Positions 1 through 64,000 of a stretch of 64,000 nucleotides of DNA are shown here, piece by piece. Under the pieces are notes generated by a model. The model was not told where the DNA came from and did no database searches. It saw only the letters and a program-made list of their open reading frames with translations. Origin of the DNA: a virus; IMG/VR virus record IMGVR_UViG_3300037294_000266, positions 186,001 through 250,000 of that record. One strand, 5' to 3'. The stretch's first letter is position 1, and each line of letters opens with the position of its first letter. Both the position numbers and the translations under genes were made by a program.

Positions 1-43
1 TCAAGCTGTAAGGCTTGGCGAAAAAGAAAAAAAGAACGGATGG

Positions 44-67
44 AGAGGGAGCCGAAAGGCTCCCTCT
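44..67 (-). terminator. Rho-independent terminator
   Basis: A perfect 10-bp stem (AGAGGGAGCC / GGCTCCCTCT) with a GAAA loop lies just beyond the stop of the minus-strand gene at 80-1129. Read on the minus strand it is followed by a T-rich tract, the complement of the A-run at 21-34. Confidence 0.75.
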
Positions 68-79
68 TTATGCCGCCGG

Positions 80-1129
80 TTACGAAACGTACGTCAGAAC
101 AAACGGACGTAGATGTTTGGCATCTACCATGAAGGCAGTGCCATCTTCAGTGCGAGTCAAGTGCGACCCAATGGTTACCAGCCCACGCCCTGCACGAGTA
201 GAGTCTGCCTTCTTGACGATGAACTTCTTCTCTACCGCATCAAAATCACTGATGCGATAAAGCTCTTTCTCACCTTCGACTTCAACGTACTGATGGAACT
301 GAGGAATCCATGACAACCGCGCTGTATCAGCAACCTGCGGCTTTTCCTGGAACCCAGTGAGCATGGTGACGAAGAACATCGCCGTCACTGTACTGGTCTT
401 GAACTCAGGTACCGTCATTACAGGAGATGCCCGACCTGTGTTCTCACACACGCGGTAGTAGTGGCAGTTGGAGTCATGACGAAGGAACGTAATGAGCTGC
501 TCGCCATTGACTTCTGAAATCGCCACATCGACCGAATCGCCAGGGAAGCGCATGCCCTGCTTATCAATGATCGAATAGGCTGCTTTGATCCAACGGCCTT
601 CCATCAGATGCTGAAGGTATTCGAATGAAGCAACGTCGTCGAACGTAACGCGATAAGTATCGCCACGATCACCATCAAGGTTAACCTGATGGCGAGCAGG
701 GCGTTGCATCGCGTTGCCATGTTTAACAGCGGCAGTCGGAACGGTGGCCGGATCGTCACCGAATGCCTTAAGGACATCTTCAGCGACGTTACTTGCAGCA
801 GGTACCCACTTGAAGCTGAACACCGCATAGATAGGACCTGCAAGCGAAGGATAGGCCATCACGGTCCCACAAGCCACCACAATCATCCAATGCTCGACTT
901 TCCCGTCGGCTACGGTAGTGAGGACCAGTTTGCGATGTTTATTGCCCGACTCCAGTGTGACAATATTGACCTCAGAGTCTTTCGTTAAATTAACAGCGGC
1001 AGCGGTCGTCTGACAACGCACATAGCCGTATTCTTCACACTGCTTGAAAAATGCGTCGAACGAGTTATTGCTAACGAACTTACCGTCGTTAAGTTGTTTG
1101 AAAGTGCCTTTACCAGTAGAAGCTGTCAT
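80..1129 (-). CDS. Unknown phage protein, 349 aa
   Basis: Long open frame on the minus strand, ending just before a terminator hairpin and starting with ATG about 45 nt downstream of a promoter-like motif. I do not recognise the family. The protein is soluble, mixed alpha/beta in composition, with no signal peptide or membrane segment. It appears to be a single-gene transcription unit (promoter 1173-1202, terminator 44-67). The AGAGGAACACC sequence upstream of the ATG can act as ribosome-binding site. Confidence 0.75.
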   Translation of the reverse strand: MTASTGKGTFKQLNDGKFVSNNSFDAFFKQCEEYGYVRCQTTAAAVNLTKDSEVNIVTLESGNKHRKLVLTTVADGKVEHWMIVVACGTVMAYPSLAGPIYAVFSFKWVPAASNVAEDVLKAFGDDPATVPTAAVKHGNAMQRPARHQVNLDGDRGDTYRVTFDDVASFEYLQHLMEGRWIKAAYSIIDKQGMRFPGDSVDVAISEVNGEQLITFLRHDSNCHYYRVCENTGRASPVMTVPEFKTSTVTAMFFVTMLTGFQEKPQVADTARLSWIPQFHQYVEVEGEKELYRISDFDAVEKKFIVKKADSTRAGRGLVTIGSHLTRTEDGTAFMVDAKHLRPFVLTYVS

Positions 1130-1172
1130 GTTGGTGTTCCTCTCAGGTGGTTAGGGTTGTATATTCAACTCT

Positions 1173-1202
1173 ATCATGTATCCGTAAAACAAATTCGAAT
1201 CG
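1173..1202 (-). promoter_or_regulatory. Phage promoter-like motif
   Basis: Read on the minus strand this is TCGATTCGAATTTG followed, after about 8 nt, by GGATACATGAT. The same two blocks (ATTCGAATT and ATACAT) recur upstream of minus-strand genes at 3383, 4509 and 62624, and the ATACAT block alone at 29018. Position 45-70 nt upstream of the ATG of the 80-1129 gene fits a promoter. Function is inferred from recurrence only. Confidence 0.5.
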
Positions 1203-1231
1203 ACATAAAGGCCGGCATCGGCCGACCCTAG

Positions 1232-1618
1232 TCAATGAACCTGAGTATGCACTGGATAGTCAAAGACCACCCATCCCTTCGCAGTACGTACCGCCCAGTC
1301 ATTACTCGACCATGTTCTCTTCACATCTCTGCCGTACGGCGTAGCGTGTTTTAGAGGAGGTTGGAGGTTGTTGCGATTCTTGACGAGGTCCAGGATAAAC
1401 GAGCCTGTCCTGATAACGATCCTGATATCTAGAATCGCCTCATTGCTGTCCATGGCGCGTATATCTAAATATCCCTCACTACCATGGCCGTGAATACCGT
1501 TGTCGTCTTCTACAGCCCTTAGAAGAGCTTCCAGGGCTGTATGATTGAAGGCTGACTCGATGGAATCACGCTCACCATCATAAGGAGTGATATACGCACT
1601 CTTTATCTGAACTGTCAT
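1232..1618 (-). CDS. Unknown phage protein, 128 aa
   Basis: Minus-strand frame whose ATG overlaps the stop of the upstream gene (1615-2157) by 4 nt, indicating translational coupling. Not recognised. It is a small soluble protein without obvious motifs. The pair 1615-2157 / 1232-1618 probably forms one short operon. Confidence 0.65.
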   Translation of the reverse strand: MTVQIKSAYITPYDGERDSIESAFNHTALEALLRAVEDDNGIHGHGSEGYLDIRAMDSNEAILDIRIVIRTGSFILDLVKNRNNLQPPLKHATPYGRDVKRTWSSNDWAVRTAKGWVVFDYPVHTQVH

Positions 1619-2157
1619 GTGTCTTTACTGCCATCGATGACCTTGAAACGTGCTCGCCGTATTTTCTTTTCTTCTGCTGCTATAGCGGTACGGTTAGCAA
1701 GTTCAGCATGCAGTGTTTCACCGACTGTAATAAACGACAGCGCAGAAAGAACGCTACACAGGTCTTCCACCGGATAGAAAACAAAGGCTTCGCCATTATC
1801 AACCATCTGAACATCACCGGCTGCATCCTCCCCCAAGGAATAATCAGGCATGACATTGAATCGATTCTCATCGAGACCGACATCAATGATCATTACATCG
1901 ACAACGCCTTCGTAATCTAGAAACACGATCCGAAGCCGGTAGTCGTAAATATCCCAAGGTGAATTAAAGAACGTGATGTCGATAGAGTCGTTATCAGGAT
2001 CGTCTTCATCAATGACAGATGTATTCCCAACGTAGCTAGGTGCTGAGCCGAGCTGATACCGCCAGACCTCACTACCTACGATTGCTTTATCGATTCGATC
2101 ACGGATTCCTCGGATTGCTCCAACGAACGCACTCTCCATAACAACACATTTACTCAT
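1615..2157 (-). CDS. Unknown phage protein, 180 aa
   Basis: Minus-strand frame, acidic (an EDDPDNDSIDI stretch near residue 53), no membrane segment. First gene of a two-gene operon with 1232-1618 (ATGA overlap). A perfect 22-bp palindrome lies directly upstream (2170-2191). Family not recognised. Confidence 0.65.
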   Translation of the reverse strand: MSKCVVMESAFVGAIRGIRDRIDKAIVGSEVWRYQLGSAPSYVGNTSVIDEDDPDNDSIDITFFNSPWDIYDYRLRIVFLDYEGVVDVMIIDVGLDENRFNVMPDYSLGEDAAGDVQMVDNGEAFVFYPVEDLCSVLSALSFITVGETLHAELANRTAIAAEEKKIRRARFKVIDGSKDT

Positions 2158-2169
2158 GACTACCTCGAT

Positions 2170-2191
2170 GAGGGTATGACGTCATACCCTC
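2170..2191. repeat. Perfect 22-bp palindrome in an intergenic gap
   Basis: GAGGGTATGAC followed directly by its exact complement GTCATACCCTC, with no loop. It fills most of the 43-nt gap between the stop of the 2201-2719 gene and the start of the 1615-2157 gene. It could be a terminator for the former, with the inner bases forming the loop, or a dimeric protein-binding site for the latter. No T-run follows on the minus strand, so an operator is as likely as a terminator. Confidence 0.6.
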
Positions 2192-2200
2192 TGACCATTG

Positions 2201-2719
2201 CTACTTCTGACTGATAGACGCCAAGTTAACAAAACGACGCCGGGTCATGTGGAGTTCCGGTTTAGTTTCGTCTTTGGTAATGTTATCAATGCGCTTCGTC
2301 AGCGCTGTCAGAGCTTTGCTTTGGTTACGGGTGGTGCGAGGAGAGTTCAGACGACGACTGATGTAAAAGCCCATGCCGCACGACGTCAAGGTGATGAGGT
2401 ACGCTTTGATCTTCGGATCTTCAGTGATCTCGATGCCCATCCCAGCACGCTCTTCTTCACTGAGAGCTACCAGTTCGAGAACTGCTTGCTTATGCTCACG
2501 CACCAGATCGTCAATTCGTTTCTGCAATGGCGCTGCTAACGAGCAACCGTAGAAGAACTTATCGTCACCGTGAATAACTTTATCACGAGCGCGGGTGCGT
2601 ACTTCGCTTTGGTTAATCAGATCATCCGTCATCACCAGACGGAAGTAGAAACCTTTGCTCAGGAACTCAGTGGACAATTCCTTGAACTCAGTAGCTAGAA
2701 ACTGATTATCTGTACTCAT
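2201..2719 (-). CDS. Unknown phage protein, 172 aa
   Basis: Minus-strand frame starting with ATG after a plausible AGGGGTCCACA ribosome-binding region. The protein is charged and mostly helical, with no membrane segment. Not recognised. It is separated from the upstream 2807-3286 gene by a strong terminator hairpin, so it may need its own promoter or read-through. Confidence 0.65.
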   Translation of the reverse strand: MSTDNQFLATEFKELSTEFLSKGFYFRLVMTDDLINQSEVRTRARDKVIHGDDKFFYGCSLAAPLQKRIDDLVREHKQAVLELVALSEEERAGMGIEITEDPKIKAYLITLTSCGMGFYISRRLNSPRTTRNQSKALTALTKRIDNITKDETKPELHMTRRRFVNLASISQK

Positions 2720-2761
2720 TGTGGACCCCTAGTCAATGCCAGAAAAAAGATACAACATAAA

Positions 2762-2788
2762 CATCCAGCCGCGTTTAGCGGCTGGATG
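2762..2788 (-). terminator. Rho-independent terminator
   Basis: Perfect 11-bp stem (CATCCAGCCGC / GCGGCTGGATG) with a 5-nt loop, immediately after the stop of the minus-strand gene at 2807-3286 and followed on the minus strand by TTTATGTTG. Confidence 0.7.
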
Positions 2789-2806
2789 CAGGCCTGGGCG
2801 TTGTGA

Positions 2807-3286
2807 TTACTTAGCGAACGAGGTCGCGAAGCTTTCACTTACGTAGGTCAGTACGCGCTTCAGATCGCCACGCTTGGCATTGGCGCCGGAGTCCAGCTTG
2901 ACGGATACAGAACCAAACTTCTCTTTCTCTTCGCCAGTGGTCGGCACGCGAACCATCTGAACGCGATCAACCGCAGCGCGGATGACGTCAGCGCCGAATT
3001 CAAGGGATGCAGTGGCACGAGCCATGTCAGCATTCTTCTTCATGGCAGGGAGAGCAGCGTTGCCCAGACCCAGAGCCAAACCGCCGGCGAAGGTGGCTTC
3101 GGTGTCTTGAACCAGACGCACGGTTTCCAGAGTCAGCTCTTCGTTACCGCTGGCCAAAGCCAGGTTGTCTTTAACGAAGGTTTCCGGAATTACGGCAGCG
3201 CCGTCATCGTCAAACGAGAGTGCTGCTTCGACTGCTGCACCGACCAATTTGATCTTTTCGTCGACTTTGTTGAGAGCTTCGCTCAT
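2807..3286 (-). CDS. Unknown, probably abundant phage protein, 159 aa
   Basis: Minus-strand frame with its own promoter-like motif (3383-3416) and its own terminator (2762-2788), the arrangement of a strongly expressed single gene. The start is supported by AGGAG about 6 nt upstream of the ATG. The protein is alanine-rich and helical, with an acidic first half and no signal peptide. No family recognised. Confidence 0.7.
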   Translation of the reverse strand: MSEALNKVDEKIKLVGAAVEAALSFDDDGAAVIPETFVKDNLALASGNEELTLETVRLVQDTEATFAGGLALGLGNAALPAMKKNADMARATASLEFGADVIRAAVDRVQMVRVPTTGEEKEKFGSVSVKLDSGANAKRGDLKRVLTYVSESFATSFAK

Positions 3287-3382
3287 TGGTGTACTCCTAG
3301 GATTGAAATATTGATCAACACGTGTTAGCGCACATCAGTAGCCCGTATCGTTTTATTTTACGATAGTGCCTGTATACAACTT

Positions 3383-3416
3383 GATAATGTATCTTTCTAA
3401 AAACATTGAATTGAAT
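3383..3416 (-). promoter_or_regulatory. Phage promoter-like motif
   Basis: On the minus strand: GGATTCAATTCAATG, then AAAGATACATTATC. The second block matches the motif at 29018 exactly over GATACATTATC and that at 1173 closely. It lies about 100 nt upstream of the 2807-3286 start codon. Confidence 0.45.
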
Positions 3417-3435
3417 CCGTAAAACAACAAAAAAG

Positions 3436-3461
3436 AAAAGACCCGGTTAAGGGGGTCTTTT
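3436..3461 (-). terminator. Rho-independent terminator
   Basis: Stem AAAAGACCC / GGGTCTTTT just after the stop of the 3476-3715 gene; on the minus strand a T-rich tract follows (complement of the A-runs at 3421-3439). Confidence 0.65.
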
Positions 3462-3475
3462 CTTACAGCCCAGAC

Positions 3476-3715
3476 TTACGCCTGTTCTGCGGCACTATCA
3501 GCCAGATCTTTAACCACTTTGTTGAGAGCATCCTCAACCACAGCAGGTACATCGATCTGAAGGGCCTTACGGGCCTTGTAACGGCGGCGCAGGTAAACAC
3601 CACCACCAATGGTGGCACCAGTGCCAACAACGATGCCAGTGGCCGCCAGGGGATTTGCTTTGACTGCTTCGATAACTACTTGAGCAGCTGCTTTAACGGT
3701 TTCGAGAAAAGCCAT
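3476..3715 (-). CDS. Small single-span membrane protein, 79 aa
   Basis: Minus-strand frame with AGGAG upstream of the ATG. It has one Gly/Ala-rich hydrophobic segment at about residues 22-42, followed by a positive patch (RRRYKARK) and an acidic amphipathic tail, which predicts a single-pass protein with the basic side in the cytoplasm. Last of a run of four small genes (3476-4446), all short and at least three with a membrane segment. Function unknown; a role at the host membrane is only a guess. Confidence 0.65.
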   Translation of the reverse strand: MAFLETVKAAAQVVIEAVKANPLAATGIVVGTGATIGGGVYLRRRYKARKALQIDVPAVVEDALNKVVKDLADSAAEQA

Positions 3716-3768
3716 GATGTGATCTCCTGATCAGTAGGGTATTGCATTAAGAGGGTTGGGTGTTGCAC

Positions 3769-3915
3769 TTAGCAGCGAGTCGCGCCGCGAAGCTTCTTTT
3801 GTTGCTTAGCGTTATAACGATCGGCAATGATACCGATTACCGCGAGTGTCAGCGTAAACACCGTAACGATGCCTACGTCAATCATACAACCGTACTCAGC
3901 GTAGGCAGCGAACAT
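3769..3915 (-). CDS. Very small membrane protein, 48 aa
   Basis: Found by reading the minus strand between the neighbouring genes: ATG at 3915-3913 and TAA at 3771-3769. The translation begins MFAAYAEYGCMIDVGIV and has one hydrophobic segment (about residues 11-32), followed by a basic tail (RYNAKQQKKLRGATRC). An AGGAG sequence lies 5-6 nt upstream of the ATG. It starts 4 nt after the stop of the preceding 43-codon gene, so the two are likely co-translated. Confidence 0.6.
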   Translation of the reverse strand: MFAAYAEYGCMIDVGIVTVFTLTLAVIGIIADRYNAKQQKKLRGATRC

Positions 3916-3919
3916 GGTG

Positions 3920-4051
3920 TTACTCCTTGGATTCAGAACGTGAAGCTTTGAGGAATTCGTTTTCTTTACGGAGAGCTTTACGCTCTTCGCTGTTAGACTT
4001 CAGATACCACCCGGCTGCGAAGCCACAGATGAGGATGAATACTTCTTTCAT
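3920..4051 (-). CDS. Very small membrane-anchored protein, 43 aa
   Basis: Minus-strand frame with ATG at 4051 and TAA at 3922-3920, preceded by AAGGAG. The N-terminus MKEVFILICGFAAGWYL is a short hydrophobic anchor; the rest is charged and helical (KSNSEERKALRKENEFLK). It lies between 4063-4446 and 3769-3915 with very short gaps. Function unknown. Confidence 0.6.
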   Translation of the reverse strand: MKEVFILICGFAAGWYLKSNSEERKALRKENEFLKASRSESKE

Positions 4052-4062
4052 GTCAATACTCC

Positions 4063-4446
4063 TTAAGCGAGGTGGCGAAGCATTTCTTCGCCAGTGATGA
4101 GGGTGATGGCTGCAACAGTTGCAGCACCTTCAGGACCAACGTTGTCCATCCATTCTTTAAAGCCTTCCATAACAGACTTGACAACCGAGCCGTCTGGGTC
4201 ATCTATTTCAGAGAACAGAACCCCATTGCGAACTACACCATCTTTCAGGATGGCAGACGGATCTTTAACAAACTTATCAACAGCCATCTGTACAACTTCT
4301 TCAACCACCAGCTCGGAGTTGATGTACGGTGCTGCAAGATCCATCATGATCTGTGTACGGCCGGCAAGTTGTGCAGATACCTTGATGTCGCCGATAGCCA
4401 TAGCAACGGCGGTAGTCAAAGACAGTGCGAGGATTTGGTTTTTCAT
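4063..4446 (-). CDS. Small protein with signal-like N-terminus, 127 aa
   Basis: First gene of the small-membrane-protein run. The N-terminus MKNQILALSLTTAVAMAIG resembles a signal peptide or anchor and is followed by a helical acidic body. The start is supported by GGAGAAATAAA upstream of the ATG. A strong copy of the recurring promoter-like motif lies 60-90 nt upstream (4509-4537). The family is unrecognised; the protein may be exported or anchored to the inner membrane. Confidence 0.65.
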   Translation of the reverse strand: MKNQILALSLTTAVAMAIGDIKVSAQLAGRTQIMMDLAAPYINSELVVEEVVQMAVDKFVKDPSAILKDGVVRNGVLFSEIDDPDGSVVKSVMEGFKEWMDNVGPEGAATVAAITLITGEEMLRHLA

Positions 4447-4508
4447 TTTATTTCTCCAGATAGAAATGGGTAATTGGATAGGTTAGTTGTCCTATCTCAC
4501 CCTAGTCA

Positions 4509-4537
4509 TGTATTGTTGAAATAAATTCGAATCGTAT
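4509..4537 (-). promoter_or_regulatory. Phage promoter-like motif, copy identical to 62624-62652
   Basis: A 29-nt block on the minus strand running from TACGATTCGAATTTATTT to CAACAATACAT. An identical 29-nt block lies at 62624-62652, also upstream of a run of tiny membrane-protein genes. Exact conservation over 29 nt in otherwise unrelated gaps points to a functional promoter. Confidence 0.6.
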
Positions 4538-4548
4538 TTCTAGACGGC

Positions 4549-4578
4549 ATACAGGGAGAGCCGAAGCTCTCCCTGTAT
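4549..4578 (-). terminator. Rho-independent terminator
   Basis: 13-bp stem (ATACAGGGAGAGC / GCTCTCCCTGTAT) with a CGAA loop, directly beyond the stop of the minus-strand gene 4587-5840. Confidence 0.75.
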
Positions 4579-4586
4579 ATTTCGAC

Positions 4587-5840
4587 TTACTGCTCAGACT
4601 TTACAATCTTCTCAGCAGCGGCATTACATTCGCGGATGATGGTAGACATGATCGTGAAACTGGTGTTGATAGCACTCCAGCCCATGCGATCCATCTCAGT
4701 AATGGCGCGAACCATTTGAGCGTCTTTTACGCCATCTTTCAAAGCAGTGACCATTTCTTTGTGAGCAGTCCACTTACGGGCTGATTCTGAACGATGACCG
4801 TAAGCTTTCTTAGCCGCAGACACAATGTTCTTCAGGCCAGCGATGAGATCATCGATCTTAACCGGCTGTTTCTTTGCACTGCCGATTGTGAAGTATATCA
4901 GACCAGAACCACCCAATAGTGCTTCGACCAAAAGGCCTTTGTGGAGTTTACGCCACGATACGTCGACGTCGGTGGTGGTATTCCAAGAACCGAATGAAGC
5001 AGGTACCTTCACAGCCTTAGCTGACATCTGTAATTTACGGTTACCCATTACAGATTTGTTCTTACCGATGTCAAGTAGATCATCGGCTGGACTTTTCATG
5101 GCGGAAATTGCTTTGATCGCAGCAGCAAGTTCACCTTCGTTATCACCATTGACTTTCTTGGCGATTTCAGAGGCTTTCTTGGCATTGTCAATCGCTTGAC
5201 TGCCAAATTTAGACAGCAGCTCAACTACTTCGCCGGTGTTCATGGCAGCTTTTGAAGGTGAAGTGAATGTACCATCCACGGTGAAGGCATTGATCATGGT
5301 TGTGAACAATGCTGCGAAACCATGGCGATATTCAACTTTTGCGCCGGCGAGCTTTTCCAACTCTTTGATGTTGGCTTCCAGCTCAGGGATCTCACGACCC
5401 ATCATGCTGACTTTATCCCACATGTCCGACAGCGCAAAACCTTCCATCGACGCAACTTGAGCGCTTTCAAGAGCAGCTACAAAATGGTTGATATTGCCAA
5501 CGACGGTCTCGGCATTGAAGCTGTGAGTACTTTCCATCGAAGCCACGTCCATGGCGCCGCCGTAGCGGTGCGCAACAGCGTTCACCAGCGCTACGGCGCT
5601 TTCAAGACTGGCTGTAGGAACTTCAGCGCCATCGGCGGAAGCGGCGGTAAGGACGGCAGCAGTGTTCTGAAGAATACTGATGTCAGCATCGACTTCAACA
5701 CTTTCCTGGAAGACCGACTGAGGGGTCGTCGGGTTCGACTCTTCGAGATGATCTTCGATCACAATCTCAACTTCGCCGTAAGGTTTCTCAACGTTTTCCA
5801 TAGAAACGTGCAGTGCCGCTAAAAGTGCTGGGTTTTTCAT
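4587..5840 (-). CDS. Probable processed inner-body (head) protein, 417 aa
   Basis: Second of two adjacent minus-strand genes of similar size; its ATG overlaps the stop of 5837-7147 (ATGA). The N-terminal 133 residues are acidic and contain S-x-E motifs at residues 13-15 (SME), 78-80 (SLE), 101-103 (SME) and 131-133 (SME). S-x-E is the cleavage signal known for the phiKZ prohead protease, so the N-terminal region looks like a propeptide removed during head maturation. The gene lies two genes downstream of the protease (7148-7933). I infer an inner-body or ejected head protein; no sequence family was recognised. Confidence 0.65.
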   Translation of the reverse strand: MKNPALLAALHVSMENVEKPYGEVEIVIEDHLEESNPTTPQSVFQESVEVDADISILQNTAAVLTAASADGAEVPTASLESAVALVNAVAHRYGGAMDVASMESTHSFNAETVVGNINHFVAALESAQVASMEGFALSDMWDKVSMMGREIPELEANIKELEKLAGAKVEYRHGFAALFTTMINAFTVDGTFTSPSKAAMNTGEVVELLSKFGSQAIDNAKKASEIAKKVNGDNEGELAAAIKAISAMKSPADDLLDIGKNKSVMGNRKLQMSAKAVKVPASFGSWNTTTDVDVSWRKLHKGLLVEALLGGSGLIYFTIGSAKKQPVKIDDLIAGLKNIVSAAKKAYGHRSESARKWTAHKEMVTALKDGVKDAQMVRAITEMDRMGWSAINTSFTIMSTIIRECNAAAEKIVKSEQ

Positions 5841-7147
5841 TTCTTCTCTTCCTTTACAGTCTTCTTCAAGACATCATTGGCGATCATGGTGATGTTGCGA
5901 TAAACATAAGAAGCGTGGTCTTCCATCATGGTGGCCAGCGACTTACCCAGGAACATGTATTGCGAAACGCTACGACGAGCAGACCGGTGCAGAGCACGAA
6001 GTTCTCGTAACCGAACAGCGTTCTCAGTAGACGACTTCTCAGTATTGACATGATCGTACGCGTCGTCCATGTCGCCTGAGAGGCGTTGTACCTTCTCACT
6101 CATAGTGGCAGCCATCTGAGCGAACTTAACCGCTCTGGTGTTCAGGTTGATGGCCTGGTCAAGACATTTGATAAATGCATTGACATCAGTTTCACCGCCA
6201 GACGCTTTAATCTGGCCAGTGACCTGCTTCTTAGCCAAGACGATGTTAATGCCAACCACCCCTTTGACTGACTTAACTTCACCACCCACCGAGAAACCAT
6301 GGATTGACTTTTTAGCCAATTTAGTAACTAGGTTGTTTTCATCTTTCTCTTTGGTAGAGAACTTCCAAGCCGACGCCGTCGCCTTAAATGTTGGATAACC
6401 GCGTTTATCAAGATAGACCACACGATTGCCAAGCAGATGAAATTTAGTAAGGTCAGTAAACTCTGTACGATCCAGGATTTGCTCGTCGAAATAATCGATC
6501 GCATCACGGATGTTCTCATTGGAGTCTGAGTTACAAGCCTCACGGAAACGCTTGCCAAAGTCAGTTGATTTCTCAGCCATGACTTTATAATGCTTTTCCA
6601 ACGCATCAATGAACTTGAGGTCTTCGTCGATGCAGGTGACAATGTTCTTAACCGGCTTATTATCACGGGTCAGGAAGGTGTACGCGCTGGCTGTGTCAAT
6701 CATCACAGGACGTGCAACGATATCGTCCTTATGTTCACTGATCCGCCCACGGATGTTCACAAGATCTTTACCGAATGTCTTCAGGTTCAAGGTGATTGAA
6801 TTGAAGGTGCGTTTCAGTTCTTGGATTAAATTCGATTCCATGGAAGGGCTGTTAAGCATCTCCATGGTGGCACTGATCTCATCGGACAGAGCTAGGCCAG
6901 TCACCGCATTGCCTGTGGCAATCTCACGGTGGTTAGCGCGCCAGTCACGGTATGTCTGTTCTGCTTCCAGAACATCCACCACCGATCCGTCTGCCATGGT
7001 CATCTGTTCTACACAGCTTTCCAAGACAATACGACTGTCAGCAATATCTGCCATTTCTGAGATAACTGGCAAAGCAGGAGCCAGAGTTGCCTCTGACTCC
7101 AGTTGCTCAGCAGCACCCACCAACATCGAGTTGATGGTACCTTGCAT
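5837..7147 (-). CDS. Probable processed inner-body (head) protein, 436 aa
   Basis: Minus-strand gene starting directly after the stop of the protease gene (TAAATG), with GGAGGTGG as ribosome-binding site. Like its neighbour it has an acidic N-terminal 100 residues with protease-type motifs (TME around 94-96, SME at 102-104), then a longer, more basic helical domain. Length, position and motifs suggest a paralogue or partner of the 4587-5840 protein in the inner body. Function beyond that is unknown. Confidence 0.65.
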   Translation of the reverse strand: MQGTINSMLVGAAEQLESEATLAPALPVISEMADIADSRIVLESCVEQMTMADGSVVDVLEAEQTYRDWRANHREIATGNAVTGLALSDEISATMEMLNSPSMESNLIQELKRTFNSITLNLKTFGKDLVNIRGRISEHKDDIVARPVMIDTASAYTFLTRDNKPVKNIVTCIDEDLKFIDALEKHYKVMAEKSTDFGKRFREACNSDSNENIRDAIDYFDEQILDRTEFTDLTKFHLLGNRVVYLDKRGYPTFKATASAWKFSTKEKDENNLVTKLAKKSIHGFSVGGEVKSVKGVVGINIVLAKKQVTGQIKASGGETDVNAFIKCLDQAINLNTRAVKFAQMAATMSEKVQRLSGDMDDAYDHVNTEKSSTENAVRLRELRALHRSARRSVSQYMFLGKSLATMMEDHASYVYRNITMIANDVLKKTVKEEKK

Positions 7148-7933
7148 TTACCACCTCCACGAAGAAGGGACAACTGAACGAATAGGACGTTCAATGTCCG
7201 AGATGAGCGTGATCAGATTGCTGCTCTGACTTTCAAAGCTTACGCCTTCGCCAAACCCCACCTTAGGCAAACGAGCGACTTCGCTGCGCAGCACGTCGGT
7301 GAAGAATGCATGTTCAAGCTCAGCGCATTCGATAACGTCGCCAGCCAAACTTTCCAACGAGGCCGTGTGATACTTCGACGACTTAGCGATGCCAGGTTCG
7401 TTGATGGTATCGTAGGTCACGATCTTCTTGAGGAATTTGGTCTTGATGCCGTTAACAACGCGGTCATCGGTGAACGACCGAACGGAGAAGCACACGTCTT
7501 CATCGCGGTTCTCAAGTTGACGATCAAACCAAGTACTTTCTTTACCAGACGCTTTGACCTCACCAATCACCATAGTGACAGCACGGCCTTTCTCGTCAGT
7601 ACCGGCTTCCAGTCGCATGCGACGAATGTGGAAGCACACGTTAGGTTCGTAGATGTCGTTTACACGACTGAACCATTCGAGCTGACTCATGCCAGGACGA
7701 TAACGTGGATGACCACATTCGCCACGCAGGCGAGCAGTCTCAATCATGCGCATCATGCCACCCGAACCTTCGAGTAGACGACGGCCTTCGGCTTCGCTGT
7801 ACAGCCAGCCTTGAGCGTTGAATGCACCCAGTGCACCCAGACGGACTTCGTAATAACCGTTGTCGAGTTTCTTAAGGTCCCCAACCTTATTCTGACCCTG
7901 CAACACACTACATTGATAGACAATACGTTCCAT
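7148..7933 (-). CDS. Prohead (head maturation) protease, phiKZ gp175-like, 261 aa
   Basis: Serine protease that trims head and inner-body proteins during capsid maturation. Features typical of phage prohead proteases are visible: RLRGECGHPR with the candidate catalytic His75, then CFSVRSF with candidate nucleophile Ser150, then IVTYD with Asp175. The GE-x-HP signature and the later IxTxD motif are the ones I associate with T4 gp21-type and jumbo-phage proteases. The gene sits next to candidate substrates carrying S-x-E motifs and upstream of the RNAP subunit genes, as in phiKZ. Assignment of the Ser nucleophile is the least certain part. Confidence 0.75.
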   Translation of the reverse strand: MERIVYQCSVLQGQNKVGDLKKLDNGYYEVRLGALGAFNAQGWLYSEAEGRRLLEGSGGMMRMIETARLRGECGHPRYRPGMSQLEWFSRVNDIYEPNVCFHIRRMRLEAGTDEKGRAVTMVIGEVKASGKESTWFDRQLENRDEDVCFSVRSFTDDRVVNGIKTKFLKKIVTYDTINEPGIAKSSKYHTASLESLAGDVIECAELEHAFFTDVLRSEVARLPKVGFGEGVSFESQSSNLITLISDIERPIRSVVPSSWRW

Positions 7934-7943
7934 AGCGGAATCC

Positions 7944-8675
7944 TTACGTTCGGAGTATTTTCTCTGTACGCTCTACCCGAGTACCTGGGTTAACGATGGC
8001 AGATGTCATGCCCTCGTCAAAGCGAGAACCTGAGATTTTTGCAATTGTATTCGTGGCACCGTAACTGACGTTACGCAGAGGAATGACCGTAGGTGGATTA
8101 GCAATGATGTCTTCGTACGTCTCTACCGTCTGACGATAATAACGGCGAAGATCCTCACCATCTCGACAAATGGCGCTGGCAATGATTTCCATCACCGTAG
8201 GGGTTCTACCTACCCGCACCCCTGCATGTTTCAGGGATGTAGAGAAAAGGGCACCAATCTCCTGATAGGTCATGTACCATGGGACTCGTCCCTTAGCAAT
8301 GATCTCGTCGTAGATTCGATAAAGGAGGTTGTCAATCTTTACCAGGTCCTGACTACAGATAACCCGATCACCGGGCTCGTAGTGCATTTCGATGTATTCG
8401 ACGTCGTCGATTACAGCGGTGCCGACCAGAGTGGGTTCACTCCGTAACGGTGCACAGATCTTCGATGACGCATAGTACTGATCATCGACAACAATGGCAC
8501 AGATCCCAACAAAAGTGATTTCTTCTTCGAACGTGGCTAGATCGCGCTGCGGGAATCGAGAGGGGATATACACCTTGAGAGGCTTGCGCGCCACGAAGGA
8601 GCCTTCTGCTGTCTTCTCGATCGCCTTGTGCACGCGGCCTGCGTCACGGATAAACTTACTCGACTTAATACCCAT
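7944..8675 (-). CDS. Unknown conserved-position protein, about 243 aa
   Basis: Minus-strand gene between the protease and the 8726-10078 gene. The ATG at 8675 (MGIKSSKF) is preferred over one at 8684 because a CAGGA sequence sits 8-9 nt upstream of it; the longer form would add three residues. The protein is soluble with no recognisable domain. By position it would correspond to phiKZ gp176, inferred from gene order only. Confidence 0.65.
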   Translation of the reverse strand: MGIKSSKFIRDAGRVHKAIEKTAEGSFVARKPLKVYIPSRFPQRDLATFEEEITFVGICAIVVDDQYYASSKICAPLRSEPTLVGTAVIDDVEYIEMHYEPGDRVICSQDLVKIDNLLYRIYDEIIAKGRVPWYMTYQEIGALFSTSLKHAGVRVGRTPTVMEIIASAICRDGEDLRRYYRQTVETYEDIIANPPTVIPLRNVSYGATNTIAKISGSRFDEGMTSAIVNPGTRVERTEKILRT

Positions 8676-8693
8676 TGCGGACATCCTGATGAT

Positions 8694-8718
8694 AGCCGAG
8701 GGACAATGTCCCTCGGCT
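8694..8718 (-). terminator. Intergenic hairpin, possible terminator
   Basis: 11-12 bp stem (AGCCGAGGGAC / GTCCCTCGGCT) in the 50-nt gap between two minus-strand genes. On the minus strand there is no clear T-run after it, so it may attenuate or process the transcript rather than fully terminate it. Confidence 0.5.
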
Positions 8719-8725
8719 CATTTAC

Positions 8726-10078
8726 TTAAGCGTCAATCAAACCAATCTGACGACACAGCCAGTGGTTGACATACTTGAACGTCGCCATCAGCGCTACTTC
8801 ACGCGGATCGGTATCGGAATCAAGTGTAGCACCCACGCGGTTCATCAGGCGGATGAAAGTAATCGCGTCAGTCTTCGGATAGAAGACCATGCAGACCACT
8901 TCAGTGACCAACTGGTTCAGGTTGTCGCAATTGTGCTGATTGATCTTGCTGACCATTTCGCGCAGGGTAGCACTGGCTTGAGCCGAAGCTTCGCCCAGGT
9001 CATCAGCCAAGATACAGTTCTGAACGATGAAGCCAATGGCCTCACGAACGATGCCTGCCATTTCAGCCTGTACCTTCAGTGCCCGAAGACCCATTTCACG
9101 AGAGTATGCTTGCTCGAGAGCAGCTTTGTTCTCAATCAATTGACCTTGGGTGAAACGACGGCCTGTCATTTCATTACCAATCAGGGCTTCTGGAGTCAGA
9201 CCAGCTTCCAGCATCTTGCGATATGCCTTGCCCATCACAACGATGGTGGTGATGCTGTTACGGCCATCGGCGCTGTACAGGGTGCCGAGCTTTTCGGATT
9301 CCTGATAACGAGTCAGTGCGCCACGGCACAAGTGCGCAGCACGACCGAGGATACGGTTCATGCGCTCGTTGTACTCAGCCAAGCTCATGTTAACGCCTGG
9401 TTCTGGTTCGTCGTACAATGCCTGACCAACTACCAACACACCCGGCAGATAATCGACATGAATCTCGTGGACAGCCTTAGTGCCGATCAATACAGACAGG
9501 ACTTCGGAATAGCCACGATCATTCTCGAGACTCAGGATGACGTCAAGCTCACCGTCAAAACCAGCCATACCAGTCTTGCACAGCTCTTTCAAGCGGTCAA
9601 GAGTGATTGGCGCCATGTCGCGCTGTTGCACGTCAATGTTGGAAGGTACTGGGTAGCGGTCGGCAATCTGCTTCAAAGTGACGTTGGTGTAAACCGCTGG
9701 CACTTCTTTCATGACGATTGAATACGGCAACACTGCTGCAATACGGCGAACGTTTACGTGTTCTTGTACGGCTGCGGCGATTTCCTTGATCTTAGGAAGA
9801 ACGTCAGAGCGTACGATCTCATGCAGACGGCAAACTGAAGCAGAGGCCAGTTTGATGATGTCTGCCTTAGCCAAGCGGTGCGCTTCGCTATTAGCACGAG
9901 TCTGCAATACACTGACCAGATCACAGTTCTCGCCCAGGTCGTTAGCAACCATGGTGGAATCAATGCTGAGCAACAGACTCATTAAAGGGGTGTTATCGTT
10001 CGGTAGGACGCGAAGAGCACGTTCGTCCAGTCGCTGGGCAACTGGCAGAGCTGCTTCAATGGAAGTGCGGTTAAGCAT
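8726..10078 (-). CDS. Unknown virion or assembly protein, 450 aa
   Basis: Minus-strand gene whose ATG overlaps the stop of the small gene 10071-10268 by 8 nt. It lies between the RNAP beta gene and the protease, the place of phiKZ gp177. The protein is long, helical and soluble, with no recognised catalytic motif or membrane segment. A structural or inner-body role is inferred only from the neighbourhood. Confidence 0.7.
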   Translation of the reverse strand: MLNRTSIEAALPVAQRLDERALRVLPNDNTPLMSLLLSIDSTMVANDLGENCDLVSVLQTRANSEAHRLAKADIIKLASASVCRLHEIVRSDVLPKIKEIAAAVQEHVNVRRIAAVLPYSIVMKEVPAVYTNVTLKQIADRYPVPSNIDVQQRDMAPITLDRLKELCKTGMAGFDGELDVILSLENDRGYSEVLSVLIGTKAVHEIHVDYLPGVLVVGQALYDEPEPGVNMSLAEYNERMNRILGRAAHLCRGALTRYQESEKLGTLYSADGRNSITTIVVMGKAYRKMLEAGLTPEALIGNEMTGRRFTQGQLIENKAALEQAYSREMGLRALKVQAEMAGIVREAIGFIVQNCILADDLGEASAQASATLREMVSKINQHNCDNLNQLVTEVVCMVFYPKTDAITFIRLMNRVGATLDSDTDPREVALMATFKYVNHWLCRQIGLIDA

Positions 10079-10268
10079 TCTCGCGGCCCTCGATCACGTT
10101 ATTGAGTTCTGCAGCCGAGATGGCAGCAATGGTACGGTCATTCAAAGGAACCCCATCCAAATGGTTGGAGACCAGATTGCCCGATACGTTGGAGATGATC
10201 TCCACAGACAGATCAACAACGCAAGCGAGGATCGCCAGGTTGCCGAAGGTGGTAGCGTTGGTACTCAT
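10071..10268 (-). CDS. Small unknown protein, 65 aa
   Basis: Minus-strand frame MSTNATTFGNLAIL... with AGGAA upstream of the ATG; its stop overlaps the start of the 450-aa gene. The first half is moderately hydrophobic (LAILACVVDLSVEIIS) but carries charges, so membrane insertion is uncertain. Tight coupling argues that it is real and functionally tied to 8726-10078. Confidence 0.55.
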   Translation of the reverse strand: MSTNATTFGNLAILACVVDLSVEIISNVSGNLVSNHLDGVPLNDRTIAAISAAELNNVIEGRENA

Positions 10269-10339
10269 GGCAAGTTCCTGTAATTTTCAAAAACGCTGTA
10301 AAAGGAGTCAGGCAGTCTTTCGACCACCTGACTTCGACA

Positions 10340-13300
10340 CTACTTGGAATCGTCGGACATCCACATCTCAGCTGCCTTCTCGCCAATGGCAATCTGCACT
10401 GAAATACCCATGCCGATCAACAAGGCCGACAGTACGATACGGTCCATTACAGACTTAGCACCGAAGATGGCATTGATCTTCTGACCGGATGCAGTTTCAT
10501 TGACACCGTCAAGACGATGACCGATTACTGTTTTCATCTGGTTGCAGAACACTGCCTTATCCCCAACGCCCATACCTTCCCGGTGGGTGATGTAGACTTT
10601 GATAGCGACATGGTCAAGTTCAAGGCCACTCCCGTCAATACGAAGGGACTGATCGACTTGCCCGGTGATGGGTTGCACGCCTAGACGTTTGGCCATCTTA
10701 CGACGACTTTTATCATGAGCGGTTACCAACTCAAGCAGTGAGTCAGACATGTCATCTGGGTCACCGTGGTAGAAGACCTCGATCTTAGAGATCTCACCTA
10801 CCGCACCAGCTTGAGGTGTGTCAGAGCCCATCAGGCGAAGCGTGTCGAGATCATCTTCAGAGAAGAGACCAGCTTCCGCTGTTACGGCGTCTTCAATTGT
10901 GCATAAAATACTGGTGATGTCTGTGTGGTCACCTACTTTCACCAGCTTCCGCAGGGTCTGGTCGAACCGTACTACAATGGTTTTTACCTTAGTTACTTCA
11001 GAGCCGAGTTGGCGTGCCAACCAGTCGTCGATAGCCGAGGAGTCTTCCAAAGTGTACGATGCTTCCATGAGTGCAGTGCGTGCAATCACACCTGCTTTCC
11101 ATTGCACTTGACCGGGGTGAAACTTACTCGGCTTGAAGAAGCCTGAGTTATATTTCAAGATGTCACCTTTCTTAACCTGGTCACCGAGTTTGAATTCGGT
11201 GGCTTGGTGTTGAGGGTAGACAGACCCAGCCGAGATACCGTATTGCGTTTCTAGATCGACATGTTCGAACGTCCCATCAGTGTTAGCGATCACCATGTGG
11301 GATTCTGTCAGTTCGACCACCTCACCATCTTTAGCAGCGGGAGCAGCAAAGATATCGTCGGTGCGATGAGCCAGAACGTGATCATAACCCGTTGAGATTG
11401 GCGATTCACGATATCCTTCAGCCGCGATTACGTGCGACTGCTGAATGCCAATGAAGTTCACCCGCTTAGGGTCATCTCGGTCAGCGAAAGGACTGATCAA
11501 TGCTGACGTAGATACTAGACTGCTTGCGCCGTCCTTCTCTTTATCGAATGCACGAACAGTACCACGTACGCTGGTGATGTTGGCATTGGGGGACATGTAC
11601 GTGATTACAGCCACGTCGCCCGAGTCCACCGTACTTTCCGAAATGAAACCGATGTCGCTGTCTTTATATAGACGAGATTCGGCAGTCATTGACCGCCCAC
11701 TACGGCCACCGCGACCACCGTAAGTAATGATCTCTTTCTGCTTCAAGTTCTGAATCGGATTGATGTCATCCACAATGGCCGAAGCCGGATCCTGAACGAT
11801 GTTCGTCCAGACGTCGTGTGGATTCATGCTCACTTGTGAGTTGTTAGACGCACTGCGTGAGTTATAGACCCGGATGGAACGAATCAGTTCGCCGTAGATA
11901 GCACCTGGGATACGCTCGTACCCTTTAGCGCGTTCTTGGCCCTCGATGAGACCTTCGGCATTTTCTACCCGTTGTGGTACGTAACGTGTTATAAGTAACT
12001 CACACGCCCGCATCAGTAACGGGACGAACTCAGTCGGTTCTTTCATCCACTCGAGAACGCCTTTGGTGATTGGATCCACCCACATGGCATTCATCAAATC
12101 CAATTCACGTAAGTAACGCAGACCAACACCATTGGCATCGAGGATAGTGAAGTACACATCCTTTTTGTTATAGCTGTGGCGGCTGTAGTTACGCACGTGT
12201 TTGTGATAATGAACAAATCCACCGAAGATAAGACTACTCAGGACATCGGACTTTTCCATCACCAATGTTTCATCGAGAAACTTGATAGCGTATTCGTCAT
12301 CAGCCATTTGCAGACGGGTGCCGACTGGCACAATTCGGTAGCGCGCTTTTGTTAATTGCAGGAGCTTGTCGAGACCAAGAAGATAAGCAAGCGCCATACC
12401 AACCGGCATGATCTTGCCAAAGATACTGATCTCAGCCATGTTGATCGGTGACTTGTCTTTCTGTAAACCCAGGATGTCTTCGATCTGACCGAGTTCACTC
12501 ACTCCGCCGTCGACACCATCCAACAGATAAAACATGTTATTACGATCGACAGCGATGTAACGCTTATCACGACGACCACAGATCACCCAGCCCTTATGAC
12601 GCTGTTCTAATTTAGCAACATGCTCCATGTCGAACAGTCGAGACCGTTCACGGTTCTTATGGTCAAACCAATAATGACCATTGGATTCGAACGCCATTAC
12701 CCGACTACCGATGATCGTGTAGATAGTCGGGACGTCGAGTGTAAAGTCAGCCACATCAGCAATCTTTACATTACTGATAATGGTGTCTGCTGGATCCTGG
12801 CCTTTAGCTACAATCTGCTTCCCAATCCAACCGTCGTAGTTGAACACCGCTCGTTGCGAACGATCTACGAAGAGCTTACTGTAGTAAGAGGTCAGTGCCA
12901 CACGAGAGTGGTTCACTTTACGGATGGGAATGTCGGCCTTCTGAGTACGCATGCGATAACGCTGACCGTTAGAGGTATAGACTCCTCGCTTATCAACCAC
13001 AGGTACGCGGAAACTGATCGTTGAAGGTTTACCAGTTACAGGCGTCAACTGAATCCGGTGGACTTCGTAATTGCTCACGGCATCCTTTACAGTTTCAATG
13101 TCATAGCCCGTTACAGCAATGCCTGCTTTCTGAATCGACATGACCGCATTGAGGACGTCTTTCTTCATCACCTTTTCAATGTACTGACTGTCCATCTTCT
13201 CGACGGTACTCATCAGCATTGAGACGTCACGGACAGAATCCATTGGCGGATAACTATCCGCTTCAGAGATGATCATGTCCTCGTCAGTTATCTTGAGAGA

Positions 13301-14731
13301 TTCGCCAACTGTGACTGTCTTGTCCCATGGGTTATTCATGGTGGTGTACGATTCGGACAGGCGCAGCATGCGACGGTACTGGGCAGCAGTGACCAGGTCT
13401 TTATCAACCAGCTCATCGAGCTTCGCCTGAATTGAACTTGTCAGGGTATGTTCGGTGTTGCTATTGCCTACCGCCTGAACAGCTGATTCGGCTGGTTCTT
13501 TCTGACCGGTTTCAATGATTAGTTCACCGTCTTCATCGGTCATGATGGTGTCGTCAGTGTTTTCAGCAGGAGCATCCAATACAGCAGACAGCTCCTCTTC
13601 TTCCTCGACTAACATTTCATCTGCGCCTGTGGCCGATAAAACAGCATCGTCCTGATCTCGATCGGCTTCAGCAGTCTGTTCGTCAATCTCGTCCTGAGCG
13701 ATGTTAGCGTCGGAGATGATCTCTTCTTCTACACCAGCGATGACACTGGTCTGATCAATTACGCGAGACAGCATACGTAAGAAGCGCAATTGAATGATCT
13801 TAGGATCAAGACCGGGCGCTGCTTCCATGGATGGGTACATGTCTTCATCAAGCGTATTATCGCCTGCGTCTTCCATGGATACGAAACGAGCGTACTCGCT
13901 GTCGAAATCAAAAGGCACTTCAGGATCGGTCAGAGCCAACGACTCCATCGATACGCCAGCATCTTCTTTACGCCAGCTATTTAACAGACCTAGGTTGATA
14001 GTGACAATACCAGACTCGCGCCGGATGAGCAGATCGATTTCACTCAGACGTGATTCATCCAGTCGACCCATTGGGCAACTGCGACGGTTCTCACCCAGCC
14101 AGATCCAGATATCCAATAGATCTAAACGTTCGCGAGAGTTGAACGTCTTCATCAACATCGGTGTCATGCCCCGCTCAGCCTTACGAAGATCACTCAACGC
14201 AGGTAAGGTATTGGGAATGTCGAGAACGATGATGTGGTGACGCTCGTGCTGCGTCTGGAGCTGATTAAACCGCTCCCACTGAGTGGTGCGAAGGTTCTTC
14301 CAGTTCCACCAACGACTCAAAGCAGAGCGCTGGTATTTGTACATGTGCCCAACCATTGAGTAGTTGACAATGATCATGTTCAGCAACTCTTTCGCTGACA
14401 TGTCATAATCACGCATTGGACGGACAAGCATATTCTCACGACGATATTCCTGCATCATCGGCGCAAGTAGGCGGAATGTAGAACGCGGATTACCTTCTTT
14501 AGAAAGCAAGTCAGGAACGTGATCAATGAAGATCAGTCGCTGGGCGTTCTGGATCACAGGGCTATTGGCAGCAGGCCCGAGTTCAGTTTCATTTGCCGGG
14601 AAGTAATGGTACACAGTACCACGTGGCAGACCGAACCGCGCAATCGGTCTTACCTTAGGGGCATCTAAGCCCCCAAGACGGCGAATGCCGAACAACTTCT
14701 CGAAGCGTTCGTGCATGAACATTACAGACAT
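10340..14731 (-). CDS. Virion RNA polymerase beta subunit (phiKZ gp178-like), 1463 aa
   Basis: Beta subunit of the multi-subunit RNA polymerase packaged in the virion and ejected to transcribe early genes. A beta-lobe-like stretch (VPVVDKRGVYTSNGQRYRM, about residue 600) corresponds to the region that in cellular beta precedes the HRSPG segment. Near the C-terminus GVGDKAVFCNQMKTVIGH matches the beta KVGDK..GRHGNKG active-site region. The ATG at 14731 (MSVMFMHERF) is preferred over 14764 because GGAG lies 8 nt upstream and it does not overlap the beta' gene. An acidic insert (about residues 320-400) and three S-M-E motifs (261-263, 285-287, 301-303) suggest processing by the prohead protease. 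The stretch found at the extreme C-terminus of cellular beta appears to be supplied by 29530-30231. Confidence 0.85.
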   Translation of the reverse strand: MSVMFMHERFEKLFGIRRLGGLDAPKVRPIARFGLPRGTVYHYFPANETELGPAANSPVIQNAQRLIFIDHVPDLLSKEGNPRSTFRLLAPMMQEYRRENMLVRPMRDYDMSAKELLNMIIVNYSMVGHMYKYQRSALSRWWNWKNLRTTQWERFNQLQTQHERHHIIVLDIPNTLPALSDLRKAERGMTPMLMKTFNSRERLDLLDIWIWLGENRRSCPMGRLDESRLSEIDLLIRRESGIVTINLGLLNSWRKEDAGVSMESLALTDPEVPFDFDSEYARFVSMEDAGDNTLDEDMYPSMEAAPGLDPKIIQLRFLRMLSRVIDQTSVIAGVEEEIISDANIAQDEIDEQTAEADRDQDDAVLSATGADEMLVEEEEELSAVLDAPAENTDDTIMTDEDGELIIETGQKEPAESAVQAVGNSNTEHTLTSSIQAKLDELVDKDLVTAAQYRRMLRLSESYTTMNNPWDKTVTVGESLKITDEDMIISEADSYPPMDSVRDVSMLMSTVEKMDSQYIEKVMKKDVLNAVMSIQKAGIAVTGYDIETVKDAVSNYEVHRIQLTPVTGKPSTISFRVPVVDKRGVYTSNGQRYRMRTQKADIPIRKVNHSRVALTSYYSKLFVDRSQRAVFNYDGWIGKQIVAKGQDPADTIISNVKIADVADFTLDVPTIYTIIGSRVMAFESNGHYWFDHKNRERSRLFDMEHVAKLEQRHKGWVICGRRDKRYIAVDRNNMFYLLDGVDGGVSELGQIEDILGLQKDKSPINMAEISIFGKIMPVGMALAYLLGLDKLLQLTKARYRIVPVGTRLQMADDEYAIKFLDETLVMEKSDVLSSLIFGGFVHYHKHVRNYSRHSYNKKDVYFTILDANGVGLRYLRELDLMNAMWVDPITKGVLEWMKEPTEFVPLLMRACELLITRYVPQRVENAEGLIEGQERAKGYERIPGAIYGELIRSIRVYNSRSASNNSQVSMNPHDVWTNIVQDPASAIVDDINPIQNLKQKEIITYGGRGGRSGRSMTAESRLYKDSDIGFISESTVDSGDVAVITYMSPNANITSVRGTVRAFDKEKDGASSLVSTSALISPFADRDDPKRVNFIGIQQSHVIAAEGYRESPISTGYDHVLAHRTDDIFAAPAAKDGEVVELTESHMVIANTDGTFEHVDLETQYGISAGSVYPQHQATEFKLGDQVKKGDILKYNSGFFKPSKFHPGQVQWKAGVIARTALMEASYTLEDSSAIDDWLARQLGSEVTKVKTIVVRFDQTLRKLVKVGDHTDITSILCTIEDAVTAEAGLFSEDDLDTLRLMGSDTPQAGAVGEISKIEVFYHGDPDDMSDSLLELVTAHDKSRRKMAKRLGVQPITGQVDQSLRIDGSGLELDHVAIKVYITHREGMGVGDKAVFCNQMKTVIGHRLDGVNETASGQKINAIFGAKSVMDRIVLSALLIGMGISVQIAIGEKAAEMWMSDDSK

Positions 14732-14744
14732 GTGAGCATCTCCA

Positions 14745-16412
14745 TCAAATCGGTTCCATGTCAACCGGATGTTTGTTCTGGTTGTGTTTGAAACGACCTG
14801 TCATATTGGCAACGACATATTTAAGAGTGTCGTAGTCGTACGAGGATGTCAAGTTACCACCCGCATCAATCCAATGCTGACGAGAGTTCAAGACACGATC
14901 GTTTTCAGCCAAAGCTTCGTTAGACATGACTAATGTAGCGGAGCCCGTGTCACCGTCAAAGTCAGCGCTCAAACCAACCAGCTTGGTTGAATGAGGGGAC
15001 TGTGTGTCCATATAAGAAGTCGATCCCGTCATTGGAAACTCTTGGGCGACGTATTCAGGACCTTCCTGAGGATTCCAGTCATCGCCAAGTTCAACTCGAC
15101 GTTCGCCCACGACTGTTGTTTTCACGTATATCCGACTAGGGTAGTTAGACCCGAGTCCTGTAATCGGATAACGACAGATCTGAGCAAAGTACTTGTTCCA
15201 ATGCTGATAACCGCAGAGGTAAAGTAACTCTACCAGATTGATAGGGTGCACGTGTGAGCGATCAAGGTCTGCCGGCATTTCATGGATGTCGAAGAAAACC
15301 TTAAAGGTCTTGTTTGGACCTTTATAAATCAACGCCAGGTAGTTGCCTTCAATAACGATTGGACGTGCACGCATTTCGACCGTCTGATACCGATCAATGA
15401 CGGAGAGCAATCCATCCTTAGTAGACCATGTATCACGAACCTCAGGCGAAAGCACTACCCACTTTGGACGTAGGGTTTCAGGATCGATCAACTGCGCCTG
15501 CCCTTCACCGTTCTGGACAAGATGTCCAAACATCCGACGCAGGTGGTGAATTGTGAGCGGTGTAAGGCCTTTGATCACTTGGAACAGGCCCAACGTAGTG
15601 CTGTCGAACCCAGGAGCATTCGAATCGTTCAGGTTAGCAATGGAAGTGTCCATCACAGTCAGTACGTTTCGAGTGCCGTAGACCACACGACGCGAAGCCC
15701 ACTTGTCAAGAATGAAACCGTTCTTACCCGCCAACATCCCTTCGATCAACTCGTAAATTTCCACGAGTGTATTGGTCAGGGCGTTACGTGCAATGTTGAA
15801 TGCTGGGGATTCCATGTCACGGGTAATTGGAATCGTGTTGGCAATCGACAGCATCCGGTAATAGAGGTCGTGGATCTCGTTCTTGGTAGCTACGCCGTTG
15901 TCACTGATTTCAATGTCTCGAACGCCAGCAGGCAGGACAGGTACAAATGTAGTCAACGCATCTTTACGCCATTGGTTAATGAACTCAATGCGCAATTGGC
16001 GAGTGGGCGATTTGCTCTTCTTGAGTTCCAATTCTTGGAAGTGCTTCACGAAGAAACTATAACCTGTCTCAGCCTTCTCTGATACGTCTGCAACAAAGTC
16101 CTTAGACACCGGATCGAATATAGCCGTAGCACGCCCTGTGACAATTTCTTTATATAGCGACTTCAAAGACATTAAGTCACGGAATATCTTTGGATGGAAA
16201 ATCTTAACCTTCAAATCCAAGTAAGAGAACTGAGTGTCACGTTGATCAGAACCCACACGACCGAAGATCGTAGTTGAATAAAGACCATCGTCGTGGAACT
16301 CACTACTCGCCCCGTCATAAATGTCGAGACTGGTAACAGGTACAAGGTTCCTGACCCGTTCTTTGGTCAGCACCATCGGCCATACTTTGGCTGGTACTTC
16401 AGCGTAGTTCAT
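14745..16412 (-). CDS. Virion RNA polymerase beta' N-terminal subunit (phiKZ gp180-like), 555 aa
   Basis: Carries the catalytic core of beta'. SADFDGDTGS (about residue 483) is the NADFDGD Mg-binding signature, with all three Asp present. Upstream, LDKWASRRVVYGTRNVLTVMD matches the beta' GKRVDFSGRSVI...P region. At 555 aa it covers only the N-terminal half of a cellular beta', so the C-terminal half should be encoded elsewhere, as in phiKZ. Its stop lies 13 nt before the beta start, so the two subunits are made together. It is divergently transcribed from the giant lytic protein gene. Confidence 0.85.
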   Translation of the reverse strand: MNYAEVPAKVWPMVLTKERVRNLVPVTSLDIYDGASSEFHDDGLYSTTIFGRVGSDQRDTQFSYLDLKVKIFHPKIFRDLMSLKSLYKEIVTGRATAIFDPVSKDFVADVSEKAETGYSFFVKHFQELELKKSKSPTRQLRIEFINQWRKDALTTFVPVLPAGVRDIEISDNGVATKNEIHDLYYRMLSIANTIPITRDMESPAFNIARNALTNTLVEIYELIEGMLAGKNGFILDKWASRRVVYGTRNVLTVMDTSIANLNDSNAPGFDSTTLGLFQVIKGLTPLTIHHLRRMFGHLVQNGEGQAQLIDPETLRPKWVVLSPEVRDTWSTKDGLLSVIDRYQTVEMRARPIVIEGNYLALIYKGPNKTFKVFFDIHEMPADLDRSHVHPINLVELLYLCGYQHWNKYFAQICRYPITGLGSNYPSRIYVKTTVVGERRVELGDDWNPQEGPEYVAQEFPMTGSTSYMDTQSPHSTKLVGLSADFDGDTGSATLVMSNEALAENDRVLNSRQHWIDAGGNLTSSYDYDTLKYVVANMTGRFKHNQNKHPVDMEPI

Positions 16413-16497
16413 AACAGAGTCCTGTGATTTCCATAGGCCGATTAAGACAGTTGGTATGAGGGAGGCTTAGTATTTTAAGCCCATAGGAGAATTTTCG
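16413..16497. promoter_or_regulatory. Divergent intergenic region with TATG and hairpin
   Basis: 85-nt gap between the beta' gene (minus) and the 2070-aa virion protein gene (plus). The plus strand contains GGTATGAGGG at 16453, and a small hairpin GGCTTA...TAAGCC shortly before the ATG, with AGGAG 7 nt upstream of the ATG at 16498. TATG is the core reported for phiKZ late promoters; its use here is inferred. Confidence 0.4.
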
Positions 16498-19400
16498 ATG
16501 GCTAAGAAAGGTGACATCGATCTCGACCAGATTAATCTCGATGACTTTGACTTCGACATCCCGGAATTTCAGGATGACAGCCCAGTCAGCGACAAATCGA
16601 GATCACCTGCTGGTCGAGTGACTACAGGCATTATTAAAGGTGCTAAAGACGAGGTTGCCAGTTTAGCAGGAATGCGCAAAGCATTGATGTTTGCTTTGCC
16701 TTCTGGCTATGGCCTCGCTGCAGACACTATCGAAGATGTGAGTTCCGATGTACGATCACTATACGATAAGATCACTGGGGAGCAACCAGATCTTATTCGC
16801 GGTGGTAAAAGCTTTGGCCGAAAGGCTATGGCGACCATCGGCAATCGTGCATTACCTAAGAAGTTAGCCGATCGTCTTAACAACGCATTTGAGAAAGATG
16901 ACGACTATAAAGTCAAGTCGAGTGCGGATTATAAACGTGAGCAGGAAGAGAGCGATCTCGCCGGCCTAGCTGAAATCTTCAAAGCTAAAGGCTCCGTTGA
17001 TGAAGAACGGGCAAAACAAGATAGTGTAAACCGCCTCGAAGACCGTGCATTAGAACAGGTTCGTTTCAAGACCAACGTTCAAGCCCTGACCTCTATCAAC
17101 AAGAGCATGGCACGTCTTGTTGGTTATCAGGACAAGGTTACAGCACGTTATCAGCAGAAGATGTTGGAACTGACGTATCGGCATTATGCCACGACGCGTC
17201 AGATGAACGACATGATGACGGAGAGCATGTCGAAACATTCTCAGATCCTTGAGAAGATCCGACATAACACCGCGCTACCGGAAGCCGTTAAGATCCGTGG
17301 CAGTGAGATGTTCAAACAGATGGCTCATCAACGTCTGATGGGTTCTGGTCTCAATACCGTTTCTAACTTCACACAGAACTATGGCAAGCAAGTCATTGGC
17401 AATGTGTCAGGTATGATTCAGGGCATTATAGACCCTCTGCGTGATGCATCACAAGCCACCGACATGGAAGGCATTGACCGTGTCAACCTAGGCGGTCAAG
17501 CAGTAGGCTCGGCTATCGGATCCGGGATCCGGGATTATGCCGCTATCCACGCAGCGCCGTTCCTCGCTAGAAATAAAACCATTGCTCGTGGTGGTGAGAA
17601 ACTTCGTAATGCATTCACCGGTCTTCCTCAGCGGGTGAATGAATACGCACAGTCTGAAACAGAAGGGACTGGGTTCCGTTCTACCATGACGCAGATGTTC
17701 AAGCAGTTCTTGCCGAAGTATCAGCAGGACAACTCTACTGGCGTTAAAGCAGTCAGTAAGCTTGATGAAATTGCAACCTTTGATAGCATCGCTCGACGTT
17801 CACTGATTGAGATCATTCCAGGCTACCTCTCTGAGATTGCACACTGGTCTAAGATTGCAGTCACTGGCGAGAAGAATGCTGAGAAGCAGGTCTACAACGT
17901 TACTCGAGGCGGGTTTACTTCCGAGAAGGAAAACCTCAGTGACGTAGGTCGTCAAATCTTTACTCGTTCTGAACGTGAATCGCTGCGCAGTGCTGCTGAA
18001 GACTTCCTCAAGGAGATTGGTGGCGACACCATGTCCGGAAGAGCCCAGCGTGCCTTAAAGCAGAAGATCCTCGACGAACTCGCAAACGGTCTCGACCTGG
18101 TTCCTTCACGTCTAATCAAACGTGAGCAATATGTTAATGTTCCTGAACCGGTTGTTGATGAGATTGTATCGCTGATTGGCGACACATTCAATATCGATGA
18201 AGACGGTCGATCAATGGATGACAGCACGGGCGCTAAAGAACGTTTCAACGGTATCCGTGAGAAGTTCCTCAACATGAGCAGTATGATCCCGGCTATCGGC
18301 GATCGTATTCGTATCTTTAGCGATGTTCTCGGTTTGGATTCGATGCGTAAACTCGGCTACGTCGAGCGCAATGCTAAATCCCGCCAGGACAACATCAATA
18401 CAAACCGGGCATGGAGCGATATTCTCGATGAGGATGACGAAGACAGCGCTAAGCGAGATGAGGAAGGTCGGAAGGATGCTTCTGATAAGTCTACTCGGGC
18501 TGGGCGTCGTGGTAATAAGCGCGGCAAAGGTGATGGTGATCTTACCCGTCGTGCTGATCGAGCTGACCATATGGCTAGTAACCGGGTGGCGGAAACAAGC
18601 CGACTCGGAGGACTCGAAAAATACCTAGGTGACAAGAGTACACTCATCACATTGGTACGCGAGTCTCGCGACTTCCATTCCGAAACAGTTGAGCTTCTTA
18701 AACAACTTACCAATTGCAGTTGCGATGGAGTGGGTGGTTCGAAGTCTGACATGGATTGGAAGAGCGCTAGCAAAGAAAGTCTTGTTAATCGTTTTGCCGG
18801 TGCCACCGAAGCCATTAATAAGCACGCCAAGAAATCCAGTGACAAACTCGGTCAGTTTAAAGCAACGGCTCAGGACATCTGGATACAAGGTGACGATCAT
18901 CCTGCGCTAGAAGAATGGCGGATGAAAGCTGGTCAGTACCGTGATAAAACTACCGGTGCTACTATCAAGAAGTGGGACGACATCAAAGGCGATGTGGTCG
19001 ATGTCCGCAACAAGACAGTGGCACGCTATAACGACTTGATGGAAAATGCTGTCGTTGTAAACGGTAAAGGTAACGTCGTCAAGAAGGCCAGTGAGTTATT
19101 CACTCGCTTCAAGATGTCTCAAGCTGGTGCTGCAACTCAAGCGGCCGCTACTCACGTCAGTGCTAAAGGGGCGGAACTGTCAAGCTTTGCCAGTAAGGAA
19201 GGCCGTAAGTTCAAGCCACGTGTCAAGAAGATGATGAAGTTCTTTACCGGTGAGAAAGCTGGTGCTGACATTTCGTCTGAACTGACAGGCAACCATGAAG
19301 ATGACATGCTGACCATTGCACTCAGGTCGGCGCAGCTTCAATACCAGACGCTCAAGGAAGTCACTCAGGAGAAAGTCCGTAAGGGTTCTTACAAGGACCT

Positions 19401-22400
19401 CTGGGCTCGCCGTAAAGAAATCGGTCAGGATGCCAAAGATAAAGTCGCAGGTAAGTTTGACAATATCAAAGGCCTCTTTGGTAAAGGCGGTGCTTTGGCC
19501 GGACTGCTTGGTGGGGCGGGCGGTGAAGAAGATGGCGAAGAAGGTGGTGGGATCATGGATTCCATCGGAGACTTCATTGGCGGTGGGCGTGACGGTAAAG
19601 ACGGTCGCAGTGGACGAGGTGGCAGAACAGCACGGCGTCGTGCAGGACGTACTGGGAAGCTAGGCAAGATTGCTAACTGGGGTGGTCGCCAACTTGACAA
19701 GATGGGCAAATTCGGTAAGGCTGTTAAGTTCGGGGCTAAAGCAACCAAAGGACTTGGTCAAGCTGCTTGGTGGTTAACCAAAAACACTGCTAAGTTAGGG
19801 TGGGGCGCTGCTAAGTTTGGCGGACGTATCCTGGGCAGTCAAGCGCTACGTACAGGTGCCATGTTCGCTGGGCGAATGGCTCTGGGTGCTCTAATGGGTG
19901 CTGCCGGTCTAGTGAGCGCTCCAGTACTGGCAGGCATTGCCGTAGTAGGTGGTGTGATTGCAGTTGGGTCGATCATCTACAACATGTCTAAGGATGAACT
20001 ACCTCCACTGACTCGCTTACGGATGGCGCAGTACGGTATCAAGCCAGCGGCGGACTCTGAAAAGGTCAAACAACTCCTGGCGCTTGAGAAACTCTTTGCT
20101 CAAGGAACATCTGTCGATTCAGAGAACAAGGCTAAGTTGGATACTAACTCCATCCCTCTTAACAAAATAGCCGAGATCTTTAAGATCGATATGGAAGTAC
20201 CCATGGAAGAGAACGATGCCATGCGGCGGCTGTCGGAATACCTGAAAGGGCGGTTCTCGGCAGTGTTCTTGGCTCACGTGTCTAATTACTACGCTCTCAC
20301 TAAGTCGCTCGATCTTGCAGCGGTGGACAGTAAGGTAACGGGTAAAGCCGCGTTAGAGTTCTTGGGCAAAGTAGCCATGAAGGATCAGACTGTCGTATTC
20401 GATGCGATGATCAGTCCGTTTGACGATGATGATTTGGACATGGACTCTGGCGACGTCGAGGATATTTACGACGAAGCTAAAGAACTTATCGAAGAAGCTA
20501 TCGAGAAGGGTGGAGATACCGACTCTGCTGCTGAGAAACATGCAGACGCAGTCAAGAAAGGTATCGTTGCAGGTACTTCCGTAGCTGTAGGGACGGGCGT
20601 AGCAGCGACAACCGCTAGTGCGGCTAAGAAGGCCGAGTTGGCCAGTAGTGGTAAGAACTTCACGGGTGGCGGTAAAGCTACTGCTGAAGGTGTTAGCGGG
20701 GCTGTTAAGGCATCTGCTATACTTGTAGGCGGTGCTGCTGGTGCAACCGTGATGGTAGCTGCTGCTGCTAACATGCAAGCGCGTTCTACAGAGCTCGACG
20801 ATGGCAAGTCTATCCGGTACCGTGCATACGGTCTAACGGATATGTCAGAGTCTAAAATCGGTCACTTGTCTCAGTTGGAAGGCTTTTGCTATCCGTTGGT
20901 TACGTACAGTGCCGAAGGACAAGCTAATCTCAAGGACGAAGCTCTTGCGTATGCTGAGGCTGAGAAGATCTTTTCTCCAGTGGGTGAGGAAGCTGAAAAC
21001 GTATACGTCTGGTTCCACCGTCGTTTTCTACCGGTGTTCCTGACGTACTGTACCGAAGTGAGAGCGCGTGCTAATATCGACGCTGCCGATGCTTCGAAAC
21101 GGATGAAGCCATCTGACTTCCTTGAAGTTCTTCGTGCTACTGTACGGGCTCATGACAGCGCCGGCATTCCTGTCTGGGACATCGACAATTCGCCATGGAA
21201 CGGCTACTACATGAACGACGAACCAGAGTCTGTCAACGATGCTCTGTATTCACTGTCACTTAAAATTAAGGATAAGACCGTAACCGAATCGACCGTTGCT
21301 AACAAAGGACGTACTCGAGGACCTGACGGAGAATACACGGACGAAGATCCTAACCAAACCAACAAACCTGCTTCGGCGAGTAATTCATCGTCTGGTGCAA
21401 GTGGTGGCAGTGGGAATGAAAGTGGCAAGAAGGATGAACCAGGGATCCTGGGTAATCTTTGGAATGGGTTCAAGTCTGCAATTGGGATTGAGAGTAAAAC
21501 TCCTCAATCCCCATCGACCCAAACCGGAGGAGGAGGCGCTACAGGTCCTACTTCTATCTCAGGAGGCCTTCCTGTAAACCATCCAGGTGGTGGATCAGGC
21601 GGCAGTATCAATGACATCCCACAACCTACAGGTACGGATTGGCAGAGCAACGCTGCTACCATCATGGCAGCGGCCAATATGGTCGGTGTAGATCCTTCAC
21701 TAGCAGCCAGTATCGCCGGTGTAGAATCTGGTTACAATCCGACTGCCAGACCTTGGTCGAAGAAAGAACAGCGGTATCTTTCATCAGCAGCAGGTTACTT
21801 CCAAGTCATTAATGACACCTGGAAAGAACTGATGGGTAAGTATGGTTCTAAGTACGGCATCGATCCTAACGCAACCCAGATGGATCCTCGCGCCAATGCT
21901 CTTTTAGGATTGGAATATATCCGAGAGAATACTGAAGCTATTGGAGGAGTCGTCAAACGTGGTGTGACGGACACCGATGTTTACCTAGGGCACTTCCTTG
22001 GGACAGGTGGGGCCAAGCGTTTCCTTGCAGCGCCGCAGGGCGATCCGGCCATCAATCATGTCGGTGCAGATCAAGCCAGTGCCAACAAAGCTATCTTCTA
22101 CGATCGCGGTGGTCGTCCACGAACTGTGGCTGCTGTGTGGTCTGACTTTGATGCCAAATTGAAGAAACACCGCCAGCCCGATGCCCCTCAAATTGCAGCA
22201 ACTGCACGAGGGGCTCCGTTACCAGTAGAAGCAGTGAGTACTGAGACACCCGCAGCCGTAGCAGCCGCCATACCAAGCGATACACCCTCGCTGGTTAAAG
22301 GCACTGATACTGCAAGCACCACAAGTGCAAATACTGTGGCAGAAGCCTCCGCTCCTTCAGTTGATCAGAATCTGGCTACTAAAGCAGACGAACGTCAGGT

Positions 22401-22710
22401 GAATAACTCCACTGCCACGCTTGCAGTGTCGGCTCGGATTGCAGAGGCTCAAAGTTCTAATCAGGCTAAGGCTTCGGCCGATACCTACGGCGGGATGGAT
22501 AAGGGGATGAGTCAGCTACTTGGTGTGAACGAGGCTCAACTCGAGCAGCTTATCACACTGGTTACGTTGATGCGCGATGGTAACGTTACACTGCCGAATG
22601 CTTCGGGACCCGCTACTAATCTAGTGGCGTCTACCAAGACTACGCAGAACCCGTCCATCAATACCGCCCAACCCGCTAAAAAGAGCACCGTCTCAGTGGC
22701 TCGCGCGTAA
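16498..22710 (+). CDS. Giant virion-associated lytic transglycosylase protein (phiKZ gp181-like), 2070 aa
   Basis: Very large structural protein expected in the tail or inner virion that opens the peptidoglycan during entry. Residues about 1713-1895 form an SLT-type lysozyme domain: AASIAGVESGYNPTA holds the catalytic Glu, followed by AAGYFQVINDTWKEL and an ALLGLEYI stretch. The N-terminal 900 residues are charged and helical. Residues about 1115-1165 and 1360-1425 are long Ala/Gly-rich hydrophobic segments that could insert into a membrane. A Gly/Ser-rich linker (around 1620-1660) precedes the enzyme domain. Size and position next to the beta' gene match phiKZ gp181. A CNCSCDG cysteine patch near residue 740 is odd for a virion protein. 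Confidence 0.85.
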   Translation: MAKKGDIDLDQINLDDFDFDIPEFQDDSPVSDKSRSPAGRVTTGIIKGAKDEVASLAGMRKALMFALPSGYGLAADTIEDVSSDVRSLYDKITGEQPDLIRGGKSFGRKAMATIGNRALPKKLADRLNNAFEKDDDYKVKSSADYKREQEESDLAGLAEIFKAKGSVDEERAKQDSVNRLEDRALEQVRFKTNVQALTSINKSMARLVGYQDKVTARYQQKMLELTYRHYATTRQMNDMMTESMSKHSQILEKIRHNTALPEAVKIRGSEMFKQMAHQRLMGSGLNTVSNFTQNYGKQVIGNVSGMIQGIIDPLRDASQATDMEGIDRVNLGGQAVGSAIGSGIRDYAAIHAAPFLARNKTIARGGEKLRNAFTGLPQRVNEYAQSETEGTGFRSTMTQMFKQFLPKYQQDNSTGVKAVSKLDEIATFDSIARRSLIEIIPGYLSEIAHWSKIAVTGEKNAEKQVYNVTRGGFTSEKENLSDVGRQIFTRSERESLRSAAEDFLKEIGGDTMSGRAQRALKQKILDELANGLDLVPSRLIKREQYVNVPEPVVDEIVSLIGDTFNIDEDGRSMDDSTGAKERFNGIREKFLNMSSMIPAIGDRIRIFSDVLGLDSMRKLGYVERNAKSRQDNINTNRAWSDILDEDDEDSAKRDEEGRKDASDKSTRAGRRGNKRGKGDGDLTRRADRADHMASNRVAETSRLGGLEKYLGDKSTLITLVRESRDFHSETVELLKQLTNCSCDGVGGSKSDMDWKSASKESLVNRFAGATEAINKHAKKSSDKLGQFKATAQDIWIQGDDHPALEEWRMKAGQYRDKTTGATIKKWDDIKGDVVDVRNKTVARYNDLMENAVVVNGKGNVVKKASELFTRFKMSQAGAATQAAATHVSAKGAELSSFASKEGRKFKPRVKKMMKFFTGEKAGADISSELTGNHEDDMLTIALRSAQLQYQTLKEVTQEKVRKGSYKDLWARRKEIGQDAKDKVAGKFDNIKGLFGKGGALAGLLGGAGGEEDGEEGGGIMDSIGDFIGGGRDGKDGRSGRGGRTARRRAGRTGKLGKIANWGGRQLDKMGKFGKAVKFGAKATKGLGQAAWWLTKNTAKLGWGAAKFGGRILGSQALRTGAMFAGRMALGALMGAAGLVSAPVLAGIAVVGGVIAVGSIIYNMSKDELPPLTRLRMAQYGIKPAADSEKVKQLLALEKLFAQGTSVDSENKAKLDTNSIPLNKIAEIFKIDMEVPMEENDAMRRLSEYLKGRFSAVFLAHVSNYYALTKSLDLAAVDSKVTGKAALEFLGKVAMKDQTVVFDAMISPFDDDDLDMDSGDVEDIYDEAKELIEEAIEKGGDTDSAAEKHADAVKKGIVAGTSVAVGTGVAATTASAAKKAELASSGKNFTGGGKATAEGVSGAVKASAILVGGAAGATVMVAAAANMQARSTELDDGKSIRYRAYGLTDMSESKIGHLSQLEGFCYPLVTYSAEGQANLKDEALAYAEAEKIFSPVGEEAENVYVWFHRRFLPVFLTYCTEVRARANIDAADASKRMKPSDFLEVLRATVRAHDSAGIPVWDIDNSPWNGYYMNDEPESVNDALYSLSLKIKDKTVTESTVANKGRTRGPDGEYTDEDPNQTNKPASASNSSSGASGGSGNESGKKDEPGILGNLWNGFKSAIGIESKTPQSPSTQTGGGGATGPTSISGGLPVNHPGGGSGGSINDIPQPTGTDWQSNAATIMAAANMVGVDPSLAASIAGVESGYNPTARPWSKKEQRYLSSAAGYFQVINDTWKELMGKYGSKYGIDPNATQMDPRANALLGLEYIRENTEAIGGVVKRGVTDTDVYLGHFLGTGGAKRFLAAPQGDPAINHVGADQASANKAIFYDRGGRPRTVAAVWSDFDAKLKKHRQPDAPQIAATARGAPLPVEAVSTETPAAVAAAIPSDTPSLVKGTDTASTTSANTVAEASAPSVDQNLATKADERQVNNSTATLAVSARIAEAQSSNQAKASADTYGGMDKGMSQLLGVNEAQLEQLITLVTLMRDGNVTLPNASGPATNLVASTKTTQNPSINTAQPAKKSTVSVARA

Positions 22711-22715
22711 CTCAT

Positions 22716-22741
22716 AGGTGAGAGGGGCGACCCTCTCACCT
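22716..22741 (+). terminator. Rho-independent terminator
   Basis: 11-bp stem AGGTGAGAGGG / CCCTCTCACCT immediately after the stop of the 2070-aa gene, followed by TTTATTTTCTT on the plus strand. Confidence 0.75.
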
Positions 22742-22763
22742 TTATTTTCTTCAGAGGTTAGGT

Positions 22764-24869
22764 ATGGACAACATTCTGGATGATACCTGGGTAAAGTCAG
22801 CGTTCTGGCTACCTACTGATCAGGTCGACGGTGGGAACAGTGCTATCGTCAACCGTATCTATTCGACATCAATGCAGAAAGCTACTGACACAACACTCGG
22901 TGGTAATTTCGTAATCAATCCGCTTCCACAGTTCACTCGTTATGCCGACCTGAAACACAACATTTTCAGTAACGCCAATGGTCGAGGCAACACCACGTTA
23001 ATTCCTAATGTGTCACGCTCTAATAAAACATCGAGCTCGTCATCTAATGGCATGGGCCGTGTGTATTCTGAGAAGTACGACGACAACATGCAGGTGGTCC
23101 ATTTCAGAATGGGGTTCCCGCAGTTCAACAGTCTTACTTCGTTCTATGCGAACTACTATTCGATCCCTGCCGCTTCAATGGCACGGTCTGGCCGAGCCCC
23201 AGGGTTCTTCTATACCTTGGGGTACGCGGTAGGTTCGGTTGCAACCATTCCAGCCATGCCATTCATCTTTGCTGGCAAGGTAATGAAGTTCTTCCTCCGT
23301 CGTCCGGCGAGTAAGTATTATTACCTCAAACACAGCATGCTTCCATACTGGAGCGCTGTGTCATCCATGACCAACGGCATTGCCGCTACTATGGGCATCA
23401 TGCCACGTCCTCTGTATGAAGGTAACAAAGCGCTATACGAGAAAGACACAGGCCTTGAAGACGGCGATATCGCCGGCTACCATAAACTGATCCCAAGCAT
23501 CTATCGTAAGAACGGCGGTATCGACGTTTTTGCTGTGGCGCAGCGCGGACAGTTGCTGGTTAACATGCGCCGTGAACTCTTGAGCGAACAGTTAGACAAA
23601 CAAACTACTCGTGAGGGTGTTCGTGAGACGTTCAAGAAGATCATGTACGGCGACGACATGTCCAATGTCTACGCAGCTGCCACCAAAGCGTCTTCTACGT
23701 ATGAAGACTACATGGAAGCTTGGCGCGGTAGTGAGTTACTAGGTAAGGTAGCCACGAAGGTCGATGCGGATACAGGCGAGATCACCATTGATGAAGGAGA
23801 GAGCGTCGGCCTTGAACAGGTAGGTCGTGTCGATGATGGGTTCTTCAATCGTCTTGGTGAAGCGTTTAAGTCTGAGCGACGCATGGGTTCTGACTTCTTG
23901 TCATTACGTGTAGATTTCACAGGCACTCAGACCGAGTCGTTTAACAACTCGGCCAAAGAACCTTCCATTAGCGGACAGATCAACAGCATTTCAGCCTCGG
24001 CTCGTGAAACTCGATTCAGTATGTTTGATGGCAATATCGATGGAGCGGGAATCATTGGCGGGGCATTGGGGGCGTTCAAGGATCTAGCGAGCGGATTAGG
24101 TGAAGGATTCGGCGTGCAAGGACTTGCTCAGTTGGCTGGTAATGCCTTCGTCGATATCCCTAAGGTGTGGGATAGTTCTAGCTGTGACTTTAACAAGCTC
24201 ACGTTGAACATCCCACTACGATCTCCATATGGAGATCCGTTGTCACGGCTGCAGAACCTTATATTCCCAATGTGTTGTCTGTTTGCAATGTCAGTACCAC
24301 TGGCAACAGGTAAGCAGTCTCACACCGCGCCATTCCTGATCGAGTACTTCGCTCAAGGCCGAGCTCACTCGCGGCTGGCCATGGTTGAAAGCTTGACCAT
24401 GACGCGGGGGGTTGGTGATATCGGTTGGAACAATACCGGTGGGTTCTTGGGAGTTGATGTTCAGTTAGGTCTACTTGATCTTACTAACGCTATCAACATG
24501 CCGATTAATCCTTCCATGGAATTGTCAGAACGTGTAATCCAAGCTGCTGGCTATGGTACAGGCGCTGCGATCTCTTGGTTCGGTGGCGGTAATGCTGGTT
24601 CTGGTGGAGAATCTGGCGCTGCGGTGGCCAGTGCTCTTCTCGGCTCCACTTACGATGATGACAACAACTATTCAGACTACCTGGCTATCTTAGCAGGAAC
24701 GCCTCTAGAAGCTGAGATAAATGCGCTTCGTAAATGGGCAGTTCGACTAGCAAGGCAACAGGCTGCATTCGATGATGCTCATTCTCCTGAGCGCATGGCA
24801 ATGTGGGCAGGAGAGACGCTCGTTGGCGAAGTTGCCAAAGCGTTCTCCATGGCTACAGATCGACAATGA
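22764..24869 (+). CDS. Probable virion structural protein (phiKZ gp182-like position), 701 aa
   Basis: Plus-strand gene directly after the giant lytic protein, with GAGGTTAGGT before the ATG. No enzyme motif is visible. There are hydrophobic stretches around residues 150-175 (FYTLGYAVGSVATIPAMPFIFAGKVMKFF) and 490-510 (LQNLIFPMCCLFAMSVPLATG), which could be membrane-active segments of an ejected or tail protein. The family is not recognised by motif; a structural role is inferred from synteny with phiKZ. Confidence 0.7.
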   Translation: MDNILDDTWVKSAFWLPTDQVDGGNSAIVNRIYSTSMQKATDTTLGGNFVINPLPQFTRYADLKHNIFSNANGRGNTTLIPNVSRSNKTSSSSSNGMGRVYSEKYDDNMQVVHFRMGFPQFNSLTSFYANYYSIPAASMARSGRAPGFFYTLGYAVGSVATIPAMPFIFAGKVMKFFLRRPASKYYYLKHSMLPYWSAVSSMTNGIAATMGIMPRPLYEGNKALYEKDTGLEDGDIAGYHKLIPSIYRKNGGIDVFAVAQRGQLLVNMRRELLSEQLDKQTTREGVRETFKKIMYGDDMSNVYAAATKASSTYEDYMEAWRGSELLGKVATKVDADTGEITIDEGESVGLEQVGRVDDGFFNRLGEAFKSERRMGSDFLSLRVDFTGTQTESFNNSAKEPSISGQINSISASARETRFSMFDGNIDGAGIIGGALGAFKDLASGLGEGFGVQGLAQLAGNAFVDIPKVWDSSSCDFNKLTLNIPLRSPYGDPLSRLQNLIFPMCCLFAMSVPLATGKQSHTAPFLIEYFAQGRAHSRLAMVESLTMTRGVGDIGWNNTGGFLGVDVQLGLLDLTNAINMPINPSMELSERVIQAAGYGTGAAISWFGGGNAGSGGESGAAVASALLGSTYDDDNNYSDYLAILAGTPLEAEINALRKWAVRLARQQAAFDDAHSPERMAMWAGETLVGEVAKAFSMATDRQ

Positions 24870-24875
24870 CACGGC

Positions 24876-24905
24876 ATACAGGGAGGGCGTTTGCCCTCCC
24901 TGTAT
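24876..24905. terminator. Bidirectional terminator between convergent genes
   Basis: 13-bp stem ATACAGGGAGGGC / GCCCTCCCTGTAT with a 4-nt loop, between the stops of 22764-24869 (+) and 24910-25911 (-). The stem resembles the one at 4549-4578. Confidence 0.75.
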
Positions 24906-24909
24906 GTTG

Positions 24910-25911
24910 TTATGCCACACTCACCATCAAAGGATATTGCTCACGTGTAATCTCTGCAATGGTTGCTTCTGGATAATGTCGGGCAAGTTGTACAGCATGA
25001 CCTATTTCGTCATCAAGTTCCAGTAGTCGTTTGACATCGTCAGACATCGTAGCGATGTACTTCATGTCGATAATGTCTGTACCATTCTGATCGTAGAGAT
25101 ACCACCGAGGGTCGAGTTCCTTCATTTTGCCAATGAGTTCCACGGAAGTATCTTCCATAGACTGACCTAGGTTACCAGGCAGTTTGAACCTTGACAAGAA
25201 CGTAGGTATAAAATCAGGTTGACAGGCCATGATTTCATCTTTAGGTAGGTTATCGAACAGATGATTAAGCGATGTCATCTCACCAGCGTATGCTACTGTA
25301 GGTGTAATGAACCGAAGTGCCTGCTGATAAACTTCCACGTCAACGAAATCACGTACGATTCCAATGTATTCGCCAACGCCTTCTTCTACAGCAGTAGCTA
25401 ACGTCCCAGCCCAAACCGCTGCTTCATAACCAATGTTGACGTACTCGGTTATATCAACATACTCGGTCAGCGAACCAATCAATCCAGTGAGTTCACTGTA
25501 CGCCATGATATTGGTCGGGTCACCGTATTGGATCTGATACGCGACATCACCAGCAGTGGTCTGTACTTTGGTGATGAACTCGGGACTTAGATCTAAGAAC
25601 CCACCGGCTTTGTTAAGGATAGATTCGCTAGCAGACTTTAAGATACCGGCCCCCGAACTACCGAACATCCCCATACCAGCTTCCAACAATTGACGCCCTG
25701 TTGCACCCGAACTCTTCAGGTTCATAATGGCAGCAACACTTCGAGCGATGTTATTTGCACCACCGCCACGATCAATTAATTTCTCACCCATGCCTTTAGC
25801 AGCATCGAAAAGTTTATTAATCGGTTTAGTATCGGTTATCTCATACGCATCAGCAGATGTGAGTTCCTCAGACGCGTCTGTTTTGAAAAGTGGGGAGGCG
25901 ATTAAGCTCAT
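24910..25911 (-). CDS. Unknown, possibly virion protein, 333 aa
   Basis: The start at 25911 (MSLIASPLF) is chosen because TGGAG lies 6 nt upstream; a longer reading from 25971 would run through the terminator hairpin at 25951-25972. The N-terminal half is Gly/Ala/Ser-rich (KSSGATGRQLLEAGMGMFGS), followed by an acidic helical half. No family recognised. A virion role is possible given the adjoining structural genes, but this is a guess. Confidence 0.65.
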   Translation of the reverse strand: MSLIASPLFKTDASEELTSADAYEITDTKPINKLFDAAKGMGEKLIDRGGGANNIARSVAAIMNLKSSGATGRQLLEAGMGMFGSSGAGILKSASESILNKAGGFLDLSPEFITKVQTTAGDVAYQIQYGDPTNIMAYSELTGLIGSLTEYVDITEYVNIGYEAAVWAGTLATAVEEGVGEYIGIVRDFVDVEVYQQALRFITPTVAYAGEMTSLNHLFDNLPKDEIMACQPDFIPTFLSRFKLPGNLGQSMEDTSVELIGKMKELDPRWYLYDQNGTDIIDMKYIATMSDDVKRLLELDDEIGHAVQLARHYPEATIAEITREQYPLMVSVA

Positions 25912-25950
25912 GTTGCACTCCAGACAAAGAAAAAAAGAAAGGAGATGGAA

Positions 25951-25972
25951 GATGGGGGCCGGAGCCCCCATC
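25951..25972 (-). terminator. Rho-independent terminator
   Basis: 9-bp stem GATGGGGGC / GCCCCCATC with a CGGA loop just beyond the stop of 25975-26544. On the minus strand a pyrimidine tract containing TTTCTTTTTTTCTTTG follows. Confidence 0.75.
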
Positions 25973-25974
25973 TA

Positions 25975-26544
25975 TCACTTCGGTGCTTGATCGGTTTGAC
26001 GATTCATCAAACCATCTGGACTGTTCAGATGAAACTCGATTTCATCGAGAATCTCTTTACGGATCACATTCAGATCGCCAGTGTTGATCAGCGCTGTACG
26101 TAACAACTGCCAGAAATCCAACTGCCACTGATGGTGAGTCAGGGGTTGGACACGGTCGCTGTATACGTAGTAGTGTGCCAGAGGCAGATCGTTTTCTTTT
26201 AACTGCTTTTGCAGTGTAGGATTCCGATCCAGCTTTTCCAACATGCCCAACTTAAACATCTTGTTGAACAGAGGATAGAGCTTACTTGGCATTTTCTTAC
26301 CAAGTTCGCGGGCGCGCAGACCTTTGATGATTCGAAACGAATCATCAGCAAAGCCGGTCTTCATGTAATACCACAGTCCTTCCAAAGTACGGAAGTGGCC
26401 GAAGTACGGGTGTTCAATATTACAGTCGCTCAAATTACTCAAGCCACGACCGAGGACAGTTGCCCCTCGGGTATAAACGTTGACATGACTCACTCCATCT
26501 TCCGACGGAATGAATTCTGATTTGGCTCGGGTGTCGGTAGACAT
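25975..26544 (-). CDS. NADAR (YbiA-like) domain protein, 189 aa
   Basis: Resembles the NADAR fold: GLSNLSDCNIEHPYFGHFRTLEGLWYY (about residues 34-60) matches the LSNF...T.E..Y region, with Glu55 at the conserved acidic position. RIIKGLRARELGKK matches the helix that follows, and a C-terminal HYYVYSDRV...W...LRTALI segment closes the domain. NADAR proteins act on ADP-ribose-linked substrates, and some remove ADP-ribose from guanine in DarTG-type systems. A phage copy could undo host DNA ADP-ribosylation or process NAD+ derivatives. The match is by eye; some typical C-terminal motifs (GxGxNxLG) are absent, so this is a divergent member at best. Confidence 0.55.
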   Translation of the reverse strand: MSTDTRAKSEFIPSEDGVSHVNVYTRGATVLGRGLSNLSDCNIEHPYFGHFRTLEGLWYYMKTGFADDSFRIIKGLRARELGKKMPSKLYPLFNKMFKLGMLEKLDRNPTLQKQLKENDLPLAHYYVYSDRVQPLTHHQWQLDFWQLLRTALINTGDLNVIRKEILDEIEFHLNSPDGLMNRQTDQAPK

Positions 26545-26579
26545 GGCGGTTTCCCATTAGTTGTCTGACGGCGGGACGA

Positions 26580-27158
26580 TTAATCGTCGATGGAGTGAGT
26601 GTGCCGGATTGAGCGCGAAGCAATTTCAGCGCGCTTATCGTGACTGCTCATGCCATGATCAACAATCTGTCCAACCACTTCGGAAACATCCTCTGCGGTG
26701 ATGTACTGGCCGTCTTCGTCATCGTCATAATCAATGATGTCTTGGTCAGAAGTCATCTTCCCACCAATCATGGCTTGCACAGAATCGATCTCAGTGTAGG
26801 GATTTTGGATTCTCCCTGAAGACACTTTAATCTTACGCCCGTCCCGAAGAATCAGTGTGGCATCCATAGAATACTCGAGAGGACCGAGTATCTGCACTGC
26901 CTTCTGAAATGTTTTCCAGGTGATTTCACGTTTAGCGATGGCCCGGTTGAAGTTATTTCGCTCCTGTCCGATGTCCTTTGCTGTCTTTCTGACTCGTGAT
27001 AATCGACTCTTCAGGAAGAGGGTGAGACGACGGTTCCAGCGATCCGGTCCCATGTCAACCTCAACAAGAATCAGACGAAACAATTTGGTGAGAGGGTTGT
27101 CGGCCTCCTTCACTAATTTGTCTTTCGCAATCATCATGCGTACTTGTTCTTTGCTCAT
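26580..27158 (-). CDS. Unknown phage protein, 192 aa
   Basis: Minus-strand frame upstream of the NADAR-like gene and probably in the same operon. It has a basic helical N-terminal half (residues 1-85) and an acidic C-terminal half with a DYDDDEDG run (about residues 142-149). No membrane segment or known motif. The start (MSKEQVRMM) follows CAGGTACTTACCAATG, a weak ribosome-binding site. Confidence 0.65.
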   Translation of the reverse strand: MSKEQVRMMIAKDKLVKEADNPLTKLFRLILVEVDMGPDRWNRRLTLFLKSRLSRVRKTAKDIGQERNNFNRAIAKREITWKTFQKAVQILGPLEYSMDATLILRDGRKIKVSSGRIQNPYTEIDSVQAMIGGKMTSDQDIIDYDDDEDGQYITAEDVSEVVGQIVDHGMSSHDKRAEIASRSIRHTHSIDD

Positions 27159-27176
27159 TGGTAAGTACCTGGGTGA

Positions 27177-27653
27177 TTATCGTGTACATTCTCTTGAGGC
27201 TATAATCAGCGCAAGGATGTCTTCGATAACAAAGTTACATTTCCGTTGGTAGTAAACACTGTCTGATTCATCAAGCTTCATGAATGCATCCAGTAACTTT
27301 ATGATGTAATGGCGGTGTTCACGTACCCAGTCTATAGGGTGTATCACATGATCCCCATCGCTGATGAACGTCTCGAGCACGGTGCTTCTATAGACCAATG
27401 GATTGCTCCATGGACCAGAGAAGTGTCTTGCCTCACTGACTACCACTGACGCGTCGATAAGACGTTCAGATAGCATGTCCAAATCATCGGACACTACAGA
27501 CAGTTTGACAACTCGAGCTTTGGGTATTGAGAAGTGCTTTGTTGTTAATTCATCTACATCTCCTAGTTGGTTGATAAGACTTTCATAAATAGTTTCGCCT
27601 TGGATCGGCTCCGGATGACGTCTCCACAGCCATTTAAAAAATGATTTAAGCAT
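27177..27653 (-). CDS. Unknown phage protein, 158 aa
   Basis: First gene of the minus-strand unit 24910-27653, starting from the divergent gap at 27654-27712. The N-terminus MLKSFFKWLWRRHPEP is short, basic and aromatic, perhaps membrane-associating, but there is no full transmembrane segment. Rest soluble; family not recognised. Confidence 0.6.
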   Translation of the reverse strand: MLKSFFKWLWRRHPEPIQGETIYESLINQLGDVDELTTKHFSIPKARVVKLSVVSDDLDMLSERLIDASVVVSEARHFSGPWSNPLVYRSTVLETFISDGDHVIHPIDWVREHRHYIIKLLDAFMKLDESDSVYYQRKCNFVIEDILALIIASRECTR

Positions 27654-27712
27654 GATGGCCCCATGTATGTTAGCCGATCTTATGATAAGACTAACCTTTT
27701 CGGAGAGTTCCG
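27654..27712. promoter_or_regulatory. Divergent promoter region
   Basis: 59-nt gap between divergent genes. It contains CATGTATGTTAG (TATG core), an imperfect palindrome TCTTATGATAAGA, and CGGAGAG as ribosome-binding site for the plus-strand gene. Probably holds promoters for both directions. Confidence 0.4.
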
Positions 27713-28243
27713 ATGTCCAGTATCATTCCACTTGATGACGACCTAATGCCGGTCGGCGACAACGAGTTCTTGGGTGAACCGCCCATGATCATTGACGAAT
27801 CGGTTGACCCGTCGGCGGTGATCAAGACCACTCAAAGCATTCGTATCGCCATGGCTAAGAAACACTTGCAAGCAGGTATTCCTACAGTCGGTGAAGAAAC
27901 ACGTGATTTCCTAATGCTTCTTCGAGACCTGGATGGTGCAGCACTGACCACCCGTAAGATCGATGTTGAAGAACGAAGCATCGGTGAGTCTGAACGTCTC
28001 GCTCAGGCACAGAACGAATTGCTACGCATGCTTAACGGCAGCAACCCATTCGTATCTATCGACCTTCCAGGCAGTCCTTCATTGATCACAGTACATCGTG
28101 AATCGACTTCAGGGCTATTGCCTAAACCGGTTCTGGTGCCAGGACTTACTGCTCAAGGGACTCAGCCGGTAGATACCGACAAGTTCCTCAATGCTATTTC
28201 CGAAGCAGAAAACGCTGCTCAGGAAGACGCCGACTCCGATTGA
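27713..28243 (+). CDS. Unknown phage protein, 176 aa
   Basis: Isolated plus-strand gene with CGGAGAG upstream of the ATG. The protein is acidic, begins with a low-complexity acidic stretch (PLDDDLMPVGDNEFLGEPP) and is otherwise helical. Its 3' end overlaps the 3' end of the convergent gene 28219-28992 by 25 nt. Acidic N-terminus and size would suit a small terminase-like or scaffold protein, but no family is recognised. Confidence 0.65.
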   Translation: MSSIIPLDDDLMPVGDNEFLGEPPMIIDESVDPSAVIKTTQSIRIAMAKKHLQAGIPTVGEETRDFLMLLRDLDGAALTTRKIDVEERSIGESERLAQAQNELLRMLNGSNPFVSIDLPGSPSLITVHRESTSGLLPKPVLVPGLTAQGTQPVDTDKFLNAISEAENAAQEDADSD

Positions 28244-28992
28244 AGCCCTACCTCATCAGGAAGGGAATAGGTGCCAGGGAGCAGAAAGCAGAAGTCGCAC
28301 ACTGGGATGTGTTCCAGGTGAATGTATTCTTCCATGATCATTTCAAACTGACCATGGCGGTCTTCTGGTTTAAACGTCCCTTCATGCTCTTCGATCACTC
28401 TCTCCCCAGGCTCTTCAACAAAGAGCCTGGGGAGTATGACGGCTAGCCCATTGAGTCGCTTAATGAGCAACGTCGAATGATGCAGCTCTAACCAACTATG
28501 AAAGTCATAGGTGATCCAACCATTGTACCGGTATTCGATGTTATCGGGAGTCATGTTGGCAGGAGAAATACTAACGGTCTTCGTGACAACGTAAGGTGGG
28601 AGGAGGTTATCCAGACAGCCTCTGATTGTTTCTGCAATTGGGCCGGGAACAACGTAAGGCCATAGATTAAGATCAATCGAAATAGAGCTCACGTCCACGC
28701 CACGGAACAGCCGTTCTTTAAGGCCTTCTATGTAGTGCATGAGGATAGGTACAATGCCTGTCGTTACACTCTTTGAGAGGGTCTCGATATTGCGCGCTTT
28801 GTATTTCTCGAGGTAGTCAACTTGCTTGATATGTCCTCCGGTTAACTTCTCGAAATCATCCATCTTCCGATCACGGTAATCGTGGATAGGTAGATGCTTG
28901 GAGATGTTGTCGTCCAACATGATCAACGTCCCCATGCGGGTGTCAAACAATGCATCGACATCCAGCAAAAGATTAAACGCACTGTCGTTCAT
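28219..28992 (-). CDS. Unknown phage protein, 257 aa
   Basis: Minus-strand gene preceded by AAGGTGATCT and a promoter-like motif at 29018-29040. Soluble, with no recognised domain. The C-terminal half contains a perfect 14-bp inverted repeat at the DNA level (28402-28434). The 3' end overlaps the convergent gene 27713-28243. Confidence 0.65.
   Translation of the reverse strand: MNDSAFNLLLDVDALFDTRMGTLIMLDDNISKHLPIHDYRDRKMDDFEKLTGGHIKQVDYLEKYKARNIETLSKSVTTGIVPILMHYIEGLKERLFRGVDVSSISIDLNLWPYVVPGPIAETIRGCLDNLLPPYVVTKTVSISPANMTPDNIEYRYNGWITYDFHSWLELHHSTLLIKRLNGLAVILPRLFVEEPGERVIEEHEGTFKPEDRHGQFEMIMEEYIHLEHIPVCDFCFLLPGTYSLPDEVGLQSESASS
28402..28434. repeat. Perfect 14-bp hairpin inside a coding sequence
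   Basis: CTCCCCAGGCTCTT and its exact complement AAGAGCCTGGGGAG flank a 5-nt loop, inside the 28219-28992 gene and about 160 nt downstream of the convergent plus-strand gene. It looks like the terminators elsewhere in the window and may stop transcription from 27713-28243. Confidence 0.6.
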
Positions 28993-29017
28993 AGATCACC
29001 TTAGGTATTATCAAATA

Positions 29018-29040
29018 GATAATGTATCGTTGTAATAATT
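29018..29040 (-). promoter_or_regulatory. Phage promoter-like motif
   Basis: On the minus strand AATTATTACAAC followed by GATACATTATC, 25-48 nt upstream of the 28992 start codon. GATACATTATC is identical to the copy at 3383-3416. It slightly overlaps the end of 29039-29527. Confidence 0.4.
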
Positions 29041-29527
29041 ACTGTTCGATATCTGACATTGCCAGCAGAATGAGAAACACCATCCAGTAATTTGTTTTAA
29101 GTATTCCAGTAAACGTAGACGCTGGAGCGCTGTACTGCTTGTGGTCAACAGGTACCAGAATTGCGCGACTCGGCCATGTCAATGCACCAGCCAAGTGATC
29201 GATAAACGAGTTGTAGTCTGCCTCGCTCATCGGGTTGTGAAGCATCATGTACGTGCAGCCTGTCATGACATAATCGAACATACTGGCTTTTACTTCAGTA
29301 TCTTCAATATCACGATCCACATAACGGAGCCAGAGCTTTTCCAGCTCTGGCTCCGTATGTACAGAGAACCACCGAATACGACGAAGTTCCATTAGATCTT
29401 CGCGTAGAAAGCCGTCTCTCAGACCGAGGACAGTGCATGCCGGATCGTTCAGGAAGATGTCAGTCCACTTCTTAATCGAAGTAGTCAGGCCTTCAAGAGT
29501 TTTACGATCGCTATCGGCAAAAGCCAT
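29039..29527 (-). CDS. Unknown phage protein, 162 aa
   Basis: Minus-strand gene with AGGTG before the ATG, 2 nt downstream of the stop of the RNAP beta-C gene, so probably co-translated with it. Soluble apart from a hydrophobic C-terminal stretch (NYWMVFLILLAMSD), which could be a tail anchor. Contains a perfect 14-bp inverted repeat (29324-29356). Not recognised. Confidence 0.65.
   Translation of the reverse strand: MAFADSDRKTLEGLTTSIKKWTDIFLNDPACTVLGLRDGFLREDLMELRRIRWFSVHTEPELEKLWLRYVDRDIEDTEVKASMFDYVMTGCTYMMLHNPMSEADYNSFIDHLAGALTWPSRAILVPVDHKQYSAPASTFTGILKTNYWMVFLILLAMSDIEQ
29324..29356. repeat. Perfect 14-bp hairpin inside a coding sequence
   Basis: ACGGAGCCAGAGCT and AGCTCTGGCTCCGT separated by TTTTC, within the 29039-29527 gene. 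Stem length and GC content match the window's terminators. Confidence 0.6.
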
Positions 29528-29529
29528 GT

Positions 29530-30231
29530 TTACACCTCGTCAATATTGTTATCAATCAACATGCCACGATAAAGGATCGAGACGGTCGATGTAGCTTGGG
29601 TAACGCCACCATGACTGGTTACGTCTTCGATACTTACTTCCCCGTGTTCTATCAGCTGACGATCGAATTCGCCTTGAGACACACGATCACCCCCACGCAC
29701 TTTAATCTCTTCAATGAGAGTGTGCTCGAGACCGTGTGACAACTGAGCCTGTACTTCAGGAAATGAAATCTTAGAGCCCTTAGACTTGCCGGTTACCTGG
29801 CCAGACATTTCATCCACATGACGCGCGTCTGCTGGGATGGAGGACTTCTTGGTCAGCATCTGTGCCTGACGACGAATCGTCATGTGTAAGGACAGGTACT
29901 TTTGAGGTGTTAGAAAAACAATCCCCGTGTGAGGATCGGTCAGCCACAGTTGTTCGAAGAACTGATGTCCGATTTTGTCAGCCACCACCATGAGGTTATC
30001 CATCGTTACCCGTGGATCCTTCAAGTTCGGTGAAACAAACGGAAGGATTTCTTGGTTGATTAGATCATCATCATTGGCAGGACGAGCGAGCGCTCGAATG
30101 TACGTATCGAAATCAGCGTCAGACATGGCATCAAGACGTTGCTTGGTCAGGTCGGCGTTGAAGCTATCACCTGGAATAATGCCTGAAACCGAATCGACGA
30201 TGAAGGCGGTGACTTGTTGACGACTGGCCAT
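29530..30231 (-). CDS. Probable virion RNA polymerase beta C-terminal subunit (phiKZ gp149-like), 233 aa
   Basis: The ATG at 30231 (MASRQQVTAF) is preferred because GAGGA lies 7 nt upstream and the previous gene ends 10 nt before. The C-terminal half follows the layout of the cellular beta C-terminus. TGIVFLTPQKYLSLHM corresponds to vTVGYMYMLKLxH; TGKSKGSKISFPEVQAQLSHG corresponds to QPLGGKAxxGGQRxGEMEVWALEAYG; LEHTLIEEIKVRGGD corresponds to AAxTLQEMLTVKSDD. Such a detached beta piece is known in phiKZ-like virion RNA polymerases, and this protein would complete the 10340-14731 subunit. The match is by eye, without alignment scores. Confidence 0.6.
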   Translation of the reverse strand: MASRQQVTAFIVDSVSGIIPGDSFNADLTKQRLDAMSDADFDTYIRALARPANDDDLINQEILPFVSPNLKDPRVTMDNLMVVADKIGHQFFEQLWLTDPHTGIVFLTPQKYLSLHMTIRRQAQMLTKKSSIPADARHVDEMSGQVTGKSKGSKISFPEVQAQLSHGLEHTLIEEIKVRGGDRVSQGEFDRQLIEHGEVSIEDVTSHGGVTQATSTVSILYRGMLIDNNIDEV

Positions 30232-30241
30232 GACAGTTTCC

Positions 30242-30526
30242 TCAAGAAGCGGCTGGAAGACCATGTTGGATGATGGTTGGAAGAACCAGGTTTTTAAAGT
30301 GGCGCAACCAATCACGTGGTTCAATATCGTCTACCAGACAAGTGCGGGCAGAGATGGTTGAAGCGTGAAGCGCGGCTAACTGAGTGCGCCAGTAGCGATT
30401 GAGATCACTGATCTCATCTTTCTCATTGGCAGCCTTCGATTGGAAGTTACGCGTGAACCGAGTAGCAGCACTCGGGTTTTCCATGGCGATCATATCAACC
30501 ACGGCAGTGACTATATTGTTAGTCAT
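30242..30526 (-). CDS. Unknown small protein, 94 aa
   Basis: Minus-strand gene directly upstream of the beta-C gene (10-nt gap), with GGGAGGACC-type ribosome-binding sequence before the ATG. Helical and soluble. Not recognised; co-expression with an RNAP subunit is the only hint. Confidence 0.6.
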   Translation of the reverse strand: MTNNIVTAVVDMIAMENPSAATRFTRNFQSKAANEKDEISDLNRYWRTQLAALHASTISARTCLVDDIEPRDWLRHFKNLVLPTIIQHGLPAAS

Positions 30527-30591
30527 GGGAGGTCCTCCCGTTTGAGTTAAGGAATGAGAGCTGACATGGAGTCACATCAGCCCTCAGATAA

Positions 30592-32151
30592 TTAGACTGC
30601 TTTAGCAGCCTGACGTTCAGCAATTGCTTTAATGAGATCTGCAGCGATTACTGGTTTAGCAGCAGTACCAGCAGATGCTTCCGAGGCAGTGGCGATTGCA
30701 GCCGTTGCCTTAGCCTTAGCTTTAACAGCAGCGTCATACCAGTACGGACGATACGTACCCGCGCGCATGTTCAGCAGATCCATCGTGGACAGGAAAGGAA
30801 TATCTGCGTAGACACCCTTCTCTTCCAGAGGCAGCCAGAAACCGCGTGTATCAAGCAGTAGTTCCCAGTCGTACCCTTTCTCTAACAGATCGGTGTAAAG
30901 CTCTTTAGGGTCGCACAGGAGGCCTGCTGGGAGCTCATGCCACAGATTGCCCATCATGCAGAGTTCTGCGGTGACGTTCATGGCTCGTTTAAGGCGAGAA
31001 TCTACCTCAAGCAACGTCCGGATTGATTTACGGGTCAGGTTGACTGACGGGTGTAGGTCAAGGCGGAAGTTTGGTTTGCCCTTAGCCTTGTTACCGTCCT
31101 TGTCCGAGATACCGAAGTAGTCGAAACCTTTGCAGTAAACGAATTCAGTCAGTTCTGGCTTAAGGCCTTCAGATTGAGACACCACCACTTCAAACGGAAC
31201 ACCTGATGGACCTGACTTACCGCGCAGGTTAACCATGGTAATGCAGATGAGGTCGGTATCGCCTTTCAGATCGTCTTCGTCGCTACGTGGGAACTCAGGA
31301 AGCTTATCGCCATCGAGCATCGGGGATAGCGAGACACAGTACCAGCAATTCGCTGTAAGGAAGCTGAAGTTCTCAGGTACCTTCTTAAGCTTCAGGTCGC
31401 CCTTAAGGAACTTAAGACGCTTGACGTTCGGCTTGTACATGTCCAACTGGTATTCTTGACCAACGTGAGCGGTCATGAGAAGATGAAGACCCGAACCGCT
31501 GGTCACACCCGTTACCTGATCGATCAACTGGCTCTTAGCACCAGCGCCTTTCATGGCAACCATGTTCAATTCTTTACCACCAACCTGACCTTTCTCGTAC
31601 ATGTCCATAACACCTTCAGTCTGAAGACCGGAAAGGCTGTCAAGGAATGCCAGAGTAGGGCTAGGGATCTTCACGAGCTCTTTAGACGTCTCATCGACGA
31701 ATGGCGTGGTGATCATGATGCTTTTGTCAGCACGTCGCGCAGCGGCGTACTCACGCATCACTGTCCACCACTCGTTACCAGTATAGGTAGACGCATCGGT
31801 GAACAGTAGACGGCCGGCGTCGATCAGGTTGTTGCCAAATAGCTCAGGGAACTGACTGAACACGTTCTGAATACGACCTGGTGACAACGTATTCTCTGAG
31901 TCATGTGCCATCATAATGGCCAACGATACTCGGTTCATTACCGAACCCAACTGAAACAGAGAGATAACGGTTTTAAACATGTTAGGCAGACCAGCTACCC
32001 CAGTGAAGTGGTTAAGACCACCACACAAGATCGACTCGCCATATTTGCCTTTGTAATACTTGCCGGTCTGGATATCAAAGAGAGCACCGATGTTCCACAT
32101 TGGGCGAAGTGACGGTGCCTGCTTGAATATTGCAAATGGGTTGCTAGACAT
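30592..32151 (-). CDS. UvsX/RecA-like recombinase ATPase, 519 aa
   Basis: RecA-fold strand-exchange or recombination-mediator ATPase. The P-loop at residues 54-61 is GLPNMFKT, with Phe in place of the usual Gly before Lys, the same variation as in T4 UvsX (GPSKSFKS). A Walker B-like TLAFLDSLSG lies around residues 165-175, and later LLMTAHVGQEY resembles the post-Walker-B Gln/His region. The C-terminus (about 470-519) is Ala-rich. A UvsX-like gene beside an inner-body gene matches phiKZ gp152/gp153. It is divergent from the next gene. Confidence 0.75.
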   Translation of the reverse strand: MSSNPFAIFKQAPSLRPMWNIGALFDIQTGKYYKGKYGESILCGGLNHFTGVAGLPNMFKTVISLFQLGSVMNRVSLAIMMAHDSENTLSPGRIQNVFSQFPELFGNNLIDAGRLLFTDASTYTGNEWWTVMREYAAARRADKSIMITTPFVDETSKELVKIPSPTLAFLDSLSGLQTEGVMDMYEKGQVGGKELNMVAMKGAGAKSQLIDQVTGVTSGSGLHLLMTAHVGQEYQLDMYKPNVKRLKFLKGDLKLKKVPENFSFLTANCWYCVSLSPMLDGDKLPEFPRSDEDDLKGDTDLICITMVNLRGKSGPSGVPFEVVVSQSEGLKPELTEFVYCKGFDYFGISDKDGNKAKGKPNFRLDLHPSVNLTRKSIRTLLEVDSRLKRAMNVTAELCMMGNLWHELPAGLLCDPKELYTDLLEKGYDWELLLDTRGFWLPLEEKGVYADIPFLSTMDLLNMRAGTYRPYWYDAAVKAKAKATAAIATASEASAGTAAKPVIAADLIKAIAERQAAKAV

Positions 32152-32233
32152 GGTGTCGTTATTCCAATGGTTGAGTAGCAGTTATTGCGCAAACGATATG
32201 AAAAATTACTTTCTTTTAACACGGAGTCATTAG

Positions 32234-33064
32234 ATGAGCATCGACCTTTCCAGCAGCTTTGACACAGTCTCTTTTGAAGAACTGGAAAAGCTTGCACATG
32301 TGATTTCCATGGAGTCTGGTGTGCAGACCAGTCTGGCATTCGACCCTAAGCGTCGGTTTGACCAGTTCTTCACTCGCGCCAGTATCTTTTTCAAGAGCAT
32401 TCAGATCCCTGTCTTGAATTCCATTAAGCTCATGTCCAATGACATGAACACCTTGGTATCACGAGTAGGTTTCGTGAACGCTACAGGTAAGGACGTCATC
32501 GTTCCTGAAGGCTTCATTGGCCAATGGCTGCCGTACAGTGCATCACTTAAAGAGCAGATGAACAAAGCCAGCAAGGTTGAGTTCATGGTGCGTGCATTGA
32601 ATGACACCCTCGGTCGTCTTCTTAATGACCCTGACCAGCTCAAGTCGCTTTCAGGCGTTGGCCATACTGGTCCTAGCTCACTCGGTCTTGATGAAGGCAT
32701 GCGCGCCATTGCTTCCACTTACTTCGACGGTAAGAGCAATCACATCAACCGTTCATTCGGTTCTGTGATCGAACGTGCTGCCGACATCCCTGCTGTACAC
32801 AACAACATTAACGATGCCACGGCAATGGACAAAGCCCATCCTGCTAAGAAAGCGTTGGTTGCAGTTGAACGTACCATGCAGTTGGCTGACAGTCTCATTC
32901 CGTATGTCTCAGGCGAGACAGGCGTGTCTAAGGCAGTCATGCAGGAATTGATCGATCTGACTCTCCAGATCGCTCGTGAAATGGAAGCCTACGGCGTCCT
33001 GCTGTTCCGCATTCGTCAGTTTTCAGAAGCGCTTAAAGACAGCGTTAAAGAACTGAAAAAATAA
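32234..33064 (+). CDS. Inner-body protein (phiKZ gp153-like position), 276 aa
   Basis: Plus-strand gene divergent from the UvsX-like gene, with ACGGAG upstream of the ATG. A single S-M-E motif at residues 25-27 (HVISMESG) suggests removal of a 27-residue propeptide by the prohead protease. The rest is helical and soluble. Divergent placement beside the recombinase gene is the arrangement I recall for phiKZ gp152/gp153, where gp153 is an inner-body protein. Confidence 0.65.
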   Translation: MSIDLSSSFDTVSFEELEKLAHVISMESGVQTSLAFDPKRRFDQFFTRASIFFKSIQIPVLNSIKLMSNDMNTLVSRVGFVNATGKDVIVPEGFIGQWLPYSASLKEQMNKASKVEFMVRALNDTLGRLLNDPDQLKSLSGVGHTGPSSLGLDEGMRAIASTYFDGKSNHINRSFGSVIERAADIPAVHNNINDATAMDKAHPAKKALVAVERTMQLADSLIPYVSGETGVSKAVMQELIDLTLQIAREMEAYGVLLFRIRQFSEALKDSVKELKK

Positions 33065-33081
33065 GATGGCAGCATAAAATC

Positions 33082-33108
33082 GATGGGAGGGCACAAGTCC
33101 CTCCCATC
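33082..33108. terminator. Bidirectional terminator between convergent genes
   Basis: 10-bp stem GATGGGAGGG / CCCTCCCATC, loop CACAAGT, between the stops of 32234-33064 (+) and 33118-33498 (-). Confidence 0.7.
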
Positions 33109-33117
33109 TATGCCGCA

Positions 33118-33498
33118 TTATGCAAGTTGCTCGTGGTACTGGGTTTGGCGTAAGACCCGTTCCACGTCACGCAGCATTGTTTCACGGTCGATGTATCGAA
33201 GCCAACGAGGCATCTTTCCGTAGACAAGTTCAACCGCTTGTTTATAGTCACCATCTTCACAACACTTAACAACCTGATCAACCATTTTGTCTTTCCAGAG
33301 AACTGGGCAGACCATGGCTGGGAATGAAAGTGAGTTAGGATTGTTCACCAGGTAAAACAACCTGTTGAATTCCGTGAGGATGGAGTCAGAGGGGTTGTAG
33401 TTCCGTATAAGCCGGAAGTAGAGGCTAGCCACGAACAACGTCCGTTTGAACGTAGCCCAGAACCCGTGTGATTGATTAATCGCAACAGACCGGTACAT
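33118..33498 (-). CDS. Unknown phage protein, 126 aa
   Basis: Last gene of the minus-strand unit 33118-35913, starting 10 nt after the RNase H gene, with AAGGGA before the ATG. Helical and basic with several aromatic residues; no recognised domain. Confidence 0.65.
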   Translation of the reverse strand: MYRSVAINQSHGFWATFKRTLFVASLYFRLIRNYNPSDSILTEFNRLFYLVNNPNSLSFPAMVCPVLWKDKMVDQVVKCCEDGDYKQAVELVYGKMPRWLRYIDRETMLRDVERVLRQTQYHEQLA

Positions 33499-33508
33499 AA
33501 ATGTCCCT

Positions 33509-35011
33509 TCAGTTCACGAGCTTGAAGTTGCCGAACGGACTGGCCCATATCCCAACGTCTTCACCCACCTCTATCACAGTCGCATAGCGAATGACAGAAG
33601 ACGATTCACGCCAGGTAATGACCACCACTCGCTTTACATCTTCAGCGAGAGCCGACAGCGCGTTTCTACCAATGATGTCAGAACCCACAATCAATCTGAC
33701 TTTCGTCTTCTCAACTGGGACTTCTTCCATCGCCCTGAGTTCCCGTGCGAACGAGGTATTGTAGTTCACGCTCACGTCGAGGTGTTTAACCGCGTTCGTG
33801 ACGTCCTTACGGAGCTTGCGTGATGCGATACCTTTCTTCTCGACGGTCTCATAGAGTAGGTCAGTAAGATCGGTTATAATAACCGACTTGTCCTGAGCAA
33901 TATACATGTCCAGCGTTTCAGACATATTCTCCAAGTGATCGACGTTATAGAAGTACAATCCTGTCGGCGTGGCGTGGTGAATCAGTGGCATCCGCTTGTC
34001 TGTCTGCAGACTCTGATTGGCCTTATTTCCCCGGAATACATTCAGGCCGAAACGCATGATGTCTTCAGTGGCTTTGGCATTCGTGATATTGCGCATGGCG
34101 CCTACATACAGACTGCCGACCTGCATCTTGTCGAGAGCGATGAAGTGATCACGAATCTTCTCAAGTACGTCAATAGGCGACTTGAGATAGAGTACTGCGT
34201 TGGAACTGTCAGACTGTGGCTTGGAGACGTCTTCGTCGTCGCCGTGCTGTCCTGTCCAATATACATGCCGACCGTCTTTAGACATCCGACGATCTGCTGC
34301 AATTGAACTGAAATACCACTTTGGCTGATCAAGGATGCGGTTGTAGTTCGGTGCAGACTTCCAATAACCCTCTGGCTTGTCTTCAAACTTGTAGGTGAGG
34401 TCGTAGCCACTCAGCCCAATGCAATTGCCCTTACCTGCCCATTGGTCAGCCATCTCGTTGCCATGGTGACCATTATGGCCTTTGATCCACGCAAGCTTGA
34501 CTTCGCTCTTTGCAGTAGCGAGATCGTTGAGCAGTGCATCAACAGCCAACCAATCTTTCTTGTTCGATACTTCAGTTCCATTGCGGGTCATCCAGCCATT
34601 CTGCTTCCAGCGGGGAATGTACTGATTGATGCCCTTGACTACATATTCCGAATCGGAATAAATCAGCGTGTGGTTCAACCCTTTCTCAAGGGCATAGGTC
34701 AACGCTTCCTTTGCAGCCAACAGTTCCGTGTGGTTATTGCTATTAGCATTGGGAACACCACCGAAACTGTCTACGTAATTCAAGATGCTGACAGCGTTCG
34801 TCTCATCCTTTGTATCCGAATAGCCTTCTGCAGTCGGTGTCGAGTTTGGAACACCGCTGCCCTTGGCTTTGTCTGGCATAGGACCTGGCGTAAACACGTA
34901 ACCGTGTACACCCCAACCACCTGCCCGCTCACTGCTGTAGTAACCACCATCGGCGTAAAGAATACCGTTATAGGTGATAGCACTTATTGTATCGTTAGAG
35001 TCAGACATCAT
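33509..35011 (-). CDS. RNase HI fused to an unknown C-terminal domain, 500 aa
   Basis: Residues about 14-200 form an RNase HI domain that degrades RNA in RNA/DNA hybrids, probably removing primers during phage DNA replication. The catalytic carboxylates are Asp21 (LYADGGYY), Glu96 (NNHTELLAAKEAL), Asp120 (IYSDSEYVVKG) and Asp189 (GNEMADQWAGK); His179 lies in the IKGHNGHHGN loop. The remaining 300 residues match nothing I recognise and make the protein about three times the usual length. The ATG overlaps the stop of the probable o-spanin gene (ATGA). phiKZ also carries an RNase H near its UvsX-like gene. Confidence 0.85.
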   Translation of the reverse strand: MMSDSNDTISAITYNGILYADGGYYSSERAGGWGVHGYVFTPGPMPDKAKGSGVPNSTPTAEGYSDTKDETNAVSILNYVDSFGGVPNANSNNHTELLAAKEALTYALEKGLNHTLIYSDSEYVVKGINQYIPRWKQNGWMTRNGTEVSNKKDWLAVDALLNDLATAKSEVKLAWIKGHNGHHGNEMADQWAGKGNCIGLSGYDLTYKFEDKPEGYWKSAPNYNRILDQPKWYFSSIAADRRMSKDGRHVYWTGQHGDDEDVSKPQSDSSNAVLYLKSPIDVLEKIRDHFIALDKMQVGSLYVGAMRNITNAKATEDIMRFGLNVFRGNKANQSLQTDKRMPLIHHATPTGLYFYNVDHLENMSETLDMYIAQDKSVIITDLTDLLYETVEKKGIASRKLRKDVTNAVKHLDVSVNYNTSFARELRAMEEVPVEKTKVRLIVGSDIIGRNALSALAEDVKRVVVITWRESSSVIRYATVIEVGEDVGIWASPFGNFKLVN

Positions 35012-35430
35012 GGTACCTTGGTCAATTGGCCTACGTCTCCTGTTCCCATGTTATACCCAAGATCCTTTTTCAAAAACTCAATCGAGTTAGACTGGCACTT
35101 GGAATTGTAACGCAGGATGTCTTCTTCGATGAATCTATCCTCTTGATACATGTACGATTTGAGTTTCTCAGCGTACGTCAGGAGGACATCATTGACTTCA
35201 GAAGGACTCAGGTTGTGAAGATTGATCTTAGGGAACTGAGGCTTGGCATGACCAAGCCTAGGTGTCCTTACAAACTCCTCACATGTGGACGATTCTTGTT
35301 GAGCACCAAGGACAAAGAAGCTGGAGGTGCTGTTGTCGATGTGTTGAATGATAGAGCATGATCCGAGAGAGACAGATATCCAGAATGCTCCGAATATCCG
35401 CCCTCCTGAAAAGATGTCAGTAACTTTCAT
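35008..35430 (-). CDS. Probable outer-membrane spanin (Rz1-like lipoprotein), 140 aa
   Basis: The N-terminus contains FWISVSLGSC, a good lipobox (LGSC) about 25 residues in, predicting lipid attachment and an outer-membrane destination. The remainder is periplasmic, with a KPQFPKINLHNLS stretch followed by a helix. It follows a protein shaped like an inner-membrane spanin with a 9-nt gap, the usual Rz/Rz1 order. Together they would fuse inner and outer membranes at lysis. The lipobox is preceded by only a modest hydrophobic stretch, so the call is tentative. Confidence 0.5.
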   Translation of the reverse strand: MKVTDIFSGGRIFGAFWISVSLGSCSIIQHIDNSTSSFFVLGAQQESSTCEEFVRTPRLGHAKPQFPKINLHNLSPSEVNDVLLTYAEKLKSYMYQEDRFIEEDILRYNSKCQSNSIEFLKKDLGYNMGTGDVGQLTKVP

Positions 35431-35439
35431 GGTTGAGAC

Positions 35440-35913
35440 CTATTCACTAAGTCTCCTCCACCGCTCGGCTAATTCGTTCGATGGAGGACGTGTAGCTGCT
35501 GGTTTGTCACCCGGAGCTTTTGGGTTCGGCTGACGTGTTGGTCGGCTGCTAGGGCCTGGACTAACTTCTTTTGTAATTGCTGGTACTGGGTTACTCTTAA
35601 GTTCATAGTACCTTTCCTTATACCATGCAACTTGCTCGGTCAGGAGAGGTAATTTGTTGTCAAGCTCCAGTTGTAGACTAGCCTGTATACGAACGTGTTC
35701 CTCGATCCGCAGTTCCTGATCGCGTACGATCATATATAGATTACCGAACAGAAGCGTCATGCTCAGGAACCCAGTGTACGCGATAATCAGAGGTATGTTC
35801 TCGTTAACAAACTGTCGAAATGTCCTATCACGCAACCACATTTCCCTTAGGAAAAGTGCCAGCGCTTTCAGCACTTTGAACAGTGTAGTGAATCCCATAT
35901 CTTCTCGATACAC
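35440..35913 (-). CDS. Probable inner-membrane spanin (Rz-like), 157 aa
   Basis: The N-terminal 40 residues are basic, then one transmembrane segment (about 42-66, PLIIAYTGFLSMTLLFGNLYMIV) is followed by a long coiled-coil-like stretch (70-110) and a Pro/Ser-rich tail (KEVSPGPSSRPTRQPNPK). This is the topology of a class II i-spanin. The start may be GTG at 35913 or the ATG at 35898 (MGFTTLF); neither has a strong ribosome-binding site. Pairing with the lipobox protein downstream supports the role. Confidence 0.5.
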   Translation of the reverse strand: MYREDMGFTTLFKVLKALALFLREMWLRDRTFRQFVNENIPLIIAYTGFLSMTLLFGNLYMIVRDQELRIEEHVRIQASLQLELDNKLPLLTEQVAWYKERYYELKSNPVPAITKEVSPGPSSRPTRQPNPKAPGDKPAATRPPSNELAERWRRLSE

Positions 35914-35996
35914 CCTATTACCTAAAATGGTATGGACGTTTCTAGTTTTTATTAACGATTGTCATAAGGTACGTGGCATTCCTCCCGGAGACAAGC
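35914..35996 (+). promoter_or_regulatory. Divergent promoter region with TATG core
   Basis: Contains AAAATGGTATGGACG about 70 nt upstream of the plus-strand ATG. ATGGTATG also occurs at 42978-42985 in another divergent gap, fitting the TATG core of phiKZ late promoters. CCCGGAG at 35984-35990 is the ribosome-binding site. Confidence 0.4.
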
Positions 35997-37346
35997 ATGT
36001 ATAAATTAAAGGCTTTTGGTCAGATTGCAGCACTGATCGACAACACCCGTACCATCGTGGCACCCGTAGGCGAACTCTCGCCAATGGCCCTCACTTACGC
36101 CCGTGAAAAGGAATACCTAAACTCTGCCGCAGCCCCTGGGCATACGCTGGTGGTGTTCTCTTCTACGCAAGATGGTGAGGTGGTTCAGGCAGACCCTGTC
36201 TTAGCCGCACGATTGTTGCTCATTAACAAATGGACTTACGAACAAGCATTGGGTGGGAGCTTTAATCCATCCACTGAATCGTTCCGTACAAAGTTCATCC
36301 AGCAGTTTGGTACGCAGTACGCGTTGTGGTCCATTGGTGCGATGGTTGAAGCAACCCCTAACGTCTATCTCCCAGGGGTAATCAACCTGCGCGATATCGC
36401 CAATGATGAGCTTCAGTACACCATCTGGTACGCCACTGAGATCTTCGAACAACAGTTTGACGAATATGAGATCAAGGTAGTTCCGCCGATCGATGAACTC
36501 GATGCGTTCTTCCTAGGGCGTACTGTTGTCAAGAGTGCTTTGGCTGCCCGCACGCCTGATGAAACCATGGACTTCATCCAACAGGCTAAGGAAGGGTATC
36601 CTGAAACGTATCTTCAAGCAGAAATGTTTGAATGGTTCGATCCGGTTAATCCAACCGATAAGTTATTGCGCATTCCTACTTACTGGAGTGTCGTCATTTA
36701 CGGTCTCGCTGGCCGTAACGTCGATGCTATCAAAGAAGCGATCCGTGAACACATCCTGGACAACAGCGAACACACGAAAGAAGAATGGGCTGCTATCTTT
36801 CCTGAGATCTTCACATCGACCGAGTTCATCTTCGTTCCGATGTGGAAACTGTACGCCATTCCCAACCGTGAACTGGAAGCTGGCATGTACAGCTCTGTCG
36901 TCAATGCCTTCGCAGCCGTAGAGGAACTGAAACGTCTCGTACGTGGCGAAGGTTATACTGACGCATTCATTGAGGACAAGGCAGAGATCTTTGGTGCAGC
37001 TCACCGTGCGATCAGTGTGGCTGTAACAGGCGGACCTTACAACCGTGACGACATCACGAACTTCGTCCAACGTTATCCTGACTATATCAACGTAGATACG
37101 ACAAGTGTCGACTTCATGCGCATGAGTCCGGAGACCCGACGGCTGGTTCTCACGTTAGGTGGGATGATGGTCGTGGCCGAATCGATGACACCCGATTCGG
37201 CAGTACCTATCCAATACACCCGACTTGTTCGTGAGGGCGTACTGTACGTAGCTGCTACGCTGGATCGTTTCCAGTTGATCGTAGCCAGTAAGTACTCTGC
37301 TAACGACAACAGTTTACTAGAAGATTCTGGCGAGCCTGGGATCTGA
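35997..37346 (+). CDS. Unknown, probably virion-related protein, 449 aa
   Basis: The ATG at 35997 (MYKLKAFG) is chosen because GGAG lies 6 nt upstream; an in-frame ATG at 35973 precedes that site. Soluble, acidic, with no recognised motif. It is followed by a hairpin and by 37393-37998, which is probably co-transcribed. Confidence 0.65.
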   Translation: MYKLKAFGQIAALIDNTRTIVAPVGELSPMALTYAREKEYLNSAAAPGHTLVVFSSTQDGEVVQADPVLAARLLLINKWTYEQALGGSFNPSTESFRTKFIQQFGTQYALWSIGAMVEATPNVYLPGVINLRDIANDELQYTIWYATEIFEQQFDEYEIKVVPPIDELDAFFLGRTVVKSALAARTPDETMDFIQQAKEGYPETYLQAEMFEWFDPVNPTDKLLRIPTYWSVVIYGLAGRNVDAIKEAIREHILDNSEHTKEEWAAIFPEIFTSTEFIFVPMWKLYAIPNRELEAGMYSSVVNAFAAVEELKRLVRGEGYTDAFIEDKAEIFGAAHRAISVAVTGGPYNRDDITNFVQRYPDYINVDTTSVDFMRMSPETRRLVLTLGGMMVVAESMTPDSAVPIQYTRLVREGVLYVAATLDRFQLIVASKYSANDNSLLEDSGEPGI

Positions 37347-37357
37347 AAGTAAGACAG

Positions 37358-37377
37358 TGGGGCATCCGCCCCACTTA
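37358..37377 (+). terminator. Intergenic hairpin, weak terminator
   Basis: 8-bp stem AGTGGGGC / GCCCCACT, loop ATCC, between two plus-strand genes. TTAAT follows, so termination is probably partial. Confidence 0.5.
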
Positions 37378-37392
37378 ATCGATGAGGTAGTT

Positions 37393-37998
37393 ATGCGTAT
37401 CCATCTTGCAGGTGCTGCTGGGTTTTTAAAGAGAGCCAGAGGTGTTATTGGTGAGACCCTTACAGGAGGGAATCTGACACTTGGGTTCTATGGCGAGATC
37501 CCTGCTGCGAATTTCATCACAGGCGATCTATTAGCAACTAAGATCGGTATGGCTGCTGGCGCTGGCGCCAAGCGTTACAGTAATGAACCTTGGCTTAAAT
37601 TTGCATATCAGGGTAAGACATTGTACGTCGCCAAGAAACATGTCCGCGTGGCGATAACCTGGGATAGCCTAAATGGCTTGGGTTCGGTGTTCGGGCAGAA
37701 GACAGTAGTCATCGGCGATAAGACTTATAAAGTTCGTATCCTTACTGGCAACGCTGGTTTTGAGTTCGACAAGTTATTTGAGCGAGTACATCGCAGCGGT
37801 ACTGTAACTCCTAAGTTCGCTGACTATTTAGCGGAAGATCTTGACATGGGACCTATCTACTCTCTATGTCAAGAAACTGTAACACTGTCGACATGGAGTG
37901 CGATCAGAAACAACATCCCAAGTGGTGTCAGCACCCAACCTAAAAATACCACGGGTACAAACGTCGGATGGCGCCCAGTACTTGAATTAGTTGTCTGA
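37393..37998 (+). CDS. Unknown, possibly virion structural protein, 201 aa
   Basis: The ATG at 37393 (MRIHLAGAAG) is preceded by GATGAGG; an upstream in-frame ATG at 37357 lies within the hairpin and is unlikely. The protein is rich in beta-type segments (TLTGGNLTLGFYGEIP, WLKFAYQGKTLYVAKK) with Gly and aromatic residues, as in tail or decoration proteins. Family not recognised. Confidence 0.6.
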   Translation: MRIHLAGAAGFLKRARGVIGETLTGGNLTLGFYGEIPAANFITGDLLATKIGMAAGAGAKRYSNEPWLKFAYQGKTLYVAKKHVRVAITWDSLNGLGSVFGQKTVVIGDKTYKVRILTGNAGFEFDKLFERVHRSGTVTPKFADYLAEDLDMGPIYSLCQETVTLSTWSAIRNNIPSGVSTQPKNTTGTNVGWRPVLELVV

Positions 37999-38000
37999 CA

Positions 38001-38048
38001 ACATAGAGAGAGAGAGAGGAGCCGTGAGGCTCCTCTCTCTCTCTATGT
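38001..38048. terminator. Long AG/CT-repeat terminator hairpin
   Basis: An (AG)n tract with GGAGCC pairs with GGCTCC and a (CT)n tract, giving a stem of about 20 bp with a small bulge and a GTGA-type loop, between the convergent genes 37393-37998 and 38056-40524. The dinucleotide repeat suggests length variation by slippage. Confidence 0.75.
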
Positions 38049-38055
38049 CACATCT

Positions 38056-40524
38056 TTAAATAATCGTAACGTGTTCGTTGTACACTCGGTTCAATGAGAC
38101 ATGCGAATCATCAATGACTGCGATCTGACTATTAGGGTAACTGTTCTGCCCCTCAAACGAGTGACTGATCAAGAACACCTGGGAGTAGACCTCATCGTCC
38201 ATCAGTTCTTTCAAGGCCAGAGTCAGGTTAAGACGATGGACTTCATCAAACGTACGACCGAGTTCATCAAGGTACAGTGGATAGCCTTGCAGATCAAGAA
38301 ACTTGTAGACCACTAAACGAAACGCCTGGTTAACAATGTCAACCTGACTGTCCGACCCGAACTCAATGTCTGGGATCTGGTTTTCGTTTGTATGGACATA
38401 CATAGGGAACTTGTAATTCAACTCACCATCTTCGATGTCACATTTATCCAAGGCCATGTTGTAGCCCCAGACTTTAGCGATGACATTGTTGATAGCTTCA
38501 ATGAATGTGTTAATGAACACCATGATCTGTTCAGCAATGATCCCGTCACGAGGAGAAAGTAACTTCTCAAGCTCTATGAGAGCAGCTTCTTCACGCTTAG
38601 CCTCCTCCAACGACCGATTGAGATCGCCCACAATCCCCATCTGGATCTCAGCTTCAGCCAGAGACTGTTCCAACATCCCTAATTGAGTCTGATGTCTCCT
38701 GACCTGAAGTTGGATCTCTTCAACCACTGTGAACTTAATCATCTCGTCGAGCAGACGGTCAATGCGGCCTTTGAACGAATATGCTTGCTCGGTGAAATCT
38801 GCTGCCATGATCAGTTTCTGATGGAATTCAAAGATTTCAGCACGCTGCTTACGCGCCTCCATCAAATGCTCCTTCAGATCCAACACACGACCGCCTAAGC
38901 TGTTCGCCACGGCACGAAGACTACCTGTGCTGTTCAACTGTGCCAATTGCTCGAGCGTGTCTAACAGAGGCTTCTTCTCGCGTTCTACGGCAAGGCAGGC
39001 TAAATGGGTTTTCACATCACGAATGAAGCTTGTGCACTTAGGAATCAGAGTCCGACCCTTAGAGAACCCGCCAGCATTAGCAATGAGTGTCCACAGTTCA
39101 CCGAGGTCAGGATTGCGATCACGAAGAACGTAGAGGTTGTTTAACACCTCGTCATTTTCACGCGCCTGTCCTAACCATTCCTTCACGACATTGATCTTAG
39201 CGTCCATTGATGTCTTGAACGCTTGACCTTTCTCAAGGAGTTGTTTGATGTCAGCTTCTTCTGACTCGTTGACACCTTCTTTAAAGCCGTGATTGCAGTT
39301 AGGGCAATTGATGGTACGGCAATTACGGATGTGATTGAGCCGGTATTCTAATTCACTGATCCGTGATGTGCCTCCCATGAGCTTATTCTGGAGTTCTGAT
39401 AATTCATGTTGCTTGGCCGATATCTTACTCCTGTCAAAGAGAGATTCGTCCGAGGCAGCTACTCCATGAAGAAGCTCTATAACCTCCTGTACTGCATTCA
39501 AGCAGTAATCGTGGGAAGGCAGTCGCTCTTGGACCACATCGCCTGACAATTGGCTCTGTAGGTCCTCGTACTGGTCAGTAAGGACTGTCAACGACTCATG
39601 AAGTTCTTTAGGATCGATCCCTTCCAACTCTCCAATGTCATAAAGCTGTTTGTCGACTTCCTGATACTGCGCTTCAACCTCATGCAGTGCCGCTTCCAAC
39701 ATCTTGACCCGCGCCTGAAGATTGTCAGATATCTCGGCTACAGTAGAAATGTCAGTCGTGTTAGCAAACACAGGCATCGGACAGCGATGAGAATCCATCG
39801 TCTGTATAAGAGCATCCAACTGAGCAGCGTACATGTGGTACTCTTGCTCATACTCGGTGAAACTATCTGCCAGGCCATCACGATTGGAATGCTGATGAAG
39901 CTTAATGAGGCGTTGATGAGTTTCTTCAGACTGCTTACGCATCGATTTAAAGGAAGCGTCGTCAATCTTCTTGGCAGACTCGTTAACCAACCGCCCTGAC
40001 AGGTGCTTAATGACTGCGGACGTATCACGAGCGGCTTTGCGGATACGTGAATGGAACTTGATAACGTATTCAAAGTCTGCAGATGACAGTAACGTGATCC
40101 AGTCACGGCGTTCAACCGCACTCATTGAGGTGAACTTGTCCTGGCCTGTAAGAACATTGTTAATGGCATTGGTCATGCCGAAATGCTCACGGATCAATTC
40201 CATCTGAACAGCGCCAGTATGACCTACGTTCAGTTCTTCCTCATCACAGATGAAACTATGAACAGGGTTCTTTGAAGAGAAGTCATTCCTTAACTCGTAG
40301 TGCCTTCCATTGTTGTGCAGGTGAATGAGTTTATACCCGCCCGAATGAAAATCATTCTTAGAGGCAGGCATTACAGTAAACCCTACCTTCAACAGACTCG
40401 ATTTCCCAGATCCGTTGGTGCCCAGAACAATCTGGGTCTTAGCCGAAGGACAGATCTCAAAAGTCTCAATGCCTTTTAAAACAAACCGCTTGCATTTATG
40501 CAAGACGCACTTACTAATAAACAT
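38056..40524 (-). CDS. Rad50/SbcC-like (T4 gp46-like) ATPase, 822 aa
   Basis: DNA-repair or recombination ATPase expected to work with an SbcD/gp47-type nuclease, which is not visible in this window. Walker A is at residues 35-42 (GTNGSGKS). Long heptad-rich coiled coils run from about 170 to 390 and 430 to 690, separated by a zinc-hook-like INCPNC around residue 407. Walker B/D-loop is LYLDELGRTFDEVH near 757, followed by VFLISHS with the H-loop His. The domain order is that of Rad50. The gene stands alone on the minus strand between virion-protein genes. Confidence 0.8.
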   Translation of the reverse strand: MFISKCVLHKCKRFVLKGIETFEICPSAKTQIVLGTNGSGKSSLLKVGFTVMPASKNDFHSGGYKLIHLHNNGRHYELRNDFSSKNPVHSFICDEEELNVGHTGAVQMELIREHFGMTNAINNVLTGQDKFTSMSAVERRDWITLLSSADFEYVIKFHSRIRKAARDTSAVIKHLSGRLVNESAKKIDDASFKSMRKQSEETHQRLIKLHQHSNRDGLADSFTEYEQEYHMYAAQLDALIQTMDSHRCPMPVFANTTDISTVAEISDNLQARVKMLEAALHEVEAQYQEVDKQLYDIGELEGIDPKELHESLTVLTDQYEDLQSQLSGDVVQERLPSHDYCLNAVQEVIELLHGVAASDESLFDRSKISAKQHELSELQNKLMGGTSRISELEYRLNHIRNCRTINCPNCNHGFKEGVNESEEADIKQLLEKGQAFKTSMDAKINVVKEWLGQARENDEVLNNLYVLRDRNPDLGELWTLIANAGGFSKGRTLIPKCTSFIRDVKTHLACLAVEREKKPLLDTLEQLAQLNSTGSLRAVANSLGGRVLDLKEHLMEARKQRAEIFEFHQKLIMAADFTEQAYSFKGRIDRLLDEMIKFTVVEEIQLQVRRHQTQLGMLEQSLAEAEIQMGIVGDLNRSLEEAKREEAALIELEKLLSPRDGIIAEQIMVFINTFIEAINNVIAKVWGYNMALDKCDIEDGELNYKFPMYVHTNENQIPDIEFGSDSQVDIVNQAFRLVVYKFLDLQGYPLYLDELGRTFDEVHRLNLTLALKELMDDEVYSQVFLISHSFEGQNSYPNSQIAVIDDSHVSLNRVYNEHVTII

Positions 40525-40586
40525 AGGTCGTACTCCCTAATCCTGTAGGATAGGTCATTTATGTTTAGTTTAACGATGAGGTCTTT

Positions 40587-41402
40587 ATGTTAGACAACTC
40601 AGCTAGTGTTTTCCGCTGTGTGGCGATGGGTACAGCGGCTGAAAACAAGAAGCTCCGTGGTCCAGACGGAAACTTCTCAAAGAAACTATTGGTTACCGCT
40701 GTTGAGAAACTCCCATTCCTCGACGGGGAGCAAGTAGACCGTGTGGATGCTGTCGAATATGAAGGTGTTGACGATCAAGGTAAGGCTCAGTCAGGTACCT
40801 CGTTTGTGTCAAATAACATCAACGCGTTCTGGCTACCTGAAACAAACCGTCGAACACCACCGGACGTACAGCGTGGCGAGCGTATAGCCCTGTACCAGTA
40901 CGCTAACAACGATAAGTACTACTGGCGTAGCATGGGCATGGACGACAACCTACGGCGCTTAGAGACCGTCATTTTAGGTATCAATGCCAATCCGAATACA
41001 GGGACTGATGGCATCGATCCTGACAACATGTACTTCATTGAATTCAGCAGTCATACCAAGACGATCACCCTCAGTACCAGTCAGATGAACGGTGAGGTCT
41101 GTACATATGACTTCCAGTTTGACATGGCTACAGGTAAGGTAGTCCTTCAGGACAATTTGGGTAACTACGGTCTATTGAAGTCAACAGAATACTTCATAGA
41201 ACTTAAGAATGGCCTGGGCACGTGGCTGCAGCTCAATAAACAAGACATCTTTGGCTTCGCTCCTCGTAACATTGATCTTACAGCTACCAATAACGTCGAT
41301 GTCAAGGCCAAAAAGATTACCTTAAACGGAGGCGGTTCTATATTCACTCTTCAGGCGTCTGGCACTACATTGAAGACTCCTAAATTCCAAGGGATGACGT
41401 AA
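40587..41402 (+). CDS. Baseplate spike protein (gp5/VgrG-like), 271 aa
   Basis: Probable central spike of the puncturing device. The first 120 residues look like an OB-fold-type hub segment. The C-terminal 110 residues (WLQLNKQDIFGFAPRNIDL, NVDVKAKKITLNGGG, FTLQASGTTLKTPKF) have the alternating short-strand pattern of the trimeric beta-helix of T4 gp5 and VgrG. The stop overlaps the start of the PAAR gene by 1 nt (TAATG), as in other spike-tip pairs. No lysozyme domain is present, so lysis must come from another virion protein such as 16498-22710. Confidence 0.7.
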   Translation: MLDNSASVFRCVAMGTAAENKKLRGPDGNFSKKLLVTAVEKLPFLDGEQVDRVDAVEYEGVDDQGKAQSGTSFVSNNINAFWLPETNRRTPPDVQRGERIALYQYANNDKYYWRSMGMDDNLRRLETVILGINANPNTGTDGIDPDNMYFIEFSSHTKTITLSTSQMNGEVCTYDFQFDMATGKVVLQDNLGNYGLLKSTEYFIELKNGLGTWLQLNKQDIFGFAPRNIDLTATNNVDVKAKKITLNGGGSIFTLQASGTTLKTPKFQGMT

Positions 41403-41665
41403 TGGGTATCGTGTCGCTAGTTAACGTTGACAGTGCGGGTGGTAAAATAGCAGGTCCTGGCGCGCCTACTTGGACTTGGAATGGCATCGTCATTTCGTTA
41501 TTAGGTGATGCCGTCGTTGGTCACGGACTACCTCCACATACCGCTCCTGTCATTGTCAGTGCAAGTGAATGGATGACAATCGATGGTGTTAAGGTAACAC
41601 GGGTTGGAAGTATGGCTGGCTGCGGACATGGCGTAACCGGATCAAGTCAGATGGATATTCCATAA
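41402..41665 (+). CDS. PAAR-repeat spike tip protein, 87 aa
   Basis: Small conical tip that sharpens the phage spike. Typical PAAR elements in order: GKIAGPGAPTWTWNG, LGDAVVGHG with His, then MTIDGVKVTRVGSMAGCGHGVTGSS with the Cys-Gly-His metal site. It lies directly after and overlaps the spike gene, which fixes its role. At 87 aa it has no extension, so it is a bare tip without a fused effector. Confidence 0.85.
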   Translation: MGIVSLVNVDSAGGKIAGPGAPTWTWNGIVISLLGDAVVGHGLPPHTAPVIVSASEWMTIDGVKVTRVGSMAGCGHGVTGSSQMDIP

Positions 41666-41672
41666 CGGCATA

Positions 41673-41700
41673 AGCGGAGGAGGGACATCCCTCCTCCGCT
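41673..41700. terminator. Bidirectional terminator between convergent genes
   Basis: 12-bp stem AGCGGAGGAGGG / CCCTCCTCCGCT, loop ACAT, between the PAAR gene (+) and 41707-42969 (-). Confidence 0.75.
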
Positions 41701-41706
41701 ATGTTG

Positions 41707-42969
41707 TCATTCCTTAACAACAGATAACTTACTGGTGCCCCATTTAACAACATCTCCACGGGAGAATGTTTCAGGTTTGCCAGAGCTTCGTTTCTCATCC
41801 ACCTTATCCTGCCAGCGGAAGTTACGATTGTTCATGGAACGGTGTTGTGACATGTTACTGTCAATGCGGATAACCCAAAGACCGTTTTCCTCCGCTGAAA
41901 TAAACGAAGGAAGTAAGCCAAGTTCCGTCCGCAATGGGAACAGAGGACGTTCATCAAAATAGAAACGTCCTGGAAGGAACGTCCGAGTGGTCTGATGGAC
42001 TTTGGTTGTCAGATGATCGACTTCGATAGCTACGATGAATGACTGGCTCTGTGTAAGCAGTTCGACCATACATTCGTTACTGTAGAACTTTTGAAGATCA
42101 TAGTCCGTTTCATTCTCTTCACTGATCTGATGGAAACGTTCCATCGAGGTCTGATCGAGTTTGTACCGAGACGTCATATACCGCTCCAGGAAAGGAATGC
42201 GGTCCATGAAGACTTTCATGGCATTGCTGCCAATTACTTTAAAGTCTTTGCTGGCAAGGTGTAAGAACCCGCCAATAACAATCCCCATCACTTTATTAGT
42301 CGTGTCAAACGGTACCTTGAGGTAGAACTGGTTGGAGTACAACGATGACTCGTCAGGATTGTAAATCATGTCAGGTGTAATCGACGCGGTATGGACCTTA
42401 CCAATGTTCAAGAAACTGATAAGACCTACGTGTGCTGCCTGAGACCGACGGAATGTGATAGCCCCGTCTTTGATGTACGCTCCATCACCATCTGAATCCA
42501 ACCGATGAACGTAACCGTTTACAGTAGCGAGGCTGTGTTCTCTGACCTCTTTGTAATCGGTGTTGTCCCGGCGTAACCAGATGTCTGTCTTGTCGTAATC
42601 GTTAGCATCATTGAAGGGGGAACCAGACGGCACACAGATGTCTACTGTAAACCCGGCCTGCCATGCATCACGAGCCATGACATAAGACGTTTCGACAACC
42701 GGCTCACCGTCTTCAGACGGAAGCGTCGTGTTGCCATTGGAAGTCAACCAGTCAATAACGGTGGTGGCTTCTGGGAGGGTTACAAACAGAGTTTCATACT
42801 TGCGCATGTCAAGAGTTTGTTTGGAAGAAAGCACTGGATGAGTAACGACCAGGTAGATGTTTTCGTACGTTCGTAGGAGGCTCTTAACAGACATTTGTCT
42901 GACGTCAAGGTCTTCAAAACGGACATCTGGCTTCCGGTGTTTTACAATCGCTTTTTGATATTCGTACAT
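41707..42969 (-). CDS. Unknown phage protein, 420 aa
   Basis: Single minus-strand gene between spike and tail-fibre genes. Soluble, charged at both ends, with beta-rich middle segments. GGAGAAGGCGATAA precedes the ATG. No recognised family. It could be a tail protein but nothing in the sequence proves it. Confidence 0.65.
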   Translation of the reverse strand: MYEYQKAIVKHRKPDVRFEDLDVRQMSVKSLLRTYENIYLVVTHPVLSSKQTLDMRKYETLFVTLPEATTVIDWLTSNGNTTLPSEDGEPVVETSYVMARDAWQAGFTVDICVPSGSPFNDANDYDKTDIWLRRDNTDYKEVREHSLATVNGYVHRLDSDGDGAYIKDGAITFRRSQAAHVGLISFLNIGKVHTASITPDMIYNPDESSLYSNQFYLKVPFDTTNKVMGIVIGGFLHLASKDFKVIGSNAMKVFMDRIPFLERYMTSRYKLDQTSMERFHQISEENETDYDLQKFYSNECMVELLTQSQSFIVAIEVDHLTTKVHQTTRTFLPGRFYFDERPLFPLRTELGLLPSFISAEENGLWVIRIDSNMSQHRSMNNRNFRWQDKVDEKRSSGKPETFSRGDVVKWGTSKLSVVKE

Positions 42970-43106
42970 TTATCGCCTTCTCCCACGATAATGGTATGCC
43001 AGTTGTTTGATATCTGTATTAAACACAGATTTGTTTAAAAAGAAATGACTCAGATTCTAGGGCCAGGTTCGGCACCAGAACCGTGGAGATCCCAACGGAG
43101 ACTGCA
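42970..43106 (+). promoter_or_regulatory. Divergent promoter region before the tail-fibre operon
   Basis: 137-nt gap with ATAATGGTATGCCAG (same ATGGTATG as at 35926), an AT-rich stretch with inverted TTAAACACAGATTTGTTTAA around 43019-43038, and ACGGAG at 43095-43100 serving the ATG at 43107. A likely late promoter for the fibre and modification genes. Confidence 0.45.
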
Positions 43107-45500
43107 ATGAGCACTGTAATTCCAGATTATCCTTTTGATCCGACGGGTGTCGCTGAAACGAACTTGGTTGTTGAAACCCAGGCTATCGAATCACGCGGCA
43201 CGTTCGACCATTACCATGTGGTCCCACGGGTCGCACCTTTCTTTGCTGAGAGTGTGAAACTCCGTCTTTACCCAATCGGCGCGAACGTCAATAACCCAGC
43301 TGGTGGAGAAGCTCTTGAAGAGGGCATCCACTACAACTTCGGTTACCACTTCGCTTATGCATCGCATACCATTGGTAAGCCTGTATATAGCAGCATCACC
43401 TTCTATGACCGCACGTTGCGTGGTCAGTTGCGTATGGAATACCAGACGCTGGGTGGTGAGTGGGTTCTCGATGAGCAGAAGTACAACGAACTTCTACTTA
43501 ACGTATCTCGCAATCCTCGTATCGCCACCTGGGAACAGATGGTCGAACTACCTCGGGAGTTTCCCGTTGTAGATCACGATTTCAACATCGACGATTTTGT
43601 CGGCATGACTGAAGTTGTGGACGAATTGGGTGACATCGAGCAAGCGATCCTTCAATCAAACGAAGGTGGGTTGAACGACCATATTGAAAGTACTAATAAT
43701 CCGCACTCAGTTACTAAAGACCAGGTAGGTCTTGGTCTGGTCGATAACTTCCCTTCGGCAGCGCCGGGTGAAGCGACTGCTGGTGTGGCGAACAACCGCT
43801 TCATGACACCGCTTCGTACTAAGCAGGCCATTGATGCACTCATTCTGCCTCAATTGACGGCTCACATGGGCAACACAGCTAACCCTCACCAGGTTACCAA
43901 AGCCCAGGTAGGTCTTGGCAGTGTTCAGAACTTTGCATTGGCCACTCAAGCAGAAGCTGAGGCTGGTTCAAGCAATGCTCGGTACAGCACACCACTTCGT
44001 GTCCGTGAGGCTATTGAAGCTATTGTCGGTGTGACGCTCAATGCTCACATGGCCGATCGTTCCAATCCCCATCAGGTTACGCGTGTACACGTCGGTCTCG
44101 GTAATGTTGAGAACATCGGCATTGCAACCGATGTGGCAGCGATCCAAGGTGCAGATGACAGTGGTGTAATCACTCCTCGTCTATTGTCACTCGTGCTTGC
44201 TGAAACGATTGGTGGTGGTGTTTCTGAGCACATTCAGGATTTCACCAATCCTCACGGTGTGACGAAGACTCAGGTTGGGTTGGGTTCGGTTGATAACTTC
44301 CCTTCTGCGTCTGAAGCTGAAGCCCGCGATGCCACGCTCAGCAACCGCTTCATGACTCCGCTGGCGGTTCGTCAGGCGATCAACGAACTGGTCGGTGACA
44401 GTTCCAACGCACACGTGACGGACTTCGACAACCCTCATCAGGTTACAGCAGAACAGGTGGGTACTTATCCATCGGTAACTATCGATCAGCTACTGAGTGA
44501 CAAGCTTGGTAATGACGAAGCGGCTGCTGACACCGAATTGGTGTACGGACTGGATCAGACTGGGTTAGAAGCATGGATCGGCACCATCAAGTCTGGCGAC
44601 TCTAGTCGTTTAGATGGCATGACTCGACCAGAACTGACGGCTGATATCTTGTCAGGCACTGCTGCTAACTCGATTCTCTTTGGTGGGAAGACATACAGCG
44701 AAATCGTGAGCGAGATTGGCGACACTGTAGACGGAGCTTCTATTCAGTTCCGTGTACCGGCGATGCTGGAATTGCTTGATGAGTTTGATGTCGAGACAAC
44801 AGCGCCTGAACACTGGATCAAGCTGGGTGACTTTGGCGGAACAATCAACGAACAGCCGGCTGACGTGACGTTGATGATTGCTGGTGGTCGCGACGACTCC
44901 TTGGGCGATGATCAAATCCAACAGACGATTCTTGTTCAGATTGCTGCGACGTACGATTACACCGATGGCGGTCCTCCATTTGCAATGCAATTGAAGAGCG
45001 CTGTGATTAAAGAAATCACTCCAGGACCAAAGCCGATCGAGATCGGTTATCGTTCAATTGGATCGGACGGTACTGCTAAGGTAGAAGTTTACCTGAAAAG
45101 TATCGGTACTCGTAACTCCTTGTCTGTCACCGAGCTGTCGTTCAAGCGATTCAATGCAGCAGCGCAGGTCCAGTACACCGAGGTTGCTCAACTGACCACC
45201 GTAGAGCCTGTAGGTATTATCTACCCACCACGCTTGAAGGAAGGTACGGCTGAAATCCTCGAACTGTTGGATCACGCCGCTGACACGACCAATCCACATC
45301 AGACTACAAAAGATCAAGTAGGTCTTGGCAACGTCGACGATTACGCAACGGCCTCCCCGGCTGAGGCTGTAACAGGCACTGCGACCAATCGCTTCATGAC
45401 ACCCGCCACCACTACCTCTAAGGTAGATGATGCCATCGGTGTCCTCTGTGACGAACTGATCCTCGTTATCGATGATGCTTTGGATAACTTGTTTGTCTGA
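43107..45500 (+). CDS. Tail fibre protein with NPHxVTKxQVGLG repeats, 797 aa
   Basis: Receptor-binding fibre. The ATG at 43107 (MSTVIPDYPF) is chosen because ACGGAG lies 6 nt upstream; a GTG at 43083 would add 8 residues. Residues about 1-185 form an attachment domain shared with the next gene (PDYPFDPTG...). Six copies of NPHxVTxxQVGLGxVxN follow: five between about residues 190 and 455 and one near 730. Most are followed by an EAxAGxxNxRFMTPLRxxxAI segment. This repeat is typical of phage tail-fibre shafts. The 460-720 region is a different, beta-rich domain. First gene of the probable fibre-modification transcript. Confidence 0.85.
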   Translation: MSTVIPDYPFDPTGVAETNLVVETQAIESRGTFDHYHVVPRVAPFFAESVKLRLYPIGANVNNPAGGEALEEGIHYNFGYHFAYASHTIGKPVYSSITFYDRTLRGQLRMEYQTLGGEWVLDEQKYNELLLNVSRNPRIATWEQMVELPREFPVVDHDFNIDDFVGMTEVVDELGDIEQAILQSNEGGLNDHIESTNNPHSVTKDQVGLGLVDNFPSAAPGEATAGVANNRFMTPLRTKQAIDALILPQLTAHMGNTANPHQVTKAQVGLGSVQNFALATQAEAEAGSSNARYSTPLRVREAIEAIVGVTLNAHMADRSNPHQVTRVHVGLGNVENIGIATDVAAIQGADDSGVITPRLLSLVLAETIGGGVSEHIQDFTNPHGVTKTQVGLGSVDNFPSASEAEARDATLSNRFMTPLAVRQAINELVGDSSNAHVTDFDNPHQVTAEQVGTYPSVTIDQLLSDKLGNDEAAADTELVYGLDQTGLEAWIGTIKSGDSSRLDGMTRPELTADILSGTAANSILFGGKTYSEIVSEIGDTVDGASIQFRVPAMLELLDEFDVETTAPEHWIKLGDFGGTINEQPADVTLMIAGGRDDSLGDDQIQQTILVQIAATYDYTDGGPPFAMQLKSAVIKEITPGPKPIEIGYRSIGSDGTAKVEVYLKSIGTRNSLSVTELSFKRFNAAAQVQYTEVAQLTTVEPVGIIYPPRLKEGTAEILELLDHAADTTNPHQTTKDQVGLGNVDDYATASPAEAVTGTATNRFMTPATTTSKVDDAIGVLCDELILVIDDALDNLFV
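43672..44466 (+). repeat. Five tandem tail-fibre shaft repeats
   Basis: Each repeat of about 50-55 codons encodes NPHxVTxxQVGLG and RFMTPLR-type motifs; copies diverge at the DNA level. A sixth, isolated copy is at about 45274-45410. Confidence 0.75.
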
Positions 45501-45506
45501 CCATTA

Positions 45507-45534
45507 ACACGCTACCTCGAAAGGGGTAGCGTGT
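45507..45534 (+). terminator. Intergenic hairpin between fibre genes
   Basis: 10-bp stem ACACGCTACC / GGTAGCGTGT followed by GTTATTCG. Probably partial termination, or an RNA processing site that sets the ratio of the two fibres. Confidence 0.55.
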
Positions 45535-45569
45535 GTTATTCGAACCCCTTTTCGTGATGGAGCCTCTTC

Positions 45570-47144
45570 ATGAGTGTACCACCCATTATCCAGTATCCGT
45601 TCGACAGTTCTGGCGAATCGCTAACGAACAAAGTCGAGAATGAGCGGAGAACGATTGCTCTTAATACCGAGCGAGCGTTCGTCCCTGAAGCGGGTCCGTT
45701 TTACACCAGTTCGTTTAAAATCTGGAACGATGAGACCAATGAAGAACTTCGTCCTGTCGACGATTACATTCTGGCTCAGCCGTTTTCCCAGGCATCTATC
45801 CGGACAGCAAAAGATGTTCAGTGCGCAATCATTCTGAAAGTACAAGCGCCTATCAGCGTTCGTTATACGTATCAGGTGGTTGGCGGTGAGTATTCATGGA
45901 ACCTTCAGGGTCTTGCTGATCTCATTGCTGAACTCGATCTCGATGAACGTCCTGTTAAATGGGGCGCTGTCATTGGTCGTCCTAACGCCTATCCGCCAGC
46001 TCCGCACATCCATGACATTGGCGATTCGTTTGGCTGGGAATATGTGGTATGGCAGCTTGAGCGCATTACCAATGCTATCTTGGTTGGTGATGAAGCATCG
46101 CACGATGAACTGCGTCAGCAGATGCAGACTATCCGCGATCAGTTACAGGCTAACATCGATGCATTGGAAGCCAAGGTTGATGAACACATCAACGACTTTG
46201 ACAATCCGCACCAAACCACGAAGGCTCAAGTGGGCCTTGGCCTAGTTGATAACTTCCAGACAGCCTCTCCTGCTGAAGCTTTGGCTGGCGTTCTCGGCAA
46301 TCGGTTCATGACGCCTTCGCTGTCGAATAGCCTGGCTACTCGCATTGCGACTGAAGAAGTGGCAGAGCACGAAGCCCGTAAAGATAATCCACATGAAGTC
46401 ACCAAGGCTCAGACCGGGCTTGGCAATGTGGACAACTTCATTACTGCCACCCGTGCAGAGGCTGAAGCCGGTACTCTCAATACCCGGTTCATGACGCCGT
46501 TGCGGACGAAGGAGGCAATTGATTTCATCGCAGGTAACTTGCTTCAAGCGCACGTTAACGATACCAACAACCCACACATCACTACCAAGGCTCAAGTCGG
46601 GCTTGGTTTGGTTGATAACTTCCAGACAGCTACCAAAGCTGAATCGGAAGCAGGTATCCTCAACAACCGCTTCATGACTCCGTTGCGTACTAAAGAAGCG
46701 ATCAACTTCATCGCTGGTAACTTGATCAATGCTCACTTGGCTGACTTTGGCAACCCTCACCAGGTAACGAAGACGCAGGTCGGCTTGAGTAACATCCCGA
46801 ACGCCATCACTCGTTCCCGTACTGCTAATACCAGTGCTGAACTATTGGTAGCTGGTGCGATGTATGACCATATCCTGTCTGGCGATCACGATAGCCGTTA
46901 TGTCAAGATCAACGTGGCTCAGAATACATCTTTGCGGATCGTAGGATCAACATTGCAGGGTTATGTGTCAGGCGCTTGGCGTCAGATCTGGCCAGCGACA
47001 TGGACTGGTTATGTAACGCCAGGTGCAGCAGATCCATACCCAGGTAACGCTACCGAGATTACTCTGATGAACGCGGGCGGTATTCTGTTCGCTTCTGTCA
47101 ACGGTACGTGGCGTCAGGTGTGGCCAGCTCTCTGGAACGACTAA
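45570..47144 (+). CDS. Second tail fibre protein, paralogue of 43107-45500, 524 aa
   Basis: The N-terminal domain (PPIIQYPFDSSGESLTNKVE) is homologous to that of the preceding fibre. Four shaft repeats (NPHxxTKxQxGLGxVDNF) occupy about residues 205-410. The C-terminal 90 residues are distinct and contain two copies of GxWRQ(I/V)WPA(T/L)W, at about 46971-47003 and 47104-47136. The two fibres may form a branched or sequential assembly. It is followed directly by the hydroxylase and radical SAM genes, making its C-terminus one possible modification substrate. Confidence 0.85.
   Translation: MSVPPIIQYPFDSSGESLTNKVENERRTIALNTERAFVPEAGPFYTSSFKIWNDETNEELRPVDDYILAQPFSQASIRTAKDVQCAIILKVQAPISVRYTYQVVGGEYSWNLQGLADLIAELDLDERPVKWGAVIGRPNAYPPAPHIHDIGDSFGWEYVVWQLERITNAILVGDEASHDELRQQMQTIRDQLQANIDALEAKVDEHINDFDNPHQTTKAQVGLGLVDNFQTASPAEALAGVLGNRFMTPSLSNSLATRIATEEVAEHEARKDNPHEVTKAQTGLGNVDNFITATRAEAEAGTLNTRFMTPLRTKEAIDFIAGNLLQAHVNDTNNPHITTKAQVGLGLVDNFQTATKAESEAGILNNRFMTPLRTKEAINFIAGNLINAHLADFGNPHQVTKTQVGLSNIPNAITRSRTANTSAELLVAGAMYDHILSGDHDSRYVKINVAQNTSLRIVGSTLQGYVSGAWRQIWPATWTGYVTPGAADPYPGNATEITLMNAGGILFASVNGTWRQVWPALWND
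46183..46809 (+). repeat. Four tandem tail-fibre shaft repeats
   Basis: Repeats of about 52-55 codons with NPHxxTKxQxGLG and RFMTPLRTKEAI motifs; the second and third downstream segments (EAGxLNxRFMTPLRTKEAI) are nearly identical. Confidence 0.75.
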
Positions 47145-47165
47145 TGTAAAATGAGGACTCGCAAT

Positions 47166-47678
47166 ATGTTTAAACACATTCAGGATTTTTCATTCGAAGG
47201 TGTTGACCTGTCAGCACTGAGGATAGATGATCTCCTGTCGAGTCCTCTTCCTTACGAACTCGGGCTGCCCAGGTATCTCGAGTACGGCGGTACACATTCG
47301 TTGTTTAACGCAGCTGAATACTTCGAACACAGTCAGACGAAACCCATTAAAGTAGAGGGGATAGAGAGACTCAGTGAATTACTGTACTCGACATCCCTTC
47401 GACTAGGCAGACACTTTAACCACACAGGTCCTGTGTCTTGCCACATGTTCATCTCGCCTGCACAATCACTTAGTTTCCCAATGCATTCTGATACAGACGA
47501 CGTAATCATCTACATGGTCAGCGGCCGTAAGGTTTATGAAGGTGTGGATGGGTCGTTAGAAGTGCGCGCTGGGGACAGTATCTATATTCCGCGTGGTACT
47601 TTGCACTGCGCGGTTAACACTGACGATTCCGTCATGCTCAGCTTTGGGCTTGAACGCTACCTGGAAGATAAATTGTGA
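47166..47678 (+). CDS. JmjC/cupin-like Fe(II)/2OG oxygenase, 170 aa
   Basis: Probable peptide or protein hydroxylase. The double-stranded beta-helix core is at residues about 92-160: FPMHSDTDD gives His107-x-Asp109, VSGRKVYEG the next strand, RAGDSIYIPRGTLHCAV the distal His147. HxD...H is the Fe(II) triad of JmjC-type oxygenases. The ATG at 47166 (MFKHIQDF) is preferred over 47151 because GAGG lies 9 nt upstream. Its end overlaps the start of the first radical SAM gene (GTGA), so the two are co-translated, which suggests a shared substrate. Confidence 0.65.
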   Translation: MFKHIQDFSFEGVDLSALRIDDLLSSPLPYELGLPRYLEYGGTHSLFNAAEYFEHSQTKPIKVEGIERLSELLYSTSLRLGRHFNHTGPVSCHMFISPAQSLSFPMHSDTDDVIIYMVSGRKVYEGVDGSLEVRAGDSIYIPRGTLHCAVNTDDSVMLSFGLERYLEDKL

Positions 47679-48718
47679 GTACTCACAAGACGATCTATGT
47701 CAAGACGACCGGGACATGCAACCTTAACTGCCAACACTGCTTCACGAATGGGAAGAACGGGGATAAAACTCAGTTTGTACCGGAGGTAGTAGCCGGATGG
47801 GTACATGATTACATGGCTCAGCATTCAGCCGATACCAGTTACCACATGGAGTTCCATGGCGGTGAGCCGTTCATTGTTCCATTGGAGAAGCTGAAACAGT
47901 TTGCTGATCATTTTGTTGACATGGAGAACGTTTCCATGTGTGCAAACAGCAATCTGACGTTTAAGCTGACCGATGAGTTAATCGCATTCATCAAAGACTA
48001 TCTTGGTGGGTACGTCGGCACCAGTTGGGACTATTGGATACGTTGGGGAAATGCTAAGCAGTTTGATCTCTGGAAGAAGAATCTGGAGACCCTGCGTTCG
48101 CACGGAATCGGCATCGGTGTTAAAGCATCGGTGAGCCGTCAGCTCATCGAGAAATCGCCAGACTGGTTCATTGATCAGATGGAAGCGCTGGCTATCGAAG
48201 AAGTGAGTCTTGAACGCCTCACCAATGATGGCAGTGCCGTAGATCACTCTGGGATCTTTCCTGACAATGAGGCGCAGGATAACTGGTACCTTGCACTGTA
48301 TCTCCGTTACAAAGAACGAAACCCTCGGGTAAAGATAAAGACCCTTGACATCATCGAACAGAAGCTCATCCAGAACATTGTCAAAGTAGATACCAATTGT
48401 CGAAACTGTGAGCAGAACCTTGTCACGATGAATTCAGATGGGTCTCTTTCAGGATGTCCTAACGCAGCAGCTAGTCTTCATCATGCTAGAATCGATGAAG
48501 GGGTTGAAACGTTCCTTTCTTCAGATGGGCGTATTGATCAGATTGCAAAGGAATTATCTTGGGGAGACACCTGCCTCAACTGTGACGTATTTGATCTTTG
48601 TGGCGGTGATTGTCATCGCTTACCGTGGCAAGAAGGTCGCTGCGGTGGGTTAAAGAACACGCTGCGACATCTTTCTGGCAGACAGCCACAGCAAAACAAC
48701 CTGATTATAAAGGTGTGA
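47675..48718 (+). CDS. Radical SAM/SPASM peptide maturase-like enzyme 1, 347 aa
   Basis: The radical SAM cluster motif is CNLNCQHC (Cys15, 19, 22), followed by MEFHGGEPF (SAM-binding GGE). The C-terminal half has SPASM-type cysteines: CRNCEQN, SGCPN, then CLNCDVFDLCGGDCHRL and a last CGG. SPASM enzymes commonly modify ribosomal peptides by thioether, C-C or epimerising chemistry. It starts with GTG overlapping the hydroxylase stop, with GGAAG 8 nt upstream, and ends 1 nt before the gene for the CHSS-tailed protein, its most likely substrate. Reaction unknown. Confidence 0.85.
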   Translation: MSTHKTIYVKTTGTCNLNCQHCFTNGKNGDKTQFVPEVVAGWVHDYMAQHSADTSYHMEFHGGEPFIVPLEKLKQFADHFVDMENVSMCANSNLTFKLTDELIAFIKDYLGGYVGTSWDYWIRWGNAKQFDLWKKNLETLRSHGIGIGVKASVSRQLIEKSPDWFIDQMEALAIEEVSLERLTNDGSAVDHSGIFPDNEAQDNWYLALYLRYKERNPRVKIKTLDIIEQKLIQNIVKVDTNCRNCEQNLVTMNSDGSLSGCPNAAASLHHARIDEGVETFLSSDGRIDQIAKELSWGDTCLNCDVFDLCGGDCHRLPWQEGRCGGLKNTLRHLSGRQPQQNNLIIKV

Positions 48719-48719
48719 C

Positions 48720-49253
48720 ATGACTGAAATAATTACACGTAACCGAATGGCCGTGAATGCCAACTCGTTGATTACCAATCGATGTAAAGCGGGCATTTCC
48801 TGGGGGACGAACAACTACCCAGCGAACTCCGATCCTGCTTGGTTTGCGGGCACTAACGCAGGCCCTGACGCTGCATTTGGCGGCTATCAGTTTTCAGCCG
48901 GAGTTGCTAACGCACAGCAGGCGATCGACGTACTTAAATATGTCTCTAATCTATTTGCCAGTGTCCGAACCACTCGAATTGTAATTTACATGTCTCACTT
49001 CTCGCTGGGGCAGACTGTTGTTTCCGATAACACTGCAGTTGCTTGGATCAATGCGCCTGCGGCTTTCAGTAATAACGTGGGAATGTGGTTTGCATCGGGA
49101 TATGACATGGATCTTAACGCGTTTAATAACTCGTGTGAGGCTATCTACAGTGCATATCTAGCAACGTGCCGTTATCAGACCGCTACGTTCACCCGAACCA
49201 TTTGCCACACTAGCTGTCATAGCAGCTGTCATAGCAGCCGAGGCCGCCGATGA
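48720..49253 (+). CDS. Candidate modified precursor/virion protein with CHTSCHSSCHSS tail, 177 aa
   Basis: The first 150 residues are Asn/Ala-rich and globular-looking, with no signal peptide. The C-terminus is ICHTSCHSSCHSSRGRR: three Cys-His-(Ser/Thr)-Ser units followed by a basic end. Repeated Cys/His/Ser units at the end of a small protein next to a radical SAM/SPASM gene are the hallmark of RiPP-like precursors, and His-Xaa-Ser repeats are known as radical SAM substrates in the HxsABCD system. The 150-residue body is long for a leader peptide, so the protein may instead be a virion component with a modified or metal-binding tail. Cys139 and Cys151 in the body may also take part. Confidence 0.6.
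   Translation: MTEIITRNRMAVNANSLITNRCKAGISWGTNNYPANSDPAWFAGTNAGPDAAFGGYQFSAGVANAQQAIDVLKYVSNLFASVRTTRIVIYMSHFSLGQTVVSDNTAVAWINAPAAFSNNVGMWFASGYDMDLNAFNNSCEAIYSAYLATCRYQTATFTRTICHTSCHSSCHSSRGRR
49203..49241 (+). repeat. Short tandem DNA repeat encoding CHSS units
   Basis: Three 12-nt units encode Cys-His-Thr/Ser-Ser; the last two are nearly identical at the DNA level (AGCTGTCATAGC twice), allowing expansion or contraction by slippage. Confidence 0.6.
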
Positions 49254-49303
49254 CATGTCATGTAAGTGCCATCAAACGGTCTAGAGAAGCAACTGGAGAA
49301 CCC

Positions 49304-50086
49304 ATGGAACAGACTACTGAAGAAACCAAACCAGGCGGGGCGGTCATCGACGGGCCGGTGATTGTCATTGAAACCACAGCCAATATTCCAATGGACTTAC
49401 TTAAACGTAAGTTCAAAGAGAATATTGAGTTTGTCATCGATGTGGACAACAGTCGTCTTAAAGGCGACATGCTGCTCACCTATCTGTCAAACCTCAAGCT
49501 TAACTGCAAGCTAAAGTTTGGTAGTCTCGAATCGTCTCTCGAACTCCTGTCGTCGTATTTAAAGATGTCTACGGTCATGTCGATTCCAGAATTGGAAGAC
49601 CTGGCCATGAACATCATGCTGGCAGCGTATGGTAAAGATCATTACTGTCAATTCGATCCGACTGAGTTCATTCGTGACAACTCAGACATGATCGACGTGT
49701 GGCTCCGGCGGATGTGTGCACTCCCTTTGTTTGCATTACACTGTCATCCAACGACCAAGGATTTTGTTTCTCAATTCCCAGTCGATGAAGACCATGAGCT
49801 GCACGGTATCAACTACGTGCAACTGATCAAGCACGAACTGTTCCCAGAATTCATCAATGACTTCAATCAAGAAGACATGTCGTACAACAGGTTATTGTTC
49901 AACGAATACTGTTTTGCAGGGCTGAACCTGTTTAACTATTTCGCGATCCCCAATAACCCGTTGTTTGTGGGACTGATGGTACTCGACAAACCAGAACACC
50001 TCGAAGTGCTCATGGCTGCTGCTCATACGACTTACGTGACTGCTGAAACGATCATGAAGGAGCTCGAACATGTACCATCTGTGTAA
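49304..50086 (+). CDS. Unknown island protein, 260 aa
   Basis: The ATG at 49304 (MEQTTEETKPGG) is chosen because GGAG lies 5 nt upstream; a start at 49250 has no such site. An acidic N-terminus is followed by a helical soluble body with scattered Cys/His but no motif. The stop overlaps the next gene by 17 nt. It sits between the candidate substrate and radical SAM 2, so a role as recognition or chaperone protein is possible but not shown. Confidence 0.65.
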   Translation: MEQTTEETKPGGAVIDGPVIVIETTANIPMDLLKRKFKENIEFVIDVDNSRLKGDMLLTYLSNLKLNCKLKFGSLESSLELLSSYLKMSTVMSIPELEDLAMNIMLAAYGKDHYCQFDPTEFIRDNSDMIDVWLRRMCALPLFALHCHPTTKDFVSQFPVDEDHELHGINYVQLIKHELFPEFINDFNQEDMSYNRLLFNEYCFAGLNLFNYFAIPNNPLFVGLMVLDKPEHLEVLMAAAHTTYVTAETIMKELEHVPSV

Positions 50087-51116
50087 ATCGATTTACGTCG
50101 ATAGCGAACACCGCATCGACCGTAATAAAGATGTGATCACAATCTCTCCAAAGATCGGGTTTGAACACATCGCTGAAGAGAAAGGTGTGCAGATCGGTTA
50201 TGCTACAAGTCTGGATGAGTTGTCTCCTGAAGCGTTAGAGGCGATGCTCAACAAAGGTCTTGCTGCCGATGACCGTGTGACCGTCTATTGTGACGGTAAG
50301 ACGTACTTGCGTCTTTACACCATGTTGATAAAGGCTGTATTGCCGAACTTAACACTGGATCTGTTCCGATGGATCATGCTGTGTAAGAAGGCTACTTTCA
50401 ATACGACTATCGTTGCAGGCGGCGAGCCTAACGTGGATGTGTTGGCCAGTATCCAGATCAATAACAAGGTCTGTCACGAGCTCTTCATGGAAGCCAGTAC
50501 TCTGCAACCAGTGATCGATGCACTGGTCAATGAGAACCCAGACTTCCTTTCGCTGGAATGGCGCTTGATTCGTCTGCGTACTGAAGGTCGTGTCGGTAAG
50601 ATCCCAGGTGTACTCAACAACATCCTGCGTCGCATTGCTCTGAGCAATGCTCATGATGCCATGGACGTCTGGGGTCGTCATCTGACCCGCGAGAAGAACT
50701 GGGACATCGCTGGCGCTGATCTCGATACGCTTCTGAACGCACCCACTGTGTTCGAAGGGTGTTTGAACATGCCGCACTTGGCGAGTCAACAACTCCTGCG
50801 TCCTGGTCTGTATGATTTCTCACCGACCAAGCCCTGGATCATCGGCATGCTGCGTGAGGCCGTAGGTCTGATGGAAGTCCTTGAGGACGAGTCATCTGCT
50901 AAACGCGCTGCTCACATTCTTGAGCTGTTTAGTTCACCTGTCAATTTACGTGAGTCTGATGCATGCTTGCAGCGTGTTGTTGATATGTTTGCAGGTGAGA
51001 TGCGCATTGCACTGGCTTTCAAGGATACTGGCAAATACGACGAGAACTTGATTCGGTTCATTCTCGAATCAGATATCGAAGTGCTCAAAACTTCTCTTGA
51101 AGGGGCTGAATGGTAA
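50070..51116 (+). CDS. Unknown island protein, 348 aa
   Basis: Starts with AAGGAG 8 nt before the ATG, inside the previous gene, and ends overlapping the radical SAM 2 start. An N-terminal 90-residue alpha/beta region (ISPKIGFEHIAEEKGVQIG, DRVTVYCDGKTYLRLYTML) is followed by a long helical domain. Not recognised. Strict coupling on both sides suggests it works with the modification enzymes. Confidence 0.65.
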   Translation: MYHLCKSIYVDSEHRIDRNKDVITISPKIGFEHIAEEKGVQIGYATSLDELSPEALEAMLNKGLAADDRVTVYCDGKTYLRLYTMLIKAVLPNLTLDLFRWIMLCKKATFNTTIVAGGEPNVDVLASIQINNKVCHELFMEASTLQPVIDALVNENPDFLSLEWRLIRLRTEGRVGKIPGVLNNILRRIALSNAHDAMDVWGRHLTREKNWDIAGADLDTLLNAPTVFEGCLNMPHLASQQLLRPGLYDFSPTKPWIIGMLREAVGLMEVLEDESSAKRAAHILELFSSPVNLRESDACLQRVVDMFAGEMRIALAFKDTGKYDENLIRFILESDIEVLKTSLEGAEW

Positions 51117-52108
51117 TGGACTTAATTCCCGTATTGAACATACTCGAGCAAAAGAAAGGTAAGTTGAAAGAAGCTCACCTCATTCTGTTCGAGTACTGTA
51201 ATTTACGGTGTTCGTTCTGCCACCAGGACCACGAATCCAGAATCGGCATCAATACGATCCAGCAGAAAGTAGACACACTCATTGCCAACTCAAACCCACG
51301 TGATGCCTACGTGTTGAATTTGACTGGCGGTGAGTTATTTCTTGATGAGTTCAGCGATGGGCTCTTTGAGGAATACTACGAAGCCGGTAAACGTCTCTTA
51401 GAACACTTCGACGATGCGTTGCTGGTGCTGGGTACCAATCTGATCTATCACAATGTAGCGCGGGTCATCAAGCTGGTCAATCGCTTAAAGCGATATGGTC
51501 GTGTGCAACTTGCCACGTCTTACGATCCAGCAGGACGATTCAACGCAGAACAACGGACACTGTTCTTCAAGAACCTTATCCATGTTCGTGACCTTGTACG
51601 CACGGTCAATGTGGTTATCACCAAGCAGAACATCCAGTCGTTTCTGGATGGACATGAAGGTGCCGAGTTCAAGTGGATGTGCGAACACTTTGACGTGTAC
51701 TTCGATCATTACATCCCAAGTCAGATGTACGAGTATATCCAGCCGGATGAAGACCTAATCAGTCAGCTCTACATGCACCTGAACAAACACTACCCAGACT
51801 CGTATCCGATCAAGGACTGGAAGAACAATGTGGAGAATACCACCACTTGTCGATCCACTAAGATCATCAATAAGGATAATGTCGTGACCACCTGTTGGTC
51901 AGAAGCTGGGAAAGACTCTATCTTGGACGAGCAAGAAGGTTTGCTAGCCAAGGATGAGGCCGAGTTGCGGTTCCTTGAGAAATACGACTGCTTTGCCTGT
52001 GAGTTCTACTCGCGATGCGGGATGCGATGTTTCTTGCATCATTCGTTTGTGGATGATGGACTTGACAATGTCTGTCAGATAAAAACGATGTTCAGAGCCA
52101 TCCTGTAA
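51110..52108 (+). CDS. Radical SAM/SPASM-like enzyme 2, 332 aa
   Basis: CNLRCSFC (Cys30, 34, 37) and LNLTGGELF (GGE) define the radical SAM core. The C-terminal cysteines (CRSTK, TTCWSEAG, CFACEFYSRCGMRCF, final CQI) fit an auxiliary Fe-S (SPASM/twitch) region. The start may be the ATG at 51110 or 51116; both follow GAAGGGG. Last gene of the first plus-strand block, ending at the terminator at 52114-52145. Confidence 0.85.
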   Translation: MVMDLIPVLNILEQKKGKLKEAHLILFEYCNLRCSFCHQDHESRIGINTIQQKVDTLIANSNPRDAYVLNLTGGELFLDEFSDGLFEEYYEAGKRLLEHFDDALLVLGTNLIYHNVARVIKLVNRLKRYGRVQLATSYDPAGRFNAEQRTLFFKNLIHVRDLVRTVNVVITKQNIQSFLDGHEGAEFKWMCEHFDVYFDHYIPSQMYEYIQPDEDLISQLYMHLNKHYPDSYPIKDWKNNVENTTTCRSTKIINKDNVVTTCWSEAGKDSILDEQEGLLAKDEAELRFLEKYDCFACEFYSRCGMRCFLHHSFVDDGLDNVCQIKTMFRAIL

Positions 52109-52113
52109 TACGT

Positions 52114-52145
52114 CATAGAGACCGGGCTGATGCCCGGTCTCTATG
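52114..52145. terminator. Bidirectional terminator between convergent genes
   Basis: 14-bp perfect stem CATAGAGACCGGGC / GCCCGGTCTCTATG, loop TGAT, between radical SAM 2 (+) and the ATP-grasp gene (-). Confidence 0.8.
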
Positions 52146-52153
52146 TTGAGTCG

Positions 52154-53212
52154 CTAGGTCACTGCAGCGCACAGATCTTTTACACCCGATGGTGTCAGGT
52201 AACGTTCGGTTCCGAAGAGGTCATTGATGATGTTAGAGATGAACTGTTTGTGTAGGTTAGCGACTGTATTTGCTGGAACGCCTTTTATGCCGAATTGATT
52301 ACAGTATTCGAACACCCCCCATTTCTTATCTTTGGTTACGAATAGATCCAAAGAACTGAGAGGACCTATCACGTCCCGCGCCAATGCGCTTAAATCGTGA
52401 ATTTGTTTAGAGGACAGCACCGACTCGATGGAAACAATGTCTTCACCAAGGATACTGTTTGTGTTCGATCCTGATGCTTGGGGAAACCCATCGGCATTGT
52501 AGACATTACGTTTCTGGACGTAAGCGATCTCGCTCTGCGCGCCAGTGATTATACGGTACTCAGATTCAATATTGTCAACAAACGATTGAATCGAATAACC
52601 TTGGGTTTTTAGACCAGACAGGCCTTCATCGACGTGATGTTCGCCGCGTGTAGAATAAGCCATATCCGGATCGTACTTATTCAGCTCTTCAAACAGTTCT
52701 TTGCTGGTAGACATGCCCTTGATGTACTTATCAAGAGCTTCAATCATTACAGCAAATGGAATCTTATCAGTATCGACAAGAAACTGTCCTATTCCACGAG
52801 CTCCGTCGTTAGGCTTGATGACTACCTTACCACTCGGGTTGACAAGACTACTGAGTCCCAGTGCTTGGGAGTGCACCCATGATTTAATTTTGACGAAGTC
52901 GTCATCGTTAAACTGTAACCGCCCAGCAGTGCGCTTGACATAGTTGTTGATCCGCATTGCCTGTTCGGTTTTACTATACCGGCGATTTACGAACACCATA
53001 TGTGGTGGCAGTATGCGCTCAGCAGCGATCTCATTGATCTTTAAAGTGCCGTCACTGATCATGAAATCAAAGTTGAAATGCTCCTCTCCATCAATGACGC
53101 TAAGTTGAGGGTCGTTGTGGAAGAATATTTGTTTATTGTTAATGACAATGCCTTGATGCAGCACCCAGAAATTGTTCATGAACTTACTAACAACGATATA
53201 TACACGTTCCAT
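52154..53212 (-). CDS. ATP-grasp ligase-like protein, 352 aa
   Basis: The ATP-grasp fold binds ATP and usually joins a carboxylate to an amine. KVVIKPNDGARGIGQFLVD (about residues 127-145) is the nucleotide-binding strand-loop; YSIQSFVDNIESEYRIITG and LDLFVTKDKKWGVFEYCNQFG give the later hinge and metal-binding region. The ATG at 53212 (MERVYIVV) is preferred because AGGAG lies 7 nt upstream. It is transcribed against the surrounding radical SAM genes. ATP-grasp enzymes occur in several RiPP pathways, but some phages use them otherwise, so membership in the island is inferred. Confidence 0.7.
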   Translation of the reverse strand: MERVYIVVSKFMNNFWVLHQGIVINNKQIFFHNDPQLSVIDGEEHFNFDFMISDGTLKINEIAAERILPPHMVFVNRRYSKTEQAMRINNYVKRTAGRLQFNDDDFVKIKSWVHSQALGLSSLVNPSGKVVIKPNDGARGIGQFLVDTDKIPFAVMIEALDKYIKGMSTSKELFEELNKYDPDMAYSTRGEHHVDEGLSGLKTQGYSIQSFVDNIESEYRIITGAQSEIAYVQKRNVYNADGFPQASGSNTNSILGEDIVSIESVLSSKQIHDLSALARDVIGPLSSLDLFVTKDKKWGVFEYCNQFGIKGVPANTVANLHKQFISNIINDLFGTERYLTPSGVKDLCAAVT

Positions 53213-53303
53213 CGGAGACTCCTGATGTTTAGACCATATAAGACCACAGGTAAGTAAAACATAACGATACAATCCCTATGTAATCTTTAATGCTGAGGTC
53301 GAC

Positions 53304-53552
53304 ATGGCAGTCTTTAAAGTAGGGCAAACTGTTTGGGCTGGTAAAATACTCTCCACAGATGCATGCGGTGACCATCCTGCATTTCTACATGCACGAAAGG
53401 GCGACGAGTTAATTGTAATAGCTCACGACGATGATCGCGTTTATCCCTACAGCGTAGCGGATAATCCAGAAGGTAAAGAATCTTTCCGTGCTGCGGCATC
53501 TGATCTGATGGGTCAGAAACCATTCAAGCATAACATCGAACAAGGCTGGTGA
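53304..53552 (+). CDS. Small unknown protein, possibly SH3-like, 82 aa
   Basis: Opens the second plus-strand block. Sequence VGQTVWAGKILSTDACGD followed by ARKGDELIVIAHDDD suggests a small beta-barrel. Not recognised. Ends 4 nt before the 55-codon gene. It could be a recognition or substrate protein for the radical SAM enzymes downstream; there is no direct evidence. Confidence 0.6.
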   Translation: MAVFKVGQTVWAGKILSTDACGDHPAFLHARKGDELIVIAHDDDRVYPYSVADNPEGKESFRAAASDLMGQKPFKHNIEQGW

Positions 53553-53556
53553 GTCC

Positions 53557-53724
53557 ATGACAACTATCTTCGACACGCAAGACAAACCTTTCAAGCCACT
53601 TGAGAAAGATGACGAGTGGCTGTACCAGAAGATGAAGGAGCAGCAAGCGTCTGGTGATGTACGTCGAGATTTCCACAATGAATGGCTTGCACAGCCACCT
53701 GTTATCGAAACATCTGAGGACTGA
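53557..53724 (+). CDS. Tiny unknown protein, possible precursor peptide, 55 aa
   Basis: ATG at 53557, TGA at 53722-53724, between the 82-aa gene and radical SAM 3 with gaps of 4 and 3 nt. It starts MTTIFDTQDKPFKPLEK, is very acidic and helical, contains no Cys, and ends QPPVIETSED. Size and position directly before a radical SAM gene are those of a RiPP precursor, but there is no core-like repeat. Could equally be an accessory protein. Confidence 0.55.
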   Translation: MTTIFDTQDKPFKPLEKDDEWLYQKMKEQQASGDVRRDFHNEWLAQPPVIETSED

Positions 53725-53727
53725 TCT

Positions 53728-54816
53728 GTGGATGTTATAGTTAAACCGACCGTTGCTTGTAATTTTAAGTGTACATTCTGTTCGAGTACTCATTTATCAG
53801 AAAACCCAACAGATATCGTAGAGCTCTCTACGCTTAAGCAGTTTATCCAGCGCTTCCCAGAAACCAATACCGTGATCGTCAATGGTGGAGACCCGCTCAT
53901 GATGCCTCCTGAGTATTACTGGGAGATGATTAAGATGCTGGATGAACTTGATAGTCATGCGAGCATCAGTTTCACCAGTAACCTCTGGCCTTTCTACAAG
54001 AAGCCTGAGATATGGGAAGAGTTATTCAAACATGATCGCCTAGGTATCACGACTTCTTTCCAATACGGTGACAAGCGCCTCAAAGGCGACAAGTCAGTCT
54101 TCACAGAAGAAGACTTCAGGAATGTCAGTGACATGTTCCTTGAACGCATTGGTTACCGTCCTAGCTTCATTGCCGTCATTGACAAGGACAACGAGCACAC
54201 TGTCTTGGACACGGTTCGTCTGGCTAAGGAAATGGGTGTTGAAGCCAAGATCAACCACGTTGTTGCTTCAGGACCCGAAGTGGATAATCGTGGCATCATC
54301 ATGGGCAGTCAGAATAACTTCTTCACTCAGGCGGATATCTACCGTCATTATGTCCAGATCTACGATGCCGGTCTGATGGAGTGGGAATACAACACCAAAC
54401 AGATGGCTAAGAAGCTTAAGGGATTGGCCACTACCTGTCCGTTAGCACGGAACTGCGACAGTGGTATTCGAGCATTGCAGCCTGGCGGTGGTTATTATTC
54501 ATGTGGGTCGTTTGGTGATGATGGCGAACATCCCATTGACTTCGAAGCAGAGATGGCCGGCGAGTTCTTCACCCCACTGCAATACGAAGCCGACTTAGAC
54601 TCGATGAAAGAGTCGTGCTACACATGCCCTATGTTCAGTATTTGTAATGGCTGTCGTAAAACCATTGCAGACACCAAGCGAATGGGACTTGTAGAACATC
54701 ATTGCAAAACCATGAAAGAGATTGCTCCACGGATCATCGATATCAACGGACTGACCGGTAAGGTATTTCCAACGCCATACGTTGACGAATCAGTGCAGCT
54801 CATTGCTAAGGCATAA
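53728..54816 (+). CDS. Radical SAM enzyme 3 with SPASM-like C-terminus, 362 aa
   Basis: Starts with GTG, with GAGG 8 nt upstream. CNFKCTFC (Cys11, 15, 18), then TVIVNGGDPLMMPPEYY, where GGD replaces the usual GGE. C-terminal Cys pairs include CPLARNCDSG, YYSCGSFGDDG, CYTCPMFSICNGC and a final HHC. It lies 3 nt after the stop of the next radical SAM gene's upstream neighbour and 3 nt before radical SAM 4, so the enzymes are made together. The overall layout is that of peptide-modifying maturases; substrate unknown. Confidence 0.85.
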   Translation: MDVIVKPTVACNFKCTFCSSTHLSENPTDIVELSTLKQFIQRFPETNTVIVNGGDPLMMPPEYYWEMIKMLDELDSHASISFTSNLWPFYKKPEIWEELFKHDRLGITTSFQYGDKRLKGDKSVFTEEDFRNVSDMFLERIGYRPSFIAVIDKDNEHTVLDTVRLAKEMGVEAKINHVVASGPEVDNRGIIMGSQNNFFTQADIYRHYVQIYDAGLMEWEYNTKQMAKKLKGLATTCPLARNCDSGIRALQPGGGYYSCGSFGDDGEHPIDFEAEMAGEFFTPLQYEADLDSMKESCYTCPMFSICNGCRKTIADTKRMGLVEHHCKTMKEIAPRIIDINGLTGKVFPTPYVDESVQLIAKA

Positions 54817-54819
54817 TTC

Positions 54820-55746
54820 ATGACAAAGCCTAAAATAAATATCAGTATCAACCCGTGGTATTTCTGTAATTTTAAATGTGACTTCTGCTACTTGACTCCT
54901 GAGCAATTAGGGGATCGAAAGCGTCTTGACCTCGAGACACTCGAACAACGGCTCGATGAACTCCTGCAACATTACGTTATCGGACACATCGATCTATATG
55001 GTGGTGAAGTATTACTACTGCCTGAAGAATACATCAATGCTATCCGTGACATGTTACACGTCCGAGGTATTGATGACTTGGTTCTGGTTACTAACCTGTC
55101 TCATCTCCACCCAGTCGTTCACGAGAAGGATTGGGAAATATCGGTCTCGTATGACTTTGATGCTCGTGAGAAACATGAACATGTGTTACAGAACATGCTT
55201 CTCATGACACAACCTTTCAGTATCTTGTCTCTGGCAGGGCGCCAGTTTCTCGATAAGGTTACTCCAGACATCTACGTCGACACGATGAATATGTTTGGTA
55301 ATCTGAAAGGTTGTGAGATCAAACCTTACAGTAGTAACCAAGCCAACGACCAGCCTGTGACGTACCGAGAATACGAAGAGTTTGTCTGGGCAGTGATTGA
55401 TCATCCGGCTCGTAACTTCTACTTTGAGAACGCCACTCAGGTTGAAGAAGCATTTGAAGGCACTCGTAATTCATTCAGCGATGACCACATCTACATCACA
55501 CCTGAAGGTAAGTTTGCAGTACTGGAGTTCGATGACAATGATCATGAATTCTTTATGCCACTGGAATCGATTGCAGAGTACCAACAGTGGTGTGTAATCG
55601 AGAAGAGCCGTGTTAATGTCAATCCGATCTGTTCGGCATGTCCTTACAACGGATCTTGTCTCTCTGAACACCTTCGTAATGTAACGTCCCTCGATAATTC
55701 CTGTAATGGGTTCCGAGGACTCATTGATAAATGGGGTGCATCGTGA
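54820..55746 (+). CDS. Radical SAM enzyme 4, 308 aa
   Basis: YFCNFKCDFCY gives Cys16, 20 and 23; DLYGGEVLLLP is the GGE motif. It is shorter than its neighbours, with one C-terminal cysteine set (CSACPYNGSC...CNGF), which fits a twitch-type single auxiliary cluster. Overlaps the next gene start by 4 nt (GTGA). Close sequence style to radical SAM 3 (PEEY after the GGE/GGD motif) suggests the pair acts together. Confidence 0.85.
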   Translation: MTKPKINISINPWYFCNFKCDFCYLTPEQLGDRKRLDLETLEQRLDELLQHYVIGHIDLYGGEVLLLPEEYINAIRDMLHVRGIDDLVLVTNLSHLHPVVHEKDWEISVSYDFDAREKHEHVLQNMLLMTQPFSILSLAGRQFLDKVTPDIYVDTMNMFGNLKGCEIKPYSSNQANDQPVTYREYEEFVWAVIDHPARNFYFENATQVEEAFEGTRNSFSDDHIYITPEGKFAVLEFDDNDHEFFMPLESIAEYQQWCVIEKSRVNVNPICSACPYNGSCLSEHLRNVTSLDNSCNGFRGLIDKWGAS

Positions 55747-56795
55747 AAGCTCAACATCTTGAAGTAGAACACAGGCAGCGCCTGGAGATCACTCTCGACA
55801 TCTTTCGAGGGTGTGGTCATAGCTGCTCAGGCTGCATGATCAATACGTCGCTGGGTGGGGATGTCAACGACATTCCTGAACTCCATGCACTGATCAGTGA
55901 AATGGTTGACGTTGGGTATGTGGCGTTTGATCTCGGTGTAGGTCCTACTGATTACATGTCTGCAGACAACACCGCCGAGGTCATGGACCATCCGGTCTTT
56001 CAAGAGATGGCGCAGAAATTCCATCAGGTTACGTTCAACGCAGCGTTCCTTGAGAAAGACATGGAGAAGTATAGGTCGATGTGCGAAGACATTGACCTGG
56101 CACTCCCTGGTAAATCTATACGCTTCTTAATTCCGGCAGCGCCTCCATTTTTCAAGACACACAAGTTTGGCGACATGATTGAATCCAAACTTGAGTTCGT
56201 GAAGGATAATCTACATAGCGCTTACCTGAATGAAGCTGGCTTTGTGGTTAACTGCACGGCAGACACTGTGGGTGATGACTTTGAGGCCATGATGAATAAT
56301 GGCTTTGATATTGAATTCCCTGTTGATAAGGATGATATCTTGAATATCCCTTACGGTCGAGCGCCTGTAAAGGATCTGATGACGGCACAGCACATCAAGC
56401 GGATGTCTCATCGCATCACTCAGTTCTATTCAACACTGAATGGTACAGATGAGCGTCGTCGCAATCCTGATCTCTGCTACCACACCGGTACCATGGTCAA
56501 TCTCCTGTACACCGGCGGTAAGCTTTACTGGGTGCCTTTCCTTAAAGACGACTGCGCGTTCCTTGAAGATGCTTTCTCTGTGTCGAAGCCCTGGTCTATG
56601 GATAATCTCCTAAAGACTCGTCAGGCGGCTCTAGAGAGCGCTCTAGACTACCTTAAGGACACGCCGTGCATGACCTGTCCTTATCTGAGCAGTTGTTCAG
56701 AGAAAGGTATCATTAACATCATGGAACACATGCAGATCCGTGATTGTCTAGTTGGGTTAGAACATGTTAAATCAACCGCAGAGTCCAGCGTTTAA
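55743..56795 (+). CDS. Radical SAM enzyme 5, 350 aa
   Basis: GTG at 55743 (MKAQHLEVEH) is preferred over ATG 55731: GGGG lies 7 nt upstream and the 4-nt GTGA overlap with the previous stop is typical. RGCGHSCSGCM gives Cys24, 28 and 31. The GGE segment is replaced by FDLGVGPTDYM. The C-terminal cluster is CMTCPYLSSC...DCLVGL. It is clearly related to radical SAM 6, whose start it overlaps by 32 nt, and differs in style from radical SAM 1-4. Confidence 0.8.
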   Translation: MKAQHLEVEHRQRLEITLDIFRGCGHSCSGCMINTSLGGDVNDIPELHALISEMVDVGYVAFDLGVGPTDYMSADNTAEVMDHPVFQEMAQKFHQVTFNAAFLEKDMEKYRSMCEDIDLALPGKSIRFLIPAAPPFFKTHKFGDMIESKLEFVKDNLHSAYLNEAGFVVNCTADTVGDDFEAMMNNGFDIEFPVDKDDILNIPYGRAPVKDLMTAQHIKRMSHRITQFYSTLNGTDERRRNPDLCYHTGTMVNLLYTGGKLYWVPFLKDDCAFLEDAFSVSKPWSMDNLLKTRQAALESALDYLKDTPCMTCPYLSSCSEKGIINIMEHMQIRDCLVGLEHVKSTAESSV

Positions 56796-57744
56796 TCTGA
56801 CCCTTGAGATTCTACAGGGGTGTAAGTACAACTGCGTAGGCTGTATGGTCGATAAAGACTACGAGCCTCTTATTCCATTTGACCAGGACACGGATAAGAT
56901 CCTTGAAATGGTCGATGCGATGAAAGCTGAAGGGTATCGGACTCGAGAGTTTACAATCGGGCCAGTGGATGTCATCAGCTCGAAGACAGGGGATTCGATA
57001 TTCGATCATCGCTTGATTAAGGGGCTGGCTGAGCGGTTTGAATCTGTCGTCATTCCGTTAGCACTGATGAAAGGGAAGTCGTTTACACTGGCCACTCCTT
57101 TCCAGCTAAAGAGTACTGACAACCCTAAACACGTCGATCTAATAAAGCGTCGTGTGATGTTCATCCAAGCGTCATTGCCTGACGTTAAATTTGAGCTACT
57201 GTACATTACCGTTAACATGATTGGCGATGCAGTAGATGCATTTGATGTTGCATTAAACCGAAGACTCCATGATATTGATTTTGGTGTCAGACGACTCATT
57301 GAGTTTGTATTCCCTCACCCTAGAAAGGGGTTGGATAATTTACTCATGCAGAACTTGTTTAAGCGCAACTTCGGACATTTCTGTGACGTCATTAAACAGT
57401 GTAAGAACACTGATCTAAATCGTCATCTCATTAAACCAGCTGATGATAGCTACGAAACAACCTATCGTGATGGCAGACTGTATTACACACCGACACTGAT
57501 CGAGAAGTTTCCTATATTCGATCCGATGTTTGAAATAACGTCTCCATGGACTCTCGAGAAGATAGAGCTGTTCAAGATGGATCTCTATCTAGACAGTCTG
57601 GTTAAATATTCAGTGAGCGGACCGTGCAGTAAGTGTTGTAATTTAAGTAAGTGTGCTGAGGGCGATGTTCACTCCATCATGACTCATTTGAATGACTCGA
57701 CTTGTCTGGTATCTCTTTATAACGACTGGAGTGTGATAACGTGA
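56764..57744 (+). CDS. Radical SAM enzyme 6, paralogue of enzyme 5, 326 aa
   Basis: LQGCKYNCVGCM gives Cys20, 24 and 27; EFTIGPVDVIS replaces the GGE motif as in enzyme 5. C-terminal CSKCCNLSKC...TCLVSL matches the auxiliary cluster of enzyme 5. The two arose by tandem duplication and may form a heterodimer or act in sequence. The ribosome-binding site is poor, so expression likely depends on coupling to enzyme 5. Confidence 0.8.
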   Translation: MLNQPQSPAFNLTLEILQGCKYNCVGCMVDKDYEPLIPFDQDTDKILEMVDAMKAEGYRTREFTIGPVDVISSKTGDSIFDHRLIKGLAERFESVVIPLALMKGKSFTLATPFQLKSTDNPKHVDLIKRRVMFIQASLPDVKFELLYITVNMIGDAVDAFDVALNRRLHDIDFGVRRLIEFVFPHPRKGLDNLLMQNLFKRNFGHFCDVIKQCKNTDLNRHLIKPADDSYETTYRDGRLYYTPTLIEKFPIFDPMFEITSPWTLEKIELFKMDLYLDSLVKYSVSGPCSKCCNLSKCAEGDVHSIMTHLNDSTCLVSLYNDWSVIT

Positions 57745-58178
57745 GTAAGGAAGAACAGCTTACTTTTATTCAGTTAGAACAGATGCCTTTTCCAGATTGG
57801 CTGATAGACGCTGTCCTTTGTGAACCTAACAAAGCGTTCATTGAGACAGCGTCTATCAACGACTACGTCAACAGCATCATACTGCCAATTGTTGCTGATG
57901 AACTCAACTGGCCAGACAATCTGCAAGTGACAGCAAACCATGTCCATTGTAGCAGTGACGGACTCGAGCCACACGACCATCTCCCTCACGAATACACTTC
58001 AGTACTCTATCTCATTGATGCCGAAGGTGATCTGATTGTTCATGACGATGGCGAACACCGTGTCACGCCAGCAGAAGGTCGGTTTGTTCTGATGGACGCT
58101 CGTCTTAAACACAGTGTTGAACCATCCAACTGCATGCGTATTTCTCTGGTGACCAACTATGCAACCACCTGCCTATAA
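57741..58178 (+). CDS. Small Fe(II)/2OG oxygenase-like protein, 145 aa
   Basis: Starts with GTG overlapping the radical SAM 6 stop (GTGA). The jelly-roll core is EPHDHLPHEYTSVLYLIDAE (His78, His80, His83), LIVHDD, then DARLKHSVEPSNCMRISL with distal His124 and Arg133 for 2OG binding. The layout matches prolyl-hydroxylase-like oxygenases; which of the three early histidines bind iron is unclear. Short even for the family, so it has little beyond the catalytic core. Confidence 0.6.
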   Translation: MSKEEQLTFIQLEQMPFPDWLIDAVLCEPNKAFIETASINDYVNSIILPIVADELNWPDNLQVTANHVHCSSDGLEPHDHLPHEYTSVLYLIDAEGDLIVHDDGEHRVTPAEGRFVLMDARLKHSVEPSNCMRISLVTNYATTCL

Positions 58179-58593
58179 AGACTATCAACTGCTCTACGAT
58201 GAATATGTCCAAGAGCATGCTGACGATTTTGCTAACATGGAAATCGTTGAGGATCCTGAACTTGTGGAAAACGCGCTCCATTACTTCAAGGAAGCGTCTT
58301 TCCCGCTCATCTATCCGGCTAAGAGTTATGCGGTGGCTATCATTTACGCCACTAAGATTCATGAACTCTACGATATCCCAGTCAAGACGACCTTGAATGA
58401 TCCCGATCTATTCTTAGGACATGACCGGTACTTCGTTCCGTATGAGCTAGATCCCCACACCTACGACGCTATCTTGGCTCGCTTAGAGACTATTCCTAAT
58501 TGGATGGAATCTGGCTGGGCTCCGCAGTCGGTGAAGTACTGTCTTTTAGAATGTACTGAAGACGGTGTCAACTCGGTATTGAGCGGAGAGTGA
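58159..58593 (+). CDS. Unknown island protein, 144 aa
   Basis: ATG 20 nt before the end of the preceding oxygenase gene; stop just before the next oxygenase. Acidic, aromatic-rich (many Tyr/Asp), no motif recognised and no metal-ligand pattern. It lies between oxygenases, so it may be a partner or substrate, but this is only position. Confidence 0.6.
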   Translation: MQPPAYKDYQLLYDEYVQEHADDFANMEIVEDPELVENALHYFKEASFPLIYPAKSYAVAIIYATKIHELYDIPVKTTLNDPDLFLGHDRYFVPYELDPHTYDAILARLETIPNWMESGWAPQSVKYCLLECTEDGVNSVLSGE

Positions 58594-58595
58594 CC

Positions 58596-59153
58596 ATGAA
58601 CTATCTAGAGCCGTGGAAGACTGAGATCGGGCATTTCAACGTGGCTGATCAGTTTGACATGACGGCCTTTGGTGAAGAGATATTTACGTTATTTGCCATG
58701 ACCAATGGAGAGGACGAAAGTCAACGTAAGATTGACCCTTCGACGTTTCCTGTCCTTCTGAAGATGCGTGATGAAACAATAACGCCAGCGGTCATTGAAT
58801 ATACGAAACGTTGTTTCAACTACGACATGGATAAGTTCTATGTTGAAAGTAATGGTAAGTGGATTGCAGAAGGTGAGGGACTGTATCCACATTGGCATCC
58901 TGGCTCAGTCATCTCGGTCATCTGCTATCCAGTAGATTCTGCAAATGGTTTGAACATGTTCGATCCTAAGGGGAACGCCATTCGGGGTTATCCTAAAGAG
59001 ATGCGATGGGGACATTTTGCCAACTTGAACATCTCGCCTAAAGCAGGTGACATCTTCATATTCCCCAGTTACCTCCAACACAGCGTAAGTCATGTGACAG
59101 AAGAGGTGCGGTTGTCTCTGCTCCACGAGTATTATGTCACCCACAATTTATAG
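58596..59153 (+). CDS. 2OG-Fe(II) oxygenase, small hydroxylase family, 185 aa
   Basis: ATG 58596 (MNYLEPWK) has GGAG 7 nt upstream; a GTG at 58590 would add two residues. Motifs match the phage/bacterial putative 2OG oxygenase family: YPHWHPGSVISVICYP (His99, His101), LNMFDPKG, KAGDIFIFPSYLQHSVSHVTEEVRLSL (His162 and the Arg for 2OG). Likely hydroxylates a protein or peptide side chain. It is a paralogue of 59166-59717 and lies directly before it. Confidence 0.75.
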   Translation: MNYLEPWKTEIGHFNVADQFDMTAFGEEIFTLFAMTNGEDESQRKIDPSTFPVLLKMRDETITPAVIEYTKRCFNYDMDKFYVESNGKWIAEGEGLYPHWHPGSVISVICYPVDSANGLNMFDPKGNAIRGYPKEMRWGHFANLNISPKAGDIFIFPSYLQHSVSHVTEEVRLSLLHEYYVTHNL

Positions 59154-59165
59154 GAAGTACGTACA

Positions 59166-59717
59166 ATGAAAATCATTCAGCCGTGGAAGATAGAGATCGC
59201 CCAGTACAATCTTCTCGAACAGGTGGATAACAGTGCCATCACCGAAGAAGTCCACATGCTTCACTGCCTATCTCCACGTGACTCTCTGACACCTCTGGTA
59301 GTGACTCCAGAGCAATTCCCAGCGTTGTGTCACTTCCGTGACAAGATTGTTCACGGACTGGTGGTTGATTACATTCGCCGAGTGTTCGGTGTTGAGCCAT
59401 TCGATATTGCTACCGATACGTTTGGCAAGGTGTTCGACAAGCAACAAGGACTTGGCAGTCACTTGCATGGCAACTCGTGCCTGACGAGCGTGTACTATCC
59501 TAGCGATTCTGATGCAGGGATGTCTCTGGCAGACCCGCGCTTCAATGCATCTCGTGGATATCCGCGTTCGATACGTGATAACCACTTTGGCGAGTTCTAT
59601 GTGGCGCCTAAGGCAGGTGATCTCTGGATCATGCCTAGCTATATCCAGCACAGTGTTGCTCCAAGTACAGAAGAGATGCGTCTCTCTCTAATCAATGACT
59701 TTCATTTCAAGGCATAA
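59166..59717 (+). CDS. 2OG-Fe(II) oxygenase, paralogue of the preceding gene, 183 aa
   Basis: Same layout: QPWKIEIAQYN at the N-terminus, GSHLHGNSCLTSVYYP (His99, His101), MSLADPR, then KAGDLWIMPSYIQHSVAPSTEEMRLSL (His162, Arg). Equal length and metal-site spacing to 58596-59153 show a tandem duplication. Divergence around the substrate loop suggests different positions on one substrate. GGAAGTACGTACA precedes the ATG. Confidence 0.75.
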   Translation: MKIIQPWKIEIAQYNLLEQVDNSAITEEVHMLHCLSPRDSLTPLVVTPEQFPALCHFRDKIVHGLVVDYIRRVFGVEPFDIATDTFGKVFDKQQGLGSHLHGNSCLTSVYYPSDSDAGMSLADPRFNASRGYPRSIRDNHFGEFYVAPKAGDLWIMPSYIQHSVAPSTEEMRLSLINDFHFKA

Positions 59718-59719
59718 TC

Positions 59720-60379
59720 ATGACTGATGAAGAGAATGGCTTGTATCCAGGTGTAGACCGTGGCATGTTCCGGGTCATGCGTCTTCTAGATAACTCAGGT
59801 GTCCAATTGAAAGCACAGGTACGGATCAAGAATCTGTCTGTCTTCAACTTCCTGAGCGATCTCCAATATGCTGTAATTGGCTATGGTCTCGAATGGTGGC
59901 GTGATGGTGAACCAGGTCCTCATGAGGCCGGTGAAGCAAATCCGTACATCCCACGCGGCCGTCCTAACATCAGTCGGTTGTACTTCAGGGGTAAGACCAG
60001 TATTACTCCAAAGATGTTGCACTTAGAGGATGCGGTCATCAATGACTTCATCAACTCTAAAGCTCTGGCTGATCCGATGACATACTCGACGTATGCATTG
60101 GAAGCCGCTGAACAAACCAGCAGTGCGGCTGTATGGCGTGATCTGGGTAAAACAGCATTCCAGTATGCCAACGCAGTTCATATTACCAAGTTAGAAGCTT
60201 CCTCCACCACCCCTCTTGAAATTGTGGTTGAGGGTCTGCGCTTCGAGTACCGTCGTAAAGCGTCTCCAGATATTGTGAAGACTGCAGACATTAAACCGTA
60301 CAAGTTCACCAAACTTCGTGATTGTTACGAAGCCATGCAAACATTTATCGAAAATGAGGTTACCAATGGCGATTTCTAA
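59720..60379 (+). CDS. Unknown protein, possibly tail-associated, 219 aa
   Basis: Starts 3 nt after the oxygenase stop and overlaps the endolysin start. Mixed alpha/beta, with an RGRPNISRLYFRGK stretch and no membrane segment. Not recognised. Co-transcribed with both modification and lysis genes, so a late function is likely. Confidence 0.6.
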   Translation: MTDEENGLYPGVDRGMFRVMRLLDNSGVQLKAQVRIKNLSVFNFLSDLQYAVIGYGLEWWRDGEPGPHEAGEANPYIPRGRPNISRLYFRGKTSITPKMLHLEDAVINDFINSKALADPMTYSTYALEAAEQTSSAAVWRDLGKTAFQYANAVHITKLEASSTTPLEIVVEGLRFEYRRKASPDIVKTADIKPYKFTKLRDCYEAMQTFIENEVTNGDF

Positions 60380-61085
60380 GAATCGACTCATGGATCTACA
60401 GCGTGACATGAAAGCACTGGGTGTTTACTTCGGTGGTATCGATGGTGCATGGGGTCAGTTGTCCCACGGTGCATTTGTAAATGCTCGTCGAATGGCCAGT
60501 AAGAACAAGACAACCGCGCCTGAAGGCATGAGCGAATTATTGTTCACATACTGTAAAGCCCACGCATGGTCTGACAAAGTCAGTGACGAGTTCATTCTCG
60601 AGACCAAACGTATTGCCACTGATCTTGGCATGACGTTCCAAGGTACTGACGAATTATTGTCCTGCATGGCCTTCGAAACCGGTGAGACCTTCTCACCGAC
60701 AATCAAGAACGGTGCCGGTGCTCCGTACTACGGCATTATCCAGTTTGGCGCAGCGGCTGCCAAAGATGCAGGCACGTCTATTCCTGCATTGTTGAAGATG
60801 ACCAACGTAGAACAGCTTCAGTATGTCTACAACTTCTTCAAGCCTTACAAAGGCAAGTTGAATGATTTGTCTGACTGTTACATGCGCATACTCTGGCCTG
60901 CCGCAGTCGGTAAACCTTCTGATTACGTGCTGTTCGACAAGATGAATGCCAAGTCTAAAGCGTATGTTCAGAACAAAGGTCTGGACATCGACAAGGACGG
61001 GAAGATTACAAAAGCTGAAGCGGCTGCTAAAGTGATGCAGAAGCTTGTAGCTGGCTTACATCCAGGTAACCTGCGTGTAGCTTAA
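60366..61085 (+). CDS. Endolysin: peptidoglycan-binding plus transglycosylase/lysozyme domain (phiKZ gp144-like), 239 aa
   Basis: The ATG at 60366 (MAISKNRL) follows GAGG. Residues about 8-40 (LMDLQRDMKALGVYFGGIDGAWGQ) form a peptidoglycan-binding repeat of the LQxxLxxLGxYxGxIDGxWG type. The catalytic domain follows, with Glu in CMAFETGETFSPTIKNGAG and YYGIIQFGAAAAKD. This N-terminal-binding, C-terminal-catalytic order is that of phiKZ gp144 and unlike most Gram-negative endolysins. No signal peptide, so release needs a holin, for which small membrane proteins nearby are candidates. Confidence 0.75.
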   Translation: MAISKNRLMDLQRDMKALGVYFGGIDGAWGQLSHGAFVNARRMASKNKTTAPEGMSELLFTYCKAHAWSDKVSDEFILETKRIATDLGMTFQGTDELLSCMAFETGETFSPTIKNGAGAPYYGIIQFGAAAAKDAGTSIPALLKMTNVEQLQYVYNFFKPYKGKLNDLSDCYMRILWPAAVGKPSDYVLFDKMNAKSKAYVQNKGLDIDKDGKITKAEAAAKVMQKLVAGLHPGNLRVA

Positions 61086-61105
61086 CAAAGAAAAAAAAGA
61101 AAGCT

Positions 61106-61129
61106 AGAGGGAGCCCTGGGGCTCCCTCT
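61106..61129. terminator. Bidirectional terminator between convergent genes
   Basis: 10-bp stem AGAGGGAGCC / GGCTCCCTCT with a CTGG loop, identical in stem sequence to the terminator at 44-67; A-rich before and T-containing after. Confidence 0.75.
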
Positions 61130-61138
61130 TATGCCGTC

Positions 61139-61276
61139 TTACTTGGCACGACGCGTGGCACGAATGCCACAGAACGTGAATGTATCCGGAAGGCGCTTTA
61201 CCAACACCTTGCCACCGATGTAGCCAATTGCAGCACCAACTACACCAGCACCTACAATAATAATTAATTTGTTCAT
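61139..61276 (-). CDS. Very small membrane protein, 45 aa
   Basis: Minus strand, ATG at 61276, TAA at 61141-61139, with AGGAG 6 nt upstream. MNKLIIIVGAGVVGAAIG is a Gly-rich hydrophobic segment followed by a basic tail (KVLVKRLPDT...CGIRATRRAK). One membrane span, cytoplasmic basic end. Last of a run of tiny genes. Confidence 0.55.
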   Translation of the reverse strand: MNKLIIIVGAGVVGAAIGYIGGKVLVKRLPDTFTFCGIRATRRAK

Positions 61277-61306
61277 GATCTTCTCCTGGACGACAGTTAG
61301 GTTATA

Positions 61307-61726
61307 TTAAGCAACTTCTTTCAATACGAAGTTAAAGTACTGGCCTGGAACCAGTACTGGGAATTGTTCAACACGGTCCCAAGCAATACTTTCGATGATG
61401 CCTTCGACATCAGCTTTAGGATCATTGGTTGCTTCGAAGACGGTACCGGCACAGTTGTCACGAGTGACAACTACCTCACCACCCTTACGGACAGTGATTC
61501 GGTTTAAGCAGTAGTACGACGAGAAAGAACCGTTAAATAGTGCTACAACTTCTTGGCGATCATCACGCTGGTAAACGACGACGCCTGCCAAAGACAGAGT
61601 ACGTTCGCCTTTGCTATCATGTTCATCTTTTAGGATGAAGTTGGCAGCTTTAACGGCTTCAATGATTGCGGCATTCTCAGCGGTAAGTGTTGGAACAGGT
61701 TGAGCGAGATATTGTTGCTTGTTCAT
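61307..61726 (-). CDS. Unknown phage protein, 139 aa
   Basis: Minus-strand frame with AAGGAGAACACC before the ATG. Soluble, mixed alpha/beta, no motif recognised. Lies in the run of small genes 61139-62567. Confidence 0.65.
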   Translation of the reverse strand: MNKQQYLAQPVPTLTAENAAIIEAVKAANFILKDEHDSKGERTLSLAGVVVYQRDDRQEVVALFNGSFSSYYCLNRITVRKGGEVVVTRDNCAGTVFEATNDPKADVEGIIESIAWDRVEQFPVLVPGQYFNFVLKEVA

Positions 61727-61757
61727 GGTGTTCTCCTTAGAACTGGGTTATGGTGCC

Positions 61758-61979
61758 TTAAGCGGCGATTGTGAAATCCACACTGTGCTTGGATGCACAG
61801 GTGTTATAGCAGATGACTACTTTATCATCGGCGATACGGATATCGCTGAACGACAAAGCATTGTGTTTACTGACTATCAAGGCAGCCAGAGTAGATTCGA
61901 CACCTGCTGAAAGTAGCATGGTGAAGTTCTTGGCCACCCGGAGGCGTGTAGCGATGATCTTTGCGTTAATACTGCTCAT
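61758..61979 (-). CDS. Unknown small protein, 73 aa
   Basis: Minus strand, AGGAGAGCAGCC before the ATG. No clear membrane segment, though the middle is moderately hydrophobic. Contains two Cys near the C-terminus (CYNTCASK). Unrecognised. Confidence 0.6.
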   Translation of the reverse strand: MSSINAKIIATRLRVAKNFTMLLSAGVESTLAALIVSKHNALSFSDIRIADDKVVICYNTCASKHSVDFTIAA

Positions 61980-62043
61980 GGCTGCTCTCCTTATCGAGTG
62001 GCCTTATGTTTAGGGTTCTTATCTAGAATCTAGATAAGATGTA

Positions 62044-62205
62044 TTACTTCTTAGTAGCAGCTGCGATTTCAATTGTTGCTGCCTGCATTGCACTGATTTG
62101 ACGGCGAGCCAACATCCGAGCACGTACTTTAGATGTCAAGTAGACATCTGTGAGAAATGCAGCAGTGATCGAGATAACGGCGGAGATGATGATTTTCTCT
62201 TTCAT
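62044..62205 (-). CDS. Very small membrane-anchored protein, 53 aa
   Basis: Minus strand, ATG at 62205 and TAA at 62046-62044. MKEKIIISAVISITAAFLTDV is an N-terminal membrane anchor, followed by a basic helix. The ATG overlaps the stop of the 76-aa gene (62202), indicating coupling. Confidence 0.6.
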   Translation of the reverse strand: MKEKIIISAVISITAAFLTDVYLTSKVRARMLARRQISAMQAATIEIAAATKK

Positions 62206-62432
62206 GATAATGTTCCTTCTACTTCATCGATATTAAGGGATTCGGCTAATTTACGTTCAGCTTCTAAAAGCTCGTAGGTAGCGTGCGTCACGCCGTATTT
62301 AATCGAAGCTTCTGTATAGCGCTTGGCGATGAGTTTATCGATCTTGCCTTGCACTGGCGTGATGCGTTTAATACCTTCGTACAGAAAGGTACCAACGATA
62401 CTCGCAGTCATGAGACATAACAACTCTTTCAT
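62202..62432 (-). CDS. Small membrane-anchored protein, 76 aa
   Basis: Minus strand, GGAGAGTACC before the ATG. N-terminal hydrophobic segment (LLCLMTASIVGTFLYEGI) then a basic-to-acidic helical tail. Unrecognised. Confidence 0.6.
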   Translation of the reverse strand: MKELLCLMTASIVGTFLYEGIKRITPVQGKIDKLIAKRYTEASIKYGVTHATYELLEAERKLAESLNIDEVEGTLS

Positions 62433-62459
62433 GGTACTCTCCCTGAATCAGTTATCGGA

Positions 62460-62567
62460 TTAACCGCGTGCTGCTTTCTTCGCAGCAAGGCGCTTCATGA
62501 GCAGTTGATACTGATCAATGACGATGTAGGTGCCAGCCAGTACAGCAATGGAGGATAGAATCTTCAT
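62460..62567 (-). CDS. Very small membrane protein, 35 aa
   Basis: Minus strand, ATG at 62567, TAA at 62462-62460, preceded by AGGAG. MKILSSIAVLAGTYIVIDQY is a short membrane segment followed by a basic tail (MKRLAAKKAARG). First gene after the promoter-like motif 62624-62652. Confidence 0.55.
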   Translation of the reverse strand: MKILSSIAVLAGTYIVIDQYQLLMKRLAAKKAARG

Positions 62568-62623
62568 GGTGTTACTCCTGAGTAGAGGTTATGACAGGAT
62601 CGTTTGTCCTTATCACCTGTACT

Positions 62624-62652
62624 ATGTATTGTTGAAATAAATTCGAATCGTA
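62624..62652 (-). promoter_or_regulatory. Phage promoter-like motif, identical to 4509-4537
   Basis: The same 29-nt block as at 4509-4537 (minus strand, from TACGATTCGAATTTATTT to CAACAATACAT), located 57 nt upstream of the 35-aa gene that opens the small-membrane-protein run. Confidence 0.6.
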
Positions 62653-62664
62653 TAAATAAACAAA

Positions 62665-62806
62665 AAGAAAAGAGGGCTTGAGCCCCCAGTGATTATCACG
62701 GCAAATCGGCATAAAGACAGCCAGGGGCGGAGGCACTGTTGGCCTGTCCGCTTACCTGTAACTGTCCGGGGATGTTGGTACCTGTCCCCTACATCATAAA
62801 GGAGAG
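62665..62806 (-). ncRNA. Candidate structured small RNA
   Basis: A 142-nt stretch without a convincing gene. Read on the minus strand it can form a GGGGA...TCCCC hairpin around a GGTACC centre (62771-62792), then a bulged stem GCGGA-CA-GGC / GCCTCCGC (62723-62747), and it ends in GGGGGC-TCAA-GCCCTC followed by TTTTCTTTTTG, a typical terminator (about 62663-62682). Two stems plus a terminator in a 375-nt gap suggest a small RNA or a leader; no known class recognised. Confidence 0.4.
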
Positions 62807-62920
62807 TTGTTTTTATTTACCATAAAGGGTTTCATTCTCAAACATACTGGAGTAGTGAATCACTTCGTGTTAATGATGTATGGTTACTTTTAGTTTCAAT
62901 CAAATAAAGAATCCGGCATA
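62807..62920. other. AT-rich non-coding gap
   Basis: The remaining part of the 62568-62947 gap is AT-rich and contains no frame with a ribosome-binding site. It probably holds the promoter for the RNA on its left; no clear motif copy is seen. Confidence 0.4.
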
Positions 62921-62944
62921 GAGGAGGAGCAACTGCTCCTCCTC
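62921..62944 (-). terminator. Rho-independent terminator
   Basis: GAGGAGGAGC / GCTCCTCCTC stem (10 bp) just past the stop of 62948-63223, followed on the minus strand by TATGCCGGATTCTTTATTTG. Confidence 0.65.
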
Positions 62945-62947
62945 ATA

Positions 62948-63223
62948 TCACGTCTGCTTACCGACAGGTACCCATTCACGGTCCATCCACTGCCCTGTGT
63001 CGACAGATACACCCATCAGGTCACTGCGAGACTCAATCCACTCGTAGCATTCTTCTCTCGAATGTTTAGCCTCAAGTAAACGACTGAGTTCATCACCAGG
63101 TTGGGACTCATAATCGTTCTTGTGCCAACGACGCTGCTCCAAGTATGTCCCTGCATCAGTTTCCGTCTTAATGATAAAGACAGTCTTCTGCAGATCCTCA
63201 AAGTAAACGGCTGCTTTACGCAT
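62948..63223 (-). CDS. Unknown small protein, 91 aa
   Basis: The ATG at 63223 (MRKAAVYFEDLQKT) is chosen because AGGAGGGG lies just upstream; a longer reading from 63271 would overlap the neighbouring gene. Charged, Trp-rich C-terminal half, no motif. Confidence 0.6.
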   Translation of the reverse strand: MRKAAVYFEDLQKTVFIIKTETDAGTYLEQRRWHKNDYESQPGDELSRLLEAKHSREECYEWIESRSDLMGVSVDTGQWMDREWVPVGKQT

Positions 63224-63267
63224 GACCCCTCCTGTCAGGAATCTAGGATACAGTGCATCGAATGGTT

Positions 63268-63471
63268 TCATGGTAGTACGAACCTAAGATGCTTACTGGC
63301 CAGTGTCCAAATAAGGAGTCCGATGACAATGAGTTCAATAAGGATGCAGGCTCTTACTGCATACCGATCATTCCTCACATACGACACCGTATGTTTACCG
63401 TAAAGACTGATCAGCAGCACCAGTGATAGCGTACACAGTACAAGCATGATGATAAGAACACTCGAAGGCAT
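63268..63471 (-). CDS. Small two-span membrane protein, 67 aa
   Basis: Two hydrophobic segments (about residues 4-24 and 42-60) separated by a charged loop (GKHTVSYVRNDRYAVR). Size and topology would fit a small holin or antiholin, but many phage membrane proteins look the same. Starts 3 nt after 63475-63972 ends. Confidence 0.6.
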   Translation of the reverse strand: MPSSVLIIMLVLCTLSLVLLISLYGKHTVSYVRNDRYAVRACILIELIVIGLLIWTLASKHLRFVLP

Positions 63472-63474
63472 GAT

Positions 63475-63972
63475 TTATCCCATCTTAATAACAACGATCT
63501 CTTTAGTGAACAACCCATTACAGGCCTTCGCCAATTGCATAGAATTGATCGCGTTATTGTGAGAGGCGTCATTGAAGATGACGTGAGTCGCATCATTCAA
63601 GAAGGATAACTTACCCGGATCATTGGCCCTAGAGATCGATACGATGTCCGTGACAGTGAAGACTCGTGTACGAACGAAGCCAGTGCCTCTCCATGACTCA
63701 ATGAAGATATCCCGTAAGGCTGCATTGCATTCTACCACGATCGCCTTAGGATGAGCCTCTAGGAAGCTCTTGACCCATTTGGTCTTGCAGTTCTGCCTAC
63801 CACCACCCATGTTAACGGTTCGTAGTTCACATAATGCTCTCCACGACGGAGTACCGTCTGGATAAAGATACCCGGCTGCTTTCCATACCTCAGGAGGTGT
63901 AGGGTCTATCATAGACAATGATAGGTCGTATATAGATTGCCAGTTCGATACCGCATCTTCAGTTGTCATCAT
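63475..63972 (-). CDS. Unknown protein with P-loop-like motif, 165 aa
   Basis: Residues about 55-66 read MGGGRQNCKTKW, resembling a Walker A (GxxxxGKT) with Cys in place of the Gly before Lys. THVIFNDASHNN near residue 128 could be a Walker-B-like strand. It may be a degenerate small NTPase; function unknown. The start choice (MMTTEDAV or MTTEDAV) is open. Confidence 0.55.
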   Translation of the reverse strand: MMTTEDAVSNWQSIYDLSLSMIDPTPPEVWKAAGYLYPDGTPSWRALCELRTVNMGGGRQNCKTKWVKSFLEAHPKAIVVECNAALRDIFIESWRGTGFVRTRVFTVTDIVSISRANDPGKLSFLNDATHVIFNDASHNNAINSMQLAKACNGLFTKEIVVIKMG

Positions 63973-64000
63973 TAGCTCCAGTGGTGAGTAAGGTCTGTCA

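Follow-up and report, generated by a model that had tools for sequence, protein, structure and literature searches.

Gene content of the island

The window analyzed in this study, a 64,000-nucleotide stretch of the viral record IMGVR_UViG_3300037294_000266 (positions 186,001 to 250,000), carries an island of modification enzymes between structural and lysis genes. On the upstream side, a baseplate assembly/spike protein with a PAAR tip protein (40587..41665, plus strand; phrog_3216, E 2.5e-73; phrog_281, E 1.9e-12) and two large virion/tail proteins containing NPHxVTKxQVGLG repeats, designated 43083 and 45570 (43083..47144, plus strand; phrog_2163, E 8e-136 and 2e-128), are encoded, and a lytic/baseplate-hub-like protein (60318..61085, plus strand; phrog_4928, E 2e-66; phrog_196 baseplate hub, E 3e-37) follows downstream. 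These tail/baseplate and lytic hub-like neighbors agree with the location between tail fibres and endolysin given in the first-pass annotation. The ORF list of the window contains six CxxxCxxC proteins within the island, all on the plus strand, and all Pfam Radical_SAM matches of the whole 266.6-kb phage genome are confined to this island. Against the Pfam cut-off of 29.5 bits, rSAM-C and rSAM-D score above, rSAM-A, rSAM-B, and rSAM-F score below but significantly, and rSAM-E is recognized by homology to rSAM-F, so that the earlier count of six radical SAM proteins holds.

The first gene encodes a cupin/JmjC_2-like oxygenase with an HSD...H triad (47151..47678, plus strand; Pfam JmjC_2, 37.2 bits with a cut-off of 22; Cupin_2, 40.5 bits with a cut-off of 27.2), which corresponds to the JmjC-like HxD...H protein noticed previously and adjoins rSAM-A on the upstream side in most phage loci. 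The radical SAM/SPASM protein rSAM-A (47675..48718, plus strand; CNLNCQHCF; Radical_SAM E 2e-5, below cut-off but significant) combines the CxxxCxxC motif with the complete seven-Cys pattern of SPASM peptide maturases (C245..G256x4C261, C300x2C303x5C309x3C313, C323), and these ten cysteines are all invariant in the 17-sequence alignment A2. Its score against TIGR04085 is marginally below the curated value (26.4 versus 27 bits), and it shares 77% identity with its counterpart in DT01 and 36% with that in Atu_ph07. C-terminal auxiliary-cluster cysteines, as claimed before, are seen both here and in rSAM-C (CxxC/Cx5C).

Further plus-strand genes comprise rSAM-B (51110..52108; CNLRCSFC; Radical_SAM E 4.4e-5, below cut-off but significant), which is kept in syntenic order, rSAM-C (53728..54816; CNFKCTFC; 44.3 bits), and rSAM-D (54820..55746; CNFKCDFC; 36.8 bits), the latter two being 54-60% and 46-49% identical, respectively, to proteins of Burkholderia, Agrobacterium, and Sinorhizobium phages. 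The accessory enzymes rSAM-E (55731..56795; CGHSCSGC; no Pfam match) and rSAM-F (56764..57744; CKYNCVGC; Radical_SAM E 9e-4, below cut-off but significant) are divergent. Also on this strand are a 348-aa conserved protein without a Pfam family, scf (50070..51116), present in 38 of the 58 loci of at least 12 kb, a small ORF without a Pfam match (53304..53552), and a 144-aa conserved protein (58159..58593; phrog_20737, E 3e-34) that also occurs in Atu_ph07, Phosso, FLC6, and predators. Of the three small 2OG-oxygenase-like proteins listed at first reading, all plus strand and accessory, two pass the 2OG-FeII_Oxy_5 cut-off of 27 bits (58590..59153, 41.8 bits; 59166..59717, 42.7 bits), with HWH and HLH, respectively, in place of the usual HxD, and the third, a 2OG-Fe(II) oxygenase-like protein (57741..58178), falls slightly below the 2OG-FeII_Oxy_3 cut-off (26.4 versus 27 bits). 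The plus-strand genes overlap or abut, as described. Neither a leader peptidase or protease nor a transporter/exporter family was recognized in the island with Pfam and NCBIfam, several ORFs being without any family, and the island is therefore not a standard RiPP cluster.

A candidate substrate with a CHxx-repeat tail

Directly after rSAM-A, the first radical SAM gene of the island, lies a gene (48720..49253, plus strand) that was overlooked in the first reading and proved to be the key gene. The encoded 177-aa protein, the proposed substrate, has homologues in loci L001-L011 and in DT01 and consists of a folded N-terminal domain and a C-terminal CHxx-repeat tail. Its C-terminal end is ICHTSCHSSCHSSRGRR, and the conserved extreme C-terminus, CHTSCHSSCHSSRGRR (49203..49250, plus strand), is proposed to be the modified core. 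Shuffled sequences yielded 0 chance matches to the CH core, and the CH..CH motif occurs only once in the entire phage genome, in this tail. The AlphaFold2 model of the protein has a mean pLDDT of 89.8, with 53-66 in the tail, and its fold is shared with Atu_ph07 gp170 (BFVD E 1.5e-4). The adjacent helper gene (49250..50086, plus strand; phrog_20767, E 4e-36), which may actually begin at the ATG at 49304, is a conserved core gene found in 54 of the 58 loci of at least 12 kb and also in predator loci; its AlphaFold2 model (pLDDT 87.6) gave no support for a RiPP recognition domain. Since neither the substrate nor the helper matched any fold in the PDB, no function can be read from the folds.

In the rSAM-anchored set, tail residues C-16, H-15, C-12, H-11, C-8, H-7, R-4, R-2, and R-1 are 98-100% conserved. 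The 146 distinct DNA tails use TGT/TGC (245/193) and CAT/CAC (220/218), a synonymous codon mix indicating that the tail is constrained at the protein level. The tail core is near invariant whereas the carrier domain diverges among substrates, and L237 and L245 carry an expanded repeat that reaches 11 CHxx units. A tblastn search of the phage collection with two small-contig substrate types matched no isolates.

Two-way association of the tail with radical SAM genes

The CHxxCHxxC...RxRR-stop motif was found in at least 120 stretches of viral contigs, compared with 1 stretch for the swapped HC control motif in the same scan. Among the matches listed, 118 of 119 motif loci have radical SAM genes, either within the flank (98 of 119) or elsewhere on the contig (20 of the remaining 21), and the sole contig among these 119 that lacks one is an 18-kb fragment. 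PF04055 was detected in 0 of 45 random viral contigs; the resulting Fisher p of ~1e-39 serves as an index only, because the loci are related. In the reverse direction, scanning with an rSAM-A profile recovered a CH-tailed ORF just downstream on the same strand in 77 of 80 loci. This arrangement agrees with one hallmark of RiPP clusters, a gene-encoded precursor whose conserved core lies next to the enzymes that tailor it. Of the other three loci, two (L241 and L262) are truncated, and in the third (L249) the core is internal, with an S74 tail-fibre chaperone domain (44.8 bits, cut-off 22) immediately after it. The motif-derived set is biased towards the residues of the search pattern, and only the rSAM-derived set, which favors close relatives of rSAM-A, is free of that bias. 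Together, the CHxx-repeat tail and its adjoining SPASM-type enzyme define a very large and apparently undescribed system.

Fibre tips of other phages hold metal ions via HxH motifs, and the spaced Cys/His repeats would likewise suit metal ligands. The repeats might accordingly form a metal-binding or disulfide-linked needle tip, with the radical SAM enzymes acting on some other target. However, metal binding by itself requires no radical SAM enzyme, and the two-way association, together with the adjacency of rSAM-A, substrate, and helper for 81 substrates, makes the tail protein the obvious target; we regard such a needle tip as very unlikely. Metal binding by a modified tail is possible.

Conserved gene order in phages and predatory bacteria

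The core order cupin-A-substrate-helper-B-C-D is kept in Pseudomonas, Burkholderia, Agrobacterium, and Sinorhizobium jumbo phages, and the fuller order cup-A-SUB-hlp-scf-B-C-D-(E-F)-ox-p58 is seen in viral contigs, DT01, FLC6, Atu_ph07, and Phosso. Besides well over a hundred virus contigs, Bdellovibrio-like predatory bacteria also have the cassette with this tail ending. Bdellovibrionota chromosomes carry rSAM-A, substrate, and helper without the cupin, which is present in 40 of the 58 loci of at least 12 kb and was not found in predator loci. In three of five predator clusters examined, S74-bearing proteins (S74-chaperoned, pilin- or fibre-like) are encoded nearby. This recurrence in viruses and predators points to an unrecognized chemical maturation of the part that contacts prey. 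The gene-neighborhood comparison with other jumbo phages thus revealed a conserved cassette order, and the single shared peptide-modification pathway suggested by the first-pass annotation gains support from the candidate substrate and from a gene order shared by unrelated jumbo phages, predators, and further viral contigs.

The same comparison bears on two other explanations. Marine studies class phage radical SAM genes and "ahbD" as auxiliary metabolic genes (PMC7150976, PMC9301287), and the radical SAM and oxygenase genes could in that sense serve host metabolism (haem, vitamins). Synteny with the CH-tailed protein across unrelated phages argues against it, as does the lack of primary-metabolism partner genes in the cassette, which had been remarked upon at first reading. 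Moreover, the proteins scanned scored below the cut-offs of all NCBIfam models for AhbC/AhbD, MoaA, and QueE, leaving no assignment to unrelated metabolic pathways, and a metabolic role is extremely improbable. Alternatively, the large repeat tail fibres (43083 and 45570), encoded directly upstream of the cassette, might be the proteins on which the enzymes act. The cassette, however, travels with the CH protein across lineages, and the fibres lack the CH..CH motif, making them a highly improbable target. The first-pass annotation considered tail fibres, a virion tip protein, or a secreted peptide; the likely target is a dedicated small CHxx-tailed protein, and the large repeat fibres are not favored.

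Comparison with known systems

The island resembles the loci of RiPP radical SAM/SPASM maturases (AmcB, PapB, DynA, FxsB, and anSME) in its CxxxCxxC core, SPASM cysteines, and adjoining substrate with C-terminal Cys-containing repeats, and its PDB profile matches include the anaerobic sulfatase-maturating enzyme and other radical SAM proteins. The best NCBIfam matches of rSAM-A are AmcB, PapB, anSME, YhhB, and DynA, every one far under its cut-off. In contrast to those systems, none of the island enzymes passes a peptide-maturase cut-off (best curated score, 53.6 versus 425 bits), four core radical SAM enzymes travel as a set, and the target resembles a virion structural protein. Specific candidates were also rejected: darobactin and dynobactin maturases (DarE, 32.8 versus 650 bits; DynA, 48.7 versus 450 bits), and sulfatase maturases and haem-synthesis enzymes, whose curated scores are far below cut-offs. 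The His-Xaa-Ser system (HxsA/B/C/D) similarly pairs radical SAM enzymes with a protein bearing H-x-S repeats, but in the present case the repeated unit is C-H-x-S and the terminal RGRR is fixed; scores were 27.9 versus 370 bits for HxsB and 16.9/24.7 versus 267.9 bits for HxsC, with no HxsD match among the island proteins scanned.

Given this architecture, of radical SAM/SPASM enzymes adjoining a Cys-rich C-terminal repeat, and the RiPP maturases among the top NCBIfam matches, the product could be a true RiPP. Cleavage would then free the CH tail as a small modified peptide acting in antibacterial defense, superinfection exclusion, or signalling, and the N-terminal domain would be no more than a leader. 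Nevertheless, the island holds no recognized protease or transporter, nor families for the leader removal and export typical of RiPP clusters; a near-invariant "core" on a diverging carrier domain is the opposite of many RiPPs; and the gene sits among tail genes. Evidence from Atu_ph07 points the same way. Its 131 virion proteins identified by mass spectrometry fall mostly into three clusters, including "CDS 170-215" (PMC6102473), and this cluster begins exactly at the substrate gene, gp170 being the substrate homologue and gp215 the major head protein. This one published cluster boundary indirectly supports the presence of the substrate in the virion, and it places the homologue at the edge of a virion protein cluster. 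A released peptide is thus most unlikely.

A possible link to trimeric fibres comes from phage tail fibres with an S74 (endosialidase-type) intramolecular chaperone, since in the L249 homologue S74 directly follows the CH core; most substrates, however, terminate at RGRR without S74, and Pfam finds no S74 domain in the substrate of the window. Bdellovibrio MAT fibres (PMC10769870) offer a parallel, predators using S74 fibres on prey and the predator clusters adjoining S74-bearing proteins; that paper does not mention radical SAM. The first-pass annotation knew of no comparable case in a jumbo phage, a statement that needs correction: radical SAM clusters in jumbo phages were noted earlier, without explanation (PMC12390700, PMC8066314, PMC11898562, PMC5468394). 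The radical SAM/cupin/2OG clusters of FLC6, S13, 332-Vera (eight radical SAM proteins, termed highly unusual), and phiRP12/RP31 contain the same kinds of genes as the island, and the passages that list them name no substrate or pathway. Both rSAM-A and the CH-tailed protein occur in FLC6 and in the 222,888-bp IMG/VR record L059. No paper tying phage radical SAM genes to a virion substrate was found in the literature searched, which excluded preprints and most subscription journals.

Proposed maturation of a virion or adhesin tip

Considering these results, the island is probably a RiPP-like maturation cassette for the C-terminal tip of one virion or adhesin protein. Sequence comparison establishes the basis of this proposal, namely, the candidate substrate, tail conservation, synteny, repeat expansion, two-way radical SAM association, the S74 fusion, and the presence of the genes on predator chromosomes; we infer from it that the tail is what becomes modified, which chemistry is installed (cross-links, C-H activation, or oxidation), and that the product acts in host contact. 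In this model, the N-terminal domain of the substrate would be folded, and its CHxx-repeat tail, closed by RGRR, would be exposed. After translation, rSAM-A, with the helper and rSAM-B, -C, and -D, may introduce cross-links or other C-H activations on tail Cys, His, and Ser residues, and the JmjC-like cupin may add further oxidations, joined by 2OG-type enzymes in about half of the loci and rSAM-E/F in fewer. The finished protein would then enter the particle, most likely to form the outermost tip of a tail fibre or an appendage, and from there its modified tail could touch the host envelope. In predators, the homologous protein would have the same role on the predator surface.

More tentatively, with the odds somewhat against it, phages and predatory bacteria may share this RiPP-like device, a CHxS-repeat fibre or adhesin tip made by a four-radical-SAM cassette that recognizes or breaches the Gram-negative prey envelope via a common target. 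If so, many radical SAM "auxiliary metabolic genes" of virome phages would be parts of this virion-maturation system. If the maturation proposal itself is right, many phage tips would bear an enzyme-made, nonstandard peptide structure invisible to sequence-based host-range work, the unexplained clusters of jumbo phages would gain a function, and a four-enzyme radical SAM pathway would have a concrete substrate. Phages and predatory bacteria would also be linked by a common way of meeting prey, and some virome calls of radical SAM genes as auxiliary metabolic genes would probably have been misread.

Accessory genes

The earlier suggestion that all listed enzyme families share one pathway stands in part. 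Oxygenases occur in about half of the loci of at least 12 kb and rSAM-E/F in fewer, and judged from this gene content, the oxygenases are accessory to the conserved system. The supposed ATP-grasp protein (52154..53272, minus strand) was rejected as a pathway member: its best Pfam E value is 0.025, no ATP-grasp match was found among PDB sequences, and the ORF, on the opposite strand and outside the conserved system, is confined to six loci of the closest relatives. When the presence of oxygenases or of rSAM-E/F was compared with the tail residues, the first repeat was mostly CHTS in jumbo-phage relatives with rSAM-E/F, a pattern confounded by relatedness.

Enzymes of the island

The island lies in a virus record of 266,646 bases with phiKZ-like features (e.g., an RNA polymerase beta subunit, phrog_3148) and holds every Pfam radical SAM match of the phage genome. 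An open reading frame (ORF) map of 47151-59717 bore out the overlapping or abutting gene arrangement described in the first-pass annotation, with almost all ORFs on the plus strand. The six radical SAM genes counted there (rSAM-A to rSAM-F, at 47675, 51110, 53728, 54820, 55731, and 56764) were recovered unevenly: two exceeded the Pfam cutoff, three gave significant subthreshold matches, and the sixth was recognized only as a homologue of one of these. Up to four oxygenases had also been proposed; a JmjC_2/cupin protein and two 2OG-FeII_Oxy_5 proteins passed Pfam cutoffs, and the third small oxygenase was marginal. By sequence reading, two 2OG-type proteins of the window carry HxH where HxD is usual, and their activity is uncertain for this reason. 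The proposed ATP-grasp protein found no support in Pfam or PDB-sequence comparisons; the minus-strand ORF concerned (52154-53272) is weakly ATP-grasp-like, occurs only in the closest relatives, and looks like a later insertion. Elsewhere in the window, a tail fibre protein of 2070 aa (16498-22710, phrog_3201) has a transglycosylase-like C-terminal region (phrog_4067).

The SPASM cysteine pattern of rSAM-A is complete, and its closest sequences among curated families and in PDB comparison are peptide-modifying radical SAM proteins, but it passed no curated cutoff. SPASM radical SAM enzymes commonly form thioether or C-C cross-links, or oxidize Cys/Ser, in peptides, and some JmjC_2 proteins are ribosomal oxygenases, which hydroxylate His or Arg.

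A candidate substrate with a conserved C-terminal tail

Immediately 3' of rSAM-A lies an ORF overlooked in the first-pass annotation (48720-49253, plus strand), whose 177-aa product ends in TRTICHTSCHSSCHSSRGRR. Such a Cys/His/Ser/Arg tail would suit both SPASM radical SAM and JmjC_2 chemistries. The tail pattern exceeds chance expectation within the window, and CH..CH occurs in this protein only in the phage genome. The tails draw freely on the two codons available for Cys and for His, indicating that selection acts on the peptide. Whole-protein searches retrieved relatives with the same ending in 11 IMG/VR loci, and the rSAM-A neighbour gene products of Pseudomonas phage DT01, Burkholderia phage FLC6, Agrobacterium phage Atu_ph07, and Sinorhizobium phage Phosso end in CHTSCHTSCHSARGRR, CHSSCHTSCHGSRGRR, CHSSCHASCHNSRSRR, and CHTSCHASCHSSRSRR, respectively; despite the shared ending, the Atu_ph07 and Phosso proteins can hardly be aligned by eye over their N-terminal parts. 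The window protein has a confidently predicted fold, tail excepted, which matched the Atu_ph07 protein in BFVD (E value, 1.5e-4) and had no relative in PDB fold comparison. Some tails, such as those of the homologous loci L237:5022-5717 and L245:5030-5737, have grown to 11 CHxx units, (CHSSCHSNVPV)n, with repeated SNVPV/SNVV spacers.

Two-way association of tail and radical SAM genes

In viral contigs, the degenerate pattern CHxxCHxxCxxxRxRR-stop matched at least 120 stretches, compared with one for a swapped motif of matched composition. Nearly all of the matches listed translate to CH[ASTN]SCHSSCHGSRGRR-stop or near variants, in proteins between about 120 and 370 aa long, some of them tandem pairs of about 130 aa each. 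Radical SAM ORFs were present in the fetched flank at 98 of 119 listed loci and elsewhere on the same contig, mostly in four to eight copies, at 20 of the remaining 21, while PF04055 was found in none of 45 contigs chosen by an unrelated pattern. The motif-radical SAM P value serves only as an index because the loci share descent. In several smaller viral contigs (L017, L042, L050, L085, L102, and others), two tandem CH-tailed proteins of ~130 aa occur with radical SAM genes further off, and both substrate types occur on IMGVR_UViG_3300025138_000014 (L094 and L110).

In the reverse direction, an rSAM-A profile yielded 357 confirmed viral relatives, and at 77 of the best 80 loci the rSAM-A gene is closely followed, on the same strand, by a CH-tailed ORF. 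Selection by motif favours the residues of the search pattern; the radical SAM-derived set is free of that bias but enriched in close rSAM-A relatives. Contig ends account for two of the three exceptions; the third is L249, where a substrate homologue (L249:5056-5997) carries the CH core immediately ahead of an S74 endosialidase-type chaperone domain, CHTSCHSSCHDSCHG being followed by ...DSDERLK, the domain start placed by Pfam. S74 domains cleave themselves off after trimer assembly, which in L249 would place the CH core close to the newly formed C terminus.

Gene order and a possible virion link

The neighbourhood comparison suggested in the first-pass annotation showed that cassette order recurs across loci. 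By profile census, it runs cupin (47151-47678), rSAM-A, substrate, helper (49250-50086), scf (50070-51116), rSAM-B, -C, and -D, optionally -E and -F, oxygenases, and p58, a conserved 144-aa protein gene (58159-58593). rSAM-A, substrate, and helper are directly adjacent for 81 substrates. Among the 58 loci of at least 12 kb, the helper was present in 54, rSAM-A in 53, rSAM-B in 42, cupin in 40, scf in 38, rSAM-C in 37, and rSAM-D in 34, later genes being undercounted because flanks are often cut; oxygenases occurred in about half, rSAM-E/F in fewer, and the ATP-grasp ORF in 5 (6 loci overall). The FLC6 cassette includes two adjoining dihydrofolate reductase-like genes between rSAM-B and rSAM-C (L014:21325-22538).

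For Atu_ph07, 131 virion proteins identified by ESI-MS/MS have been reported, most of which group into three clusters, CDS 170-215 among them (PMC6102473). In RefSeq numbering, gp215 is the major head protein, gp198 the portal, and gp170 the CH protein; gp164-169 (rSAM-B to -D and helper) lie just outside this cluster. This arrangement fits a substrate in the particle and enzymes outside it, with detection of gp170 inferred from the cluster limit, but the stated range also takes in gp171 (rSAM-A) and gp172 (cupin).

The island would work in the manner of a RiPP cassette but differs on one tested point: no release or export genes were recognized in it. Eight radical SAM copies were noted as unusual in phage 332-Vera (PMC12390700), and radical SAM cassettes lie within the host-recognition region of pelagimyophages (PMC7029224). 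Phage radical SAM genes have been interpreted as auxiliary metabolic genes (PMC7150976, PMC9301287); those of marine phages, and "ahbD," may be misread pieces of this cassette. Our literature search (no preprints, few subscription-journal papers) found no substrate named for phage radical SAM genes.

Related clusters in predatory bacteria

Scanning 84,980 species genomes gave 25 motif stretches, 16 of which, in 14 genomes, were genuine by protein-end reading. Bdellovibrionota family names are attached to eight of these genomes, and a ninth was placed in that phylum by separate sampling; the motif occurred in 8 of 291 sampled Bdellovibrionota genomes. In L172 to L175, the cluster is surrounded by ordinary chromosomal genes, e.g., 3-hydroxyacyl-CoA dehydrogenase and cbb3 oxidase by Pfam and acyl-CoA dehydrogenase-, ABC transporter-, and acyl-CoA synthetase-like genes by eye. 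The remaining genome matches, which lie on smaller MAG contigs, may be phage DNA. The bacterial substrate N-domains are homologous to those of phages (E values down to 2.6e-11).

In L172, L173, and L174, the cluster has an S74-domain protein as its neighbour; the N terminus of this protein has a pilin N_methyl motif in L173, is pilin-like by eye in L172, and lies beyond the stretch end in L174. A conserved partner protein of about 200 aa accompanies it and is also present in L176 (observed at L172:6155-7824, L173:15456-17205, L174:3-1729, and L176:15129-15755, with the S74-bearing proteins alongside in the first three). Type IV pili and S74 fibres have both been implicated in prey handling (PMC4237445, PMC10769870). 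Next to the predator cassette, L172:17072-18811 encodes a radical SAM protein whose B12-binding match is weak, and L174 encodes a similar long protein (3769-5481).
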